Source of the DNA: Loripinus fragilis
Lineage: Eukaryota > Mollusca > Bivalvia > Lucinida > Lucinidae
Direction of reading: 5' to 3'
Assembly (NCBI GenBank): GCA_964019695.1
Contig: OZ026524.1
Coordinates: 23,023,656 to 23,087,655, forward strand
Length of the DNA: 64,000 bases
This document shows, piece after piece, positions 1 through 64,000 of the stretch. The translations under genes were made by a program, and so were the position numbers. How positions within the stretch are numbered: position 1 is the stretch's first letter; every line of letters begins with the position of its first letter. The notes below the pieces were generated by a model. It saw only the letters and a list, made by a program, of their open reading frames with translations. It was not told the origin of the DNA and ran no database searches.

Positions 1-270
1 TGAAATGTTTTGGTAAATTGGGGAAACATATAGGTCCAACAGACATGAACATAGAAAGGCGTCTAGAAAACCAGGAATTGTTTAGTATGATTGTGAATGG
101 AGTGGTTTCAAACACAGAATTAAGCTCGTCTGACTGTACTTATGTAAAGACATTGGAGTATGAATTTATTACACTGAGTAATATGGCAAATGCCATGTTT
201 ATGTGTAGAACAACATCAGAAGTTGGAGACTATCTTTCTGACATTGTAACCGTATCTGTTGAGTCACAAG
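1..270 (+). CDS. Immunoglobulin-superfamily gene, internal exon (partial at window edge)
   Basis: The reading frame is open from the first base of the window to a consensus splice donor (AG|GTAAGT) at 271. The exon ends after the first base of a codon (phase 1). The translation resembles an Ig-like domain: two cysteines about 30 residues apart (in SSDCTY and MFMCRT) and an alternating hydrophobic pattern ending in IVTVSVESQ, which fits a final beta strand. The two later exons on this strand, 5698-6012 and 9189-9533, have the same phase and style, so this is probably one exon of a multi-domain cell-surface or secreted Ig protein. The start codon and signal peptide lie outside the window. The ATG at 45 is internal and not a supported start. 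The exact family is not recognised; sequence similarity to the other two exons is low. Confidence 0.6.
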
Positions 271-2934
271 GTAAGTGTATTTATATTTTGTAGGTGTCTT
301 GGGTCAGGTTTGGTACTTGATTGTATCAATTTCTAATCGTTGCTTTCTTCTTTACTTTCAAAAGGTTTTCTGTTCATGTTATTTAAGGGTCATGATAATT
401 AACATTGAGATGGGAGATGTTAAATTGTCAAAGTTGAATTTTGATAAAAAGAAGAGTAGAGTTTACATTTTTGTATGTGTCCAATTCCATACTTGTAAGT
501 AGAAACTTTTATGGCCGACAATGTGTAGTTTCAGGATTGTGCAAAATGTTATGAGTAATAATTAGTCACTTTAGAGTTTGAGTAGGTTTACTTTTTCCTG
601 GTATGTGAAGGCTCTTAAATGAATAGTACGAATATAGACATGGGCTACACTTATCAAATTTTGAAATGTTAAAGCTTTTTAAATTTATACTTCTTAATAA
701 AAAATGTAAGAAGCAATGAAGCGATCTTTTTATGAAACGAAATATCAAAAATCGTGTAAAATAAATCTTCCAAATAGAAATACCACACCTTATACAGTAA
801 AAGGTTGGATTGTATTGCAAAAATTGCAGTGGAAAAATTCTGCATTCAAGCAAATTCTAAACGTTAAACTAGAGCTAATTGCGTTTGTCTCTGAAAGTCA
901 AAACATCTGGTTATTCTTAAAATTCTTTTTGCACCTCCTTTCTCCTTTCGATTATTTTTGCTTAAGAACTGTAATTGTGATGCTAATTGGAGAATATAGT
1001 GCATCTCTATTTACTTTGGCCTATTTAGCCATGAAAACAGATGGTGATACCCCTTTAATAAGCTCTTTGTATACTAATGAATCAATTCACCTTGTTAGTA
1101 TAATAAACATGGAATGGCTCATTGTATATATTAAGGGGCCACAGGTTAGAATTTTCAAATCAAGATGTTCTTCAGTCAGTAAAAGAAATTTTATGTTTTA
1201 TTTATATAATATTGTGCAAAGCAGATTACGTTTTAGAGCATACAGTAGTAGCAGCTTCTGATTTCAAAAACTGCATGATGGTCAGCGGTGATATTTACCA
1301 GTATCCAAGTATATTTGTAAAACACAAACCGGTCTCTAAACTTATCATTTTCATCTAGTTGTCTATGTTTCTTATATGAGCATGTAATTCAAAACTAAAA
1401 CTGCATAAAAAGCACGAAATGAGATTGTTAAATTTCAGAAATCGCTCGCAAATTAGCTGAAAATCATAACAGCTGCAGAAATGACCTTCATTCGCCATGT
1501 AAATAAATTGCACTGGTCAATTTTGACCTCAGACGGATCAAAGGTCAGACGAGTCTACTTAGGAGCACGAGAAAGGTAAATAAGATTATAACGGTTATTT
1601 CTCGCTTACTGCTTACTTACGTTCATTTCTTACACTTACTGCTCATGCTATCGACGTAACAAATTTCCATAAATATGTAACAAGATGACCAATACAATTA
1701 CTACTGGCGGCTTTAATTAGCGGTCAACGTCTTGAATTGCAAATATCTCCTTCTATCATGGAAACCTGAAAAAGTGTACCACTGAATTGAAAGTAAACAA
1801 CACACGAGGGTGAGTGCTCTTCAAAACTAGCATATTTCATTATCAAATCGCTTAAGTTTTACAAAACATTTGCAATGCATAAATAGTGGATATATTAGGC
1901 TTCTATCGTAAGTAGTTGTGTTTGTTCATTAACGAATTTGAAGGCTGGAATGGATCATCAATTCGAAAGCTGGTACTGAAAACAAACTTCATCTTTACAT
2001 TTACTTTCAATGTATACGAGGATAGGATGCAGATTTCACAGATTTTTCCAATTGTGTAAATCAAGTAATTTTTTTAAACAAATGTTTTTGCAAGCTTACA
2101 AGCTAAAATCTAAATATTAAGCCAATTATGGACTGATCTATAAATTCAAATCCGTTGTGTACCGCAAAAAGAAGCTGATGTGTACTGCAGATAGAAATTT
2201 CATAAGAAAATGTGTACTGCGAATAGTCATGAGTTTGTTACCCATTATTAAGTAAAACTGCTATTTTAGGGTATTTTCAGATAATTGGACGGGCGCAAAA
2301 GGTTATCAATTTCACAATAAAACTGAGACTGTCTGCCAAAAGAAGGCAAAATGTCAAATTATGGAAGCAAATGCTATAGGCTTCTTTTTTGTAACTGTAA
2401 GATATCCAATAAATAACCTGAGGCATGAGCTGGTGTAGTTGTTGTCTGTCCATCTGTTTGCCCATCCACATGTCTATCATCTAGATTAAAGGTCTGCGTC
2501 TGGCTCGAGGGGTGCAACGTAGGTGAACTTTTGTATAATTTTTTTCGTATTGAATTTATTTCGTATTTTGACAATAACTACTAGCCTGCCAGTAACGATT
2601 GTTTTCGTCTGCTGTTTCATGTGCTTATAGGTAGCCTATATTGCAAACAATATGGACCAAATTAGACTGATCCTTTAGGAGCAGTCTGATTAGGGTTCAT
2701 AATGTTTGCTTTCATGAAATATTTAGTTTGAAGTATATCTAAATATATGCAGATATATGCAGCAGATCTTATAAGCCGATAACACTTTCAGACCAAAATA
2801 ATAGTAGTCGGTAATATATATTTTACTTTATTTTGCTATATTTGACCTACTTATTTGACATTGCTCAACGTGTGGATAAATAATTACATGGGTCCTATAT
2901 GTGTTCTACATGGACTGAAATTCCCATGAGAGGA

Positions 2935-3035
2935 TATCTTGTTCAGGAAAACAATACAGTGACTCCTATGAGACTCAACCCTGCAAACACTCAAATAGTC
3001 AAGTATTCTACCACTGAGCCACTACGTTCCTTGTT
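2935..3035 (-). repeat. tRNA-derived SINE, family A, truncated
   Basis: This diverged head fragment matches the fuller copy at 3195-3391. It shows the complements of the A-box-like GTGGCTCAGTGGTAGA and the B-box-like GGTTCGAGTCTCA. The 3' half is missing. Confidence 0.6.
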
Positions 3036-3194
3036 TAAAACCTGTGGTTTTAATATTCTATTGAAATGAACCTCAATGCTAAAGATCAATGTTTCATTTA
3101 CTTTTTATAGTCAGTCATGAAATAAACGTCAATATCATAAAAACGTTGCCACTATTTGTGGTACAAACTTTTAATTAATCGCAGTTTTGTTTTG

Positions 3195-3391
3195 TTTGTT
3201 TGATTTGATTCTTTACGTCCAATCAACAATCTTTCAGTTATGTAGGGACGGGTCTTCCTGGGTTGAACCAGTACTAAGCTAGGATTAATGTGTCTTGCTC
3301 AAGGACACAACGCAGTGACGCCGATGAGACTCAAACCTGCGGCCCCTTGGTCTCGAGTCAAGCACTCTACCACTAAGCCACTGCGCTCCCT
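3195..3391 (-). repeat. tRNA-derived SINE, family A, near full length
   Basis: Read on the minus strand, this has a GGGAGCGCAGTGGCT head with A and B box motifs, a middle with CTTGAGCAAGACACATTAAT, and a tail of GACGTAAAGAATCAAATC followed by AAACAAAC. It is the same family as the copy at 31772-31974, which has clear target duplications. Confidence 0.8.
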
Positions 3392-4669
3392 AAACTAATT
3401 GCAGTACACAAGTTTTGCCATTAACAACTATTCATGGTATCCACAGTTTTTTGTTTCAATAGATTTCAATTGAAAATAATCAAACTAAGACTTGAGATAA
3501 AATTGAGATGCTGTAAATCACATGTAGAAATAGGGAATTAATTTTTTATCAGAATATAAACCATGTATTCGTTAAATCAAAAGCTGTTTTACGGCAGGAG
3601 CACTTTCAAGCAAGTAAGTTGCCAAATCAGTGAACTTGCGATAATCACTATTTGTTGTCCTGTTTTTAAGAATCAAATGTCCGCCCCTTACGTCTTATAG
3701 TGCATGCAAGTCGTGCCAGTTTATCGCTGCAGAAATAAGATGGTGTTTAACACAGCCACACTAAAAATCTGCTGACAGCAACTTAAGCCGATAAGACAAA
3801 AGTGCTGTGCCGTTTTGGGCAAGACTTTGGACCACTTGATAAGCTTTTGTTTTTTAACCTATATAAAGCTAGCGATCTCTTTTTGTGGGACATCGTCAAG
3901 CTGTGTAAAACCAGATTAGACTCTGCAAAAGGCGACATCTGTTCATGTTCTCCAGTGTTTGCCTACAGGAGTTTCTTTAAAAAAATTGAAAACCCTAAAT
4001 TGGAAATGGACTCGTCCTACTGATTATGGTGGGAAAATACATTCGGCCTAAATGGATTAAGGATTTGCACAAGCGTAAAATCACTTTAAGGATGCTAAAG
4101 AGAGATAATTAAGGGTATGGCACGTTTATTAAATTGTTTACCTGGGTATTTAATTCATAAAACCGTGACGTTAATCTGAAGTTGAAGCTAAATGTAGGCG
4201 GTAACGCTATCTAAAGAAGATGCTTTCAAAGGATCAACTAACATAAATGTTCTGGGTGTTTGTGCCACTCTAGTATCAAAAAGGTTACTTGACCGCTTGA
4301 TTCAGTTCGCTGAAAAGTCAAGAAGTGGGAAAATACTATTTTGACGTCATAATGGAACGGTAAAACATGGTGTAAACGGGTATCAAACTTTGATGTTTTA
4401 ACGTTTTTCATCATTAAGAACCTTTTGCTTTACATTAGAATCAAAGGTTTTAATTTCCGATGAAGACGTGTATCCTTTACATGCCCATGACATCAAATTT
4501 AATGTCAATCCACTGACGCCTCACCAGATTAACTTTCGTCTGGCTGACACGAATATTGTAAACTTCAAGATCCCCGCACATGTTGATAACATCAAATAAA
4601 ATTGAGCAGGATATGTTGTTTTGGGGCATGCACAAATTATAGGTTTAATAAATTTAGGGCCTTTCTTAA

Positions 4670-4990
4670 GGTATCAGCTTGTGATTGTGCCCAAAACTAG
4701 TTTTGACTATTCTAGGGAACATTCTCAATTTTCAGTTTATGAATTTTTTTAATTTAACATTTTTTCCGGATTTCGCTGGAACGAAAATTGAACAACTAAC
4801 AATTAGAAAAAGATAATTCGGGATCAATCCCGAAAGTAATTTTTAAAGATAAACTGTTATGATTGATTGGATAACAAAGTTTTGGGATTGTGCCGGAAAA
4901 GAACTTTCGGGATCATGCCCAAAATAATTTTTAGAATTTTTATGATTGACCAAAAAAAAATATTTGGGATCGTGCCCAAAGGTTAGGTTG
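4670..4990. repeat. Degenerate short tandem motif
   Basis: The motif TTTGGGAT(C/T)GTGCCC or its diverged forms recurs at about 4683, 4815, 4886, 4907 and 4965, each followed by an AT-rich stretch. It looks like an old tandem or dispersed repeat with no coding potential. Confidence 0.35.
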
Positions 4991-5697
4991 TGTTTGTTAC
5001 AATTACAAAATGATTCCTTGTAAAAAAAGAAGCATCATTTAATATGTTTATCAGAATTCTTATTTTGATATTTTAAGTAAGTTTCTGTATTGATCCAAGG
5101 CAAGCATCTTGACATGACAGAAAAGGTCATCAAACGGATTTGTTTTGAGCTGAGGCGTCCCTTTATAATTGAACAAACTTAATTATTCCCATTAAATGAA
5201 TACTCACCCTAAAAATTGTAATATATTCCCAAAATATTTTTAAAAGTCAATGATGAAATAAAAAAAAAATATTTTTTCTTGTTAGTTAATACCTTATTTT
5301 TTCGACATTTGGAAAGATGCTGCAGACTTGATTGGCGCTTCAGTAGTTAATGCAATTTCTGAGCGGCTTGCATTGCACAGACATTACCGAAAATGGTTCG
5401 GAGCTGATAATTCATAACAACAAAAACTGACTTACAATGTATTAGTGTTTTAATATACAACCTGAATAAAGCGCTTCTCACAGAATATCTCAGTAAATAT
5501 GAAGGGGGTTACAAACTAAGAATAAGATTCGATATGGAACCACAGGGGCCAGTCCAGCTTTACAAAATGCCATCTCGGATAATATCATCTGCTGAACAAA
5601 AAAATATATGCAGCAAATGACATTATATATAAGCAGACAATATATTTGTCCTTTATCTGACAATGAAATACTTTACTAAAATATGTACTTTTTCCAG

Positions 5698-6012
5698 AGG
5701 TTGTGTTTTCTCCATCAAGTCCTACTGGTGAAATAGAACAGCCGTTGACAGTGTCCTGTTTGGTATCGGGCGTTTCTGGTCTGACTTCTCTTACACTGTA
5801 TCGGAAGGGAACTCCAGATCCTGTGTGCCAGATTGAAGGGGAAAGTGTAGTCATGTCCGAAGATGGTATAACGTGTAGCGGTCAGACAAGCACATCCAAT
5901 GGCGAATTACAAATTATTTTTTCTCCTTTAAAATGCAATGATGCTGGTAAATATAGATGTCTACCTAACCTTGAGGCCAGTACACCTACTACGACTCAAC
6001 TGAGCGTGTTCA
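5698..6012 (+). CDS. Immunoglobulin-superfamily gene, Ig-domain exon
   Basis: The exon runs from a TTTTTCCAG acceptor to a CA|GTACGT donor at 6013, entering and leaving in phase 1, the usual phase of exons coding one Ig domain. The translation has the hallmarks of an Ig fold: PLTVSCLVSG with the B-strand cysteine, LTLYRKG, LQIIFSPLKCNDAGKYRC with the D-x-G-x-Y-x-C motif of strand F, then TTTQLSV as strand G. Extra cysteines (PVCQIEG, ITCSGQ, PLKCND) suggest a further disulphide. Joined to the first exon, the split codon is G|AG. The product is likely a membrane or secreted recognition or adhesion protein; the family is undetermined. Confidence 0.75.
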
Positions 6013-6259
6013 GTACGTCTGTTTCATTTTTGTTATATCTCATTTGGGTCAGCTACTGAAATTTTAGTACGTATAACCACAGGAGCTTGAAGTTTTGGTC
6101 TGCATATCACTTCTTAACCCTTAAAACCTGAAAATCTAATAATGTCTTTGTTTGTTACCATATTTCTTGGCTATAACCAGTACTGGCTGGGTGGGTTTAT
6201 GGTTTGGTTTGTGTTTTTATGTGCAGGAGCACCTGAAGGCTCACTGGCAGTGGTTCTGG

Positions 6260-6410
6260 TTTTAAAGCATCTCAGAAGAAGGGGCCACAGCTTAAAGTCT
6301 CATCCGACAGACTGGGAGAAGCTGGGAATCGAACCTGTGTGTGTATCTTACCAAGTTGAAACAAAATATGTTTAAACTAACCTGTGACCCCTGGTTAACA
6401 AGACATATAT
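6260..6410 (-). repeat. tRNA-derived SINE, family B, diverged fragment
   Basis: It matches, in reverse, the family B copy at 23467-23631. Shared blocks are the complement of CTGTCGGATGAGACTTAAAG, the GGGAATCGAACCTG B-box complement, and CTGTGACCCCTGGTTAACAA from the anticodon region. An insertion separates the last two. Confidence 0.55.
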
Positions 6411-6990
6411 TTATTCCCTACAATCTAATAATGTCATTACGTAATGAGATTGTGGATTTTTGGGTTTGTGGCTATAGAGGGGTTATAAGGACCAAACTTC
6501 ACACTCCTGTGGTATCACGTGCATGCACAAGAATCTCGTAGGGATTGAGACCTTTAATTTGTCCTGGCTTTCATCTATTACTATACTGGTGTGGGCCTAT
6601 TGAGACAGCATTTGGAACACAAAACTACTCTAAACATTTGCTACATGAACACTTTAACTGAATTGTGGCCTGTACATCTTGAAAACCGTGTATATGACGA
6701 TGCTATTCATGCTTATTCACTTGCATAACTAAAATATATACTCGTTTTCATTGGAGCTTAGTAAAACGTAATAAAGGCCTCTTATTTACCAGAATATTTA
6801 GGATTTGAGACTGATATTTGGTACATGAAAACCTTTGATCATATACAGAGTTCAAAATTTGGGTTCTTCTTCACATTCCAAATGTTTGATTTGATACCTT
6901 GAATATTCAGATAGGCCAAGTCTATGCAAATTTATTTACGCAGAGCAATGGCGGCCATCTTGAAAAATGACTGCCATTTTAATTTTTAAG

Positions 6991-7774
<784 letters not shown>

Positions 7775-7838
<64 letters not shown>
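7775..7838. repeat. (TG)n microsatellite, 32 units
   Basis: An uninterrupted TG run ends the second copy of the duplicated block. Confidence 0.97.
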
Positions 7839-7839
<1 letters not shown>

Positions 7840-8050
7840 AAGAAAAGCTGTCTTTGGGATTTGCATACAACAAAGGCGCAGACCAGCCTGCGCATTCACT
7901 AAGTCTGATCAGCGCCTTGTCATTTGTTAATTGAAAAGTATCATGTGACAACTTGCTACAGGCAAAACTTCACTATTCTAGCTAGTCTTTGTTGCTGAGC
8001 AGGCTGGTTTGGGTATAACCTGATAGAAAAACAAAAAAGGTCTTCTCATG
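7840..8050. repeat. Dispersed repeat, 'GCGCAGACCAGCCTGCGCA' type
   Basis: A segment containing AACAAAGGCGCAGACCAGCC and, later, CTGAGCAGGCTGGTTTGGGT recurs in reverse orientation at about 30010-30110. Its pseudo-coding frames, such as one reading RRLVCAFVV, come from the repeat and are not a gene. Confidence 0.6.
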
Positions 8051-8084
8051 TCGCTGCCCATTTGATAGCATTAACACATATATG

Positions 8085-8345
8085 ATTAGAGTATTGATGG
8101 CCCCAAAATCTAGAAATCTGTTTATTGCTGAAAAGCTAATCCATTTAGTCGCATTTTTGTTAAAAATAGTAAGTGAGTATGATCAGGAAATACCAGGATC
8201 ACAAACCGCAGACAACCCCATGGCACCTCGAGGAAAGCTGCTCAACCATCACGAGACACCAGGAAGACAAATTACGCGAAGCAACCAGCTCTCTCTTCCC
8301 CATCAACACTGCTTAATTTCATTGTTCTCATTCATGATCATATTA
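8085..8345 (+). repeat. Dispersed repeat with an inverted copy near 59935-60080
   Basis: AAATAGTAAGTGAGTATGAT, CACGAGACACCAGGAAGA and AAGCAACCAGCTCTCTCTT occur here and, as complements in the same order, at 59935-60080. The family is unidentified. Confidence 0.65.
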
Positions 8346-8357
8346 ATAGTATCAAGA

Positions 8358-8465
8358 AGAGCATAGTGGCTCAATGGTAAATTACTTGACTCGAGATCAT
8401 GGGGTTGTAGGTTTTAGTCTTAGTGGAGGCATTCCTTTGATTCTTGAGCATGAAACTCTATCCTC
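8358..8465 (+). repeat. tRNA-derived SINE, family A, head only
   Basis: AGCATAGTGGCTCAATGGTA and TTGACTCGAGATCATGGGGT match the A-box and anticodon regions of family A. The middle is diverged and the tail is missing. Confidence 0.6.
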
Positions 8466-9188
8466 TGCTTGACAATTGTTCAATTCAAGAGAGATTAAAA
8501 TGTGACTAAAGAAGTGTTAACAGGGAAGTAAAGCACTATTTCATGCAAACAAACTACATTAGTAATAACAAACATTTCTAAGCTCACAATTTGCCAGGCC
8601 TAACCTCAGTCAAGACTGTTGCAAAGTTATTCAGCACAGGACTAAACTCACAACTAAGACAAAATGAGTTAAAATAAGCGAATTACTAAACAACCTATGC
8701 AAAAAGAACTATTTAACATGAACTTATCGTATAAAGTTGTATAAGGGATGTTATGATACCACTCAATACATACTTACTAAGAAAATAATAATTATGTTGG
8801 TCTCCCTGGCTGATACTGCTTGTGCTTCTAAACCTATTATAACCTGCTCACGTGAACCCATAATGGCTTGCACTTGCACCCATAACGGTCTACAGCTGTT
8901 GTGTCCACAACATGATATAAAGAGAAGTTTAAAACATAGCCACCGTCACGTTCCCAAACCCTTGGGAATAAATATGGAGTTTCAAGGGCCAATATGGAGT
9001 ACCAAGCCCATATGCCTAGCAATGCGACGGTGGCCATATATAAACCTCTAAGTATAAAATGGATAAGTGTTAATTTACATATTGTGGTAAGGTTAAAAAA
9101 TGACTTGTTTAATAAATTAAATGCACAAAACGTATGTTCATTTGAAACATCCTCTAATGTATTGACCATGTATTGTGTTCTGTTTCAG

Positions 9189-9533
9189 GAACTCCAGCGA
9201 CGCCAATATTGAGTGTCACGCCAAAGAAATTAGTTGTTAACGTAGCTATACTATATCTGGAATATTTCCAGTGTGACGCCATGGTAGGATATACAGCATT
9301 AGGTTCAGTTGTCATGCAAACAAATACAAATGGAATTTTCGAAACATTTACTTTTGGAACAAGTGAAGTGAGCAGCACATCAGAGGATTGCAGTATAACC
9401 GAAACGTTGACCATAAAAGCAGTTACATTCGATGCCTCATGGAATAACACGCAGCTTAGATGTGCTATAGAAAACAATGATGGGCAAATTACAGGAGTTG
9501 TTTCAGAAGAATATACAATACGGTTGTTACCAG
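9189..9533 (+). CDS. Immunoglobulin-superfamily gene, Ig-domain exon
   Basis: It runs from a TGTTTCAG acceptor to a CAG|GTAAGA donor at 9534, again phase 1 to phase 1. The translation begins TPATPILSVTPKKLVVN and contains YFQCDAM, SSTSEDCSITETLTIKAVTF and TQLRCAIEN, then EEYTIRLLPG. These fit strands B, E, F and G of an Ig-like domain with cysteines in B and F, although the strand-F D-x-G-x-Y motif is replaced by SWNNTQLRC. Placed after the exon at 5698-6012, the split codon is A|GA. The downstream end of the gene is not settled. Confidence 0.7.
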
Positions 9534-9862
9534 GTAAGACAATATCAAAGGTGAATTTGCTATTTCAACCATTAAATTTATTTTTGCAAATATTGTTTTA
9601 CTTATAAAATCAAATTTCTAGAGAAAGAATGCATATTACTGTAAATTTAAGTATTCTGTGTGATTCATAACATGAGCACAAGTCCCCGATAAGCAGGTAT
9701 TTTAGTATAAATATGTGATTTTTGTTTATCTTTGCCCCTCAGTCTAAACATGTGTTTTAGTACTCAAACAAATTGTCGCATCAAGATGGTTCTTTTATTA
9801 CTCATATATTACTTTTTGTTTGATAAATAATATAATATATTTGGAACTATTCTGTTTATCAG

Positions 9863-9959
9863 GCATTAGGTTACCAAAAGGAACATATATAACAACAGAT
9901 TCAACATACAAATTGCAGAACCTGAACGAATTTCAGGTGTTCACTCAGACTGGCCAATG
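9863..9959 (+). CDS. Candidate next exon of the Ig-type gene (weak)
   Basis: A CTGTTTATCAG acceptor-like site precedes base 9863. Entering in phase 1, as the previous exon requires, gives an open frame starting GIRLPKGTYITTDS. A TG|GTTAGT donor-like site follows at 9960, but it would leave in phase 2, unlike the other exons. There is no domain signature. This may equally be chance. Confidence 0.2.
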
Positions 9960-10859
9960 GTTAGTTTTTGGAAAACGAAATAAGTCAGAAACTTCTCAGA
10001 AGTTTTTATTTTAATTTTTCAAACATATCAATATTGATTGGATTTATATGCAAGTGTTTGGAAAAATCACAACCCTAATAAGTATGTCAGTGCATCTGTC
10101 TGTCAGTCCTTTTTGGGTCATTTAGGGAAAAAGCAATAACTTAGACACTTCTTTAAATATTTAGATAAAATTTCCCCAAACAGAGTCATATTTATAGGAT
10201 CTAGAAATGGGGCTTGCCAAAAAATGTGTTTTTTCCCTTCTCTATGGCTAAGACAAGTAAAAAATGTGTAACCAATTTCCCAACTCATCTTAGGCATATC
10301 TTTTAAACGATATTATTATATATGAATCAAATTCCATATGTAAAGGGATGTTTCTCAAATAAGTAAGACAGTTTTAACTGCTTTAGATCATGAATGTATC
10401 AATCTGACTGTTAATATCGCTTGTTCTGCCACAATAGTCAGTCTGTAGAGCACATAATCGTTAATCCTGATAACACAATCATTCTGCTGTTGGTTACCTA
10501 TTCCTTATTTTTCACACATTTTATTTTGGCAGCAGATACTAATTAGCATACGTTCAGCATTGCTATGCATACTACTACCAGTTGATTACCAATACATACA
10601 AGAACAAAAACACAAAGCAAAGCAGCAATCGTTCTCTACCTCAGCAAAATCACAACAACCTCCAAGCGTGTAATACAGGCCTCTATCGGTCTGCCAGCAA
10701 AACGTCATTTAAATGGTGGTTCCCTTTTGCATGCTTACTGGGCAATCCTCGTTTTCTTGGTGAGATGGTTGGCATTTTTCCAAACTATACTTAAAGGATT
10801 CTTTTATTACAGTAGACTCATTTGGAAAGAAAACTATGGCCACTCTAGGGAACAAACAT

Positions 10860-10990
10860 ATACCGGCCCCGATAGCCTTGTGGTTAAGGCATCCACTTTG
10901 GGAGTGTGAGGTCGATGGTTTCAATCTCAGTGTGGGTGGCAGTGGGATATATTCTGATATGGCTGGTTGGTGAACCGCCTGGTAGTTAAA
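10860..10990 (+). repeat. tRNA-like SINE head, family C
   Basis: GATAGCCTTGTGGTTAAGGC resembles a tRNA A box and GGTCGATGGTTTCAATCTC a decayed B box. The continuation, GGCAGTGGGATATATTCTGA, is not shared with families A or B. There is no intact cloverleaf. Confidence 0.4.
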
Positions 10991-13159
10991 TCAATGATTA
11001 CCAATTCCTAGCATGCATTGTGCCTGGCAAAACGATGGGATTTGGGAAGTAAATGTGACAAGTTGAGGTGTCTAATAAGTCAGAAATGGCTGGCCCTTTC
11101 GATAGGGGTGACATTATAATAAATAAGCACTTTTTTATAATGAACACTTGTTTTACGAGATGTGGAATTAGATTAAGTGTAGGTGTCATTGATTTCCTAA
11201 GGCATGTTTTTGCTATTTTTTATACGTTTATACATGCAATAATGTATGTCCTATTGTTATAAATAATGGAACATCTGTTTATTGTGGAACATGCACTTCA
11301 CCTTGTAACTAGAATACTAATATATGCCTTTGGTTATTTACTATGGATCTCTCCACCATTCATTGGAGTATGAGGATGCAATGGTGAGAGAAAAAAGTCA
11401 TTTGAGCCTTATATAGCGTTTTGTTAAGAAATAATGCTAAATGTGTCCTTTGTAGTCTTCTTTAAAACCAGCATGCTCGTCACAACTGGCATTATTTCAT
11501 CACATATGATAAAATTCGTATTGCATATCATAATAATTATCATTTTAATGTTGGCTTATATTGGTACAAATAATTATGAATAAATCTCTTTAGGTCTAGC
11601 ATTAACACTTTTCAATCTGAATTCTGGTAAATAGATTAGCATTGGCAAACAGCGTCATTTCATCAGAGTCTACACTGCTTGCTAATATATTAAAATTCTT
11701 AATGGACAGAAATACATCATTTTATAGAAATCTTGACCAGCACCTCTTAAATACCTAATGGATAATTCAATACTAAGTCTTATTTTTCAATATCTATAGA
11801 ATAATCCATCAGAATGAAAACATATTTGGTTTAAACATATTTATTTCTGTTTCAAATTGACATGCAAGACATATATACTTACAATAGCAATCTATAAAAT
11901 TGGAATGGGAGCTTAGAGCTTATAGATTTCCTTTCCTAAAGTGAAATAAATTAACATATACTATGCACAATAAGTTTAGCAATTTCTTATGTTTCGCATC
12001 TTTTTTGTCCTAATCTTCGTGCAGTGCTGATCAATTTCAATTGCAATGGCGAGAACAGGATCTCAGGAAAATAAAAGCACGACATTTCAGACGCCATCCT
12101 TTAAATAGACATTTGGGGAGAGCAAGAATTACAGAAGGGGTCAGTAAGCAAAAATCACACCCGTTGTAAGTAATGCTAAAATGATAAGCATGTGATTTTT
12201 CGTTTGGTGGTCTTTCATCTTCCTCATGCATCATACGTCTATAAAAACTATTTTTTATGTGACAGATGTAATAGAGATTTCATGCTAAAAAATCAGCTGC
12301 CATCAATGACGTCAAAACGTAGTCATCATTTGATTAAACTTCTTATGTTTATTAACATTTCAATTCAACAGAGTATAAATTTACAAAGATGTCATAGGCT
12401 TACAATGTAACTCATCTTATGGTTGATTAAAACCTCAAGTTACTGAAAAATGGTGTGACGCATTTACGAGATAACGGTGACGTTAGATTTTATCTTTCGG
12501 CTCGTGCACTGTAGTAGTGAATATGTTTCATTCAACATTATTTGTCTGAATGTGTTGGAAGGCATCAAACAGTTTTACTTGTTAATGTGGTTCAAGAAAA
12601 CCCGACTGGAAACACCGTTTAAAGGCGATAACGTAAAAGCATTAGTAAAAACGTCAAATTGTGAAAACTTGGTCCTTTATTTCTCTGAGAAAGTTCAGAA
12701 AATTGCAGCATTTGCTATGCTTTTTTGGTTTTCAGTGACCAAACAATCGTTTGAAAATGGTTTCGGCTCCCCCCAATGATCAGAAATACCAACGTTACCC
12801 GTTAGTCTTAAAATTAAACGTCACTTTAGCACGGCCGATGCGTTTTGTAAATCTGTATTTTTTTAAATGGAAAATCTTGTCAGATGATCGGCGCTTGTAC
12901 CTTCATGACAGCAAATGAAACTCGAGATCTGATGTGGATGGGCTCACCCATACAAAACGATTGCTAAATTTATTGTGCATAGTATATATAATATTGGCAG
13001 GTCATGCTTGAGCCAGTTCATGAAATTTTATTACTTATATCACTCCTTAATAAGTATGCATGCATAGCTACACAGTGGGAATAGAGATGGTAAGTTGGAT
13101 CTGATCCTTAACAGATATTACTACTTTGTGTGAACGAACAGAAAAGGTTCTGGCGAGAC

Positions 13160-13165
13160 TGTACG
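13160..13165. other. Target-site duplication, left (TGTACG)
   Basis: The hexamer TGTACG directly abuts the left terminus AGTAGTATAGGCCCC and is repeated directly after the right terminus at 28891-28896. A 6-bp duplication is characteristic of Polinton/Maverick integration. Confidence 0.85.
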
Positions 13166-13340
13166 AGTAGTATAGGCCCCACTATAGCGCCAATGACGTC
13201 ACTTCCGATCCAAGATGGCGGCCCCCACGACTTCCGGTCCAAGATGGCGGCCCCCACGACTTCCGGTCCAAGATGGCGGCCCCCACGACACCAAGATGGC
13301 GGCCCCCACGAAATCAAGATGGCGGCCCCTGTGACGCGTT
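13166..13340. promoter_or_regulatory. Left terminal repeat: CRE, ETS-type and five YY1-type sites
   Basis: Just inside the left end stand a CCAAT fused to a perfect CRE/ATF palindrome (TGACGTCA, 13194-13201) and then five tandem copies of a ~25-30-bp unit, AAGATGGCGGCCCC(C)ACGA. The first copies are followed by ACTTCCGGTCC, an ETS/GABP-type site. AAGATGGCGGC is the YY1 consensus. The cluster faces inward from both ends and could drive transcription or assist replication starts. Adenovirus terminal repeats also carry CRE/ATF sites. Function here is inferred. Confidence 0.7.
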
Positions 13341-13724
13341 CGGTTACACCTCGGAGGGTGAGTCAACGCCCTAGACCACGAGAAGGTAGCGTCACGTCCT
13401 AGAGCGCGGTGTCGTTCTTCTATATACAAGGGTGAGGGGCCTCTCATTTATTTCCGGGTGGTTTTTTTTACGAAGTTCAGAACGAGATCCAGTCTTTAAT
13501 GGTGTAGCCCGTCGCAGCGCTCGGTTTATCCCGTTCCCCGGGTGGACCCTTTTTTTTCAGCACGGTCCTTTCATGTCTTTTTCCGCGTACTGATCGGCTT
13601 CGTAATTGGGTCGTTAAGGCTGAGAGGGATATGATTGTCTATCAACGTAGAACGGGTTCCTCGCCATGCATATGGCGTCTGGCTAACTTAGGAGCATATT
13701 GCGCAATTATTTGCCGTTCGTCCT

Positions 13725-14051
13725 TCAGTATCTTAATGAATTCCAGTCCCAAGTTGCTGTCTTACGCCCTCTGTCCGTTATACTATCCTCTCCTTTTCGC
13801 TTAAGCTCCGATTTTGCCATTTCTAAAGCTTGGGCTACAGGGGTGACCAGGTTCACTACGGGTTTCTCCTTTTGTCTCATTTCTTTCAACTCTCTGTATT
13901 TCCGTCCGCTACCCACAATATAATGACCCTGACTGTCGCGTTCCGCGTAGCCATCTCTAACATTCAGCAAGTGCTGAAACCATTTGTCGGGATCCGAGAC
14001 GTACGGAATCCACTTCTGCTGTTGGTAATCGTAAACGAGTCTAGTGCCCAT
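13725..14051 (-). CDS. Conserved 108-aa element protein, left-arm copy
   Basis: This intact 108-codon ORF is the outermost gene of the left arm. It starts MGTRLVYDYQQQKWIPYV and has a tryptophan-rich N-terminal half (WIPYVSDPDKWFQHLL), a glycine-rich GHYIVGSGRKYREL middle and a lysine/arginine-rich C-terminal half. There is no membrane segment or signal peptide. A short basic protein next to a packaging ATPase could be a minor virion or DNA-binding protein, but I do not recognise the family and that role is a guess. It differs from the right-arm copy at one residue (Asn for Asp in LL-N/D-VRDG). Its TATA element is altered compared with the right arm, reading TATGAATA on the coding strand. Confidence 0.75.
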   Translation of the reverse strand: MGTRLVYDYQQQKWIPYVSDPDKWFQHLLNVRDGYAERDSQGHYIVGSGRKYRELKEMRQKEKPVVNLVTPVAQALEMAKSELKRKGEDSITDRGRKTATWDWNSLRY

Positions 14052-14101
14052 CTCTTTCCATCGATTTCCTCCTTCGTGCTCGAGTTATTCTTACGCTCTA
14101 T

Positions 14102-14254
14102 TCATACGAACGGGCGAGAGTTCAGTTCACTATCCTCAAGCACCTCGATTAATCGCTCAGCAGCCTCTCTGGCTTCGCGCCGTAGTTGTCTACATATCAT
14201 CCGAAACAACAGTTCATCAAACAAAGCTATACACATAAAAGTAATGGCGAACAT
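14102..14254 (-). CDS. Small 50-aa ORF, left-arm copy
   Basis: An ORF of 50 codons lies between the double-PC4 gene and the 108-aa gene. It begins MFAITFMCIALFDELLF, a hydrophobic 17-residue N-terminus that could be a short membrane anchor, followed by a charged, probably helical stretch rich in Arg and Glu (QLRREAREAAERLIEVLED). It ends in TGA, where the right-arm copy ends in TAA; the same base change also alters the TATA-like element overlapping the stop. Both arms keep it open with a conservative difference (Ile for Arg after RM), which supports coding. Function unknown. Confidence 0.55.
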   Translation of the reverse strand: MFAITFMCIALFDELLFRMICRQLRREAREAAERLIEVLEDSELNSRPFV

Positions 14255-14293
14255 ATTTACGCCTATTCAATACTTAATCCCTTAGTTTCTTAG

Positions 14294-14779
14294 TTACCAG
14301 TTTTGATAGTCATTAGGGTTACACTCCGAACACCGTAATGCCCCTAACTGATTCATGTGATCACTTTGTACGTAACAGGGTACGACCCCGTCTAGTTCGG
14401 GTAAGGTCCTTCCAATTTCTGTTAAGAGTTCTTTGACGGCAATGTATTCTAGGGGTCTCAGGTATAATCCCTTTTTCGTAGGTATCACCTCTTCTTGCGG
14501 CTTCCAATACTGCCTTATATCCATACATGCGCTGCCCTCGGTGATGGTACAATAGACGTTCCCTCCAAGATGACTCTTATAGTTTTGTTTCTCTGTCCTC
14601 GCTTGATCCGCGTATTCTAAGTAATCCACCCAATTCTTCCATCGCATCAAGGTTAAGCTGATACCTTTTTTGGTCGGTTTGTCATCTTTCCATTCTCTCA
14701 GGTCAACACGCAGTTCACCTTTCCATTCTGTGACCTCGATAAAGCGATCGTTTCCGAGACTGAATCTGCATCTAGACAT
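14294..14779 (-). CDS. Double PC4-like ssDNA-binding protein, left-arm copy
   Basis: It encodes 161 residues from the ATG at 14779; an upstream in-frame ATG (14824) sits almost on the TATA box and is unlikely to be used. Residues ~5-55 (FIEVTEWKGELRVDLREW, then TKKGISLTLMRW) and ~70-122 (CMDIRQYW, then TKKGLYLRPLEY) each match the PC4/Sub1 coactivator fold: a beta sheet with the D-I/L-R-E/Q-W/YW signature, a K-K-G-I/L-x-L strand and a closing helix. PC4 binds single-stranded DNA as a dimer, and a tandem duplicate could do so as a monomer. A role in replication or late transcription of the element is inferred. A C-terminal CSEC pair is a possible half zinc site. It is identical to the right-arm protein. 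It is preceded by a CCAAT+TATA promoter at 14825-14885. Confidence 0.8.
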   Translation of the reverse strand: MSRCRFSLGNDRFIEVTEWKGELRVDLREWKDDKPTKKGISLTLMRWKNWVDYLEYADQARTEKQNYKSHLGGNVYCTITEGSACMDIRQYWKPQEEVIPTKKGLYLRPLEYIAVKELLTEIGRTLPELDGVVPCYVQSDHMNQLGALRCSECNPNDYQNW

Positions 14780-14824
14780 GTTTACTGTTTGACTGTCAGA
14801 ATAGATATGACTAGATTGCTGCAA

Positions 14825-14885
14825 AGCGCCTTATATAGTGAGAGGTCTCTTCTGATTGGTCAATTATCCAGCCATCCGATTGGTC
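14825..14885 (-). promoter_or_regulatory. CCAAT+TATA promoter of the PC4-like gene, left arm
   Basis: On the minus strand, two CCAAT boxes (GACCAATCGG and GACCAATCAG) precede CTATATAA (14831-14838) by about 20-45 bases. The arrangement matches the right-arm promoter at 27175-27230 and the second module at 17759-17790. Confidence 0.65.
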
Positions 14886-14922
14886 AACCTCCTCACTCCT
14901 GATTCCTCCTCCTCATTCTCCT

Positions 14923-16230
14923 TCACGACGTAGTAGAGTCCTCTTGGTCTTCAGAGGCTTTCTCAGTTTCTATATTATGATTCGGCCATACGTCCATAAA
15001 TAAATCTTTTCTGAGTTTGATGGCTTGTCTTTTAGAGTCCGCCTGATTCATATCGTGTTGGTTCTTAAACTTTTTAGCCGATTCCAGTATTCGCTGTTGA
15101 ACAGGATCCTCTTGTAGCTCGTAATAATCTATTAGAAATTGAGCGTAATCTCGTCTGAGTTTTTTGCGGAGAGAAGGCAAATCATCATTGGCTGCGAGAT
15201 GAATAGATTTATCCGAACTAAAACCTCGCTCTTCATAAGCATTCACTTTAGCTTTAAACTGCTCTACGTTCTCCTGCCTGATCGGATTTTGAAATCTCCT
15301 GTTCCAGATGTAGAGTTTAGAGCGCTCATCTCTTTGTTTTCTTCGTTTACCTGGAGGGCTTAAATCGCTTACCCTCCTATTCCATATATCCGGTTTATAA
15401 CTTTCATCTCTTTCTTTATCCGGAGGGCTGATAGAGCGTATATAATCTAGGGACTCCACACTGTCAGCATCTTCATCATCAGAAATATCTCCGTCATCGG
15501 GAGACTGTTGATCGACAAATATGTCAGTTTGTAGTCTGTCCTGTTCGGATGTACTCGATTTAAGATCTAGGATGAGGTAACCATAAGGTCTTGCCGTGGC
15601 ATCTTCAAATTTCCTCATAAATGTGGCGCAAGTGGACGGATAAATTCTTCTTGCCACGGTCGCAACTTGTTGTCTGTCGATCGGATTATTAAACAAGACC
15701 AAATATTGCGTATTTAAAGCGATATCCCTGCAAGCTCTACCTTGAGGAAATACGTTTTGAGTCAAATACACGATAGATATATTTCTGTGGTGACTGCCTT
15801 TCGTAAAAAGGTCGGCAATTCTCTGGTCACACTTTGCTTCGGTCATCAGGTCATCAAAAATGATTAGGTTCCTTTTTGAGGGATCCATAAACTGAGCATT
15901 ATCTAGATAGTCTGGGATACCCCGTATAAATTCTATACACGGAATTCTCTTCTGAAGGTCTTCTTACAGGGGCTGCCATTGTCCAAAACACCATAAGATT
16001 CGTTCCGGTGGCGGTTGTACTAACGAGGAAAGTAACAGTTTTCTAGTCCATTCCGTTTTCCCCGATCCGCTGGGTCCAGTTACCATCATAGAGAATGGGT
16101 GTCTAAATGTCATTTCCTTCAATGGTTGTGACTGGTCGGTATATTTCCCACTGCCATGGACATTGCGTTCATGTCTTTGCAATGCATCACGCCTACTATA
16201 GGACTGGTTGCAGATCAAACACCTGATCAT
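14923..16230 (-). pseudogene. Zinc-finger/FtsK-HerA (A32-like) packaging ATPase, left-arm copy, one nonsense codon
   Basis: The frame is colinear with the right-arm copy over 435 codons but is broken at codon 89, where TAC (Tyr) has become TAA, leaving an 88-residue N-terminal piece and a long open remainder (15888-14923 from its first ATG). It contains an N-terminal C2H2 finger (C4, C7, H20, H25), Walker A GPSGSGKT (52-59), Walker B LIIFDDLM (122-129), an IVYLTQN sensor-like strand and a long charged C-terminal tail. This is the A32/FtsK-HerA class that pumps DNA into virus particles. The codon changed to a stop in the right arm (341) is still lysine here. The break lies between Walker A and Walker B, so no active ATPase is expected. 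Confidence 0.85.
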
Positions 16231-16302
16231 TTTGTCTCAGTTAGTATTGTTTCTCTACCTTCATACGGGTGTCATCCTTCTTACGATCATTGGATCATTG
16301 TG

Positions 16303-16403
16303 ACCACCACCACCGACACCACCACCACCCACCACCACCACCACCCACCACCACCACCACCACCCACCACCACCACCACCACCACCACCACCACCACCAC
16401 CAC
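16303..16403. repeat. (CAC)n trinucleotide microsatellite, left arm
   Basis: A run of CAC/ACC units with a few interruptions lies just upstream of the ATPase gene. It mirrors the (GGT)n tract at 25636-25757 and the two differ in length. The poly-His and poly-Thr frames across it are artefacts. Confidence 0.95.
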
Positions 16404-16419
16404 ATGGTGGACCATTGTT

Positions 16420-17112
16420 TCCTGACTGTACATTCACTGTATCCTCACTGTATCCTCACTGTGCCCCAATGTACCCTCACTGTATACTCACTGTACCCCA
16501 CTGTACTCTCACTGTAACCCCACTGTATCCTCCCTGTACCCTCACTGTATCCCACTTTACCCCAACTGAACCCTCACTGTATCCTCACTGTACCCTCACT
16601 GTATCCTCACTGTACCCCCACTGTACTCTCACTGTATCCCCACTGTATCCTCCCTGTACCCTCAATGTATCCTCCTTCCCTCCTCCTCCTCACCCTCTCC
16701 TCCTCCCTCCTAATCTCACTGTACCCAAACTGAACCCTCACTGTGCCCCAATGTATCCTCACTGTACCCTCATGTACCCTCACTGTATTCCAACTGAACC
16801 CCCACTGTATCCTCACTGTGCCCCAATGTACCCTCACTGTATACTCACTGTACCCCACTGTACTCTCACTGTAACCCCACTGTATCCTCCCTGTACCCTC
16901 AATGTATCCTCCTTTCCTCCTCCTCCTGACCCTCTCCTCCTCCCTCCTAATCCCACTGTACCCCAACTGAACCCTCACTGTGCCCCAATGTACCCTCACT
17001 GTATCCTCACTGTACCCCACTGTACTCTCACTGTATCCCCACTGTATCCTCCCTGTACCCTCACTGTATCCTCCTTCCCCCTCCTCCTCACCCTCTCCTC
17101 CTCCCTCCTAGC
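16420..17112. repeat. 'CACTGTACCCT' minisatellite, left arm
   Basis: About 60 copies of a 9-12-bp unit such as CACTGTATCCT, CACTGTACCC or AACTGAACCC are punctuated by higher-order blocks ending in a pyrimidine-only CCTCCTCC segment. One strand is almost free of G apart from the TGT core. The right arm carries the mirrored array (24911-25618) with different copy arrangement. The long Cys/Pro/Tyr-repeat reading frames are by-products. Confidence 0.95.
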
Positions 17113-17219
17113 TCCATTATGAATTCGAACTATCATGATCACTGTTTTTTACGGCCATTATACTCGTTGTAGAACGTTCTATCATCGTAGGTTCACCGGT
17201 AATTGTGGGTTGACCATGA

Positions 17220-17363
17220 TTATATGATGATTAAGCATAACAGTTTCACTTTAAACAACCAGTCGTCAGCATTTACGCTATGTATAGTCTTAAGATGATG
17301 TACTATATTTAGCACATCCTTTCTATGGCATATTGGACACTGGAACTTGTATCTATGAGGCAT
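17220..17363 (-). CDS. C2H2 zinc-finger microprotein, left-arm copy
   Basis: A 47-codon ORF mirrors 24668-24811. It starts MPHRYKFQCPICHRKDVL and continues into an HHLKTIH segment, giving a C-x2-C pair and histidines suitably spaced for one C2H2 zinc finger. The rest is a short hydrophobic tail (LLCLIII). The finger resembles the one on the ATPase N-terminus in length and position of ligands. Retention of the frame and both cysteines in both arms supports a real small gene. DNA binding is the natural guess; no target or partner is visible. Confidence 0.55.
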   Translation of the reverse strand: MPHRYKFQCPICHRKDVLNIVHHLKTIHSVNADDWLFKVKLLCLIII

Positions 17364-17439
17364 AGTTTTGATCTGTTTTTAAACACCATTTAAAACGAAA
17401 CTTTATGTATATCAGCTTGCTGGGCAAGCCTTTCCTTTT

Positions 17440-17570
17440 AAATCGAAACTTTTATAATACAAACGCGAACCTTCCTTTAAAAACGACACTTTTATGTATA
17501 ACCTGGCAAGTCTTTCCTTTTAAATCTAAACGCTTATAATACAAGTGCGAGCCTTCCTTTTAAAACGACA
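17440..17570. repeat. Tandem repeat block present only in the left arm
   Basis: Units containing CCTTCCTTT-AAAACGACAC and CTTTTATAATACAA repeat about twice, adding roughly 115 bases compared with the right arm at ~24560-24600. It is the largest simple indel I see between the outer arms, and probably a deletion between repeats in the right arm. Confidence 0.6.
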
Positions 17571-17758
17571 CTTTTATGTTTCAGCTTCCTGGGCAATGCT
17601 TTTCACGCGTTCTTATAACGCGAAGATGAATCACGCTATAAAAAAAAACGTGTGGCGTTCGAAAACACCAAACGTTTGAGCTAAATAGTATCATTTAAAC
17701 TGTTCAATTTGCTGTTCGACTGTCATATTAGCTATGACTCGATTGCATGCGATACGCA

Positions 17759-17790
17759 TTATATAGCGGGAGGTTTTTTTCTGATTGGTC
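17759..17790 (-). promoter_or_regulatory. Second CCAAT+TATA module, left arm
   Basis: On the minus strand GACCAATCAG precedes CTATATAA (17759-17766). The leader that follows (CATAGCTAATATGACAGTCG) is related to the leader of the PC4-like gene. The only ATG soon after opens an 11-codon ORF, so the gene it served may be lost. Confidence 0.55.
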
Positions 17791-18276
17791 AATTAAAAGT
17801 AATATCGTTATAAATGTATATCATATGCCATACATTTCGCAATTCGTCTCTAGACTATGAACAGACGATACGTAAGTTGAATTTAGGGGTTAATTGTCTC
17901 ATGTACCTACCTGTACACGAGCAGCGAAGGCTCTGGCGATACCAGCTTGTGTTAAGTCGTTGATGAATACTTTTAAGAAATCTTTATGAGCGTAGGACGC
18001 CTAGTCACTGCGAGAGTTAGGAAAGCTCTGTAATGCGATCATGAGTCGACTATTTAATGTCTACATACGATGATGTCATCCAAAATGGCCGTCGCGCATG
18101 CGCAGTGAAAGCATTTAATTAAACAACATCTATATCCGTACTTTGTACATTAGTTCTCAGGTAAATATAGACTCTGACAAAGGCGAAGAATTATTGGTGT
18201 ATTTATACACCCTAGACATTTAGCATGAAAAGGGCGAAAATCGCCATCGCCTTTCCTAGTACACGCTATAGATACA

Positions 18277-18480
18277 TCAAACGTCTGGTCCGATGGACAG
18301 GCTCATCTGCTTGAATAACGCACTCTGATCAGTAAATTCGATGTTGAACAGCGAAGACCCAACGCAATGATACAGCAAAGTCGTCCGTATTGAAAAGGTG
18401 GGTTTTCCGTGGGCCTGTCTCAATTCCTCCTGGCTGACCGGATCTGACCGGCTGCATTCACTTTGATCCATGTTTTGAAA
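18277..18480 (-). pseudogene. Truncated ORF fragment reading outward, left half of fold-back
   Basis: From MDQSECSRSDPVSQEELR this runs on through FSIRTTLLYHC and ends FKQMSLSIGPDV. The 51 C-terminal residues are shared with the mirrored ORF on the right. Upstream of the shared part the two sequences differ because they enter the 69-bp spacer, so at least one copy lacks its natural N-terminus. The left version may still carry a native start. I do not recognise the family. Conservation of the frame in both halves suggests it came from a real gene of the element. Confidence 0.4.
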
Positions 18481-18501
18481 TTGCTTATCGATTTTACAAT
18501 T

Positions 18502-18657
18502 CAGGAGGAATTGAGACAGGCCCACGGAAAACCCACCTTTTCAATACGGACGACTTTGCTGTATCATTGCGTTGGGTCTTCGCTGTTCAACATCGAATTT
18601 ACTGATCAGAGTGCGTTATTCAAGCAGATGAGCCTGTCCATCGGACCAGACGTTTGA
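18502..18657 (+). pseudogene. Truncated ORF fragment reading outward, right half of fold-back
   Basis: This is the mirror copy of the 51-residue C-terminal part ending MSLSIGPDV, joined upstream to unrelated spacer sequence (in-frame ATG at 18463). It probably has no functional start. Function unknown. Confidence 0.4.
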
Positions 18658-19385
18658 TGTATCTATAGCGTGTACTAGGAAAGGCGATGGCGATTTTCGC
18701 CCTTTTCATGCTAAATGTCTAGGGTGTATAAATACACCAATAATTCTTCGCCTTTGTCAGAGTCTATATTTACCTGAGAACTAATGTACAAAGTACGGAT
18801 ATAGATGTTGTTTAATTAAATGCTTTCACTGCGCATGCGCGACGGCCATTTTGGATGACATCATCGTATGTAGACATTAAATAGTCGACTCATGATCGCA
18901 TTACAGAGCTTTCCTAACTCTCGCAGTGACTATAGTACTGCCACATTAATAAGAAACGCGAAAAATCGACTTTAAGTGCATCTTTTCACGTTATTTTCTC
19001 TAGAACTTTTCGATATGCGGGTAGAAAAAGCTGCAGTATTTTTTGACAAAATTTTCAACCTGATGTTTTTGCTGTATTTTTCTGTAATTAGATGGAATTT
19101 TGGCATATTTTGGCTCTTTTCAACGGGGGAGTATTACTGTTGGTAGAATGGACATAAACTGACCCAGTTTATTAATATTATGCAACGGTTGACTTAATAA
19201 TTCGTCCGTGATCCCCGTGTAGGTTATATACTGAACAAAAGTAAAAACGCTACACCTGAACTGTTTGTCATTTATATGCAAAATGATGCAATCCAGTAAA
19301 GCAAATGAAAGTGTATCTGACTGTTCAAAGACTGGGTTATGCATTAAGTAAAAGGTTTACGGATATTGTCCCGAGGAAACACATG

Positions 19386-19560
19386 AAAGTAAGAAAGAGG
19401 GCAAAGATCAGGAATCGATACAATCAAGCCCAAACGTGACACAGGATTGGAAAGTGATAACTTCGCAATTAGACATTACAAATGAGAGCCAAGAGGTCAG
19501 CCCTTTCCAAGCAAGCAATAAACAGACGCGCACGAAAGCATAACACAAACAAGACAGAAA
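19386..19560 (+). repeat. Dispersed repeat family D, diverged copy
   Basis: It shares GCAAAGATCAGGAATCGATA, GAGAGCCAAGAGGTCAGCCC and AAACAGACGCGCAC, in order, with the copies at 48185-48420 and 57533-57765. Confidence 0.75.
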
Positions 19561-19819
19561 TATTAATTTAAATGTGACAGGGGTCCATTTTTTCAGGTTA
19601 CAAATTGGAACAGAAATCTCAAACAGTTTAGGCCTTCAGAAATCCACAGCCAACTTGATCCGACTGAACGAAATTGTAGTCGTAGACATGTGACAACCAA
19701 AAATACAGTATGCATTGATCGTTTAGAAAAGCAACCTAAGAAAGAGGGTTTGTCGTCAAATTGGCCAAGCTTGATATTTTAAAACTGAAATCTCCATAAG
19801 AAAATCAATGTGTTGTTGC

Positions 19820-20035
19820 ATCTTAAGCCTCGTGCAAATATACACCCAGGTGTAAATTTGCACCTGGGTGTATTTTGGTTATGTAAACGGTGTTTTATGA
19901 AAATGCAACCGGGTGCAAATTTGCATCTGGGTGCAAATTTGCTCCACCTTTGCTGGTGGTGCAAATTCGGTGGAGCAAAATTAGCACCCGGCTGCACATT
20001 TGCCCCTAGGTGCAAATTGCGCACATGAACGCAAC
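19820..20035. repeat. Cluster of palindromic GGGTGCAAATTTGCACC motifs
   Basis: At least six copies of GGTGCAAATTTGC or its complement occur in 200 bases, some arranged head to head. It begins TTAAGCCTCGTGCAAATATA and resembles the cluster at 21395-21500, whose far end reads CGAGGCTTTAG, so the two clusters could be inverted ends of an older element. Confidence 0.6.
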
Positions 20036-20455
20036 TCGTTATCACATATGTACAATTTGATCGTAGATATTGATAAATTACCGATCTTTCTATATGAACA
20101 TGTACATGTGTATGAAAATAAACTATATAAATAGTCCCTTTATCAAACTTAAGGTCATGGCTTCTCTCTGTAGTCACTACTTCATCGGCTATGCCGGGTT
20201 GCCACGCAGAACAACTGGAATCTCTGGTCTATGGGCTTCGATTTGCACGATTCTATTTCCGAACAATATTTCTTCCTAACCTCGGCAATAGAAATCAGAG
20301 TTTGCCAGAACCCTGGCGCCATGCACGAGTCCATGCTATCCGATGTACACATCGGTGAAAAGGTTCCCCCCTGCAGAATAACGGAGTGACCACCCTTTAC
20401 GATTGATGTAATCAACGTGATGTTCAGACAGAGCAATAATTAAAATTTGTCTACC

Positions 20456-21180
20456 CTCTATCTTACCCCCCCCCCCCCCCAATTTGGGAATCTAAACCTC
20501 TTGTAGCCATTGATAACCTCGGTTGAGCCATTTCCCTTCAGAAGCTTAACAGAGATTTAGAAGAGTTCATCAACAATTGAAGACCAAACCCGTTTCACAC
20601 ATTCACAAGACGTTTATTTTGCTATTACGAAGAAGTTCTCAATTGTCCAGCTCTGCGCAGTCCTAAGTCAAACTGCCACCAGCAGTTCAATTGAAACAAC
20701 TTAACGAACACGCCCATTCTGTTGCAGCTTTTTGCGCAGTTTGTCGCAGAGCCCGTGACATTCGGAAGCCATGGATCATCAGTTCATGTATAAGTCTCAA
20801 GCACTACCTGCGTCCACCTCTCTTGGCCAGATAGTCATATATTTACTTAGTACTGCTGCAACAGCTTCTATAAGTGTCATTAATGCACCAGTCATTTGTA
20901 TCCACTGCTCCCCCACCCACGGGGATGGGCGGGGATAATGGTTTACACTTTCCAGAGCCCTGGTATAAGCCCCGCCCTGTGGGGACAAGCTGATGGTAAC
21001 AACCCTGCTCTTTGCCCCACCATACACAACAGAAAATCCCAGCAGGGTAATCGTCCCAATGTTATACCCCCACACTTCCCCGGCACTGCGGGACCAATCA
21101 AAAAGTAATTGTCCAGCACCTTACCCCTGCTTTTCCACGGCTATCTCCGTAGGTGGGGGCCGTGGATACAAATGACTGGT
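20456..21180. other. C-rich tract and GC-richer segment without recognised genes
   Basis: It holds a run of about 14 C at 20466-20480 and a GC-richer stretch around 20890-21110. The short ORFs have no domains. Confidence 0.4.
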
Positions 21181-21394
21181 GTATTATCCTCTTTAAATAT
21201 TGTATAAAAAAATAAAGCAAATAAAACCAAATGGAGGTGCATTTTTCTCACACGACAGTATCTTGAACTGACTAATAGTCGAAACATTCTTAACACATCG
21301 AACTTCTCCTTAAAGTAAAACTGAAACATTTGTGATATGTTTAAAGAGCAAATCCAATAACATATGAACACAATTTATTATATATGAACGCTAC

Positions 21395-21500
21395 AAAAGG
21401 GGTGCAAATTTACTCCCGGGTGCTCCCAGGTGCAATTTTGCACCCGGGAGTAAATTTGCACCAGGGTGCAAATTGTGCATATAAACGAGGCTTTAGTCTG
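21395..21500. repeat. Second cluster of GTGCAAATTT palindromes
   Basis: Contains GGGGTGCAAATTTACTCCCG, GGTGCAATTTTGCACCC and GGGAGTAAATTTGCACC. It is inverted relative to 19820-20035 at its outer end. Confidence 0.6.
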
Positions 21501-22047
21501 AGCACATTACTGGTCGAGAAATGGTAGGAACAATGCGCTGATAGGTCTACCTGATTAGGCAAAAGGAAGAAAGTTATCGAAAATCGTGATAAATCGAAGA
21601 TTACCAAATATTTAATATTCCCTATTTGTTTTTGTCAAAGGGAGACATTTTACATTTTTTTCAAATTTGATAAATTCGAAATTGATTTCTGAGCTTGTTT
21701 CAAGTGATAATACAGTTTTCTTGTGTATTAATGCAACACAAGTATGCCGAATTCTGATAAGCATAACAATCTTTTTTGCGCATGCGCAATTGCAAAATTC
21801 AGTGAATAAAGCTTTAATCACAAAAAAGGAATGAACTCAGACATCAAACGAAACAAATTGGTGGAGCTTCGACGAATCGCTTGCTGGATGCCTTGAAAAT
21901 ATTATTAAAGACATATGCGGCTATTTCCAACGCGCACCTTTTCCGCGTCTGGAAACGGATAAAGTTGTCTGGGTCCTGTCTTTCGACCATTAACGGATTC
22001 GGATCTCTACTATTTGTATGGTTATTTAGAGCGGCGCACGACCTGAC

Positions 22048-22118
22048 CCCGTGGCCTAGTAATTAGCGTGTCTGGCTACAAAGCCAGAGGACCAGGATCG
22101 ATTCCAGGGTGCGCACAT
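22048..22118 (+). repeat. tRNA-like sequence (SINE head or tRNA pseudogene)
   Basis: GTGGCCTAGTAATTAGCG resembles an A box, TCTGGCTACAAAGCCAGA an anticodon arm, and GGATCGATTCC a B box. The anticodon loop does not have the standard seven bases and the acceptor ends do not pair well, so I do not call a functional tRNA. Confidence 0.4.
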
Positions 22119-23466
22119 ATTTTCAGTGTGTTTTTTCTTTCTTTTTTAACATTTCATTGCTAAATTGCTTCATATACTAGTAAAATGGCATCATCAAAAC
22201 GACCGAAATGGTAATTCCTGAACTTTTATTTTGAATTACGCATGAAACCTATGGGGGTGGGGTTAAATTTGGCCCTCTTGAAAGAGAATTAGTTCGGTGA
22301 CCCCACATTTTTATTCTTTTTTCTGAAAGGTTTTATAATAGTCCATGAATTAAAAATAAATTTTTAAGATTTTCAATACCAGATTTTTTACTACATGATT
22401 TATTATAAAAGCAAATTCCAATTTTCCACGAATTGCCAAAATATATCATGCAGTATCTTGTCACAGCATGGGATAACAAATAAACTTGCACATTTTCTAA
22501 AAGGTTTGAGGTCATGGGCAATAATTTAAGTTAAAAGAAAGAAGTTGGCTGAAGATTACAACCGTTTTAGCTCGATATTTAGGACTAGTACTATTATTTT
22601 ATTTTTTTTAGAAAATTGGTCAAATGCTGAAAATTTCAATTTGAGATTCTGAAAAAATAAGCACGGTGACATATCCTTTTTATTTCATAAATGGATAGCC
22701 CATGCATAAAACAAACTGTATGCAGAGTATTGAAAATATTTCAATGTGGGAAGTATTTAGAAGCATATGTCCTTAAGCTTTAGTAAATACTTTTCGTCCA
22801 AATATAAAATACTGTGGTGTAGCATTTTCACTATTGTTCAGTATAGCATAAAGTGTATCTAAATATAAAGTACTGCTGCATAAATAAGAAACTTTAGATG
22901 TATGTTTTCAATTTAAATCGCATTGAGCATTGAGCATTCAATAATCGTGTATCCTTTCAGGCAGTATTTAGCCGGTATTACAGCTTATTTTTGCTCTAAT
23001 GATTCTGATGGTAGAATTTGGGCATTTTATTCCACTTATTTGACACTTGACAGGGATAATCCTGGGATAGGCCTTATCCATTTTGTTAGAAAACTATTAT
23101 TTCTGCTAAAATGGACGTTATTTTTGCTGGGTCTCATATATAAGCTATGCAAAGCTCTTGTCAATTATGCTCTAATATAGATATTAAAGATTCTTGGACC
23201 CATCAAATTTTGCAAAGGGCCCATAGAAATTTCAAAAGGCCAATTGAAATTATGTAATCTGCATGGATTTGAATAGGATATGGGCCATTGGCCCGTTTTA
23301 AGGGTCCATCATCATTTTGGTCCAGGAGTATCCCTGACTTAAGTGTTACCATTGAAAGAATGTATGTAAACAGCTCAAATTAACTAATTACAAAAAATGA
23401 ATGGTTGACTATAATACTACATATGTAGTTGAAAATGTTTAGGCCGTTTACCACTGTAAAAGTTTC

Positions 23467-23631
23467 GGGAGCCGCTGTGGTGTAGTGGATAAACCGCTTG
23501 CCTTGTAAACCAGGGGTCGCAGGTTCGATTCCCGGCTTCACCAGTCTGTCGGATGAGACTTAAAGAAGTGGCCCCGTCTCCATATGACCTTAGCTGTTGG
23601 TGGGACGTTAAACACAAACGCAACAACAACA
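23467..23631 (+). repeat. tRNA-derived SINE, family B
   Basis: The head has GTGGTGTAGTGGATAAACCG, an anticodon-like CTTGTAA and GGTTCGATTCCCGGC. The body has CTGTCGGATGAGACTTAAAG. The tail is GGGACGTTAAACACAAACGC followed by CAACAACAAC. It appears in reverse and damaged at 6260-6410. Confidence 0.75.
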
Positions 23632-24136
23632 ACTGTAAAAGTTGTTTTTATAAAACTGTCCATAATAGCAACATCACGCTGTTTTAGTAGAAAATGTCCT
23701 TACAAACATAGCAAACAGTATTTACTCGGATCAAACTGATCGTATTGGATCAGTTGGATATGTGTCTACGCTGATTGAATCGATACTATCAACTGAATGG
23801 CAGTGCTTAAAAATAAAACTGGCACGTACAAAGCAATCGCGATTTTAAAATGTGTGATGCTTTTGACACTTACCTGTAGAAAATTAAGTACAGATATATA
23901 GGCCGTCACATGGCTGTTACACCGTTTGAATTCCCCCCGCTTTTCAGAAAGCCTAAAAATGTCGAAATTCCCAAGAGATTAGGGGTCAGGGCAGTGGTAG
24001 TAGATTCTTCAAACAATTTTCTTCTGACACTGCAGGATTTTCTAAATCCAGATTTGAGCCTAACGTTCGGAAAAATGCAAGTAATAAAATAATATTCCAG
24101 ATTTTCGCGTTTCTTATTATTGCGACAGGACTATAG

Positions 24137-24238
24137 GCGTCCTACGCTCATAAAGATTTCTTAAAAGTATTCATCAACGACTTAACACAAGCTGGTATCG
24201 CCAGAGCCTTCGCTGCTCGTGTACAGGTAGGTACATGA
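24137..24238 (+). pseudogene. Open fragment next to the palindrome junction (weak)
   Basis: A 33-codon open frame without a start begins right at the junction of the outer arm, directly after an in-frame TAG, and contains FLKVFINDLTQAGIARAFAA. The same frame is open in the left arm (18001-17899). It may be the 3' end of a gene cut off when the palindrome formed, but it is short enough to be chance. Confidence 0.25.
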
Positions 24239-24344
24239 GACAATTAACCCCTAAATTCAACTTACGTATCGTCTGTTCATAGTCTAGAGACGAATTGCGA
24301 AATGTATGGCATATGATATACATTTATAACGATATTACTTTTAA

Positions 24345-24380
24345 TTGACCAATCAGAAAAAAACCTCTCGCTATATAATG
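24345..24380 (+). promoter_or_regulatory. Second CCAAT+TATA module, right arm
   Basis: GACCAATCAG is followed about 20 bases later by CTATATAA (24371-24378). It mirrors 17759-17790 and resembles the promoter of the PC4-like gene including the leader. Confidence 0.55.
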
Positions 24381-24667
24381 CGTATCGCATGCAATCGAGT
24401 CATAGCTAATATGACAGTCGAACAGCAAATTGAACAGTTTAAATGATACTATTTAGCTCAAACGTTTGGTGTTTTCGAACGCCACACGTTTTTTTTTATA
24501 GCGTGATTCATCTTCGCGTTATAAGAACGCGTGAAAAGCATTGCCCAGGAAGCTGAAACATAAAAGTGTCGTTTTATAAAAGTTTCGATTTAAAAGGAAA
24601 GGCTTGCCCAGCAAGCTGATATACATAAAGTTTCGTTTTAAATGGTGTTTAAAAACAGATCAAAACT

Positions 24668-24811
24668 ATGCCTCATAGATACAAGTTCCAGTGTCCAATA
24701 TGCCATAGAAAGGATGTGCTAAATATAGTACATCATCTTAAGACTATACATAGCGTAAATGCTGACGACTGGTTGTTTAAAGCGAAACTGTTATGCTTAA
24801 TCATTATATAA
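24668..24811 (+). CDS. C2H2 zinc-finger microprotein, right-arm copy
   Basis: A 47-codon ORF (MPHRYKFQCPIC and onward) has one potential C2H2 finger (C-x2-C, then an HHLKTIH segment) and a hydrophobic end. It stands ~290 bp downstream of the CCAAT+TATA module and ahead of the minisatellite. The mirrored left-arm ORF is also intact, with a synonymous change near the stop. See 17220-17363 for interpretation. Confidence 0.55.
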   Translation: MPHRYKFQCPICHRKDVLNIVHHLKTIHSVNADDWLFKAKLLCLIII

Positions 24812-24910
24812 TCATGGTCAACCCACAATTACCGGTGAACCTACGATGATAGAACGTTCTACAACGAGTATAATGGCCGTAAAAAACAGTGATCATGATA
24901 GTTCGAATTC

Positions 24911-25618
24911 ATAATGGAGCTAGGAGGGAGGAGGAGAGGGTGAGGAGGAGGGGGAAGGAGGATACAGTGAGGGTACAGGGAGGATACAGTGGGGATACAG
25001 TGAGAGTACAGTGGGGTACAGTGAGGATACAGTGAGGGTACATTGGGGCACAGTGAGGGTTCAGTTGGGGTACAGTGGGATTAGGAGGGAGGAGGAGAGG
25101 GTCAGGAGGAGGAGGAAAGGAGGATACATTGAGGGTACAGGGAGGATACAGTGGGGTTACAGTGAGAGTACAGTGGGGTACAGTGAGTATACAGTGAGGG
25201 TACATTGGGGCACAGTGAGGATACAGTGGGGGTTCAGTTGGGATACAGTGAGGGTACAGTGGGGTACAGTGAGGATACAGTGAGGGTACATTGGGGCACA
25301 GTGAGGGTTCAGTTTGGGTACAGTGAGATTAGGAGGGAGGAGGAGAGGGTGAGGAGGAGGAGGGAAGGAGGATACATTGAGGGTACAGGGAGGATACAGT
25401 GGGGATACAGTGAGAGTACAGTGGGGGTACAGTGAGGATACAGTGAGGGTACAGTGAGGATACAGTGAGGGTTCAGTTGGGGTAAAGTGGGATACAGTGA
25501 GGGTACAGGGAGGATACAGTGGGGTTACAGTGAGAGTACAGTGGGGTACAGTGAGTATACAGTGAGGGTACATTGGGGCACAGTGAGGATACAGTGAGGA
25601 TACAGTGAATGTACAGTC
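24911..25618. repeat. 'AGGGTACAGTG' minisatellite, right arm
   Basis: This is the mirrored array of 16420-17112: units of AGGATACAGTG, GGGGTACAGTG and AGGGTACATTG with GGAGGAGGAG blocks. Block order and number differ from the left arm, showing array turnover after the palindrome formed. Confidence 0.95.
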
Positions 25619-25635
25619 AGGAAACAATGGTCCAC

Positions 25636-25757
25636 CATGTGGTGGTGGTGGTGGTGGTGGTGGTGGTGATTGGTGGTGGTGGTGGTGGTGGTGGTGGGTG
25701 GTGGTGGTGGTGGTGGGTGGTGGTGGTGGTGGGTGGTGGTGGTGTCGGTGGTGGTGG
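25636..25757. repeat. (GGT)n trinucleotide microsatellite, right arm
   Basis: A GGT/GTG run with GATT and GTC interruptions lies directly upstream of the ATPase gene. It is longer than its left-arm mirror. Confidence 0.95.
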
Positions 25758-25830
25758 TCACAATGATCCAATGATCGTAAGAAGGATGACACCCGTATGA
25801 AGGTAGAGAAACAATACTAACTGAGACAAA

Positions 25831-27138
25831 ATGATCAGGTGTTTGATCTGCAACCAGTCCTATAGTAGGCGTGATGCATTGCAAAGACATGAACGCAATG
25901 TCCATGGCAGTGGGAAATATACCGACCAGTCACAACCATTGAAGGAAATGACATTTAGACACCCATTCTCTATGATGGTAACTGGACCCAGCGGATCGGG
26001 GAAAACGGAATGGACTAGAAAACTGTTACTTCCCTCGTCAGTACAACCGCCACCGGAACGAATCTTATGGTGTTTTGGACAATGGCAGCCCCTGTACGAA
26101 GACCTTCAAAAGAGAATTCCGTGTATAGAATTTATACGGGGTATCCCAGACTATCTAGATAATGCTCAGTTTATGGATCCCTCAAAAAGGAACCTAATCA
26201 TTTTTGATGACCTGATGACCGAAGCAAAGTGTGACCAGAGAATTGCCGACCTTTTTACGAAAGGCAGTCACCACAGAAATATATCTATCGTGTATTTGAC
26301 TCAAAACGTATTTCCTCAAGGTAGAGCTTGCAGGGATATCGCTTTAAATACGCAATATTTGGTCTTGTTTAATAATCCGATCGACAGACAACAAGTTGTG
26401 ACCTTGGCAAGAAGAATTTATCCGTCCACTTGCGCCACATTTATGAGGAAATTTGAAGATGCCACGGCAAGACCTTATGGTTACCTCATCCTAGATCTTA
26501 AATCGAGTACATCCGAACAGGACAGACTACAAACTGACATATTTGTCGATCAACAGTCTCCCGATGACGGAGATATTTCTGATGATGAAGATGCTGACAG
26601 TGTGGAGTCCCTAGATTATATACGCTCTATCAGCCCTCCGGATAAAGAAAGAGATGAAAGTTATAAACCGGATATATGGAATAGGAGGGTAAGCGATTTA
26701 AGCCCTCCAGGTAAACGAAGAAAACAAAGAGATGAGCGCTCTAAACTCTACATCTGGAACAGGAGATTTCAAAATCCGATCAGGCAGGAGAACGTAGAGC
26801 AGTTTAAAGCTAAAGTGAATGCTTATGAAGAGCGAGGTTTTAGTTCGGATTAATCTATTCATCTCGCAGCCAATGATGATTTGCCTTCTCTCCGCAAAAA
26901 ACTCAGACGAGATTACGCTCAATTTCTAATAGATTATTACGAGCTACAAGAGGATCCTGTTCAACAGCGAATACTGGAATCGGCTAAAACGTTTAAGAAC
27001 CAACACGATATGAATCAGGCGGACTCTATAAGACAAGCCATCAAACTCAGAAAAGATTTATTTATGGACGTATGGCCGAATCATAATATAGAAACTGAGA
27101 AAGCCTCTGAAGACCAAGAGGACTCTACTACGTCGTGA
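25831..27138 (+). pseudogene. Zinc-finger/FtsK-HerA (A32-like) packaging ATPase, right-arm copy, one nonsense codon
   Basis: The frame starts MIRCLICNQSYSRRDALQRH, a C2H2 finger (C4, C7, H20, H25) not usual in Polinton ATPases. Walker A GPSGSGKT is at 52-59, Walker B NLIIFDDLM at 121-129, and an ISIVYLTQNVF strand and an acidic stretch (SDDEDADSVE) follow. The ATPase core is intact to codon 340; codon 341 is TAA where the left arm has AAA (Lys), and the frame then stays open to 27138. A truncated 340-residue protein with all ATPase motifs could still be made. The family packages DNA into virus shells. The zinc finger may recognise the element's own DNA (inference). The next gene, the PC4-like one, starts 143 bp downstream. 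Confidence 0.88.
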
Positions 27139-27174
27139 AGGAGAATGAGGAGGAGGAATCAGGAGTGAGGAGGT

Positions 27175-27232
27175 TGACCAATCGGATGGCTGGATAATTG
27201 ACCAATCAGAAGAGACCTCTCACTATATAAGG
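27175..27232 (+). promoter_or_regulatory. CCAAT+TATA promoter of the PC4-like gene, right arm
   Basis: Two CCAAT boxes (27178 and 27202) precede CTATATAA (27223-27230). The ATG at 27282 lies ~52 bases after the TATA, which leaves room for a start site about 30 bases downstream. Confidence 0.68.
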
Positions 27233-27281
27233 CGCTTTGCAGCAATCTAGTCATATCTATTCTGACAGTCAAACAGTAAAC

Positions 27282-27767
27282 ATGTCTAGATGCAGATTCA
27301 GTCTCGGAAACGATCGCTTTATCGAGGTCACAGAATGGAAAGGTGAACTACGTGTTGACCTGAGAGAATGGAAAGATGACAAACCGACCAAAAAAGGTAT
27401 CAGCTTAACCTTGATGCGATGGAAGAATTGGGTGGATTACTTAGAATACGCGGATCAAGCGAGGACAGAGAAACAAAACTATAAGAGTCATCTTGGAGGG
27501 AACGTCTATTGTACCATCACCGAGGGCAGCGCATGTATGGATATAAGGCAGTATTGGAAGCCGCAAGAAGAGGTGATACCTACGAAAAAGGGATTATACC
27601 TGAGACCCCTAGAATACATTGCCGTCAAAGAACTCTTAACAGAAATTGGAAGGACCTTACCCGAACTAGACGGGGTCGTACCCTGTTACGTACAAAGTGA
27701 TCACATGAATCAGTTAGGGGCATTACGGTGTTCGGAGTGTAACCCTAATGACTATCAAAACTGGTAA
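27282..27767 (+). CDS. Double PC4-like ssDNA-binding protein, right-arm copy
   Basis: 161 residues, identical to the left-arm protein. Repeat 1 spans ~5-55 (RFIEVTEWKGELRVDLREW) and repeat 2 ~70-122 (ACMDIRQYW, KKGLYLRPLEY), each with the PC4/Sub1 signature. I chose the ATG at 27282 over 27237, which is only 7 bases from the TATA box. In cells PC4 binds melted DNA and assists polymerase II. Here it may serve as the element's single-strand-binding protein or a transcription activator. With the ATPase core it is one of the two genes that can be assigned a biochemical class. Confidence 0.8.
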   Translation: MSRCRFSLGNDRFIEVTEWKGELRVDLREWKDDKPTKKGISLTLMRWKNWVDYLEYADQARTEKQNYKSHLGGNVYCTITEGSACMDIRQYWKPQEEVIPTKKGLYLRPLEYIAVKELLTEIGRTLPELDGVVPCYVQSDHMNQLGALRCSECNPNDYQNW

Positions 27768-27803
27768 CTAAGAAAAGGGATTAAGTATTGAATAGGCGTA
27801 AAT

Positions 27804-27956
27804 ATGTTCGCCATTACTTTTATGTGTATAGCTTTGTTTGATGAACTGTTGTTTCGGATGAGATGTAGACAACTACGGCGCGAAGCCAGAGAGGCTGCTG
27901 AGCGATTAATCGAGGTGCTTGAGGATAGTGAACTGAACTCTCGCCCGTTCGTATAA
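27804..27956 (+). CDS. Small 50-aa ORF, right-arm copy
   Basis: It begins MFAITFMCIALFDELLF and continues into a charged helix (REAREAAERLIEVLED), ending FV-TAA. The stop codon lies inside the TATAAATA presumed to serve the next gene, a compact arrangement. A possible membrane-anchored or leader peptide; function unknown. Confidence 0.55.
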   Translation: MFAITFMCIALFDELLFRMRCRQLRREAREAAERLIEVLEDSELNSRPFV

Positions 27957-27960
27957 ATAG
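27951..27960 (+). promoter_or_regulatory. TATA element of the 108-aa gene, right arm
   Basis: GTATAAATAG lies 47 bases before the ATG at 28007 and overlaps the stop of the 50-aa ORF. In the left arm the same site reads GTATGAATAG. Confidence 0.5.
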
Positions 27961-28006
27961 AGCGTAAGAATAACTCGAGCACGAAGGAGGAAATCGATGG
28001 AAAGAG

Positions 28007-28333
28007 ATGGGCACTAGACTCGTTTACGATTACCAACAGCAGAAGTGGATTCCGTACGTCTCGGATCCCGACAAATGGTTTCAGCACTTGCTGGATGTTA
28101 GAGATGGCTACGCGGAACGCGACAGTCAGGGTCATTATATTGTGGGTAGCGGACGGAAATACAGAGAGTTGAAAGAAATGAGACAAAAGGAAAAACCCGT
28201 AGTGAACCTGGTCACCCCTGTAGCCCAAGCTTTAGAAATGGCAAAATCGGAGCTTAAGCGAAAAGGAGAGGATAGTATAACGGACAGAGGGCGTAAGACA
28301 GCAACTTGGGACTGGAATTCATTAAGATACTGA
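28007..28333 (+). CDS. Conserved 108-aa element protein, right-arm copy
   Basis: An intact ORF, identical to 13725-14051 except for one residue (Asp for Asn). It has a W-rich N-terminal half (KWIPYV, DKWFQHLL), a GHYIVGSGRKY segment and a basic end containing KSELKRKGEDS. A poly(A) signal AATAAA follows at 28605-28610. The role is unknown; a small basic virion or nucleic-acid-binding protein is possible. Confidence 0.75.
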   Translation: MGTRLVYDYQQQKWIPYVSDPDKWFQHLLDVRDGYAERDSQGHYIVGSGRKYRELKEMRQKEKPVVNLVTPVAQALEMAKSELKRKGEDSITDRGRKTATWDWNSLRY

Positions 28334-28715
28334 AGGACGAACGGCAAATAATTGCGCAATATGCTCCTAAGTTAGCCAGACGCCATATGCATGGCGAGGA
28401 ACCCGTTCTACGTTGATAGACAATCATATCCCTCTCAGCCTTAACGACCCAATTACGAAGCCGATCAGTACGCGGAAAAAGACGTGAAAGGACCGTGCTG
28501 AAAAAAAAGGGTCCACCCGGGGAACGGGATAAACCGAGCGCTGCGACGGGCTACACCATTAAAGACTGGATCTCGTTCTGAACTTCGTAAAAAAACCACC
28601 CGGAAATAAATGAGAGGCCCCTCACCCTTGTATATAGAAGAACGACACCGCGCTCTAGGACGTGACGCTACCTTCTCGTGGTCTAGGGCGTTGACTCACC
28701 CTCCGAGGTGTAACC

Positions 28716-28890
28716 GAACGCGTCACAGGGGCCGCCATCTTGATTTCGTGGGGCCGCCATCTTGGTGTCGTGGGGGCCGCCATCTTGGACCGGAAGTCGT
28801 GGGGGCCGCCATCTTGGACCGGAAGTCGTGGGGGCCGCCATCTTGGATCGGAAGTGACGTCATTGGCGCTATAGTGGGGCCTATACTACT
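28716..28890. promoter_or_regulatory. Right terminal repeat: CRE, ETS-type and five YY1-type sites
   Basis: Mirror of the left end: five GCCGCCATCTT units, two to three CCGGAAGT (ETS/GABP) sites and TGACGTCA at 28855-28862, then the terminus CCTATACTACT ending at 28890. Unit number is the same as in the left arm. Confidence 0.7.
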
Positions 28891-28896
28891 TGTACG
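28891..28896. other. Target-site duplication, right (TGTACG)
   Basis: Directly repeats 13160-13165 and abuts the right terminus of the element. Confidence 0.85.
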
Positions 28897-28906
28897 CATT
28901 CGCATT

Positions 28907-29697
28907 TCTAAACTCCAGCTGTTAAGTTTTTAGACTTAAATTTTCGCAATAACTTTTTTGTCTTCAATTTTAGCAAAATGTGTTCGCGATGAAAGTTGTA
29001 GAGGAGAATTACCGCCAACTTCTCCAAAAGGTCGTGTGCTTGTGGCGCAAACAGATTTTTTTGTATGTAGATGAAGTTTTTGCAATAAAATTGAATTCGT
29101 CCTAAGTTTCTAAGTCTTTAAATGACAGGTATAATTCGTATAGGCGTGACAGAAAGGGGTAGTTTCAAAAAACATATTCGGAAGCGGTGCAAATCCCGTT
29201 CTTTAAAGGCTGTGCATAACATAAAACTGCCGTTAACATACTCAGAGTTTACCTTGCATTTGCAGAATCAACTTAAAGCAGGCTCATTTGTAGGAACAAA
29301 GGCTGGGTTATCGCATGACGTGCAATTTTTCTCAATGCACGTGCTATGAAATGAACGGTTTTGAGATGACCCTTCTAGTTTAACGCACGAGCCAATCAGG
29401 CGCGATTTCTATTACATTTGAACAAGCCATCCATCGCTTTAGTAATTGAATTAGGGCGGTGCAATGTACATTTTTGACTGACATCTTGGACTATGTTTAT
29501 TTGGGCTTTGTTTAAAATATTCAAAGAGTGAATCTAAGCACAGGGAACCTGCAGCATCTAGAATGTTAGAACCATTCGGAGAAGTTGGCGGAGTTGTTCC
29601 TGAATACTTTTCATCGCCAACACATTTTGCTAAAATCGAAGACAAAAAAGTTATTGCGAAAAATTAAGTCTAAAAACTTAACAGCTGGAGTTTAGTG
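28907..29697. mobile_element. MITE-like element with ~110-bp terminal inverted repeats
   Basis: The ends are inverted copies: CTAAACTCCAGCTGTTAAGT inward from each side, continuing through TTTTCGCAATAACTTTTTTG and ATTTTAGCAAAATGTGTT. GCATT flanks both sides (28902-28906 and 29698-29702), a likely target duplication. There is no transposase; the ORF at 29122-29349 has no known domain. It lies only ten bases from the edge of the palindromic element. Confidence 0.75.
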
Positions 29698-29702
29698 GCA
29701 TT

Positions 29703-30775
29703 CTTATGACATTCTCTGGTTATACCCACTTGCTTTTCTTACTGTAGGAACGACATTCTCATGTGCTGGCCCATTTATATTTTGTTTATTGTTTTTTTCT
29801 CCAGTGCTAGACCATTATTTGATTGTGTTTTAGCACTGCCAACATTCTAATAAATCATCTTATACAAATGTATATGGGCCTTGACGAGACAAAACCTGCT
29901 TTTGGGGTTTCGGACAAAGCTAGTTTCAAACCAGTCTCCTCAGCTACAGATACTAGTTAGAAAATTGAAATTTCATCTGAAGCAAGTTTACATATGATAC
30001 TTTCCAAAAAGCGAATAAAAAAGGCGCTGATTAGACTGCGCGGATGCGCAGGCTGGTCTGTGTTGTTGGCAAACCTCAAAAAAAAGGTTTTCTCGCATCT
30101 CGGCCCATATGTTATAAAACATTGCTTAAGCTAGCACTGTACTTATCTCAAAGTGACTGCCAAGGTGCAGATCTAGACAGGCTTGCACATATGCGTAGTC
30201 TCCCCAGAGACTTTGCTGTTCGCCAACATAAAAACCAGGAGGTAGATACCGACTCAGACCCACAAAACATCTTCTAGTCCCAGTTGATAGCTGTGCCAGT
30301 ATGTTAAAGAGTGACTTTATGCAAATATGAAGCATATCTGAGCCAGCAAACGATATTTCAGTGCCTATAATATTATGTGCAATTGCCTGAAATAAACGCC
30401 TACATGCTACGTAACCAGCGCAGCTCGAGGTCTAAACTTTGATCTGAGCCCTCATCTCCATCCATACTTCATTTGCTGCTCACGGTAAGTATAAAAACCC
30501 CATGTACTGGTTCATAATTATGATAATGACTAATTGTTTCATAAGCTGGTCCCAGTGTTTAAATGATAATTTGTGTCGAAGAAAAAAATCATTTTGGATG
30601 GTGGTTTGATTTGTACAAGCACAGAAATCTAGAGAAGTCAGGAGCATACTCTTATCTGTTACATGTATAGCAACATTTTTGTATGAACATCATTTTATAG
30701 CTTAGATTGATATATTTATTTATTAGTTTTTTAAATATGAGTATGAGTATGTTTATATATAACCATGTTCTATTT
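29703..30775. other. Non-coding stretch with one dispersed repeat
   Basis: An inverted copy of the repeat at 7840-8050 occupies about 30010-30110 (GGATGCGCAGGCTGGTCTG). Otherwise nothing recognised. Confidence 0.45.
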
Positions 30776-30776
30776 T

Positions 30777-32360
30777 AGCTCACCTGTCATGAAGTGACAA
30801 GGTGAGCTTTTGTGATCGGTCTTTGTCCGCCGTCCGTCATTGTTGTCCATCGTTGTCCTTCGTCCGTTAACAATTGAATTAAATGACATCTCCTCCTAAA
30901 CTCCTAGTCCAATTTTGAAATAATATAACACAATTAATGATCCTTGGGAAGTCCTCTGCAAGTTTTTTCAAATGGTTCTGGTCTGATACATATGTAGGTC
31001 ACAGTTGTTAAAATAGATTTTCGAGATGAAAACTTTAAAAATCCTTTTGTCTGAAACCAGAAGGCCTAGAGCCTTGATATTTGGTATCTAGCATCACCTA
31101 ATAGACCTCTACAAAAAAGTCTATATAATACCCCTGGGGCCAAATAATGGCTCTGTCCAGGGGTCAAATATTTTACAAAGGCTTTAATGGGGAAAACGTG
31201 TAAAAATCTTCTTGTCTAAAACCACAAGGCCTAGAGCCTTGGTATTTGATATGTAGCATCACCTAGAAAACCTTTAACAAAACTGTTCAAATTATATCCC
31301 TGGGGTCAAAAATGGCCCACCCTGGGGGTCAAAAGTTTTACATAGGGAAACATGCAAAAATCTTCTTGTCTGAAACCACAAGGCCTAGTGTCTTGGCATT
31401 TGGTATGAAGCATCATCTAGTAGACCTCTACCAAGTTTGTTCAAATTATACCCCTGGGGCCAAACATGGGCCCGCTCCTGGTGGTCACATGCTTAGCATA
31501 GGCTTGCATAGGGAAAACATGAACAATCTTCTTGTCTGAAACATTATGGCCTAGAGCCTTGATATTTGGTATGTAGCATCAACTCATGGACCTTTACCAC
31601 ATCTATTCAAATTATGCCCCTGGGGCCAAAAAGGTCCATGTCCCAGGGATCACATAGGCTAAATAGGAAAACATAAAAAATCTTCTTGTCTGAAACCAAA
31701 AGGCCTAGAGCCTTGATGTTTGGTTTGTAGCATCACCTAGTAGACCTCTACGAAGTTTGTTCAAATTATGTTCGGGAGCGCAGTGGCTCAGTGGTAGAGT
31801 GATTGACTCGAGACCGAGGGGCTGCGGGTTCGAGCCTCACCGGTGCCACTGCATTGTGGTCCTTGAGCAAGACACATTTATCCAAGCTTAGTACTGGTTC
31901 AACCCAGGAAGACCCGTTCTGTTTAACTGAAAGATTGTTGAAGGGACGTAAAGAATCAAATCAATCAATCAAATCAAATTATGTGCCTGTGGCCAAAAAT
32001 GATTCCGCCCAAGGGGTCACATGCTTTACATAGGCTTATTTATAGGAAAAACGTGAAAAAATCTTCTTGTCTGAAACCACAAGGCCTAGAACCTTGATAT
32101 TTGGTATGTAGCATCATCTAGTGGACCTCTATCAAGTTTGTTTAAGTTATGCCCCTGGGTTTAAAATGGACCGCCCCAGGGGGTCACATGTTTAACATAG
32201 GCTTATATAGGGAAACATAAAAAAAAGCTTTATGTCTGAAACCACAAGGCCTAAAGCCTTGATATTTAGTATGTTGCATTACCTTGTAGACCTCTACCAG
32301 GTTTGTTAAAATTATGCCCCTGGGGCCACAAATGGGCCTTCTGCAAGGGTCACACAGGCT
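30777..32360. repeat. 'AGCTCACCTGTCA' repeat followed by ~180-200-bp tandem units
   Basis: It starts with the inverted pair AGCTCACCTGTCATGAAGTG/ACAAGGTGAGCT, a form I associate with widespread mollusc repeats. About seven diverged units follow, each with CTTCTTGTCTGAAACCACAA, GGCCTAGAGCCTTGATATTT, TAGCATCACCTAGTAGACCT and TGCCCCTGGGGCCAAA. One unit is split by a SINE (31772-31974). Confidence 0.8.
31772..31974 (+). repeat. tRNA-derived SINE, family A, with target duplication
   Basis: A full-length copy with head GGGAGCGCAGTGGCTCAGTG, B box GGTTCGAGCCTCA and tail GACGTAAAGAATCAAATCAA. It is flanked by the direct repeat CAAATTATGT (31762-31771 and 31975-31984), showing retrotransposition into the tandem array. 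Confidence 0.9.
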
Positions 32361-34910
32361 AAAATAAAATCAACATTTTCGTTATATGGACTTGCTGCAT
32401 ATCAAATAAAAGGGAATGAGGCTTACATCATTTAATTGTATCGATTCCTCATCTTGACCCTCTTTCTTACTTTTACAATAACATGTTAGCAAATATGTTG
32501 CTCTTACACTTACCCTTGACCACTGGGTTGGGGTCAAAAGGTTAATTTGTTTTCTTTTCTGAATATAGTCATGTTGCATAATCAAATTAATTAGAATGAA
32601 GCATACAACACCATGCATGCAAATGTTCTGCCCTTTAATACACCCTTGACTCCTGTATAGAGACGAAAGGTAAAAACTTTTTTTTCTGAAGAAGGTTGTG
32701 TTGTATATATAAGAGTGACAAATGGATCTGTCGTAAATTGTATAGCGGCATCAAAACGTCCGGTTTTTTTTGTGGTTGTTTATTGTGTCTTGTTGACCGA
32801 GTAGATCTTTGTTTTCTGCAGTTGTGAAAACAAACTGCATTCGTTTATTTTAAACATATTTTATATCAGAAAGACAATTGTACAATTATAAATCATCTGT
32901 TAATACAAAGTATAGGATTAGAAACTGCATTCATTTATGTTTCCGGCATAGTGGCCCAGAACGAGTGTATTTATGGTAATAAATCCATTTATTACATGCA
33001 AAGTAATGAAATATAGGAAAATATTGATTAAATATAACGCATATTTTGAAAAAGCTGTACTTCACAGCCGTGAAAATATAAAAAGCTGTATTTCACAGCC
33101 GTGAAAATATAAGTTGTAGCTCACGCGTGAAATTTGATGTCCTTTGCTTTCTCCATTGACTTCCTTGAGTCCACATCAGAATTTCAAACGGCTGTAACTT
33201 TCTTATAAGTGGACAAAACACAAAGTGTGGGTATGCATTTTCTTAGTTAGATCCCAAGGAATATTTTGGAAATTGAATGCTAAGATTTGCTGAAATTTTC
33301 ACTTTTTCTACTCCTGCTCCTATGGTTTCAGTTTTGGCCGACATTGCACATTATTCAACGTCATCTTTAATATGACGTAATGTGTGAACATGTATGACGT
33401 CATTTAGTGCAAAAAAATCTGTCACTCTTAAAATTGTATACACACATATATAATAAAAAAATCAAATTTTTGTCAGGAATGTGCCATTGAATTCACCTCG
33501 TTAAGGGAGAAAATGTATACTTTGCCACTCATGAAATATGCCTTTTTGGCTTCACTCGATGAAATAAATGGCATATTCATTCCAAAAATTTGAATATCCT
33601 CTATGTATTAACATGTAACGTGAAATGCCTTATAGTGACATGGGTTTGTGTTGGTGGAAACATGACTGTTAAAAGTGTGCCACACATACTTTTATGCAAA
33701 TATTGTCCCATGTAACCACAAACTATTTCATTTATGTTTCTGATTCTATTAAATGCCTATATTACATATCCAGCAAAGCCGGAGGTCCAAATTTTGGTCT
33801 GAGTCCTGATCTACATCCATGCTTTGTGTATGTGAGCAGCAAAGGCTTCTGGCGAGTCTTGGCATGTATGTGCACTTGCCTGAAATTTTGCTGCTGGCTG
33901 ATGCTATAAGTATGGAAATATCATGCCTTGGTCCATATGATAATGACCATTATTTCATGGGTTTGCCCCAAATGTTAATATGGTAATATGTGGTAGAGAA
34001 AATATGTCATTTTGTATGGTGGTTTGACACTTTTAGTCCAGAGGGAGGCAAATGTATAATTTTTTCTGTGATAGCTACGCATGTGAATTAACATTATTTC
34101 ATAACTTGGATTTATATATTTATTAACTATTTTTCATGTATGAATGATTCCGTATATTATAACTATGTACTTTTTCTATTTATGTAACAAAATCACATTA
34201 AATATTTTTCAAGCACCAATATAACATTCACCCATTGGTTTAAGATGTGTCGTCTCCGTGTCAAGGACAAAGTAGAGGGCTTTATATTGACCTGAGGCCA
34301 CAACAAATGTTTAACACTAAATACCTGTCGTTGAGTGTTCTTCTTCCACATTCTACATTGAAATGTAGCATTTCGTTTAGTTTTTGTTTTGTTTAGATTG
34401 TTTTTAGGGGTTTTTTTTTCATTTTTCTTGTCCACATATACAGACACATATACAGACCGCAGGTTAGTTACCTGTTGAAACTCAGCCTGTTTGCTTCGTG
34501 TTTATTAATGTCCATGAAGTATGAGCTTCTTGCGATTTGCTCATCATCTGACCCTACCTAAAAGTTGCAGAAACGAAAATAATACTGGCTGGAATAATGA
34601 ATATTGGGAATATAAGCTAGGGCAAGTTGAGACAGATGTGTTATGGTGTACATGGACTTTTTTCGTGGCTGAATATAGGGACCAACCATGTTTTTTTTCA
34701 TCCTTTAACTTTTGCAAGGTACCAGGGGAGGTGTTAAAACACGAGGACACAAAGCATAAGTGTTTTGACATCTCCTAAGCGACCTGATGAACGTCATAGT
34801 TAATGTATTAAAACAAGGTTTGATCGTTATTATTAATATAATTCAATGATAAATTTACTTAAATTTACAAAAAGTATGACACTATATTTTGTTACCGTTA
34901 AATAGGTGTA
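32361..34910. other. AT-rich non-coding stretch
   Basis: A short local duplication of AAGCTGTA-TTCACAGCCGTG lies at 33052-33110. No coding domain or structured element was seen otherwise. Confidence 0.4.
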
Positions 34911-35000
34911 CATCCTCGGTAACCCAGGCGTAACCCATTCCGTTATACTGCATTCATCAGGAGTGAAACGGAATGCTTCGCCCCTGGGTAAACGAGGATG
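34911..35000. repeat. Short fold-back, ~34-bp arms
   Basis: CATCCTCGGTAACCCAGGCG and ACCCATTCCGTT are answered by AACGGAATGCTTCGCCCCTG and GGTAAACGAGGATG. Confidence 0.75.
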
Positions 35001-35388
35001 ATAGGTGTATAGACGTTACCATTAATATCTGCGTTCTAGGATCAAGACATATATAAGTGCGACAAACGGATCAGCTGTCGTAAAACGTAGTGCAATTGTA
35101 TAAAAGTATCTAAACGCCTGCATGGTTTCTGTTATTTTTTATTGTGTGTTGTTGACTGAGTTAGCCTACATTATAAATCTTTCTTTTCCGCCGTTAGGAA
35201 AGAATTCTCGCCCAATATGTACTGTTTTCATTTTTGTTCTGACGATGTGGCCCGGATTTAATGTACTAAATCCATGTATGTATAGTGCGACCAGGTAACG
35301 GACGTTGGGCGTGTCAGACAGAACACTGCCATTCACTGTCAATTTAGACTGTTCTATAGTAAATTGGGTAAAGCAGCATAGGTACGCT

Positions 35389-35613
35389 TTAACCCTTTAA
35401 ACGCCAGCAAAAAATCACCCGAAATTTCCGTCTGCATTTGTCGTCTGCTGCAAATTTTCGCTAACATTATTTAAGAAAGCTAAGTATAGAGACAAACGGT
35501 GTTGAGGAGCAGTCTGATTGGAGTCTACACTGTTTGTTGGAAAGGCTTCTAAAACATTTCAGCAGGCGACAAAAGCAGACGAATTTTGTTGTGATTGGTG
35601 CTTTAAGGGTTAA
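35389..35613. mobile_element. MITE-like element, 225 bp, ~60-bp inverted ends
   Basis: TTAACCCTTTAAACGCCA and CGTCTGCATTTGTCGTCTGC on the left are matched inverted by CGCAGGCGACAAAAGCAGACG-type and TGCTTTAAGGGTTAA on the right. The middle segment GAGCAGTCTGATTGGAGTCT is echoed near 2680, so a relative may lie there. Confidence 0.7.
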
Positions 35614-36179
35614 TCGTGCAAATTAACTGAACCGCAGACGACATATACGGTCAGTTTGCCTGGTAAACGTTCGCAGAAAACTAAAGTCTTACTTGTTTAC
35701 AGACACATTGGTATATACTATTGCTCACTGGTCAGGGCCTCCTAGAAGGTATGTGGATTTTAGTCAAGAGCAGCAAGGCCTATGGTCTATGTTAGAACGG
35801 CTGTTGCTGCTACATGTATAAAGATATAGTCAGGTTGCACAGCGTAATGAAGATCTGATTGTATGAAGCGTGCTTTTATTGTATTGTATTTACTATACAG
35901 CCATGTCTCAAGTATCCATCTAAAACGCAAAGCTGCATACACTGGTACGGAGGTCGAAATGTTTTAGACATGATATACGGATATAAACGGCATACATGTA
36001 ATATAGGTTTAGTGATAACACATTATTGAACTAACCCAACAAACAGGCTGGCATGAATGACGCCTTCAAAAACTATTGTTTGGGTCACTGTCTAGCCACG
36101 CCCACAACTGGTTTCTATCTCCGTTAGATTTAAATGAGACCGGGACATCGCAAACCACGTGGCGATACAGTGACTGAAT

Positions 36180-36350
36180 AGCTGTATAGTCAACCAGTGG
36201 TAGAGTGCTTGACTTGAGATAAAGGGGCCGTTGGTTTGAATCTCTCTGAAGGCATCATATTATTTACTTGTGCAAGACACGTTATACTCTATTTAGTTCT
36301 GGTTCAACCCAGGAAACGTCCTGACATAACTGAAAATATCTTGACTGGCA
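36180..36350 (+). repeat. tRNA-derived SINE, family A, diverged
   Basis: CCAGTGGTAGAGTGCTTGAC, GTTCTGGTTCAACCCAGGAA and the middle CAAGACACGTTA match family A. Confidence 0.65.
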
Positions 36351-36483
36351 TGGGTGGATCCAGAGGAGGCAGGGGGTCCGGACCCCCCCCCCCCCTGAAA
36401 GATCACAAAAAATAGGTTTTCTTAGCAATACTGGTCCGGATCCCCTGAAGACCGCAAAGCTGCTAGGCCAGAATTCGATGTTA

Positions 36484-36548
36484 GGCCATCATCGGACGCT
36501 AGCGAAATGCCATTTAAATGGTGTTTCGCTGGCGGGTCGATGATGGCC
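36484..36548. repeat. Fold-back hairpin, ~32-bp arms
   Basis: GGCCATCATCGGACGCTAGC and GAAATGCCATTT pair with AAATGGTGTTTCGCTGGCGG and GTCGATGATGGCC with few mismatches and no spacer. Confidence 0.8.
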
Positions 36549-36671
36549 CGATTTTAGTGGTATTTTGATCATCTCTACTCTCATCAACTAAAAAAACGTT
36601 GTCAAAGTTGGAACCCCTCTGAAAAAAGTTGCTTGATCCGCGCATGACTGGGATGTAAAGTATCAACTCAA

Positions 36672-36850
36672 CAGTTGCTCAGTGCTAGTGTGTTAGACCT
36701 GTGATTAAAGAAATCGCTGTTTTGAGAAGGTTCAATGAATCACTTCGAAATGTCCTAAGCAAGACACTTTATTCTCTGCTAAGTACTGGTTCAACCTGGG
36801 TGGACAGGAAACGTCGCGTCATGGCTGCAAAAATGCTGGCAGCGACGCAA
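36672..36850 (+). repeat. tRNA-derived SINE, family A, very diverged
   Basis: Recognisable parts are GTTGCTCAGTGCTAGTGTG, CTAAGCAAGACACTTTATTC and AAGTACTGGTTCAACCTGGG. Confidence 0.5.
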
Positions 36851-37130
36851 AACATCAATACAAACAAACAAAATCAACTCAAAATAACAAAAGAGACTCA
36901 TGTCTAATTTTTGCTGCAGTTGTGTGCGTCTACTGGTACACAGGTTTACCTTTGGTATGCTATATGAAAATATTCGCGTTAAATGTAAATGTTGTCGATG
37001 AAATATTCTTCCAAATTCTGTTTGTTTGGCAAGAAAATGATTTGGTGTTTAGCTCTGTATTCGAAAAAATAAAATTAAAAACAACGACATAAAAATAGCC
37101 CCCCCCCCCAACTGCCACCCACCCCCCCCC

Positions 37131-37173
<43 letters not shown>
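37131..37173. repeat. (CA)n microsatellite preceded by C-runs
   Basis: About 20 CA units follow two runs of ten or so C at 37100-37132. Confidence 0.9.
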
Positions 37174-37176
<3 letters not shown>

Positions 37177-37692
37177 TAAAATTCAACATGCTAAGGGTTC
37201 AATAAAGAAATCACACGAAAAGGGTACACATATCTTTTATAAAACAATAAACTTGTGTGATTGTAGATTCCATTTTCGAAAATTGATGTTTTGGTTGGAT
37301 AGTTTAAGATACACGCACGTGTTTAAGAAACATGTACGTACATATTTAAAACAAGGTATCTGTGCTGATCAGATTCATCTTCAATAATTCGAAAAGCTTA
37401 TTTCCCACGACACGGCAACTGTAAGACTACCGGTATATACTTTTGGTGTGGAGAGTTTCACAGGTGGATGAATACGTGAACAATGCAACCTGACAAGCCG
37501 ATTTCCAAATGTATTTGTCCAGGGGTTGAACTTAGCTAAGAACCGCCCAACGTCTCTTATCTGGACGGACTATACCCATTTAATCTGAATGGACTTGCCT
37601 ACCCTTATCAGTAGGATGAGCCCATGTCCAGTTTAGGGTTATTTTTCATTTTCTTTCTGATAGAACATTCTATAAGCAAATAGTGAAAGTCT

Positions 37693-37725
37693 TGATCAGA
37701 CACCGCATTATGCGGTGTCTGATCA
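37693..37725. repeat. Perfect hairpin, 15-bp arms, 3-base loop
   Basis: TGATCAGACACCGCA, TTA, then TGCGGTGTCTGATCA. There is no oligo-T tail and no flanking gene to support a terminator role. Confidence 0.85.
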
Positions 37726-39399
37726 GGGTGTGCACTGTTTTATGTGTCTCATAAAAAGGGCACTATGCTTGTATGGGTTATCAGCACGTGAAATGCCTTG
37801 TTAAGACATGGGTTTTTGTTTGGGTCAATTGAAACATTACTGTTAAAAGTGTGCCACGCGAATTTAATGCAATAATTTGGGTTAAAGCATTCCCAAGTGT
37901 GTGAAAATATGATCCCATATAGCCATCTACTTTTACATTTATGTCTCAGATTCATATTAACCTTTTTGAAGTATAGTTTTGATTTCATATGACAATGTAC
38001 CATTTTTCATTTATGTGTCCGAATTATATTTGCTATTGATGAAGTATGAATATACGAATTATGAGAGTTTGTCTTGATTGTTTTAATTTTATTTGAAACA
38101 TTGCCTGTGTAAGACATGTGCCCCTTTTAAACTATGGAACTATGCGTTAATTCTCCAAGGGGCTCCCCACAAGAATGGTCACAAAATGAAATGATTAGGA
38201 CTAGTAAATGCCACAGCACATACCATAAGCCTACCTATGGCAAAAAATGTAGAGACATAAAAAGACATAAAAAGGGTTATATTTGATACAAGAGATTCCA
38301 ACAATGTGGTATTTGCGACTAGCAGGCTCGTATGAATGTTTTAGAACTCTTAGGCTACTTACCGAATATCATTTGGAGTTTCTAAGCTTAAAAGGAGTCT
38401 GCACAGGCTTGTCTGAGTCTATTCATGTTAAAATTCAACATGGTTGGAAATCACATGTCGCGACTCAGATATATCATATTAAGAGCAACATACGCATAGC
38501 AACCAGTTCTCTTCTCCACAGCACGGACTGACAGGCAGACAAACAGAAAAAACGTACGTATAGGACAGACGTTCTGAGGTTAGTAATGGTTCGTTGCCAT
38601 TACACATTTATGGAGTTTAACCCCAGAATGTTAACCCCACAAACTTCATAACGCCAAACTACCCTAACCTATCCCCAACCTCATTATACCTGGCCATACA
38701 GATTACATAACCCCATAATGTACCGGAAGTATGCCCGGACATATGAATGGACGGACGGGCTGAATACCCTTTTTTCAAAGAAAAAGCGGGTAAAATGACT
38801 GAGTTTAACAAATATCGACTAGTCATATTTTCAAAATCGTTCCAAGAAACATGCGTTCAATATAAAATGACCGATACCCATCAGTAGGTCAAGGTCAATC
38901 AATAATTTAACATTCTCTGGAAATCTAGAATCCTAGAATCCTCGATGATTAATCCAAAGGTCACTGCTATGTAACCTTGTGTATTCAGAAAAGAAATTTT
39001 GAAGATTTACGATATATGACCATGGACACCATTTTCATCATGAGACCTAAAGTCAATGTGAAAGATGAGCTATTTGGATACCAAGATGTATGTTGTCACT
39101 TTAGCGAAAATAGGTCTGGTAATGGGTCCACTTCGTTCGTCCGTCCATCTATCTGTCCGTTTGCAACATTTTAGGGGTGCAGAGTTTGTGTAATATGTAA
39201 CCGCAAAATTGTTCATTTCTTTTTATCCAAACTTTGCATAATGATTGTTCACATATTGAAGATGTACACCTCTTTTTGTGCACATTAAATGACTTTTTTA
39301 CATTTTAGAGGGGCGTTGAATTTGGACATTTTTTTTCATCTGAAATGCTTAGAGGGTGCCTAGTTAGGGCCCCGCAAACGAATGTTGGCGGAGCTCTAT

Positions 39400-40690
39400 T
39401 GTTTTCGGCTTGTCCATCCGTGGCCACTCTAACTCAGTCATTTTAATCGGATTTCTTCCAAATTTCATATATGGATTGCTTCCATCAATCTCTCGTTCAA
39501 GTCCGAATACGGGTTTTGTCCGACATCAAATAACCAAGGTGGCCGACAAAATGGCCGCCACCTAGTAATATCTGTCGTGGTCACTCTAACTCAGTCATTT
39601 TTAATCTGATTTCTTCCACATTTTATATATGAATTGCTTCCATTAACCTTTTCGTTTAAGTTCGAATATGGATTTTGTCCGACATCCGATAACCAAGATG
39701 GCCGACAAAATGGCCGCCGCAAAAAAATGTCCGCTGTTGTGGTCACTCTAACTGTATAATTTTTTATCCCATTTCTTCCAAATTTTCATTCATTTTTAAT
39801 CGGATTTCTTCCAAATTTCATATATGGATTGCTTCCACCAATCTCTCGTTCAAGTTTAAATACGGGTTTTGTCCGATAACCAAGATGGCCGACAAAATGG
39901 CTGCCACCTACAAGTAGCAATATCTGCTGTCGTGGTAACTCTAACTCAGTTATTTTTTATCCGATTTCTTCCACATTTCATATATGAGTTGCTTCCATCA
40001 ACCTTTCGTTCAAGTTCGAGTATGGGTTTTGTCCGGCATCTGATAACCAAGATGGCCGACAAAATGGCGGCCGCCAATCAATGTCCGCTGTCATGGTCTC
40101 TCTAACTTTATCATTTTTTATCGGATTTCTTTCAAATTTCATATATGGATTGCTTTCATCAAACTCTCATTCAAGTCTGTATATGGGTTATGTCTGACGA
40201 TCGATAAGCAAGATGGCTGACAAAATGGCCGCCGCCAATCAGTGTCCGCTGTCGTGGTCACTCTAACATAGTCATTTTTCATCCGATGTCTTCCAAGTTT
40301 CATGTATGAATTGCTTCCATCAAACTCTTGTTCAATTTCGAATACAAATTTAGTCCGTCGAACGTTAACAAAGATGGACGACAAAATGGCCGCCGCCTAT
40401 CAGTTTACTTTTGTGGACAATCTACCTTAATCATTTATTATCTGATTACCACCAAATTTCATATATGAATTACTTTTATCAAACTCTCGCTTTGTCTGAT
40501 AACCAAAATGGCCACCAAAATGGCCACCACTTTTCAGTTTACACTTGTGGACACTCTAGCTTAGTCATTTATAACCCAATTTCTTCCAAATGTCATATAT
40601 GGACTACTTTCATCAAACTATTGTTAATGTCTGAATATGGGTTTTGTCTAATGAATGATTATCTAAATTTACGCCAAAACGGATATCCCC
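39400..40690. repeat. ~170-bp tandem units with GATGGCCGACAAAATGG core
   Basis: About eight diverged units each contain TCGTGGTCACTCTAACTCAG, GATTTCTTCCAAATTTCATA, TATGGATTGCTTCCATCAA and CAAGATGGCCGACAAAATGG. Identity between neighbours is moderate, so the array is old. Confidence 0.85.
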
Positions 40691-41640
40691 TTTTCTCTGC
40701 AGGACATTAGGCCGGGCCCTTTGTCGGAGTCCGACTGTTCTAGTTTGTGTAATCTGTGACTCCAACAGTATTCATTCCTTTATCTTCAAACTTTGCATAT
40801 TTATTGTTCACACATCGAAGATACATTTCACGAATATGTTTATACTTCATTTTTTGGGGACTTTAGACATTTTTCTGTTCAGAATGCTTAGTCGGTGTCT
40901 GATTTGAGTAATCTGTAACTTCAACAGATTTTGTTCCTTAATATTCAAGCTTTGTAAAATGATTGTTCTTACAATGAACATGTGCGCATCCTATTTTGTG
41001 CACATTTGGTAAATATTTTCTTCATTTTAGGGCTGTTGAAACAGACTTTTTATTGTTATATTTTTAGGGCTCTTGAACTTAGACATTTTCCATCCGAAAT
41101 GCCTAGGTTGTCTTGTTTATGTAATCTGTAACTCAAGCAGTATATTCAAACTTTGCAATATATATTTGTTTACACATTGATTATGCGCACCCTATATTTT
41201 GGTCACATTTGATAGCATATTTTTGAGTGTTGAACTTTGACATTGTTACGTTAACATCACCCACTGTAGATTACATTGTGTAATTTGTAGCTTAGATTTC
41301 ATTCCTTTATATGCACTGGCGACACAGGTCCCAAGCAGAATTTGGTCTTGTTTATTCAATTAAGCCAAGGATCTTGTTTTACAAAATCGTTTAACTGTCT
41401 TCTCTGCTGATAACCTATCAAATATAATGAGTTCCACAGACAATGCAACTCTTCAATAAATTTATCATGATTATCTTATTATTTAATACGTAATTATCAA
41501 ATCTGACAACAATACAGCAAATTCTATTGTCCATGTAATCGGAGAAAGTCCAGAACAGTTCATAAACTTTCCAGAATTTTCGAAATGTCTGGCACGGGGT
41601 TGGTTTTCAGAAATGGAAAAAGTAAGTAACGAGTGTGACC
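40691..41640. other. Non-coding stretch with loosely repeated 'GTAATCTGTAACT' segments
   Basis: TAATCTGTGACTCCAACAG, TAATCTGTAACTTCAACAG and TAATCTGTAACTCAAGCAG recur at ~180-200-bp spacing with 'TTCAAACTTTGCA', suggesting a decayed tandem repeat. No genes. Confidence 0.45.
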
Positions 41641-41646
41641 TTGCAG

Positions 41647-42015
41647 GCTCCCAGGGGGGGGGGATACTCTGATATTTTTCATACATACGTAGGCTCGGGT
41701 CATTTTTTGGGGTTCAAAATTTTGAATTTCATTATTTGTTTGGGTTTTCAGAAAAAATATATATTTTTGGGGTATGAATATTTTGTGCATATTTTTTGTG
41801 GTCATCACAAAATTGGACTATATTTAGGGGACATTGCTATGCATTTTAGGGTCTTTGCTTAAGGTCAAGGTACAGAATGGGGGAAATTTTTTGGGGTTGC
41901 TAAAATTTCAAATATTTTTTGGGGGGTGCTTGAAATTCCAGATATTTTCGGGGGCGAACGCTAGACCCGAGCCTACGTATGTCCAAAAAATGAGAGTACC
42001 CCCCCCTCCCTGGGA
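41647..42015. mobile_element. MITE-like element, ~369 bp, with 6-bp duplication
   Basis: The ends are inverted (TCCCAGGGGGG inward from the left, TCCCAGGGAGG inward from the right; both lead to CATACGTAGGCTCGGGTC). TTGCAG flanks both sides (41641-41646 and 42016-42021). The interior is built of recurring TTTTTGGGG-type motifs. No coding. Confidence 0.75.
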
Positions 42016-42021
42016 TTGCAG

Positions 42022-42960
42022 CATGAAAATGATTTTTCATGGACCTAATGTACCGACGAATAATGTTAGGGGGGAGATTGTTCTACTCTTGAATAAAATG
42101 CTGCCTGAAGCTGTGCAAGGTTAGCAGGCTGGTTAAGGTGAGCACACATTTTTTTTATTTTTTTTTTTTCAACCTTTTATCACTTTATTCTCCCCGTCAT
42201 CTGACATACAGGGGGTCGGGGAGGGCCATCCCCCTGCATGCCTTACAAACTACCAATAAGGTGTTCTGATGATTGGTACGCTTGCTCACTTTTTTCATTC
42301 ATCTCTCATGCATTTTGAAGGCAATAACAAAACAGCGATACACAACCATGAAGGTGCCTTTTTCATTGCATTTTTGTTTTCTGATGGATTTTGTGCTATT
42401 TTGATAGTGGATCCTTGTTATGATTTGAAAAAACTTTAACATTACCACACTCAATTCAGCAAGATACTTCAGACTTATGGGTGTATTCGCTTGTTGGGTA
42501 AGATGTCTTAATTGGCACCCTCCTGCTTGCTTTCTAGAAGAAACGTCATATAAGAAACAATCAAAGACATATTGTATCTAACCTCTACATCCAGACAGAT
42601 GATTAGAGTTAAGCATGCAGACCTAATTGCTCAAATTTCAATATAGGGTTCAGGGTCTGTATTGCATCTCAATTTGTTGTCACTTTTCAATTGCCCAGTT
42701 ATCTAATTTTAAAGAGTCAATATTTTCAGAGGCAGCAATGTTTAAGGGTAAATATTTATAATCAATGTGTCTGAATATTTAGGTTAAATACCACTAGTGT
42801 CTTACATAATATGACAGGCGTGTAAAGTGAAAAAAAGATACATAAAAAATACAAGAAAAAAGTGGATCTCTGACCTATTGCTTTCACAGCATGGCAGCAC
42901 TTTGGCTTTTCTTTTATATAATAGATTTTGTTTTGTTTCAATGAAGATCTGCTTTAGTCA
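42022..42960. other. Non-coding stretch, possibly including the LINE 3' end
   Basis: It contains a T-rich tract near 42150 and no recognised gene. The LINE at 42976-46712 ends in this direction, and its 3' untranslated part may reach into this region. Confidence 0.35.
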
Positions 42961-42975
42961 TGGGTTATATTAAGC

Positions 42976-45900
42976 TCAATGTATTGTATCTATTAGGTCT
43001 TTGTATTTGTTCCATGTTTGTTCAAATTTTTCTAAATAGCCTTTTCTTGTAGCTGTATGTTGCATTAGAATATAAGAGTGTTTTATTTTTTTTTGCAGTG
43101 CTACTATGGATAGGGGTTGGTCGAGACGTTTTGCAGCAAATATATAATATTTGACAATAATAAAAATATGCAAATCAGCTGATGAGTATATACTCCCTAT
43201 GTTAAATATAAATAGTTCCTCAAGAAATGTCAGATTAATATTGTTATTATTGAGCCATATTTTGAATTCCCTAAGTAGATTTTGAGATTCTTGGCATTGC
43301 CAGAGCATATGATTTATTGTTTCTTCTTCTTGACAAAAGCTACACCTGGGACTTGGTACATACTTCATATTATACAAGTATTTTTTGTTGGTAAAATTCT
43401 ATGATTTATTCTTGTTTGAAACCATTGCATTTTTGTGCCTAAAGAAAGTTTAAAAGGAAAAGAATAGATTGCTTTCCAAGTTTCTTCTTCAATATTGTAA
43501 ACATAATTCCATTTATGCTGGGATGTAGGTTTTTCTAAATTTTGATTTAGGATTGTGTAGAAATCTTTCCCTCCCTTCTTGGATTTAATTAGGAGGTGTA
43601 TATTTGCAGGCAGTAATGGCATATGTAGTTTTTTTAGAAAAGGTTAATATATAATGTGTTCTTGCATAAGACACTATTGCCCGCTTTAAGCCTAGGTATT
43701 GGACAAAATTAGTTTTTATATTAAAAGTGTGCTCGAATTCATCTTGCGAGAGAAATTCACCGCTATAATGAACTAGATCGTTAATATTTTTAACTCCTTT
43801 CTGATCCCAGTCTTTTATGTATATTGGTTTGCTGCCAATTGTGATGTTATTGTTATGGAAAATTGGACTTGAGAGAATGTAATACTCAGTGTTCTCACCA
43901 TTAAGCCGGAGAATATCTGAATATGAGTGAAGTACATCGATCCAAAATTTATTTTTTATCTTATTTTGAACATCATTAGCATAACATCTTCCAGATACAA
44001 ATAATTTGTTTACCACAGATTGCCAAGGACCATTGGATAAAATGACTCTTCTTAACCAAGTTAATTTCATACTACTTATAAAAGCTTTCAGGTTTATCAT
44101 TCTTAGTCCACCTTTGCAGTACTGTTTTACAACAACATTTTGTTTGATTTTTGCTGGGCCATCCCACAAAAAAGAAAAAAAATATTATTTAGTTCTTTAA
44201 TTATGTGTTCTGATGGATTTGGTTTTGAAATAAACAAATGATTTAATATTGGGAGTAGAAGTGTTTTTATTACTGTTATCTTACCTAAGGGGTAAGATAT
44301 CGTCTGTTCCATAGTTTAATCAATGATCTAATTTTTTGTATTTTTTCTTTGAAGTTTATCTTTTCCATTTGGTCTAACTCAATATAAAAGTTTATCCCTA
44401 GTAGTTTAAAGGCTGTTTTCCCCCATGATAGTTTCCACCTTGTTTTAATAGATGCTGTACTATATTTGTTCACCCCTATCCATACAGCATGAGTTTTATC
44501 GAAGTTAACTTTTAGACCTGAAAATTGTGCAAATTCATACAATACTTTGAGCGTAGCATTTAGAGATTTACTTGTTCCATCTATAAGAAATAGTGTATCG
44601 TCAGCGTATTGAGATAGTTTATGTTCTTTGTCATTTATAACAATGCCTTTTATGTTCATGTTATTTCTGATCATTAAACCTAAAATCTCAGCGCAGAGGA
44701 TAAATAGAAAAGTTGATACTGGATCGCCTTGGCGGCAGCCGCGGCCTATACCATTAAAAAGATGACAAATTACCACATTGGTTCACGCATAATTTGATAT
44801 TGTTGTTAAATGTCTTTATCCAAGAAATGATAGAGTTACCAAAGCCAAAGAATTCCATAACCTTATATATAAAAGACCAAGACACTGAGTCGAAAGCCTT
44901 TTCAAAGTCTACAGAAAGCAGTAGCCCTGGTACATTATTTTGCTCAGTGTTTTGCATAATATCATAAATTAGTCTGATGTTTTCTCCTATATATCTGCCA
45001 GCAATGAATCCTGTTTAATCAGTGTGTATCAATGTGTGCAGTGTACCCTTTATTCTGTGTGCGATGACTCCAGAAGCTATTTTGTATACGCAGTTAAGTA
45101 GGGAAATAGGTCGGTAATTCTTAACAAAATGTCAAGGCTTATTTTCTTTTGGTATATTATTCCTTCTCTTTGAGTGATAGATAATTCACCTTTAGAAAAC
45201 CCATAGTTGATAGAGGGTACTACAAAATGACCGATCTTCTTCCAAAACATTTTAAAAAATTCAGCGCTAAAACCATCCGATCCTGGGCTTCGGTTGTTGG
45301 ACATGGCCTTAAGAATTAAAGCAGCTTCATGATATGTTATTGGTCCTTCTATAGAGTTTGATTCATCTTTATTTAATTTTAAAATATCATTATTTTTAAA
45401 TAATTCATGCAAATCAATGTCAATCAGTTGGCTATCTTTGCTAGCATAGAGTTTTCGTAAATCTTTTTTGTTTCATTTAAAATTTCATGCTGGTCTGTTA
45501 TTATTTTTCCATCATCTGTTTCTATTTTAGGTACTATTTTGCTTGTGTAGTTATATTTCTCAAGGTTACAGAAAAAAGTAGTGGGTTTTTCGTCCTCTTC
45601 AATGATTTTTGCTCTCGATCTTACTAAGACTCCTTGCATTTTGTTTTTTCTTATGTTTTGCAATTCCTCTTTTAAAGTTTCAATTTCATCAAAATTAGCA
45701 GTTGACATATTGCTTTCTAAAGTTTCTATGTTACTGATTAATTCTTTTTCTTTTTGTTCTTCTATTTTTTTCTTGTAACAAGAGAATGAGATTGATTTTC
45801 CTCTTAACTCCATTAAAAGTGTTTCCAGGAAAAGTTGGTCGTTAATAACAAATTGGATTTCATCATTTGGTACATTATTAATTTGGGCTATATTATAGAC

Positions 45901-46712
45901 AGGCAATGTATATTGTCTTTTAACTTCGTCAATTTTATTATTCATTGTTCTTAAGTAGTCTTTATCATTCAAAAGAGAGTTATTGTGCTTCCAGAGGGGT
46001 TTTCCTTTTTGGAACTGAACAAAAGATATGTCTAGAATAATCATGGAGTGATCTGATCTGTAACTTCCTTCAATTGAACATTTGTTAATTGAAGTGAGTA
46101 AATCTTGTGAAACAAGGAAATAATCAAGCCGGGCTTGCTTTATTGGAGATTTTTTTCTCCATGTATATCTTCTTAATGAGGGGTATGCTTCTCTGAATGG
46201 GTCAACTAGACAATAATTTTCCTTAATTTGTAAGATTTTTTCATGTGATTTCTTATTATTAATAGTAATATAATTAAAGTAATCTAATTTTTCATTTTGA
46301 ACAGTATTGAAATCTCCACATATGATTAAGCTGGCATTTCCTATTCGTTCAGCTATATTTATAATGTTATCAAAAAAATTAAGGGTGTCTTTGTTAGGTC
46401 CATATAAGTTTATTAAGGTAAATCTATCATTTTCAACTGCTAAGTCACAAATTATGTAGTTTCCTTCTGGGTCAGATATGTGCTCATGTATTTTATAAAC
46501 GAAGTTACTCCTCTAGAATTTGATGTGCCTGAGCTAAAAATACAATCATTTTCCCACTGAGACCTGAACAGACGCTCAGATGACTTGCTAGTGTGTGTGT
46601 CTTGAAGGCAATAAATGTCACATTTTCTGTCTTTCAAGTAGTTTAGAACATCTAATCTTTTTTCCAAAGAACCTATACCCTGACAGTTAGCAGAAAGTAT
46701 TTTTATGGACAT
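42976..46712 (-). pseudogene. Tx1/L1-like LINE ORF2, decayed
   Basis: On the minus strand an endonuclease start (MSIKILSANCQGIGSLEKRL, later CGDFNT and a catalytic DHS) is followed by a coiled linker. A reverse transcriptase then shows SPGSDGFSAEFF, LLLSVDFEKAFDSVSW, GRGCRQGDPVSTFLFILCAE and the catalytic QYADDTLFLI. The C-terminal end has a CSFC-x-HMLWQC zinc knuckle typical of such LINEs. The frame shifts near 46480, 45090, 44770, 44300, 44150, 43600 and 43370, and a TAA replaces a sense codon near 45017, so this is a dead copy. The GRGCRQGDP form recalls Tx1-like L1 elements. The 5' ORF1 was not found. Confidence 0.88.
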
Positions 46713-46789
46713 GCTTTTACTACACAGATAGGCTGCCAGGCTTTGAGTGATAGTAGAGAATCCAAGACAATTGAGAAATATAAACAAGA

Positions 46790-47585
46790 AAGCTTGGAAC
46801 TTTCTCCAAACATAGATAAATACAAAAATAGCTTACAAGTTTTGTACAATTAGGTTGTAGAATCTAAAATGACTCAGTGTTTTGTAAATGCTATACAGGT
46901 ACACTTAACTACCCTAATAGCCGTTACTCAGCTGTACCAGTGTATTAAAGGCTAGGTGGCATATAGCATGCTTGAATAGTATATGGCTTGGTACAAGCAT
47001 TAGACACATGCACACTTGTGTTCATATAAAAGCCATATGGCATACAATCTGCATACGTCTAATGAAAATGTTGCTCAGATAAGCATATTTGGCAAGTCTA
47101 GGTACATAATGTGTTCTGACTGATCTGCGCCAAAAATGTTCATACAAATGGTGAAGAATAACTTTGAAAAAGATAAATGATTAAAAACCAAAATAGTTTT
47201 GGAGACCATCAAGGAATTGTTCTGAAACTAGGGGTGAGTTTGTCTAAATGCTATTCCCTCCAGACCTACAGCGTTAAATGCCTGCTATTCTTGAAACACA
47301 TTTAGTATCCTTTTCATCATACAAGTTTAACATTTGGTTACCCCACTTAAAACCCTTCAAAAGAAAGGGAATATTGAGGGAACCATAGTTGTCCAGTCTG
47401 CAACTCCTTCCTGAATAGTCCTCTTGGCGAAACGAAATACAAGAGTAGACTATTTCTTGGAGCAGTTGCTAATTGCAAAGAGGTCAACATTAAAGGTACA
47501 GAACCACACATAATGTATCCCTTTTGTTGAGTAAAACAATAATAATATAACTTTTAGAGAGTGCTGTAGATCCTAATTTGTGTAT
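46790..47585. other. Non-coding stretch, possibly LINE 5' flank
   Basis: No ORF with a domain and no obvious repeat. Confidence 0.35.
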
Positions 47586-47589
47586 ATGG

Positions 47590-50115
47590 CTAGAGTATCA
47601 TTTGAAAACAGTATGAAGTCAGATAAGCTGATTTCTGGTGAAGCCAGCTGATCAGGTTCCAGACTGTATTTTCACCAAGAATAAAATATGACATTTACTA
47701 TTTCAAGAGTATCATATGAAAACAGTATGAAGTCAGATAAGCTGATTTCTGGTGAAGCCAGCTAATCAGTGTCCAGACTGTTTGTGTTTTTTGCAAAGAA
47801 TAAGATATAGCATTTACTATTTCAAGAGGATCATTTGAAAAACAGTATGAAGTCAGATAAGCTGATTTCTGGTGAAGCCAGCTGAACTGGGTCCAGACTG
47901 TTTTTCACCAAGAGTAAGATATAATATTTACTATTTCAAGAGTATCATTTGAAACCAGTATGAAGTCAGATAAACTGATTTCTGGTGAAGCCAGCTGATC
48001 TGGGTCCATACTGTTTTTCACCAAGAGTAAGATATAACATATAATTCAAGGGTGTCATTTGAAAACAGTATGAAGTCAGACAAGCTGATTTCTGGTGAAG
48101 CTGGCTAATCTGGGTCCAGACTGTTTTTCACCAAGAGTAAGATATAACATTTACTATTTCAAGAGTATCATTTGAAAACAGTATGAAAGTAAGTAATGGT
48201 GCAAAGATCAGGAATCGATACAATCAAGTACCACAACTGACCCAGGATACCAATGGGAAAGTGACAAACTCACAGAAGACACCACAAACGAGAGCCAAGA
48301 GGTCAGCCCTTTCCCAGCAGGTGACCACAAAGCACATATAAACAGACGCGCACAAAACATAGCAAACACAAGACAGAACAAAAACATAAAAGATCCACAA
48401 AAGAAGTACCGCCTTGGAACGGTCAGTAAAATATTTTACTGGAGGGCTTAAACCGGTTTAACGGGGCCAACCTCACCCTTAATTCAGATGTGGATCAAGA
48501 CACATAGATATTTGGTTTGCATGAAAGACCCCTACCTTATCAATGCATCATTTCTGGTGAAGTCAGCTGATCTGGATCCAGACTGTTTTTTCACTAAGAG
48601 TAAGATATAACATTTACTATTTCAAGAGTATCATTTGAAAACAGTATGAAGTCAGATAAGCTGATTTCTGGTGAAGCCAGCTGATCCGGATCCAGACAAT
48701 TTTTTCACCAATAGTAAGATATAACATTTATTTTTTTAAGAGTATCATTTTTAAACAGTATGATGTCAGATAAGCTGATTTCTGATGGAGCCAGCTGATC
48801 TGGGTCCAGAGTGTTTTTTCACCAAGAGTAAGATATAACATTTACTATTTCAAGAGTATCATTTGAAAACAGTATGAAGTCAGATAAGCTGATTTCTGGT
48901 GAAGCCAGCTGATCCGGATCCAGACAGTTTTTTCACCAATAGTTAGATATAACATTTACTTTTTAAAGAGTATCATTTGTAAACAGTATGATGTCAGATA
49001 AGCTGATTTCTGATGGAGCCAGCTGATCTGGGTCCAGAGTGTTTTTTCACCAAGAGTAAGATATAACATATAATTCAAGAGTATCAGTGGAAAACAGTAT
49101 GAAGTCAGATAAGCTAATTTCTGGTGAAGCCAGCTGATCTTGGTCCAGATTGTTTTTCACCAAGAGTAAGATAGAACATTTACTATTTCAAGAGCATCAT
49201 TTGAAAAACAGTATGCAGTCAGATAAGCTGATTTCTGGTGAAGCCAGCTGATCTGGGTCCAGACCGTTTTTCACCAACAGTAAGGTATAACATAATTCAA
49301 GAGTATCATTTGAAAACAGTATGAAGTCAGATAAGCTGATTTCTGGTGAAGCCAGCTGATCTGGGTCCAGACTGTTTTTCACCAAGAGAAAGATATAACC
49401 AAGAGTAAGATATAACATTTACTATTTCAAGAGTATCATTTGAAAACAGTATGAAGTCAGATAAGCTGATTTCTGGTGAAGCCAGCTGATCCGGATCCAG
49501 ACTGTTTTTTCACCAAGTGTAAGATATTACATTCACTATTTCAAGAGCATCATTTGAAAACAGTATGAAGACAGATAAGCTGATTTCTGATGAAGCCAGC
49601 TAATCTGGGTCCAGATTGTTTTTCACCAAGAGTAAGATATATAACATTTACTATTTCAAGAGTATCATTTGAAAAACAGTATGAAGTCAGATTAGCTGAT
49701 TTCTGGTGAAGCCAGCTGATCTGGGTCCAGACTGTTTTTCACCAAGAGTAAGATATAACCAAAAGTAAGATATTACATTTACTATTTCAAGAGTATCATT
49801 TCAAAACAGTATGAAGTCAGATAAGCTGATTTCTGGTGAAGCCAGCTGATCTTGGTCCAGACTGCTTTTCACCAAGAGTAAGATATAACATATAATTCAA
49901 GAGTATCAGTGAAAACCAGTATGAAGTCAGATAAGCTAATTTCTGATGAAGCCAGCTAATCTGGGTCCAGATTGTTTTTCACCAAGAGTAAGATATATAA
50001 CATTTACTATTTCAAGAGTATCATTTGAAAACAGTATGAAGTCAGATAAGCTGATTTCGAGTGAAGCTAGCTGATCTGGGTCCAGACTGTTTTTCACCAA
50101 GAGTAAGATATAACC
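47590..50115. repeat. Tandem array, ~113-bp unit, about 20 copies
   Basis: Each unit carries GTATGAAGTCAGATAAGCTG, ATTTCTGGTGAAGCCAGCTG, ATCTGGGTCCAGACTGTTTT and TCACCAAGAGTAAGATATAA. Some units carry short internal duplications (AACCAAGAGTAAGATATAAC). The array is broken at 48185-48545 by other repeats. Minus-strand frames stay open for about one unit, but a run of several units is not coding. Confidence 0.95.
48185..48420 (+). repeat. Dispersed repeat family D, inserted in the tandem array
   Basis: It runs from GTAAGTAATGGTGCAAAGAT to GATCCACAAAAGAAGTACC and is nearly identical to 57533-57765. It lies inside a truncated 113-bp unit and is followed by ~125 bases of other sequence before the array resumes at about 48545. 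Confidence 0.85.
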
Positions 50116-50134
50116 AAGAGCACACATACACACG

Positions 50135-50230
50135 CTTAGGGATGTCGGTTACTACACAAAGTGGTTCTGGACGACAGTAGGTTGGTTCTGGACGACAATA
50201 TGTTACAGGTTCTTGACGAAATAAAGAGTT
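50135..50230 (-). repeat. Dispersed repeat, inverted partner at 53270-53412
   Basis: CGCTTAGGGATGTCGGTTAC and ACACAAAGTGGTTCTGGACG occur here, and their complements near 53360-53412. Both copies repeat the GGTTCTGGACGACA motif two or more times. Confidence 0.7.
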
Positions 50231-51310
50231 ATGTAGTGAACCTGTAATGTGTTTGGGAGCCTTGACGCACACTAAACCACAAGAATCTTATTTTGTCGTT
50301 GTATATTTGTTCAGGATACTTATCAAAGCTTAATTAATCCAGTAGCAAGGCGAATTTATCCAGTTTACACTTACCTGATACAATATTTGTTCTTGAAACT
50401 GTATTTTACTACTACATATGCCCGCATATGCTTATTTTGTGCATTCACTTTCGTCTTCTTTGTAATTTTTATGACTTAATATGATGAGGCATTGCATTGT
50501 CCATCACATAAGCGAAATAATTTTTTTCTTGTTAATCAGCTTACTTTAGACAAACACCTTTATGAAACCAAACTGCAGCTACCAGAGTCATTTTCCAATG
50601 TTACAGGTGTGTAACGACTTCAAAAAGTTTGTTACAGGTTAATGTCGACAGCGTTACAGGTAGAGACGACAGTCTAATGGATTCCTTTGATTCTTGTTAT
50701 ACGAAATATCTTCTATTTTGGGTGAAGGTGAAATGCCCTTTAATATTTTCGCTGATGAGGGACTTGCTAAAGAAGTCTTTGAACGTAATGAGAATGTGTA
50801 CAGTGGTTCGAGCATTTGCGAAACCATAACTATCCTGGTCTAAAGGGCCTCTGACAGTGGTAATTAATTCACAGTGCCCATATGTTTGGAAAAAATCAAA
50901 GTTTGTCGAATGTTTTTATCTACATATATAGTCTCGCTGTTAGTCTCTATTTCAATGGATATACAGCTTAATTTTAGAGCTAAAATGGTCATTTGTTGTA
51001 TTAAATATATAGGAAAATAGAAAAATATTTTAGCACCATTCCTTCCCAACCAAATATATAGGTTTTCGTGTGTATTCTTATAAACTCTTTTCTTCGAAAT
51101 AATGTTATAATTAGTACAAGTAAGTTTCCTTTACATAGCTCCTTAGTCCTGAAATATATCAGCTTTTAGCATATTTGTTTTAACGTTTATTAATTATGTT
51201 GTTAGATGATTTTGTACATACACTTACAGATAAGCTACAAGGTCCCTGAATAGGTGTACTTTATGCATGGATGAATTGTTATGGTACATTTGCTGCATAA
51301 AATTACACCA
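50231..51310. other. AT-rich non-coding stretch
   Basis: Nothing recognised. Confidence 0.4.
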
Positions 51311-51316
51311 GGTACA

Positions 51317-52051
51317 CAGCATCTAACGGCTCAGTTGATTCACTATATCCCTCTATATTTATCTACTGTCTGAATCTGCATCAGTTTCTGATCCTGTGTA
51401 GCTCGAAAGCAATGATGTTTGTGAAATTATATTTCCGCACTTCTGATATTTATCTAATTTCACTTGTATCCTTGGATCCATCAGGCTTTCACTTGCGAAC
51501 GAAATAGATGCCATCAATTGAAAAAGAACCAATATACGACGTGTACTGCATCAGTCGTCATCAATATCAGCGCTTCCTGAACATCCTTTTTTGGGGATGG
51601 CTCAGTGGCGCAGTTGGTAGCGTTGATGTCTGGTGTAGTGCTAGGCGGTGTTGCCGAGGTCGTGGGTTCGAATCTCGCTAGAGGCAAAATGTTTACAGCA
51701 TCTATCGGCTCAGTTGATTCACTATATCCCTCTGTATTTATCTACTGTCTGAATCTGCATCAGTTTCTGATCCTGTGTAGCTCGAAAGCAATGATGTTTG
51801 TGAAATTATATTTCCGCACTTCTGATATTTATCTAATTTCACTTGTATCCTTGGATCCATCAGGCTTTCACTTGCGAACGAAATAGATGCCATCAATTGA
51901 AAAAGAACCAATATACGACGTGTACTGCATCAGTCGTCATCAATATCAGCGCTTCCTGAACATCCTTTTTTGGGGATGGCTCAGTGGCGCAGTTGGTAGC
52001 GTTGATGTCTGGTGTAGTGCTAGGCGGTGTTGCCGAGGTCGTGGGTTCAAA
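51317..52051 (+). repeat. Recent tandem duplication (379-bp unit) containing a tRNA-like SINE head
   Basis: CAGCATCTA-CGGCTCAGTTG begins at 51317 and again at 51696, and the copies are almost identical across the unit. Each unit ends in GGATGGCTCAGTGGCGCAGT, then TTGGTAGCGTTG and GAGGTCGTGGGTTC(G/A)AAT, an A-box/B-box-like pair. The ORFs spanning it (51605-51886 and 51887-52120) are products of the duplication. Confidence 0.85.
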
Positions 52052-52071
52052 TACTATATATGCACAGAACA

Positions 52072-52105
52072 AACAACAACAACAACAACAGCAGCAGCAG
52101 CAACA
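52072..52105. repeat. (CAA)n/(CAG)n microsatellite, SINE tail
   Basis: CAACAACAAC then GCAGCAGCAGC follows the second tRNA-like head, a typical SINE tail composition. Confidence 0.85.
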
Positions 52106-54889
52106 AAACTATTAAAATAAACTTTAAAAATATTAACGATTTTGACTTTAAAAGACTTCCAAATGTGACTTTAATTGGGTATTGATGTTATAATACCCTT
52201 ACAAATGAAAATAAGAATACTAAATGATTTGGTGTAGTCTAATTATGCATCCCCACCCTTTGATATAATCGTCTCTATTGTCACAAGGATATATTTATCT
52301 AATTATAACATAATCTCGTTTACAATACATCAAACTTCTTATTTAAAAGGATACCAGTGTTACTACATACGTCAGGGTTGACATCATGCTATTGAACAAT
52401 AAGTGTGAAATGAATTGACCTAGTCGCACGAAAATCTGATTTTGATGCACGCGAATGTCCTATGCTGACAGCCTTTTCCCAAGCATTTTCGCCACTGACA
52501 AAATGCAGGCCTGATCCTGGTCCAAACAATCATCTACAGTTACTAAAATACCTAATAAATCCATGTCACTACCATTGGATCTACAGATATTCCAGTTTCT
52601 TCAGAAAGAGGGATAAGTTGCTCTAAATCCAAATTTGCTATTTAAATTATTGGTTATCCGTTTGTGATATGATATGTCACTGCATAATTTCATATGCACC
52701 AATTTTGTGCAGGTGCTCACACTTGTTATTTTATGGATACTGATTGAACCAGAACCAGTTGAAATTTGCAGAATCAAGAGCTATATTATCACTTAATGTC
52801 GTGGCCCTGTATTTTGCATACCCGGGTCTTGTAATTGACCAGCGTTGAAAAGGTTTCAGGGCAGTATTTACATCTGCTCAAGATAGAAAATTGTCGTCTC
52901 TAACCTGTTACAGAAAATATGGCATCGTCTATTACCTGTTACACAGTCGTCTCTGACCAGTAACATTTGAAAAAAATGAAATCTGAGGTTTTCAGTTTTC
53001 TTTAAATAAGAACATGTTAAAATTGACTGAAAATTCATGTGGATTATATTGTTAGACAGTTTATGATAATTCTATGGCGGAAATGCAAGTAATTGACCAC
53101 AAATTACGTATTTCTGAAAATTCTATTCCGGACCATAGTTATATGATTTAACTACAAATATCTACGACGCTTGCCTTTCTAATGCCAATCTAACAAACAC
53201 TTAAATGATAGTAATGACAAATAACACTATATTATCATTTTCTGCAACTGATTTGTGTGTTACACCTTTCAACTGTCGTCCAAACCCCATAATCTGTCGT
53301 CTAAAACCTGTTATTTGTCGTCCAGCACAAGAACACAGTCGTCATGAACCAGTAATGGATTGTCGTCCAGAACCACCTTGTGTAGTAACAGACATCCCTA
53401 AGCGTGATACATACATATCAGGCTTGTCCCAAATGTATTCTATTGGAAAAAGATCTGGCGGTATGGACGGCCATTTCACAAAATTAATGTAATTTGCTGT
53501 TAGTTGGTTGGTTGGTTGTTGGTGTTAAATGACGCTTCAACCCTAGTGTGTCAGTGTTAGGGTAAGACAATGTGGATTGAAAAAAAAAACTATGCTGTGT
53601 TTTGAAAATTGATTGGTAAGATTGAAATAAGTAAATGCTCATTTAACTATTGATATAATAATATTTTGTTAACAAGACAAATTTCTTTTTAAAACATCAT
53701 GATGTTATCAACAGATATATCTTGAAATAACATTTACATATTATCAACTTGGTATTATTTACATCTTATCTGTGAAAAATGATCACATTCCAAAAGGAAG
53801 AGACGTACGGTAAATGGTGCATCACAATCAACACATTGTGGCTGCTGCAATAATGAATGTGCGACTCTTGTTTGATCTAAGTGGACTCTAGTCAAAACAA
53901 CATCTTCTTTTCTTATGTTTAGAACAAATGATTGATATTCACAAATAGTTGTTTTTATCTGAAGAAGTTTGTTACCAACGCTGTTATTCCATTATGTTAG
54001 CCACTGACCCAAGATATATTTATGGATAGAAAATTGGAAAAGGAAATCTAAAAATATGTTCGATTTAATGCAAGAGATGCTTTTGCTTGTATACGAGAGG
54101 TGATTCATCAGTTTTGAATCACTTTTGAATCGTTTGTTGTTATCAAGCACTGCGTTTTAACAGCATGAACATTGCACATATATATTTATCAATAAATGTA
54201 TGCATTACATGTACATATACATGTCAGTCAGAAATATATCACTTGATCAAAGTAACAATATTAGGGCTTAAAGAAATGTAACGTATGCAACCGTAACAAA
54301 TCAGGCTTTTTTATGGAAGCATATACGTAGAAATTTAAGAAAACAGATCAGCTCTTGCAGTGATTTGTTTAGTAATAATTCACTGTTTGGAGGTCAGTTG
54401 TAAAGAAGCTAAAATTATGAGCGCACAGTGCGAGTGGAGTGATTTTTCTTGGTACAACTGACCGACCTATTTGTTCTCCCAACAAACGAAAGCTGAGACT
54501 GAGGTAACATGTGCGTTGTGCAGTTTAGATTTAGTTTACAAAATTCAAAAGAATTATTGGAAATCCTAATTTTAGTGATCAATTCAAAAAGATAATCAAA
54601 CTTTATATAAAGACTGGATATAACTTGAATTTCATGCGACAGTCTGCATGCCTGGTTTTAAACCCAACCACGGTTTATAGCCATGTGTTCCTCTTTAATT
54701 GCACGACGGTGGGTCAGGCCTCAGACTCTATTAGGGATCTGACGTAAAGCTTTAATCGCTGGGTTGGTGCCTGATACTTATCTGTAGCTGGGCCCTACGT
54801 AGCTTAACTTGAGGTTTTCTTTAGCTCTGACTATCTGTGAGTCGTGAACCCTTTTCTTTGTTTCATCATAGTGTGTTAATTTGATTTAG
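52106..54889. other. AT-rich non-coding stretch
   Basis: It holds the dispersed repeat at 53270-53412, a fragment near 53500-53545 (GGTTGGTTGTTGGTGTTAAA) that looks like a reversed SINE tail, and a segment at 54265-54300 repeated inverted at ~55515-55550 (CATACGTTACATTTCTTTAA). No genes. Confidence 0.4.
53270..53412 (+). repeat. Dispersed repeat, partner of 50135-50230
   Basis: Repeats of TGTCGTCCA(A/G)AACC-type precede CCACCTTGTGTAGTAACAGA and CATCCCTAAGCGT, the reverse of 50135-50230. Confidence 0.7.
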
Positions 54890-57800
54890 ACTGTGGGCTG
54901 CTTATAGACCCCCTCCCCCCCCCAGGGGGGATTTTGTACACAATGATTTTCTAAAACTACACATTATATGAGGCAAAAAGACACATATTAACCCCCTGGC
55001 AGTTGGGGCGTTACTGTGTTACAGCCCTGTTAACTACGTTACCCTATAACAGATTCCAATCCTCTTGTGCAAATACAAACCTATACCTAAATCTTATTTA
55101 TCAACATGCTGATGGCCTTAAAATCAAATAATTAAACACAGCAAACAGCTGGTATGCACCAATACAACTTAAGTCCATTATATCGCAGTTATATACGTTA
55201 CTTACTTTCAAATATACTACTTTTTAGTGTTGTGCTTCCACTAGACCATGAACTGCCAAAATATATATGAGGGGGCGTTTTATACACTATAATTGTCTAA
55301 AACCACATAACATAAGCCACAAAATAATGCATGTTACCTCTTTATGGGTTGGGGCGTCACCCTTCAAATTCAAGGTTTAATACGTTACCCTAAAATAATA
55401 GGAAATCCAATAGTATATATATCAAGCTGTTTCTTATTCTTACATATCAAAAATGATCTTGTAATTGAAATTAAATGACTAGCAGTATAAGTTTAACACA
55501 TTAAGGCACCCTTTTATTACGGTTGCATACGTTACATTTCTTTAAATACATTATTTTAATGCAATATTAGCTTCATATGAGGTTAAACTGCTAGAAGGTG
55601 TAGATAATTGCCATTTGAGGGATCAATTAAATGAGAGAAACAATAAATATTACCTTTTTAACACAAAATTTAAACGCTAACAAAAGTATGGGTGATGAAA
55701 AGGATAAAACTTGAACTCAAAGTAAATAAAATGTCATTTCAATTAAGAGTGTTTTATCGAATATATGTAAAAAAAATCACTTACAGAAAATGCTTAATTC
55801 AATGATCAAATAATGTTTCGTAAATGCTAAAATAATATCACTTAACTGTCTTACACTTGTATATGTTTAATTATTTTATACATGAGATGATACATTGTAT
55901 ATGCACGATCACTGTCTATAGTTCAATTTAGATGTAACATGATATTAAGCGTGTAGTAGTTTAGTAAGATCACTTAACCATTATGTAAGCCAACAAAATA
56001 CACATATAGCTTATCAGCTATTGATTACAACAACCATATTGATAACAATCAAGGAAAGCTACCTTACAATTTCTAAAATTGTAAGTCATTTTAAGAATGG
56101 TCAAAATCAAGAAATGAAGAATTAAAACAGGTGTTTATCCTTTGAACAAAAACTAAAGTGTTTTTTTTAAAATCATAGTTGTTTCTGACCCATATATGGC
56201 ACCCACCATGCCAAACCTATGATTATATCCCCTAAGGTAATGAATCCCTCTATATTTAAAGCATGTCCAGTATACACTTTATCTCGGTAACATGCATAAC
56301 ACAAATATTTTAGGAGAATATAACACTTGTCATCTGTTTCATCTGGTTATACAATTTTGTTAAGTAATGAAACATGACAGCATACGCTTTGTTCTAAAGG
56401 TTTTTTGTAAGTGATGAATTTAAAAGGGATAATACATAGAACACGATCCCTTGCATTGTAAGTATTGTATTATAGACATGACTAATTGAATGGAAAATGC
56501 ATTGGTAATTTTGCTTTGACTTGTTTCTGTCAATTATACTTAGTCTAACAGTGAGATTTTATTTTATCCTATTTAGCATGACAAATGAAAATATGATCAT
56601 GGTTTCAAAAGTACATCCTTCTAATCATTTGCATATTTCAAATCAAGCTAAATAGATTATAACTAGTAACGCAAAGAATAAACAAATGAGCCAGCATGTT
56701 TGATTTTGGTACAAGTACTTATCACAGTTTCAAGAAATGAAGGCTCATGTTAGCCTGTGTAAATGTATAGACTCACCAGAGCCTTTGCTGCCTGCATGCA
56801 CTAAGTATAGATGTAGACCAGAATTAAGACAGCTGGCTCCACTGCGTCAGCATGGACGATTAGTGCTGGCTTTTGCCAACATGTGATGAGTACCAAAATG
56901 TCACATGATGGTCAAATATTCATTTGAGCACTTTATATATTACATTAAATAAGATCAGTAATTATTTTTTCCATCTAAATGCAAAATTTTTTCATACTTT
57001 TGCTACTGTCAAAGAACAAATCTGAGCTATGGTTTCAATATTTGGTATACTATATCATACACACATGTAACACATACGACAATAAATACACTTCAATATA
57101 TCTGATATTTATTATATATTTTTCATTGTGAAAGAAATAGGATTTCTTTTGAAGATAATTGAGGAAAAAGACCCATGGAAATCAGAAATACATAGATACT
57201 TATCAACAAAATCATGTATACTTTATTAACATTGCATGTAAGTTTATCATGATAACACTGTTGATAGTGACAAGGGTGGCCTCTCAATACTATTTTTGTC
57301 AGAACAGTTGGCTTTTTTGTATGTGTCCTATTTCAAATCTCTGGTGTGTTTACAACTCATTCTATTAGTTTAATATTCATATAAACTTTGCTATTGAGAA
57401 TTCCTGCAATAATTTGGTCATGCCACATTTTGTATAGGGGAAATTAACATCAGTTGTTTTCACCTAAGTAAGATCTCAGCACAGTTTTATATGTTTTACT
57501 TTCCATCCCACATGCTAAAAGAACATTGTTAAAGTAAGTAAGGGTTCAAAGATCAGGACTTGATACAATCAAGTACCACACCTGACCCAGGATACCAATG
57601 GGAAAGTAACAAACTCACAGCAGACACCACAAACGAGAGCCAAGAGGTCAGCCCTTTCCCAGCAGGTGACCACAAAGCACATATAAATAGACGCGCACAA
57701 AGACATAGCAAACACAAGACAGAACAAAAACATAAAAGATCCACAAAAGAAGTACCTTTTACATTAACTTGAATGTCAGCTGGCCAAATTTGGTCTGCCC

Positions 57801-59660
57801 TTATTCTGGCCGATAAAGTCTTATTTATTTAAATTGGTATCGTAAGTTACAACTGGCCTGATTCTGTGGATATGATCCTCTCAAAGGCGATCAATGTCAC
57901 ATAAAACCCTATCATTTACACTTATTTTTTTCCATTTTCATGGAAATATTTGTTCTTTGTTAATCATTTACTTATTTATATAAAGTTTACATTGCTTGAG
58001 CAAATGATCAGAAATACTATGTTGATTTCATTAACATTTTCATTCATTAAACAGTGAAAGATATGCTGAAGATAACAAAGTCCAATTAAAAGCTAAAAAT
58101 AAAGAAATGTGTCACCATTGGTATATGCAAATAAGATGTCAGTTTAAATTTTTTTTGGGAGACAAATTCTTTTAACAGTTTCTGAATACATTTACTTATA
58201 ATGCATAGTATCTAATGTAACACATATAAAATTTTTATCGTACCAACTTATGTATGCTTGATTCTATCTGGATTGTTAGAACAACACACTTTTTGTATGT
58301 TACCACCTCCAGCACAACATTTAGTTAAAAAGCAGTTTTTATGACTGTAGATGAACAATCATATACAAGGAGGAATACTAGCCTGTATCGTGTTACTGAC
58401 TATGTTCGTATAATATGTACAACAGTTAACTGGTTGCGCTAATATTATTTTGTTGCTGTTAAATAAGTAATTGAATTAACCTAAGTACCAAAAGTCTTCA
58501 GATAAGTATAACAAAATCTAAATCTACCTTATATTACCATTTCAGACTCAATTTACACTGTCTTTGACATCATTTTGGACACACATAGTACCTTATGATA
58601 TATCCAATATGGTAATATACGTTACTTTAACAGTTTTGACAAATCATGAGAATATATCTTTCTATTCAGCTTTCACTTGAGAGCTCTAATATTCTTTGTT
58701 AATGGAGTTTAAAAGCTATAAATTTTACCAAGTTGGTATTTTTTTTCTTTTAAAGTTTAAAAATATATTATTTCACAAAAGCTACTATGCTTTGACAATT
58801 TGATATGGTCTCTTAATATGAGCTGATAAATTCCATTTCAGACAAATTATTATCTTTATATCTATTAAAAACACACAAAAAAGTTATTAAATAAATTAAA
58901 ATGCCCATAAAATGTATCATTAGAGTATAAATCAATATACTGAATGCACTGAAGTTAATGTAACATACATAACATATTGACAATCAAACATCAAAATGAT
59001 ATTTTACACCAGTAAAAATGTTTGATATCCCCTTTCAGTCTTGCTTATCAATAGAATGCTCAAATAAGGTGTTAAAGAGCATAAAGATAAGATTGCATGC
59101 TGTATTTAAAAATGAAAAGATTCTCACTTTACATAACGTTTTCTTCATGGTTATCATATTTATTAGCTTATAACTCTTGGAGTTTTTGTGATAGAAGCAA
59201 GCTGTTTGCAGTGTTGGAATGGTCAGTAAATTGTCTTTCAGAGACATGTTATTTTAATCTAAAATGTGTATTGAAAAAATTATCAAATGAAACTATTTTA
59301 CAAAATTTTAATGATTTTATAGGGTGTAGTTGAAAATGTAACGTAAATGACACCATTATGGGCCTAAATAACATTGACAAGCATCAATAACTGCAGGATA
59401 TTAACTGTTCTTGTATATTACATGACTATTTAGCCAATTTGAATTGTTCAAGTACTACCTTAACAGCCTTAATTACATAGTTTTGTTTTTTAAAAAAATG
59501 ACGGGTAACGTAATTAACACGCTGTAACACCCAAACGCCCCAGCCGCCAAAGGGCTAACATGTTTCAAAAAGCTCGTTAGATAATAGGCTATATGGAAAA
59601 ACATAGTCTACAAAATTCCCCCCGGGGGAGCAAAACCCTTAGTAGCTCATGGCCTAATTA
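54890..59660. mobile_element. Putative 4.8-kb element with long, diverged inverted ends
   Basis: The left end has two ~330-bp direct units (from ~54890 and ~55250). Each has a G-run, a TTGGGGCGT block and a TACGTTAC block. The right end (~58950-59660) carries the same blocks inverted: TGTAACATAC, TGTAACGTAA, GGGTAACGTAATTAAC, AAACGCCCCAG, then CCCCCCGGGGG. The ~3.4-kb interior is AT-rich and without recognisable genes and holds a family D repeat. The boundaries are approximate and no target duplication is identified. It could be a non-autonomous DNA transposon or satellite-flanked remnant. Confidence 0.5.
57533..57765 (+). repeat. Dispersed repeat family D, full copy
   Basis: GTAAGTAAGGGTTCAAAGATC, CAGCAGACACCACAAACGAG, GGTCAGCCCTTTCCCAGCAG and CACAAAAGAAGTACC match 48185-48420 almost exactly. 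A third, diverged copy is at 19386-19560. Confidence 0.85.
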
Positions 59661-61269
59661 GGGTGTTTCTCCAGGATGATACATTGCAATAGTTAGAAGA
59701 CTTCCATGCGAGCTGAACATTTCTTGTACTTCAACAACAGCAGAATCTAGGGCGAAAATCTGGTACAAATAAAAGGCATTTAAGCCCCAGTGGCTTAGGC
59801 TGCTGTCCGTTCTAAGGCGGTGGTTCTGTTGTTGTTGACTGGTTGCTTAAATTTGTCACTCACATTTTGGGAGTCTGTAATTGTTCTTTTTTTGTTGTAC
59901 GTTACTTTATGTCCATTATAGTTTTGCAATCATCTTGATGGGAAAGAGAGAGCTGGTTGCTTTGCTTAGTTTTTCTTCCTGGTGTCTCATGATTGTTGTG
60001 CGGTGCAATGGGTTTGTCTGCATTTTGTGATTGTGGCATTTCCTGATCATACTCACTTACTATTTTAGAAGCTATGTCCGTTGAATTGCTCCTTGGTGAA
60101 TACGGGTTTTAAAAGGCTAACGATGTCTAATACTTAACGAATTTTGACAAGCTAAATTAATTGAATTGAATGGTGTGAATTATTGAGTATAGCTAACTGT
60201 GATGCTCAGATCTTAGCAGTCTTGTATGAAGACCTGCAAGATCCTTGCGTCAAAGGGGTTTTATTTTTGTTGTTTTAGCATGTGACATTGGAAACGCTGT
60301 GCGCATGTTTTCATTATAACACATATATCTTATAGATATAACGTTTCTATTTTCAATTTTTAACTATTTTAGAATCCTCAGCGTTGTTTCTAATTTAGAA
60401 CCTAGGTGCGTTGTAAGCAAATTGGGCACGCTTTATTTTTTAGGGATCTGACAGCAGTTCGTTGAGTGTCATTTGACTTCATTATCTGGGTTTACAATTT
60501 TCTGGGCATTACATGAGCTGCGATTGCGTATAAAAGGGGAAATAGGGAATTTGTAGGAAATTTAGCACAAAGCACCTCACACACATCAAAATGTAGATTT
60601 GGGTAAGTTTTTTTCATTTCGAAATCAAGGGACTTAAACTTACTGCCGATGTAAGGGCAAATGAGTTTGGCGTACTTTAAGGCATATGTCGCATTCTACG
60701 ACCGTTGAACAACTGTAAAATAAATAGAAATTATGTCTCATACCTGTTTTGGCTGTCGTCAGGAGCCTGTGCGTTCCATTTGAGAACCGGCCTATGCGTT
60801 TCGAGAGAAGCATATGCGTTTCCGTTGACCAGTGTGTTTGTGCGGATTTAACATGGGCAGTCCTTATATTATCATTATAGTGGAACGTTCCATTACATAC
60901 GTTTTGAAGAAGGAAGCGTTCTACAGGAATATAAATCTGAGTTAAAAGTTCACGAACATGATCTCTACATCAAAATACCATCAAATAAATCACTTGATAT
61001 GTAAAACTCCCGTCGCTAGTAGCAAAAAGCCATAAACAGGGTCATACAGAAAGACACCAGAAAAGTCAACATCTGTAGTTAATAGTTAAGTCGCCATGAT
61101 TATGGCACAACGTAAAATGGAAAATCATTAAGGGATGTCTCAGCCATCCATTTGCCATATTTATTAAAACACGCAAAACTTCAAAAAAAAGTGCAAAATT
61201 CACCAGTTAGATGCAGCACACATTGAAAAATGGCGAACATGTTCGTGGTATCTTTATGAAAGTTTAAAT
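59661..61269. other. Non-coding stretch with one dispersed repeat
   Basis: It includes the inverted copy (59935-60080) of the repeat at 8085-8345. No coding domain was recognised. Confidence 0.4.
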
Positions 61270-61737
61270 TGTGACGAATGAAAAATCTTTGTGACGACAG
61301 AGGAGGTAAGGTTTAACTTTGGTGGCAGCTTGGTCGCCGCAAAGTTTGCTTCATCCCTAAAGGTATGGTGATCCTTCAAAACTCAAATTTGTTAAAAGTG
61401 ATTATTTTGCACCAGGTTTCTTGGCCTCGGCTGTGGTTAGTTTCTATGGCAAAACCGAGATTTGGATAATCCCTTAAGGTGTCATGGTCAATTCGCAATA
61501 TTATAGTGGCAAAGTTTTGAAACCATTCATTAAACATTATGTAGCAAGATTTTTTCCAGGAGGCCAAATTAAGGACATGGTATTTCACCAGGATAAATCT
61601 TCGAGCCATACTGCAAATCAGACGTTAACGTACATTTGTACATGTATATACATTTCCAAAACGTGAACTTTGTTACACCTCAGGAGTGGATACCTAAAGG
61701 TCCAGGTGCTGCCCCTATTGATTTTGCTATCTGTTGA
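61270..61737 (+). pseudogene. Tc1/mariner-type transposase fragment, decayed
   Basis: In one plus-strand frame APGFLASAVVSFYGKTEIWI, then MVNSQYYSGKVLKPFI, FHQDKSSSHTA and WIPKGPGAAPIDFAIC follow in the order of IS630/Tc1-mariner transposases (the YGKT segment, VNSQYY, the QD-x-x-P/S-x-H-TA catalytic segment, and the P-x-D third-acidic region). A TAA lies between the YGKT and VNSQYY segments and the N-terminal half is poor. No terminal repeats were found, so this is a relic. Confidence 0.75.
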
Positions 61738-61794
61738 ATATATTTAAGATACTTTCAGAATCGAAAGAAATCAACACTTTGATAAGCCTTAAAC

Positions 61795-62815
61795 GAGCAT
61801 TGTTGAGGCCCCCAGGGGGGTCTGTGCTCCCTTGATCCCTGAAAATAATGCATTGATCTCCCCAAATCTGGAAAAATAATTTCCTCGGCTCCGTAAAATT
61901 ATTTTGCATTGCACCCAAATCCCTAAAAAAGTCCAGCTTCTCTCCAAATCCCCAAAAATATAAGTCAATTCTCCCTAAAATGTATTTTTCTTTCCGTATG
62001 ATTAAAATCACATACTTAAAACTATGAAGCTTTACAAGTGATAACTTAATATTTTGTCTTATACATGTAAAGACAGGGTTATACAGCCACAGAATATATG
62101 ACATATAATTATTTCAATGAAATGCATGATTATCTCGTATATTGCTCAAAGTATGAGACCATCTTTAAAATGCTGTTGCTGTACCTGGATTAGAGTAGGC
62201 ATGGAGGAATGCTCTGTAGATTTGGGGTTTTTTTAAATTACAGACAGTTCATTTGTATATGTCTGATCAGCATTCTTCAAAGTTTCTTATAAAAATGAAC
62301 TAAATATCGAAGAGGGGATTATATAGCAGATGCATAGGTTGCCATGTACAATTATGGCGCCACACTCGTGCTAGTGGGTCGGGGGCATGCTCCCCCAGGA
62401 AAATTTGGACAAAAATAGTGTGATCTGGTGCAATATGGGGCGTTTGAAAGCATGTGATTACCAGCCTAAAATCCACAATTTTAAGGATAATAAATCAACA
62501 ACAACCCAACATAATTGCCATATTTTTCTCTCAGATTAATCTAGATGTGTATGTAGTACGAAAATGAATACATATAGAATTTACAAGGGGGGTCTGGGGG
62601 GCTATCCACCCAGAAGCAGAAGAAAATTTCCAAAAATCAAACAAAATGGAGGTTTTCCTTTTTTTTTTTTTGCTTTTGACAAGGGTCCCTAAATCCCCAA
62701 AACTATGAGCTTGCTCCCCAGCTCCCCTAAAATAATAACCAGTGCTCCCAAGATCCATGAAAATAAATAGTCATTCTCCCCAGATCCTCAAAACCCCTGG
62801 TGGCCCCATTGTTAG
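61795..62815. repeat. Degenerate 'CTCCCCAAATCCCTAAAAAT' repeat region, two blocks
   Basis: Units of ~34 bases with CCCC-AAATCCCTAAAAAT recur at 61825-61990 and again at 62680-62800. The outer edges, GAGGCCCCCAGGGGGGTC and CCCCTGGTGGCCCCATTGTT, look like worn inverted ends. Confidence 0.5.
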
Positions 62816-63618
62816 ACAGTAAAAAAAGACAATCCCATTATTAATAAGACACTGGGTCATGACATATGTGATATAGACTGATCTACCACCTCCATGGATC
62901 ACAAATTGAACATATTTTGCAATGACAATTTTATTATGTGCAAATTATAGATAAAATATTGTGTTTCAAAATAGGTGAATCCCCTCTCATGTCCATCTTA
63001 CAAGTTTACCTGTTTGGTTATGCTTGTCAATAATCTGGTTATCGTAGCCCCTGTACACCCTTGGATACGTGGGACAGCTGCAACTGCGTTGTTTCCTTGC
63101 GCCAGGACAAGGACGCGTCCACGATTTTTGATTTACTACCTTGGCATATTCGGTTGATTTGAGAACTTTGGGTTTTATACACTTATTGGGCAATCAAACA
63201 ATAATTCTGCACAAGATTTTCAAACTTAATCATATGTGCAAGCGCTGTGTGAAAAAGGCTTTTCCGTATCTCAATATCAGTTCTCACGCATCGATTCTTA
63301 ATGGTGCAGAAAGTTGAACATCCCATTCAGGTGAAAGTAAATCAAGATCATTTCACGAATCATTACATGTTTTTTTGAAATGTCTGGAAAAAATAAGTAG
63401 CACTGGCTGTGGAACTCGGTTTATCATATGACGTCGCGTCTGGGAGTGAAATAACGCCATGCAATAAAATCTGTAAACCACTAGTGGTTTATCAATTTAC
63501 GGGAAACGTTATGACGTCCATAACAACGTTGCGTATAGAATGACAAAATTATAACGTTTTTACGCCAGAAATGAGATTTCAAAGTATTTGGCATATGATA
63601 AATAGAATCTAACATTCG
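62816..63618. other. Non-coding stretch
   Basis: Nothing recognised. Confidence 0.4.
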
Positions 63619-63736
63619 TGCTCTTGTATTATTGAATTTATTAAACTCGTTGCGAAAAAGAGATAAAATGCTCGGCAAGCCTCGCATTTTATCCCTTTTC
63701 CCCAACTCGTTTAATAAATTCAATAAAACATGAGCA
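63619..63736. repeat. Fold-back, ~50-bp arms
   Basis: TGCTCTTGTATTATTGAATTTA-type sequence, AAACTCGTTG and GATAAAATGC are answered by GCATTTTATC, CAACTCGTTTAATAAATTCA and AAACATGAGCA around a CGGCAAGCCTC loop. Confidence 0.75.
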
Positions 63737-64000
63737 CTCATGTAAGATCCTCTATATATAGTTTGGACCCAGATAAACATCACCCATGATCTGCATCCGA
63801 TCTTCTGAACACTCTGGTGGTATCCCTGAAACATTTTTAATGTTCTAAAAATCACCAGATGCAAAAATGCATAAAAAGCTACCCAGTATTTATTTAGTCG
63901 AAATTTTGTGATTTACATTTTGGAAGAATTGAACCAACCCCCATGTAATTGATGAATCATGATATTTTGAACACTCTTGATAGAGTTTCCCAAAGGACCT

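Follow-up and report, generated by a model that had tools for sequence, protein, structure and literature searches.

Foldback (FB) and hairpin transposons combine very long inverted repeats with short tandem repeat arrays and a small centre, and in adenoviruses protein-primed replication yields palindromic defective genomes in which the same terminus occurs twice. The latter are, to our knowledge, neither integrated nor amplified in a host germ line, and we know of no protein priming in AAV. AAV snapback genomes are self-complementary, derive from one genome end, in some cases include a loop, and occur as subgenomic particles beside the full virus (PMC8235507). Polintons are assigned a central place in how eukaryotic DNA viruses evolved (PMC6431247). 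Vertebrate Mavericks carry the end motifs (AGT)2//(ACT)2 or (AG)3//(CT)3, of which AGTAGT...ACTACT is the commonest, and generate 6-bp duplications; intact copies measure 12.7-24.6 kb, their terminal repeats 46-1,447 bp, and in most vertebrate Mavericks the gene modules read inward (PMC8097293). No palindromic Polinton or Maverick is named in the titles or abstract openings among the matches listed, a scope outside which most subscription papers lie, and the available passages of a study that defines "palindrome" as a class of polymorphic segments in which inverted repeats occupy more than 90% do not connect that class with the Mavericks of the study (PMC11202377).

The element described here shares with Polintons/Mavericks and adintoviruses a 6-bp duplication, the (AGT)2//(ACT)2 motif, inverted ends and an A32/FtsK-type ATPase. 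However, its arms of 5.27 kb in ~10.5 kb (without a later insertion) lie outside the range of intact vertebrate Mavericks, and its genes read outward, in contrast to the inward modules of most of these. Compared with Polintons, the repeats account for nearly all of the ~10.5 kb, and no polymerase gene was detected. Like palindromic adenovirus genomes it has the same terminus at both ends, and its repeat layout recalls FB and hairpin transposons, which nevertheless belong to other transposon groups, whereas the ends, duplication and genes of this element are Polinton-like. AAV snapback genomes are packaged molecules; the present element, in contrast, lies in genomic DNA between copies of a target duplication and seems to be multi-copy.

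Palindromic architecture and integration

The element occupies positions 13166-28890 of the window, the analysed 64-kb stretch of DNA, which looks clam-like. BLAST recovered inverted arms at 13161-17460 versus 28895-24571 (98.7%) and a second inverted block at 17558-18003 versus 24579-24134 (99.6%), and an inner hairpin pairs 18002-18432 with 18932-18502 (431/431 bp complementary). The left arm (13166-18432, plus strand, 5,267 bp) is uninterrupted and starts with AGTAGTATAG, the Maverick end motif (AGT)2. Its mirror image on the minus strand consists of an inner part (18502-18932) and an outer part (24134-28890) that terminates in ACTACT, giving full arms of ~5.27 kb each and termini AGTAGT...ACTACT that correspond to the motif (AGT)2//(ACT)2. 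Between the arms, 69 nt (18433-18501) form a loop, the sole unpaired part of the centre, with 431 bp of full complementarity on each side. The palindromic structure is confirmed, with boundaries that differ from the first reading: the ~4.8-kb arms of the original prediction stop at the point where a later insertion breaks the right arm.

This insertion (18933-24133; 5,201 bp) has 32-bp inverted ends (28/32) and is flanked by a TA duplication at 18931-18932 and 24134-24135, while the left arm retains an uninterrupted CTAG site at the matching position. Alternative duplications, CTATAG or GACTATAG, were rejected since TA exactly fits the uninterrupted left-arm site. The 5.2-kb middle between the visible arms is therefore a later TA-duplicating insertion into the right arm. 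We accordingly rejected the reading as a Polinton whose 5-kb middle is unique; the actual centre is the 69-nt loop. Without the nested insertion, the element is a near-perfect palindrome of ~10.5 kb. Alignment of the arms over 13161-18003 showed 22 substitutions and six indels; the substitution at 13165 falls in the target duplication, leaving 21 of the 22 in the arms proper (~5.2 kb), and the 431 bp of each arm next to the loop are identical. Both arms carry short tandem repeats near the terminus, composed of 29-bp and 23-bp units with five copies of CAAGATGGCGGC (13201-13329, plus strand; mirror copy 28728-28855), as well as an array of ~60 copies of an 11-bp unit (16421-17073, plus strand; mirror copy 24958-25621). 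A trinucleotide microsatellite lies beside the start of the ATPase gene (16303-16403).

The direct repeat TGTACG flanks the element at 13160-13165 and 28891-28896, as had been predicted for a single 6-bp duplication around the whole. The chance of one preset 6-mer match is 1/4096, and although TGTACG is nearly self-reverse-complementary, the inverted match comprises 4/6 bases compared to 6/6 for the direct one. When approximately 500 bases of each outer flank were compared, directly and as inverted sequence, no similarity exceeded that in 50 shuffles. The single duplication and the continuous palindrome rule out two separate insertions and support the proposal that the palindrome predated integration and was inserted as one unit.

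Genes of the arms

In agreement with the original prediction, both arms contain the same genes, reading outward: a packaging-type ATPase gene and a PC4-like gene. In the left arm, the PC4/p15-like gene is an open frame at 14294-14830 (minus strand; Pfam PF02229, E 6.4e-19; PDB profile search) in which the PF02229 profile matches twice. It is accompanied by a gene for a C2H2 zinc finger and an A32-type packaging ATPase (14923-16236, minus strand), which carries one premature stop of its own. The right-arm ATPase gene (25825-26853, plus strand) is truncated by a premature stop unlike that of the left arm, so that neither arm has an intact ATPase gene; the right-arm PC4/p15-like frame is open (27231-27767, plus strand). 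A third candidate gene of the arm, an outward frame of 119 aa (13728-14084, minus strand), had no significant family match, and a PHROGs search returned nothing significant.

Among Pfam families, A32 matched the ATPase above the cut-off (E 1.1e-6) and IVa2 below it (E 0.02). The top-ranked viral model was the FtsK-like protein of Drosophila-associated adintovirus 3 (E 6.9e-9), tied with a Terrestrivirus NTPase (E 6.9e-9), and the first PDB match was a packaging NTPase. Together with the end motif and the 6-bp duplication, this packaging-type ATPase supports the proposed relationship to Polintons and adintoviruses. One scan of genome contigs revealed ATPase relatives with 41-42% identity on two environmental contigs, L001 and L002, where the gene lies downstream of a type-B polymerase, assigned by Pfam in L001 and by 47% identity to L001 (255 columns) in L002. 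Scanning viral contigs with the L001 ATPase yielded only a short, weak match on the 267-kb contig L003, and no relative was found in viral contigs with the ATPase, the ATPase alignment, the PC4 alignment or the 22-base terminus of the element.

For a polymerase, there was no long ORF, and tblastn of the L001 and L002 polymerases against the window produced no match with an E value below 1. No ORF of integrase size was detected, and the frames scanned against Pfam gave no integrase match. The protease of L002 and the small proteins of L001 and L002 had no tblastn match in the window. Since neither a polymerase nor a protease gene was found, the element must owe its mobility to an outside source; a helper was not observed. 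With Polinton ends and duplication and no polymerase of its own found, the element has the features of a non-autonomous Polinton/adintovirus derivative; as regards structure alone, it is also a self-complementary copy of one end with a short loop, as in a snapback satellite genome.

The palindromic centre in other proteins

Searching with the frame that runs across the palindrome centre returned 15 protein clusters, five of which (P0241, P0242, P0246, P0247 and P0248) consist of inward arm, loop or part of it, and outward mirror arm. Their longest contigs measure 2.99, 7.28, 0.56, 3.08 and 3.99 Mb, respectively, and four of the five are single sequences. The exception, P0241 with 11 member sequences, has the centre of the window and differs from the window at 3/79 residues, followed by a frame change. 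Loops differ between clusters, and P0246 and P0247 have another loop in common.

The exact mirror fit in P0247 covers 40 of 44 inward residues, compared to 0-10/44 (about 5/44) in 200 shuffles. Complete fits were obtained in P0248 (14/14), P0241 (7/7) and P0246 (6/6) as well as in the window control (19/19), with three of the four cluster tests covering at most 14 residues. Whereas the two arms of the window are separated by 21 substitutions in ~5.2 kb, P0247 differs from the window at 4/44 inward residues, and one of these differences fits an identical base change at mirrored positions of both its arms. Arm pairs thus look homogenised within an element. As the arms of P0247 disagree with each other at 4/44 residues, any such homogenisation would have been imperfect or halted at insertion.

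In the remaining ten clusters the far arm is not shown. Five of them (P0244, P0251, P0252, P0254 and P0255) have an upstream part without a convincing match in the window, and could represent other insertions or a non-palindromic parent. Clusters of the ATPase comprise 1802, 303 and 231 sequences and those of PC4 796, 257, 217 and 216, all of them sequence counts that perhaps span more than one assembly or haplotype. To judge from the five clusters that cross the centre, the palindrome is not unique to the locus at 13166-28890 and has the look of a mobile form with multiple copies, and because its mirror-image centre is found on other contigs, it seems to have spread in folded form rather than to be a one-off. 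Of the two origins offered by the original prediction, the same or a related centre in five of 15 clusters counts against one-time capture of a defective molecule and favours the other, in which a fold-back form is a normal stage of the element.

Proposed origin and spread of the palindrome

We consider it probable that the locus is one copy of a multi-copy, non-autonomous palindromic element which derives from one end (~5.3 kb) of a Polinton/adintovirus-like genome and has spread as a palindrome. During protein-primed strand-displacement replication, a strand would have turned back close to what is now the centre and copied its own first half, with a short loop left between the halves. In such a snap-back product both ends would be genuine termini, on which the polymerase of a helper virus or element could prime, and a helper integrase could insert the palindromic molecule. 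For its spread, displaced single strands may form long hairpins closed by the loop; synthesis primed at the open end and continued round the loop would restore the palindrome. Repair within the hairpin would preserve the similarity of the arms. Binding of single strands at this stage is a possible role of the PC4-like protein, while the genes for the packaging ATPase may formerly have allowed packaging as a satellite.

More tentatively, and at somewhat less than even chances, the element could be a satellite replicon whose normal genome is the self-complementary hairpin, with one protein-primed terminus and one looped end. Copying round the loop would produce the integrating palindromic duplex, and folding in each cycle would homogenise the arms. 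The family would then be a half-genome written twice, which exploited a full-length adintovirus to build up many copies in a bivalve-type genome.

It is rather unlikely that full-length elements have a hot spot close to their centre at which snap-back recurred, each palindromic copy arising anew and the palindrome itself not replicating. This would account for arms that are more alike within than between elements and for the loop variation between clusters. However, the window and P0241 (11 sequences) have one centre in common and P0246 and P0247 another, which suggests descent, and no full-length element was seen. Less probable still is the capture of a single defective Polinton/adintovirus snap-back molecule, with all other arm copies belonging to ordinary full-length elements. 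The one 6-bp duplication and the near-identical arms are in line with such an event, and AAV snap-back genomes, some with a loop, have been described (PMC8235507). Nevertheless, this palindromic centre, or one related to it, recurs in five other protein clusters, and P0241 has the loop of the window, yet differs from it in residues and frame. There is very little to recommend an origin in place, in which an ordinary integrated Polinton turned palindromic as its terminal repeats recombined, or served for template switching, during chromosomal replication. Chromosomes in general are known to undergo fold-back inversions, and the outer duplication would survive, but this requires the loss of all except one end and inverted copying that finishes precisely at the opposite terminus, and it leaves unexplained why other clusters have the same centre. 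A library or assembly fold-back (from a fold-back read or collapsed inverted haplotypes) is the most unlikely of all: long reads do contain such artefacts (PMC12870357), but the flanks are unmirrored and bear the 6-bp duplication, the arms have separate mutations, one arm carries a private insertion where the site of the other is uninterrupted, and proteins from other contigs have the same centre.

Replication of Polintons has so far mostly been deduced from gene content. If the element indeed spread as a palindrome, this integrated multi-copy form would document protein-primed strand switching in genomic sequence, and a snap-back molecule could itself become a lasting mobile element. It would also provide a natural test of how inverted arms remain identical. 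Since long palindromes can fold and destabilise chromosomes, many copies would bear on the stability of the host genome.

Boundaries and inner structure of the palindromic element

The palindromic element of the original prediction is real, and its inverted halves were confirmed in the sequence. It extends from 13166 to 28890, both halves are inverted copies of one another, and TGTACG directly flanks both ends in direct orientation, as had been proposed. The termini read AGTAGT at the start and ACTACT at the end, the end motif seen most often in vertebrate Mavericks, whose target duplications are also 6 bp (PMC8097293). The G+C content of the arm is 44.9%, compared to 35.9% and 37.5% in two 10-kb flanks. 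Each terminus (13166–13330 and 28728–28890) carries five copies of CAAGATGGCGGC and one of TGACGTCA, motifs that resemble YY1 and CRE sites. Within the window, CAAGATGGCGGC is confined to these termini, where it is on the inward-reading strand, opposite to the outward direction of the element genes. An inverted-repeat pair (28908–29695; 125 nt, 88%) that starts 11 bases beyond the right TGTACG duplication is perhaps a MITE adjoining the insertion site.

The arms had been described as ~4.8 kb long and ending at ~18000 and ~24130. Their inverted pairing holds; these inner ends do not, as they mark an interruption of the right arm, beyond which the true arms continue inward. Positions 18002–18432 are complementary to 18932–18502 at all 431 bases and flank a 69-nt loop (18433–18501). 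The interruption is a nested insertion of 5,201 bases (18933–24133) with 32-bp inverted ends (TAGTACTGCC/TAGTCCTGTC; 28 of 32 alike) and TA on each side, and the matching site in the left arm is intact, with a single CTAG. Thus, a TA-duplicating element inserted into one arm after the palindrome had formed. Pfam searches of 10 of its 31 frames of at least 60 aa detected no transposase, only two weak matches below the cut-off, and these frames hold no recognisable gene. By eye, stretches near 22040 and 23470 appear tRNA-like and SINE-looking; they are absent from the Rfam matches. Without the nested insertion, the element measures about 10.5 kb and is nearly all palindromic. None of the titles and abstract openings listed in the literature searches, most of which were cut short, names a palindromic Polinton.

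Elsewhere in the window, self-BLAST offsets indicate a tandem array with a ~115-bp unit in two blocks (47592–50120), and a near-tandem duplication of 358 bp (51316–52052; 99% identical) is recent. Broken frames on the minus strand (42976–46832) are non-LTR retrotransposon-like, and the one frame scanned there (45424–46512) matches endonuclease profiles slightly under the cut-offs. Two weak tRNA family matches in Rfam, 3316–3387 (minus strand) and 31777–31848 (plus strand), neither of which is called by ARAGORN, are probably tRNA-derived SINEs.

Genes of the arms and their relatives

Two outward-reading genes lie in each arm: one encodes a C2H2 zinc finger combined with a packaging-type ATPase, the other a PC4/p15-like protein. 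In the right-arm ATPase the Pfam A32 match is supported (E 1.1e-6) and IVa2 stays under the cut-off; the shorter left-arm piece yields a sub-threshold A32 match. For a structure model of the putative packaging ATPase, of modest quality (mean pLDDT 68), the first-ranked match is a packaging NTPase in the PDB and, among viral models, the FtsK-like protein of Drosophila-associated adintovirus 3, whose E-value equals that of a Terrestrivirus NTPase. In two environmental contigs, L001 and L002, ATPases with 41–42% identity to that of the element lie downstream of a type-B DNA polymerase, recognised by Pfam in L001 and by 47% identity to the L001 protein in L002, which additionally encodes an adenovirus-type protease. 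Searches with these polymerase and protease proteins found no relatives in the window. The PC4-like protein has two matches to the Pfam PC4 profile, and a search with its alignment recovered solved structures of PC4. PC4 binds single-stranded DNA, and the arm protein may have such a role. A third frame of the arm (13728–14084) has no significant family match.

Alignment of 13161–18003 with 28895–24134 revealed 22 substitutions and 6 indels. One substitution lies within the target duplication, leaving 21 in the arms, and three indels (11, 19 and 106 bp) fall within tandem repeats. Ten substitutions fall within the frames of the ATPase and the PC4-like protein, of which two are silent, six are missense and two create stops. 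The ATPase gene carries one premature stop per arm, each at a different place; therefore, the gene still had an open frame at the time of the last identity between the arms, and its decay came later. Intact ATPase relatives exist in the database (cluster P0001, 435 aa).

The element family is numerous. Among the best 120 of 895 ATPase matches, clusters with 95–97% identity comprise 1802, 303 and 231 sequences, and among the best 120 of 301 PC4 matches, clusters with 93–98% identity comprise 796, 257, 217, 216 and 168, plus smaller ones, sizes that may mix assemblies or haplotypes. Named relatives among the matches listed are from Ruditapes, Mactra and a contig in a Candidatus Thiodiazotropha MAG, which suggests a bivalve host.

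The palindromic centre in other clusters

A protein search with the open frame crossing the palindrome centre (18283–18540) matched 15 clusters. When these are placed on the window, five follow one arm toward the centre, cross all or part of the loop, and continue outward through the mirror arm. The centre of P0241 (11 sequences) is that of the window itself. A longer, related loop is common to P0246 and P0247, the loop of P0248 is a different one, and in P0242 the 11-bp array of the arm is joined to the loop end and then to the far arm. The longest contig is of a different length in each of the five (2.99, 0.56, 3.08, 3.99 and 7.28 Mb, respectively). In a mirror test of four of these clusters, with the window as control, 40 of 44 inward residues of P0247 were compatible with an exact mirror of its outward residues, whereas 34–44 of 44 failed when the outward residues were shuffled (200 shuffles). 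The remaining values were 14/14 for P0248, 7/7 for P0241, 6/6 for P0246 and 19/19 for the control.

The far arm is not shown in the other 10 clusters. Five (P0243, P0245, P0249, P0250 and P0253) have their start at the arm itself or no more than 15 residues ahead of it. The other five (P0244, P0251, P0252, P0254 and P0255) have upstream residues without a convincing window match, which may reflect either different insertions or a form lacking the palindrome. All of these except P0254 share ~54 upstream residues, absent from the window, joined to the arm; this may represent a different centre, an insertion or a parent form.

Arm likeness and a possible snap-back origin

Since the palindromic centre is common to several loci, the palindrome either predates those copies or arose separately in each. 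If it is older and its arms evolve independently, arms within an element should differ at least as much as arms taken from different elements. This is contradicted by the data: the window arms differ by 21 substitutions in ~5.2 kb, and at 4 of 44 inward positions P0247 and the window carry different residues, one of these differences fitting, at the protein level, an identical base change at mirrored sites in the two P0247 arms. Either the arms are homogenised on a folding molecule or palindromes are repeatedly remade, and both require a fold-back step. Between the two arms of P0247 itself, 4 of 44 residues do not agree; an older copy in decay would be expected to show this, but it also limits the argument.

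Palindromic adenovirus molecules exist. The closest documented molecular form in the literature consulted is the AAV snapback genome, which in its asymmetric version has a loop (PMC8235507). We favour the reading that a protein-primed virus-like element gave rise to this one by snap-back and that the derivative is now a satellite. As the terminus is present at both ends, polymerase and integrase could be supplied by a helper. Copying round the loop would restore the palindrome, and repair at a putative hairpin stage would maintain the likeness of the arms.
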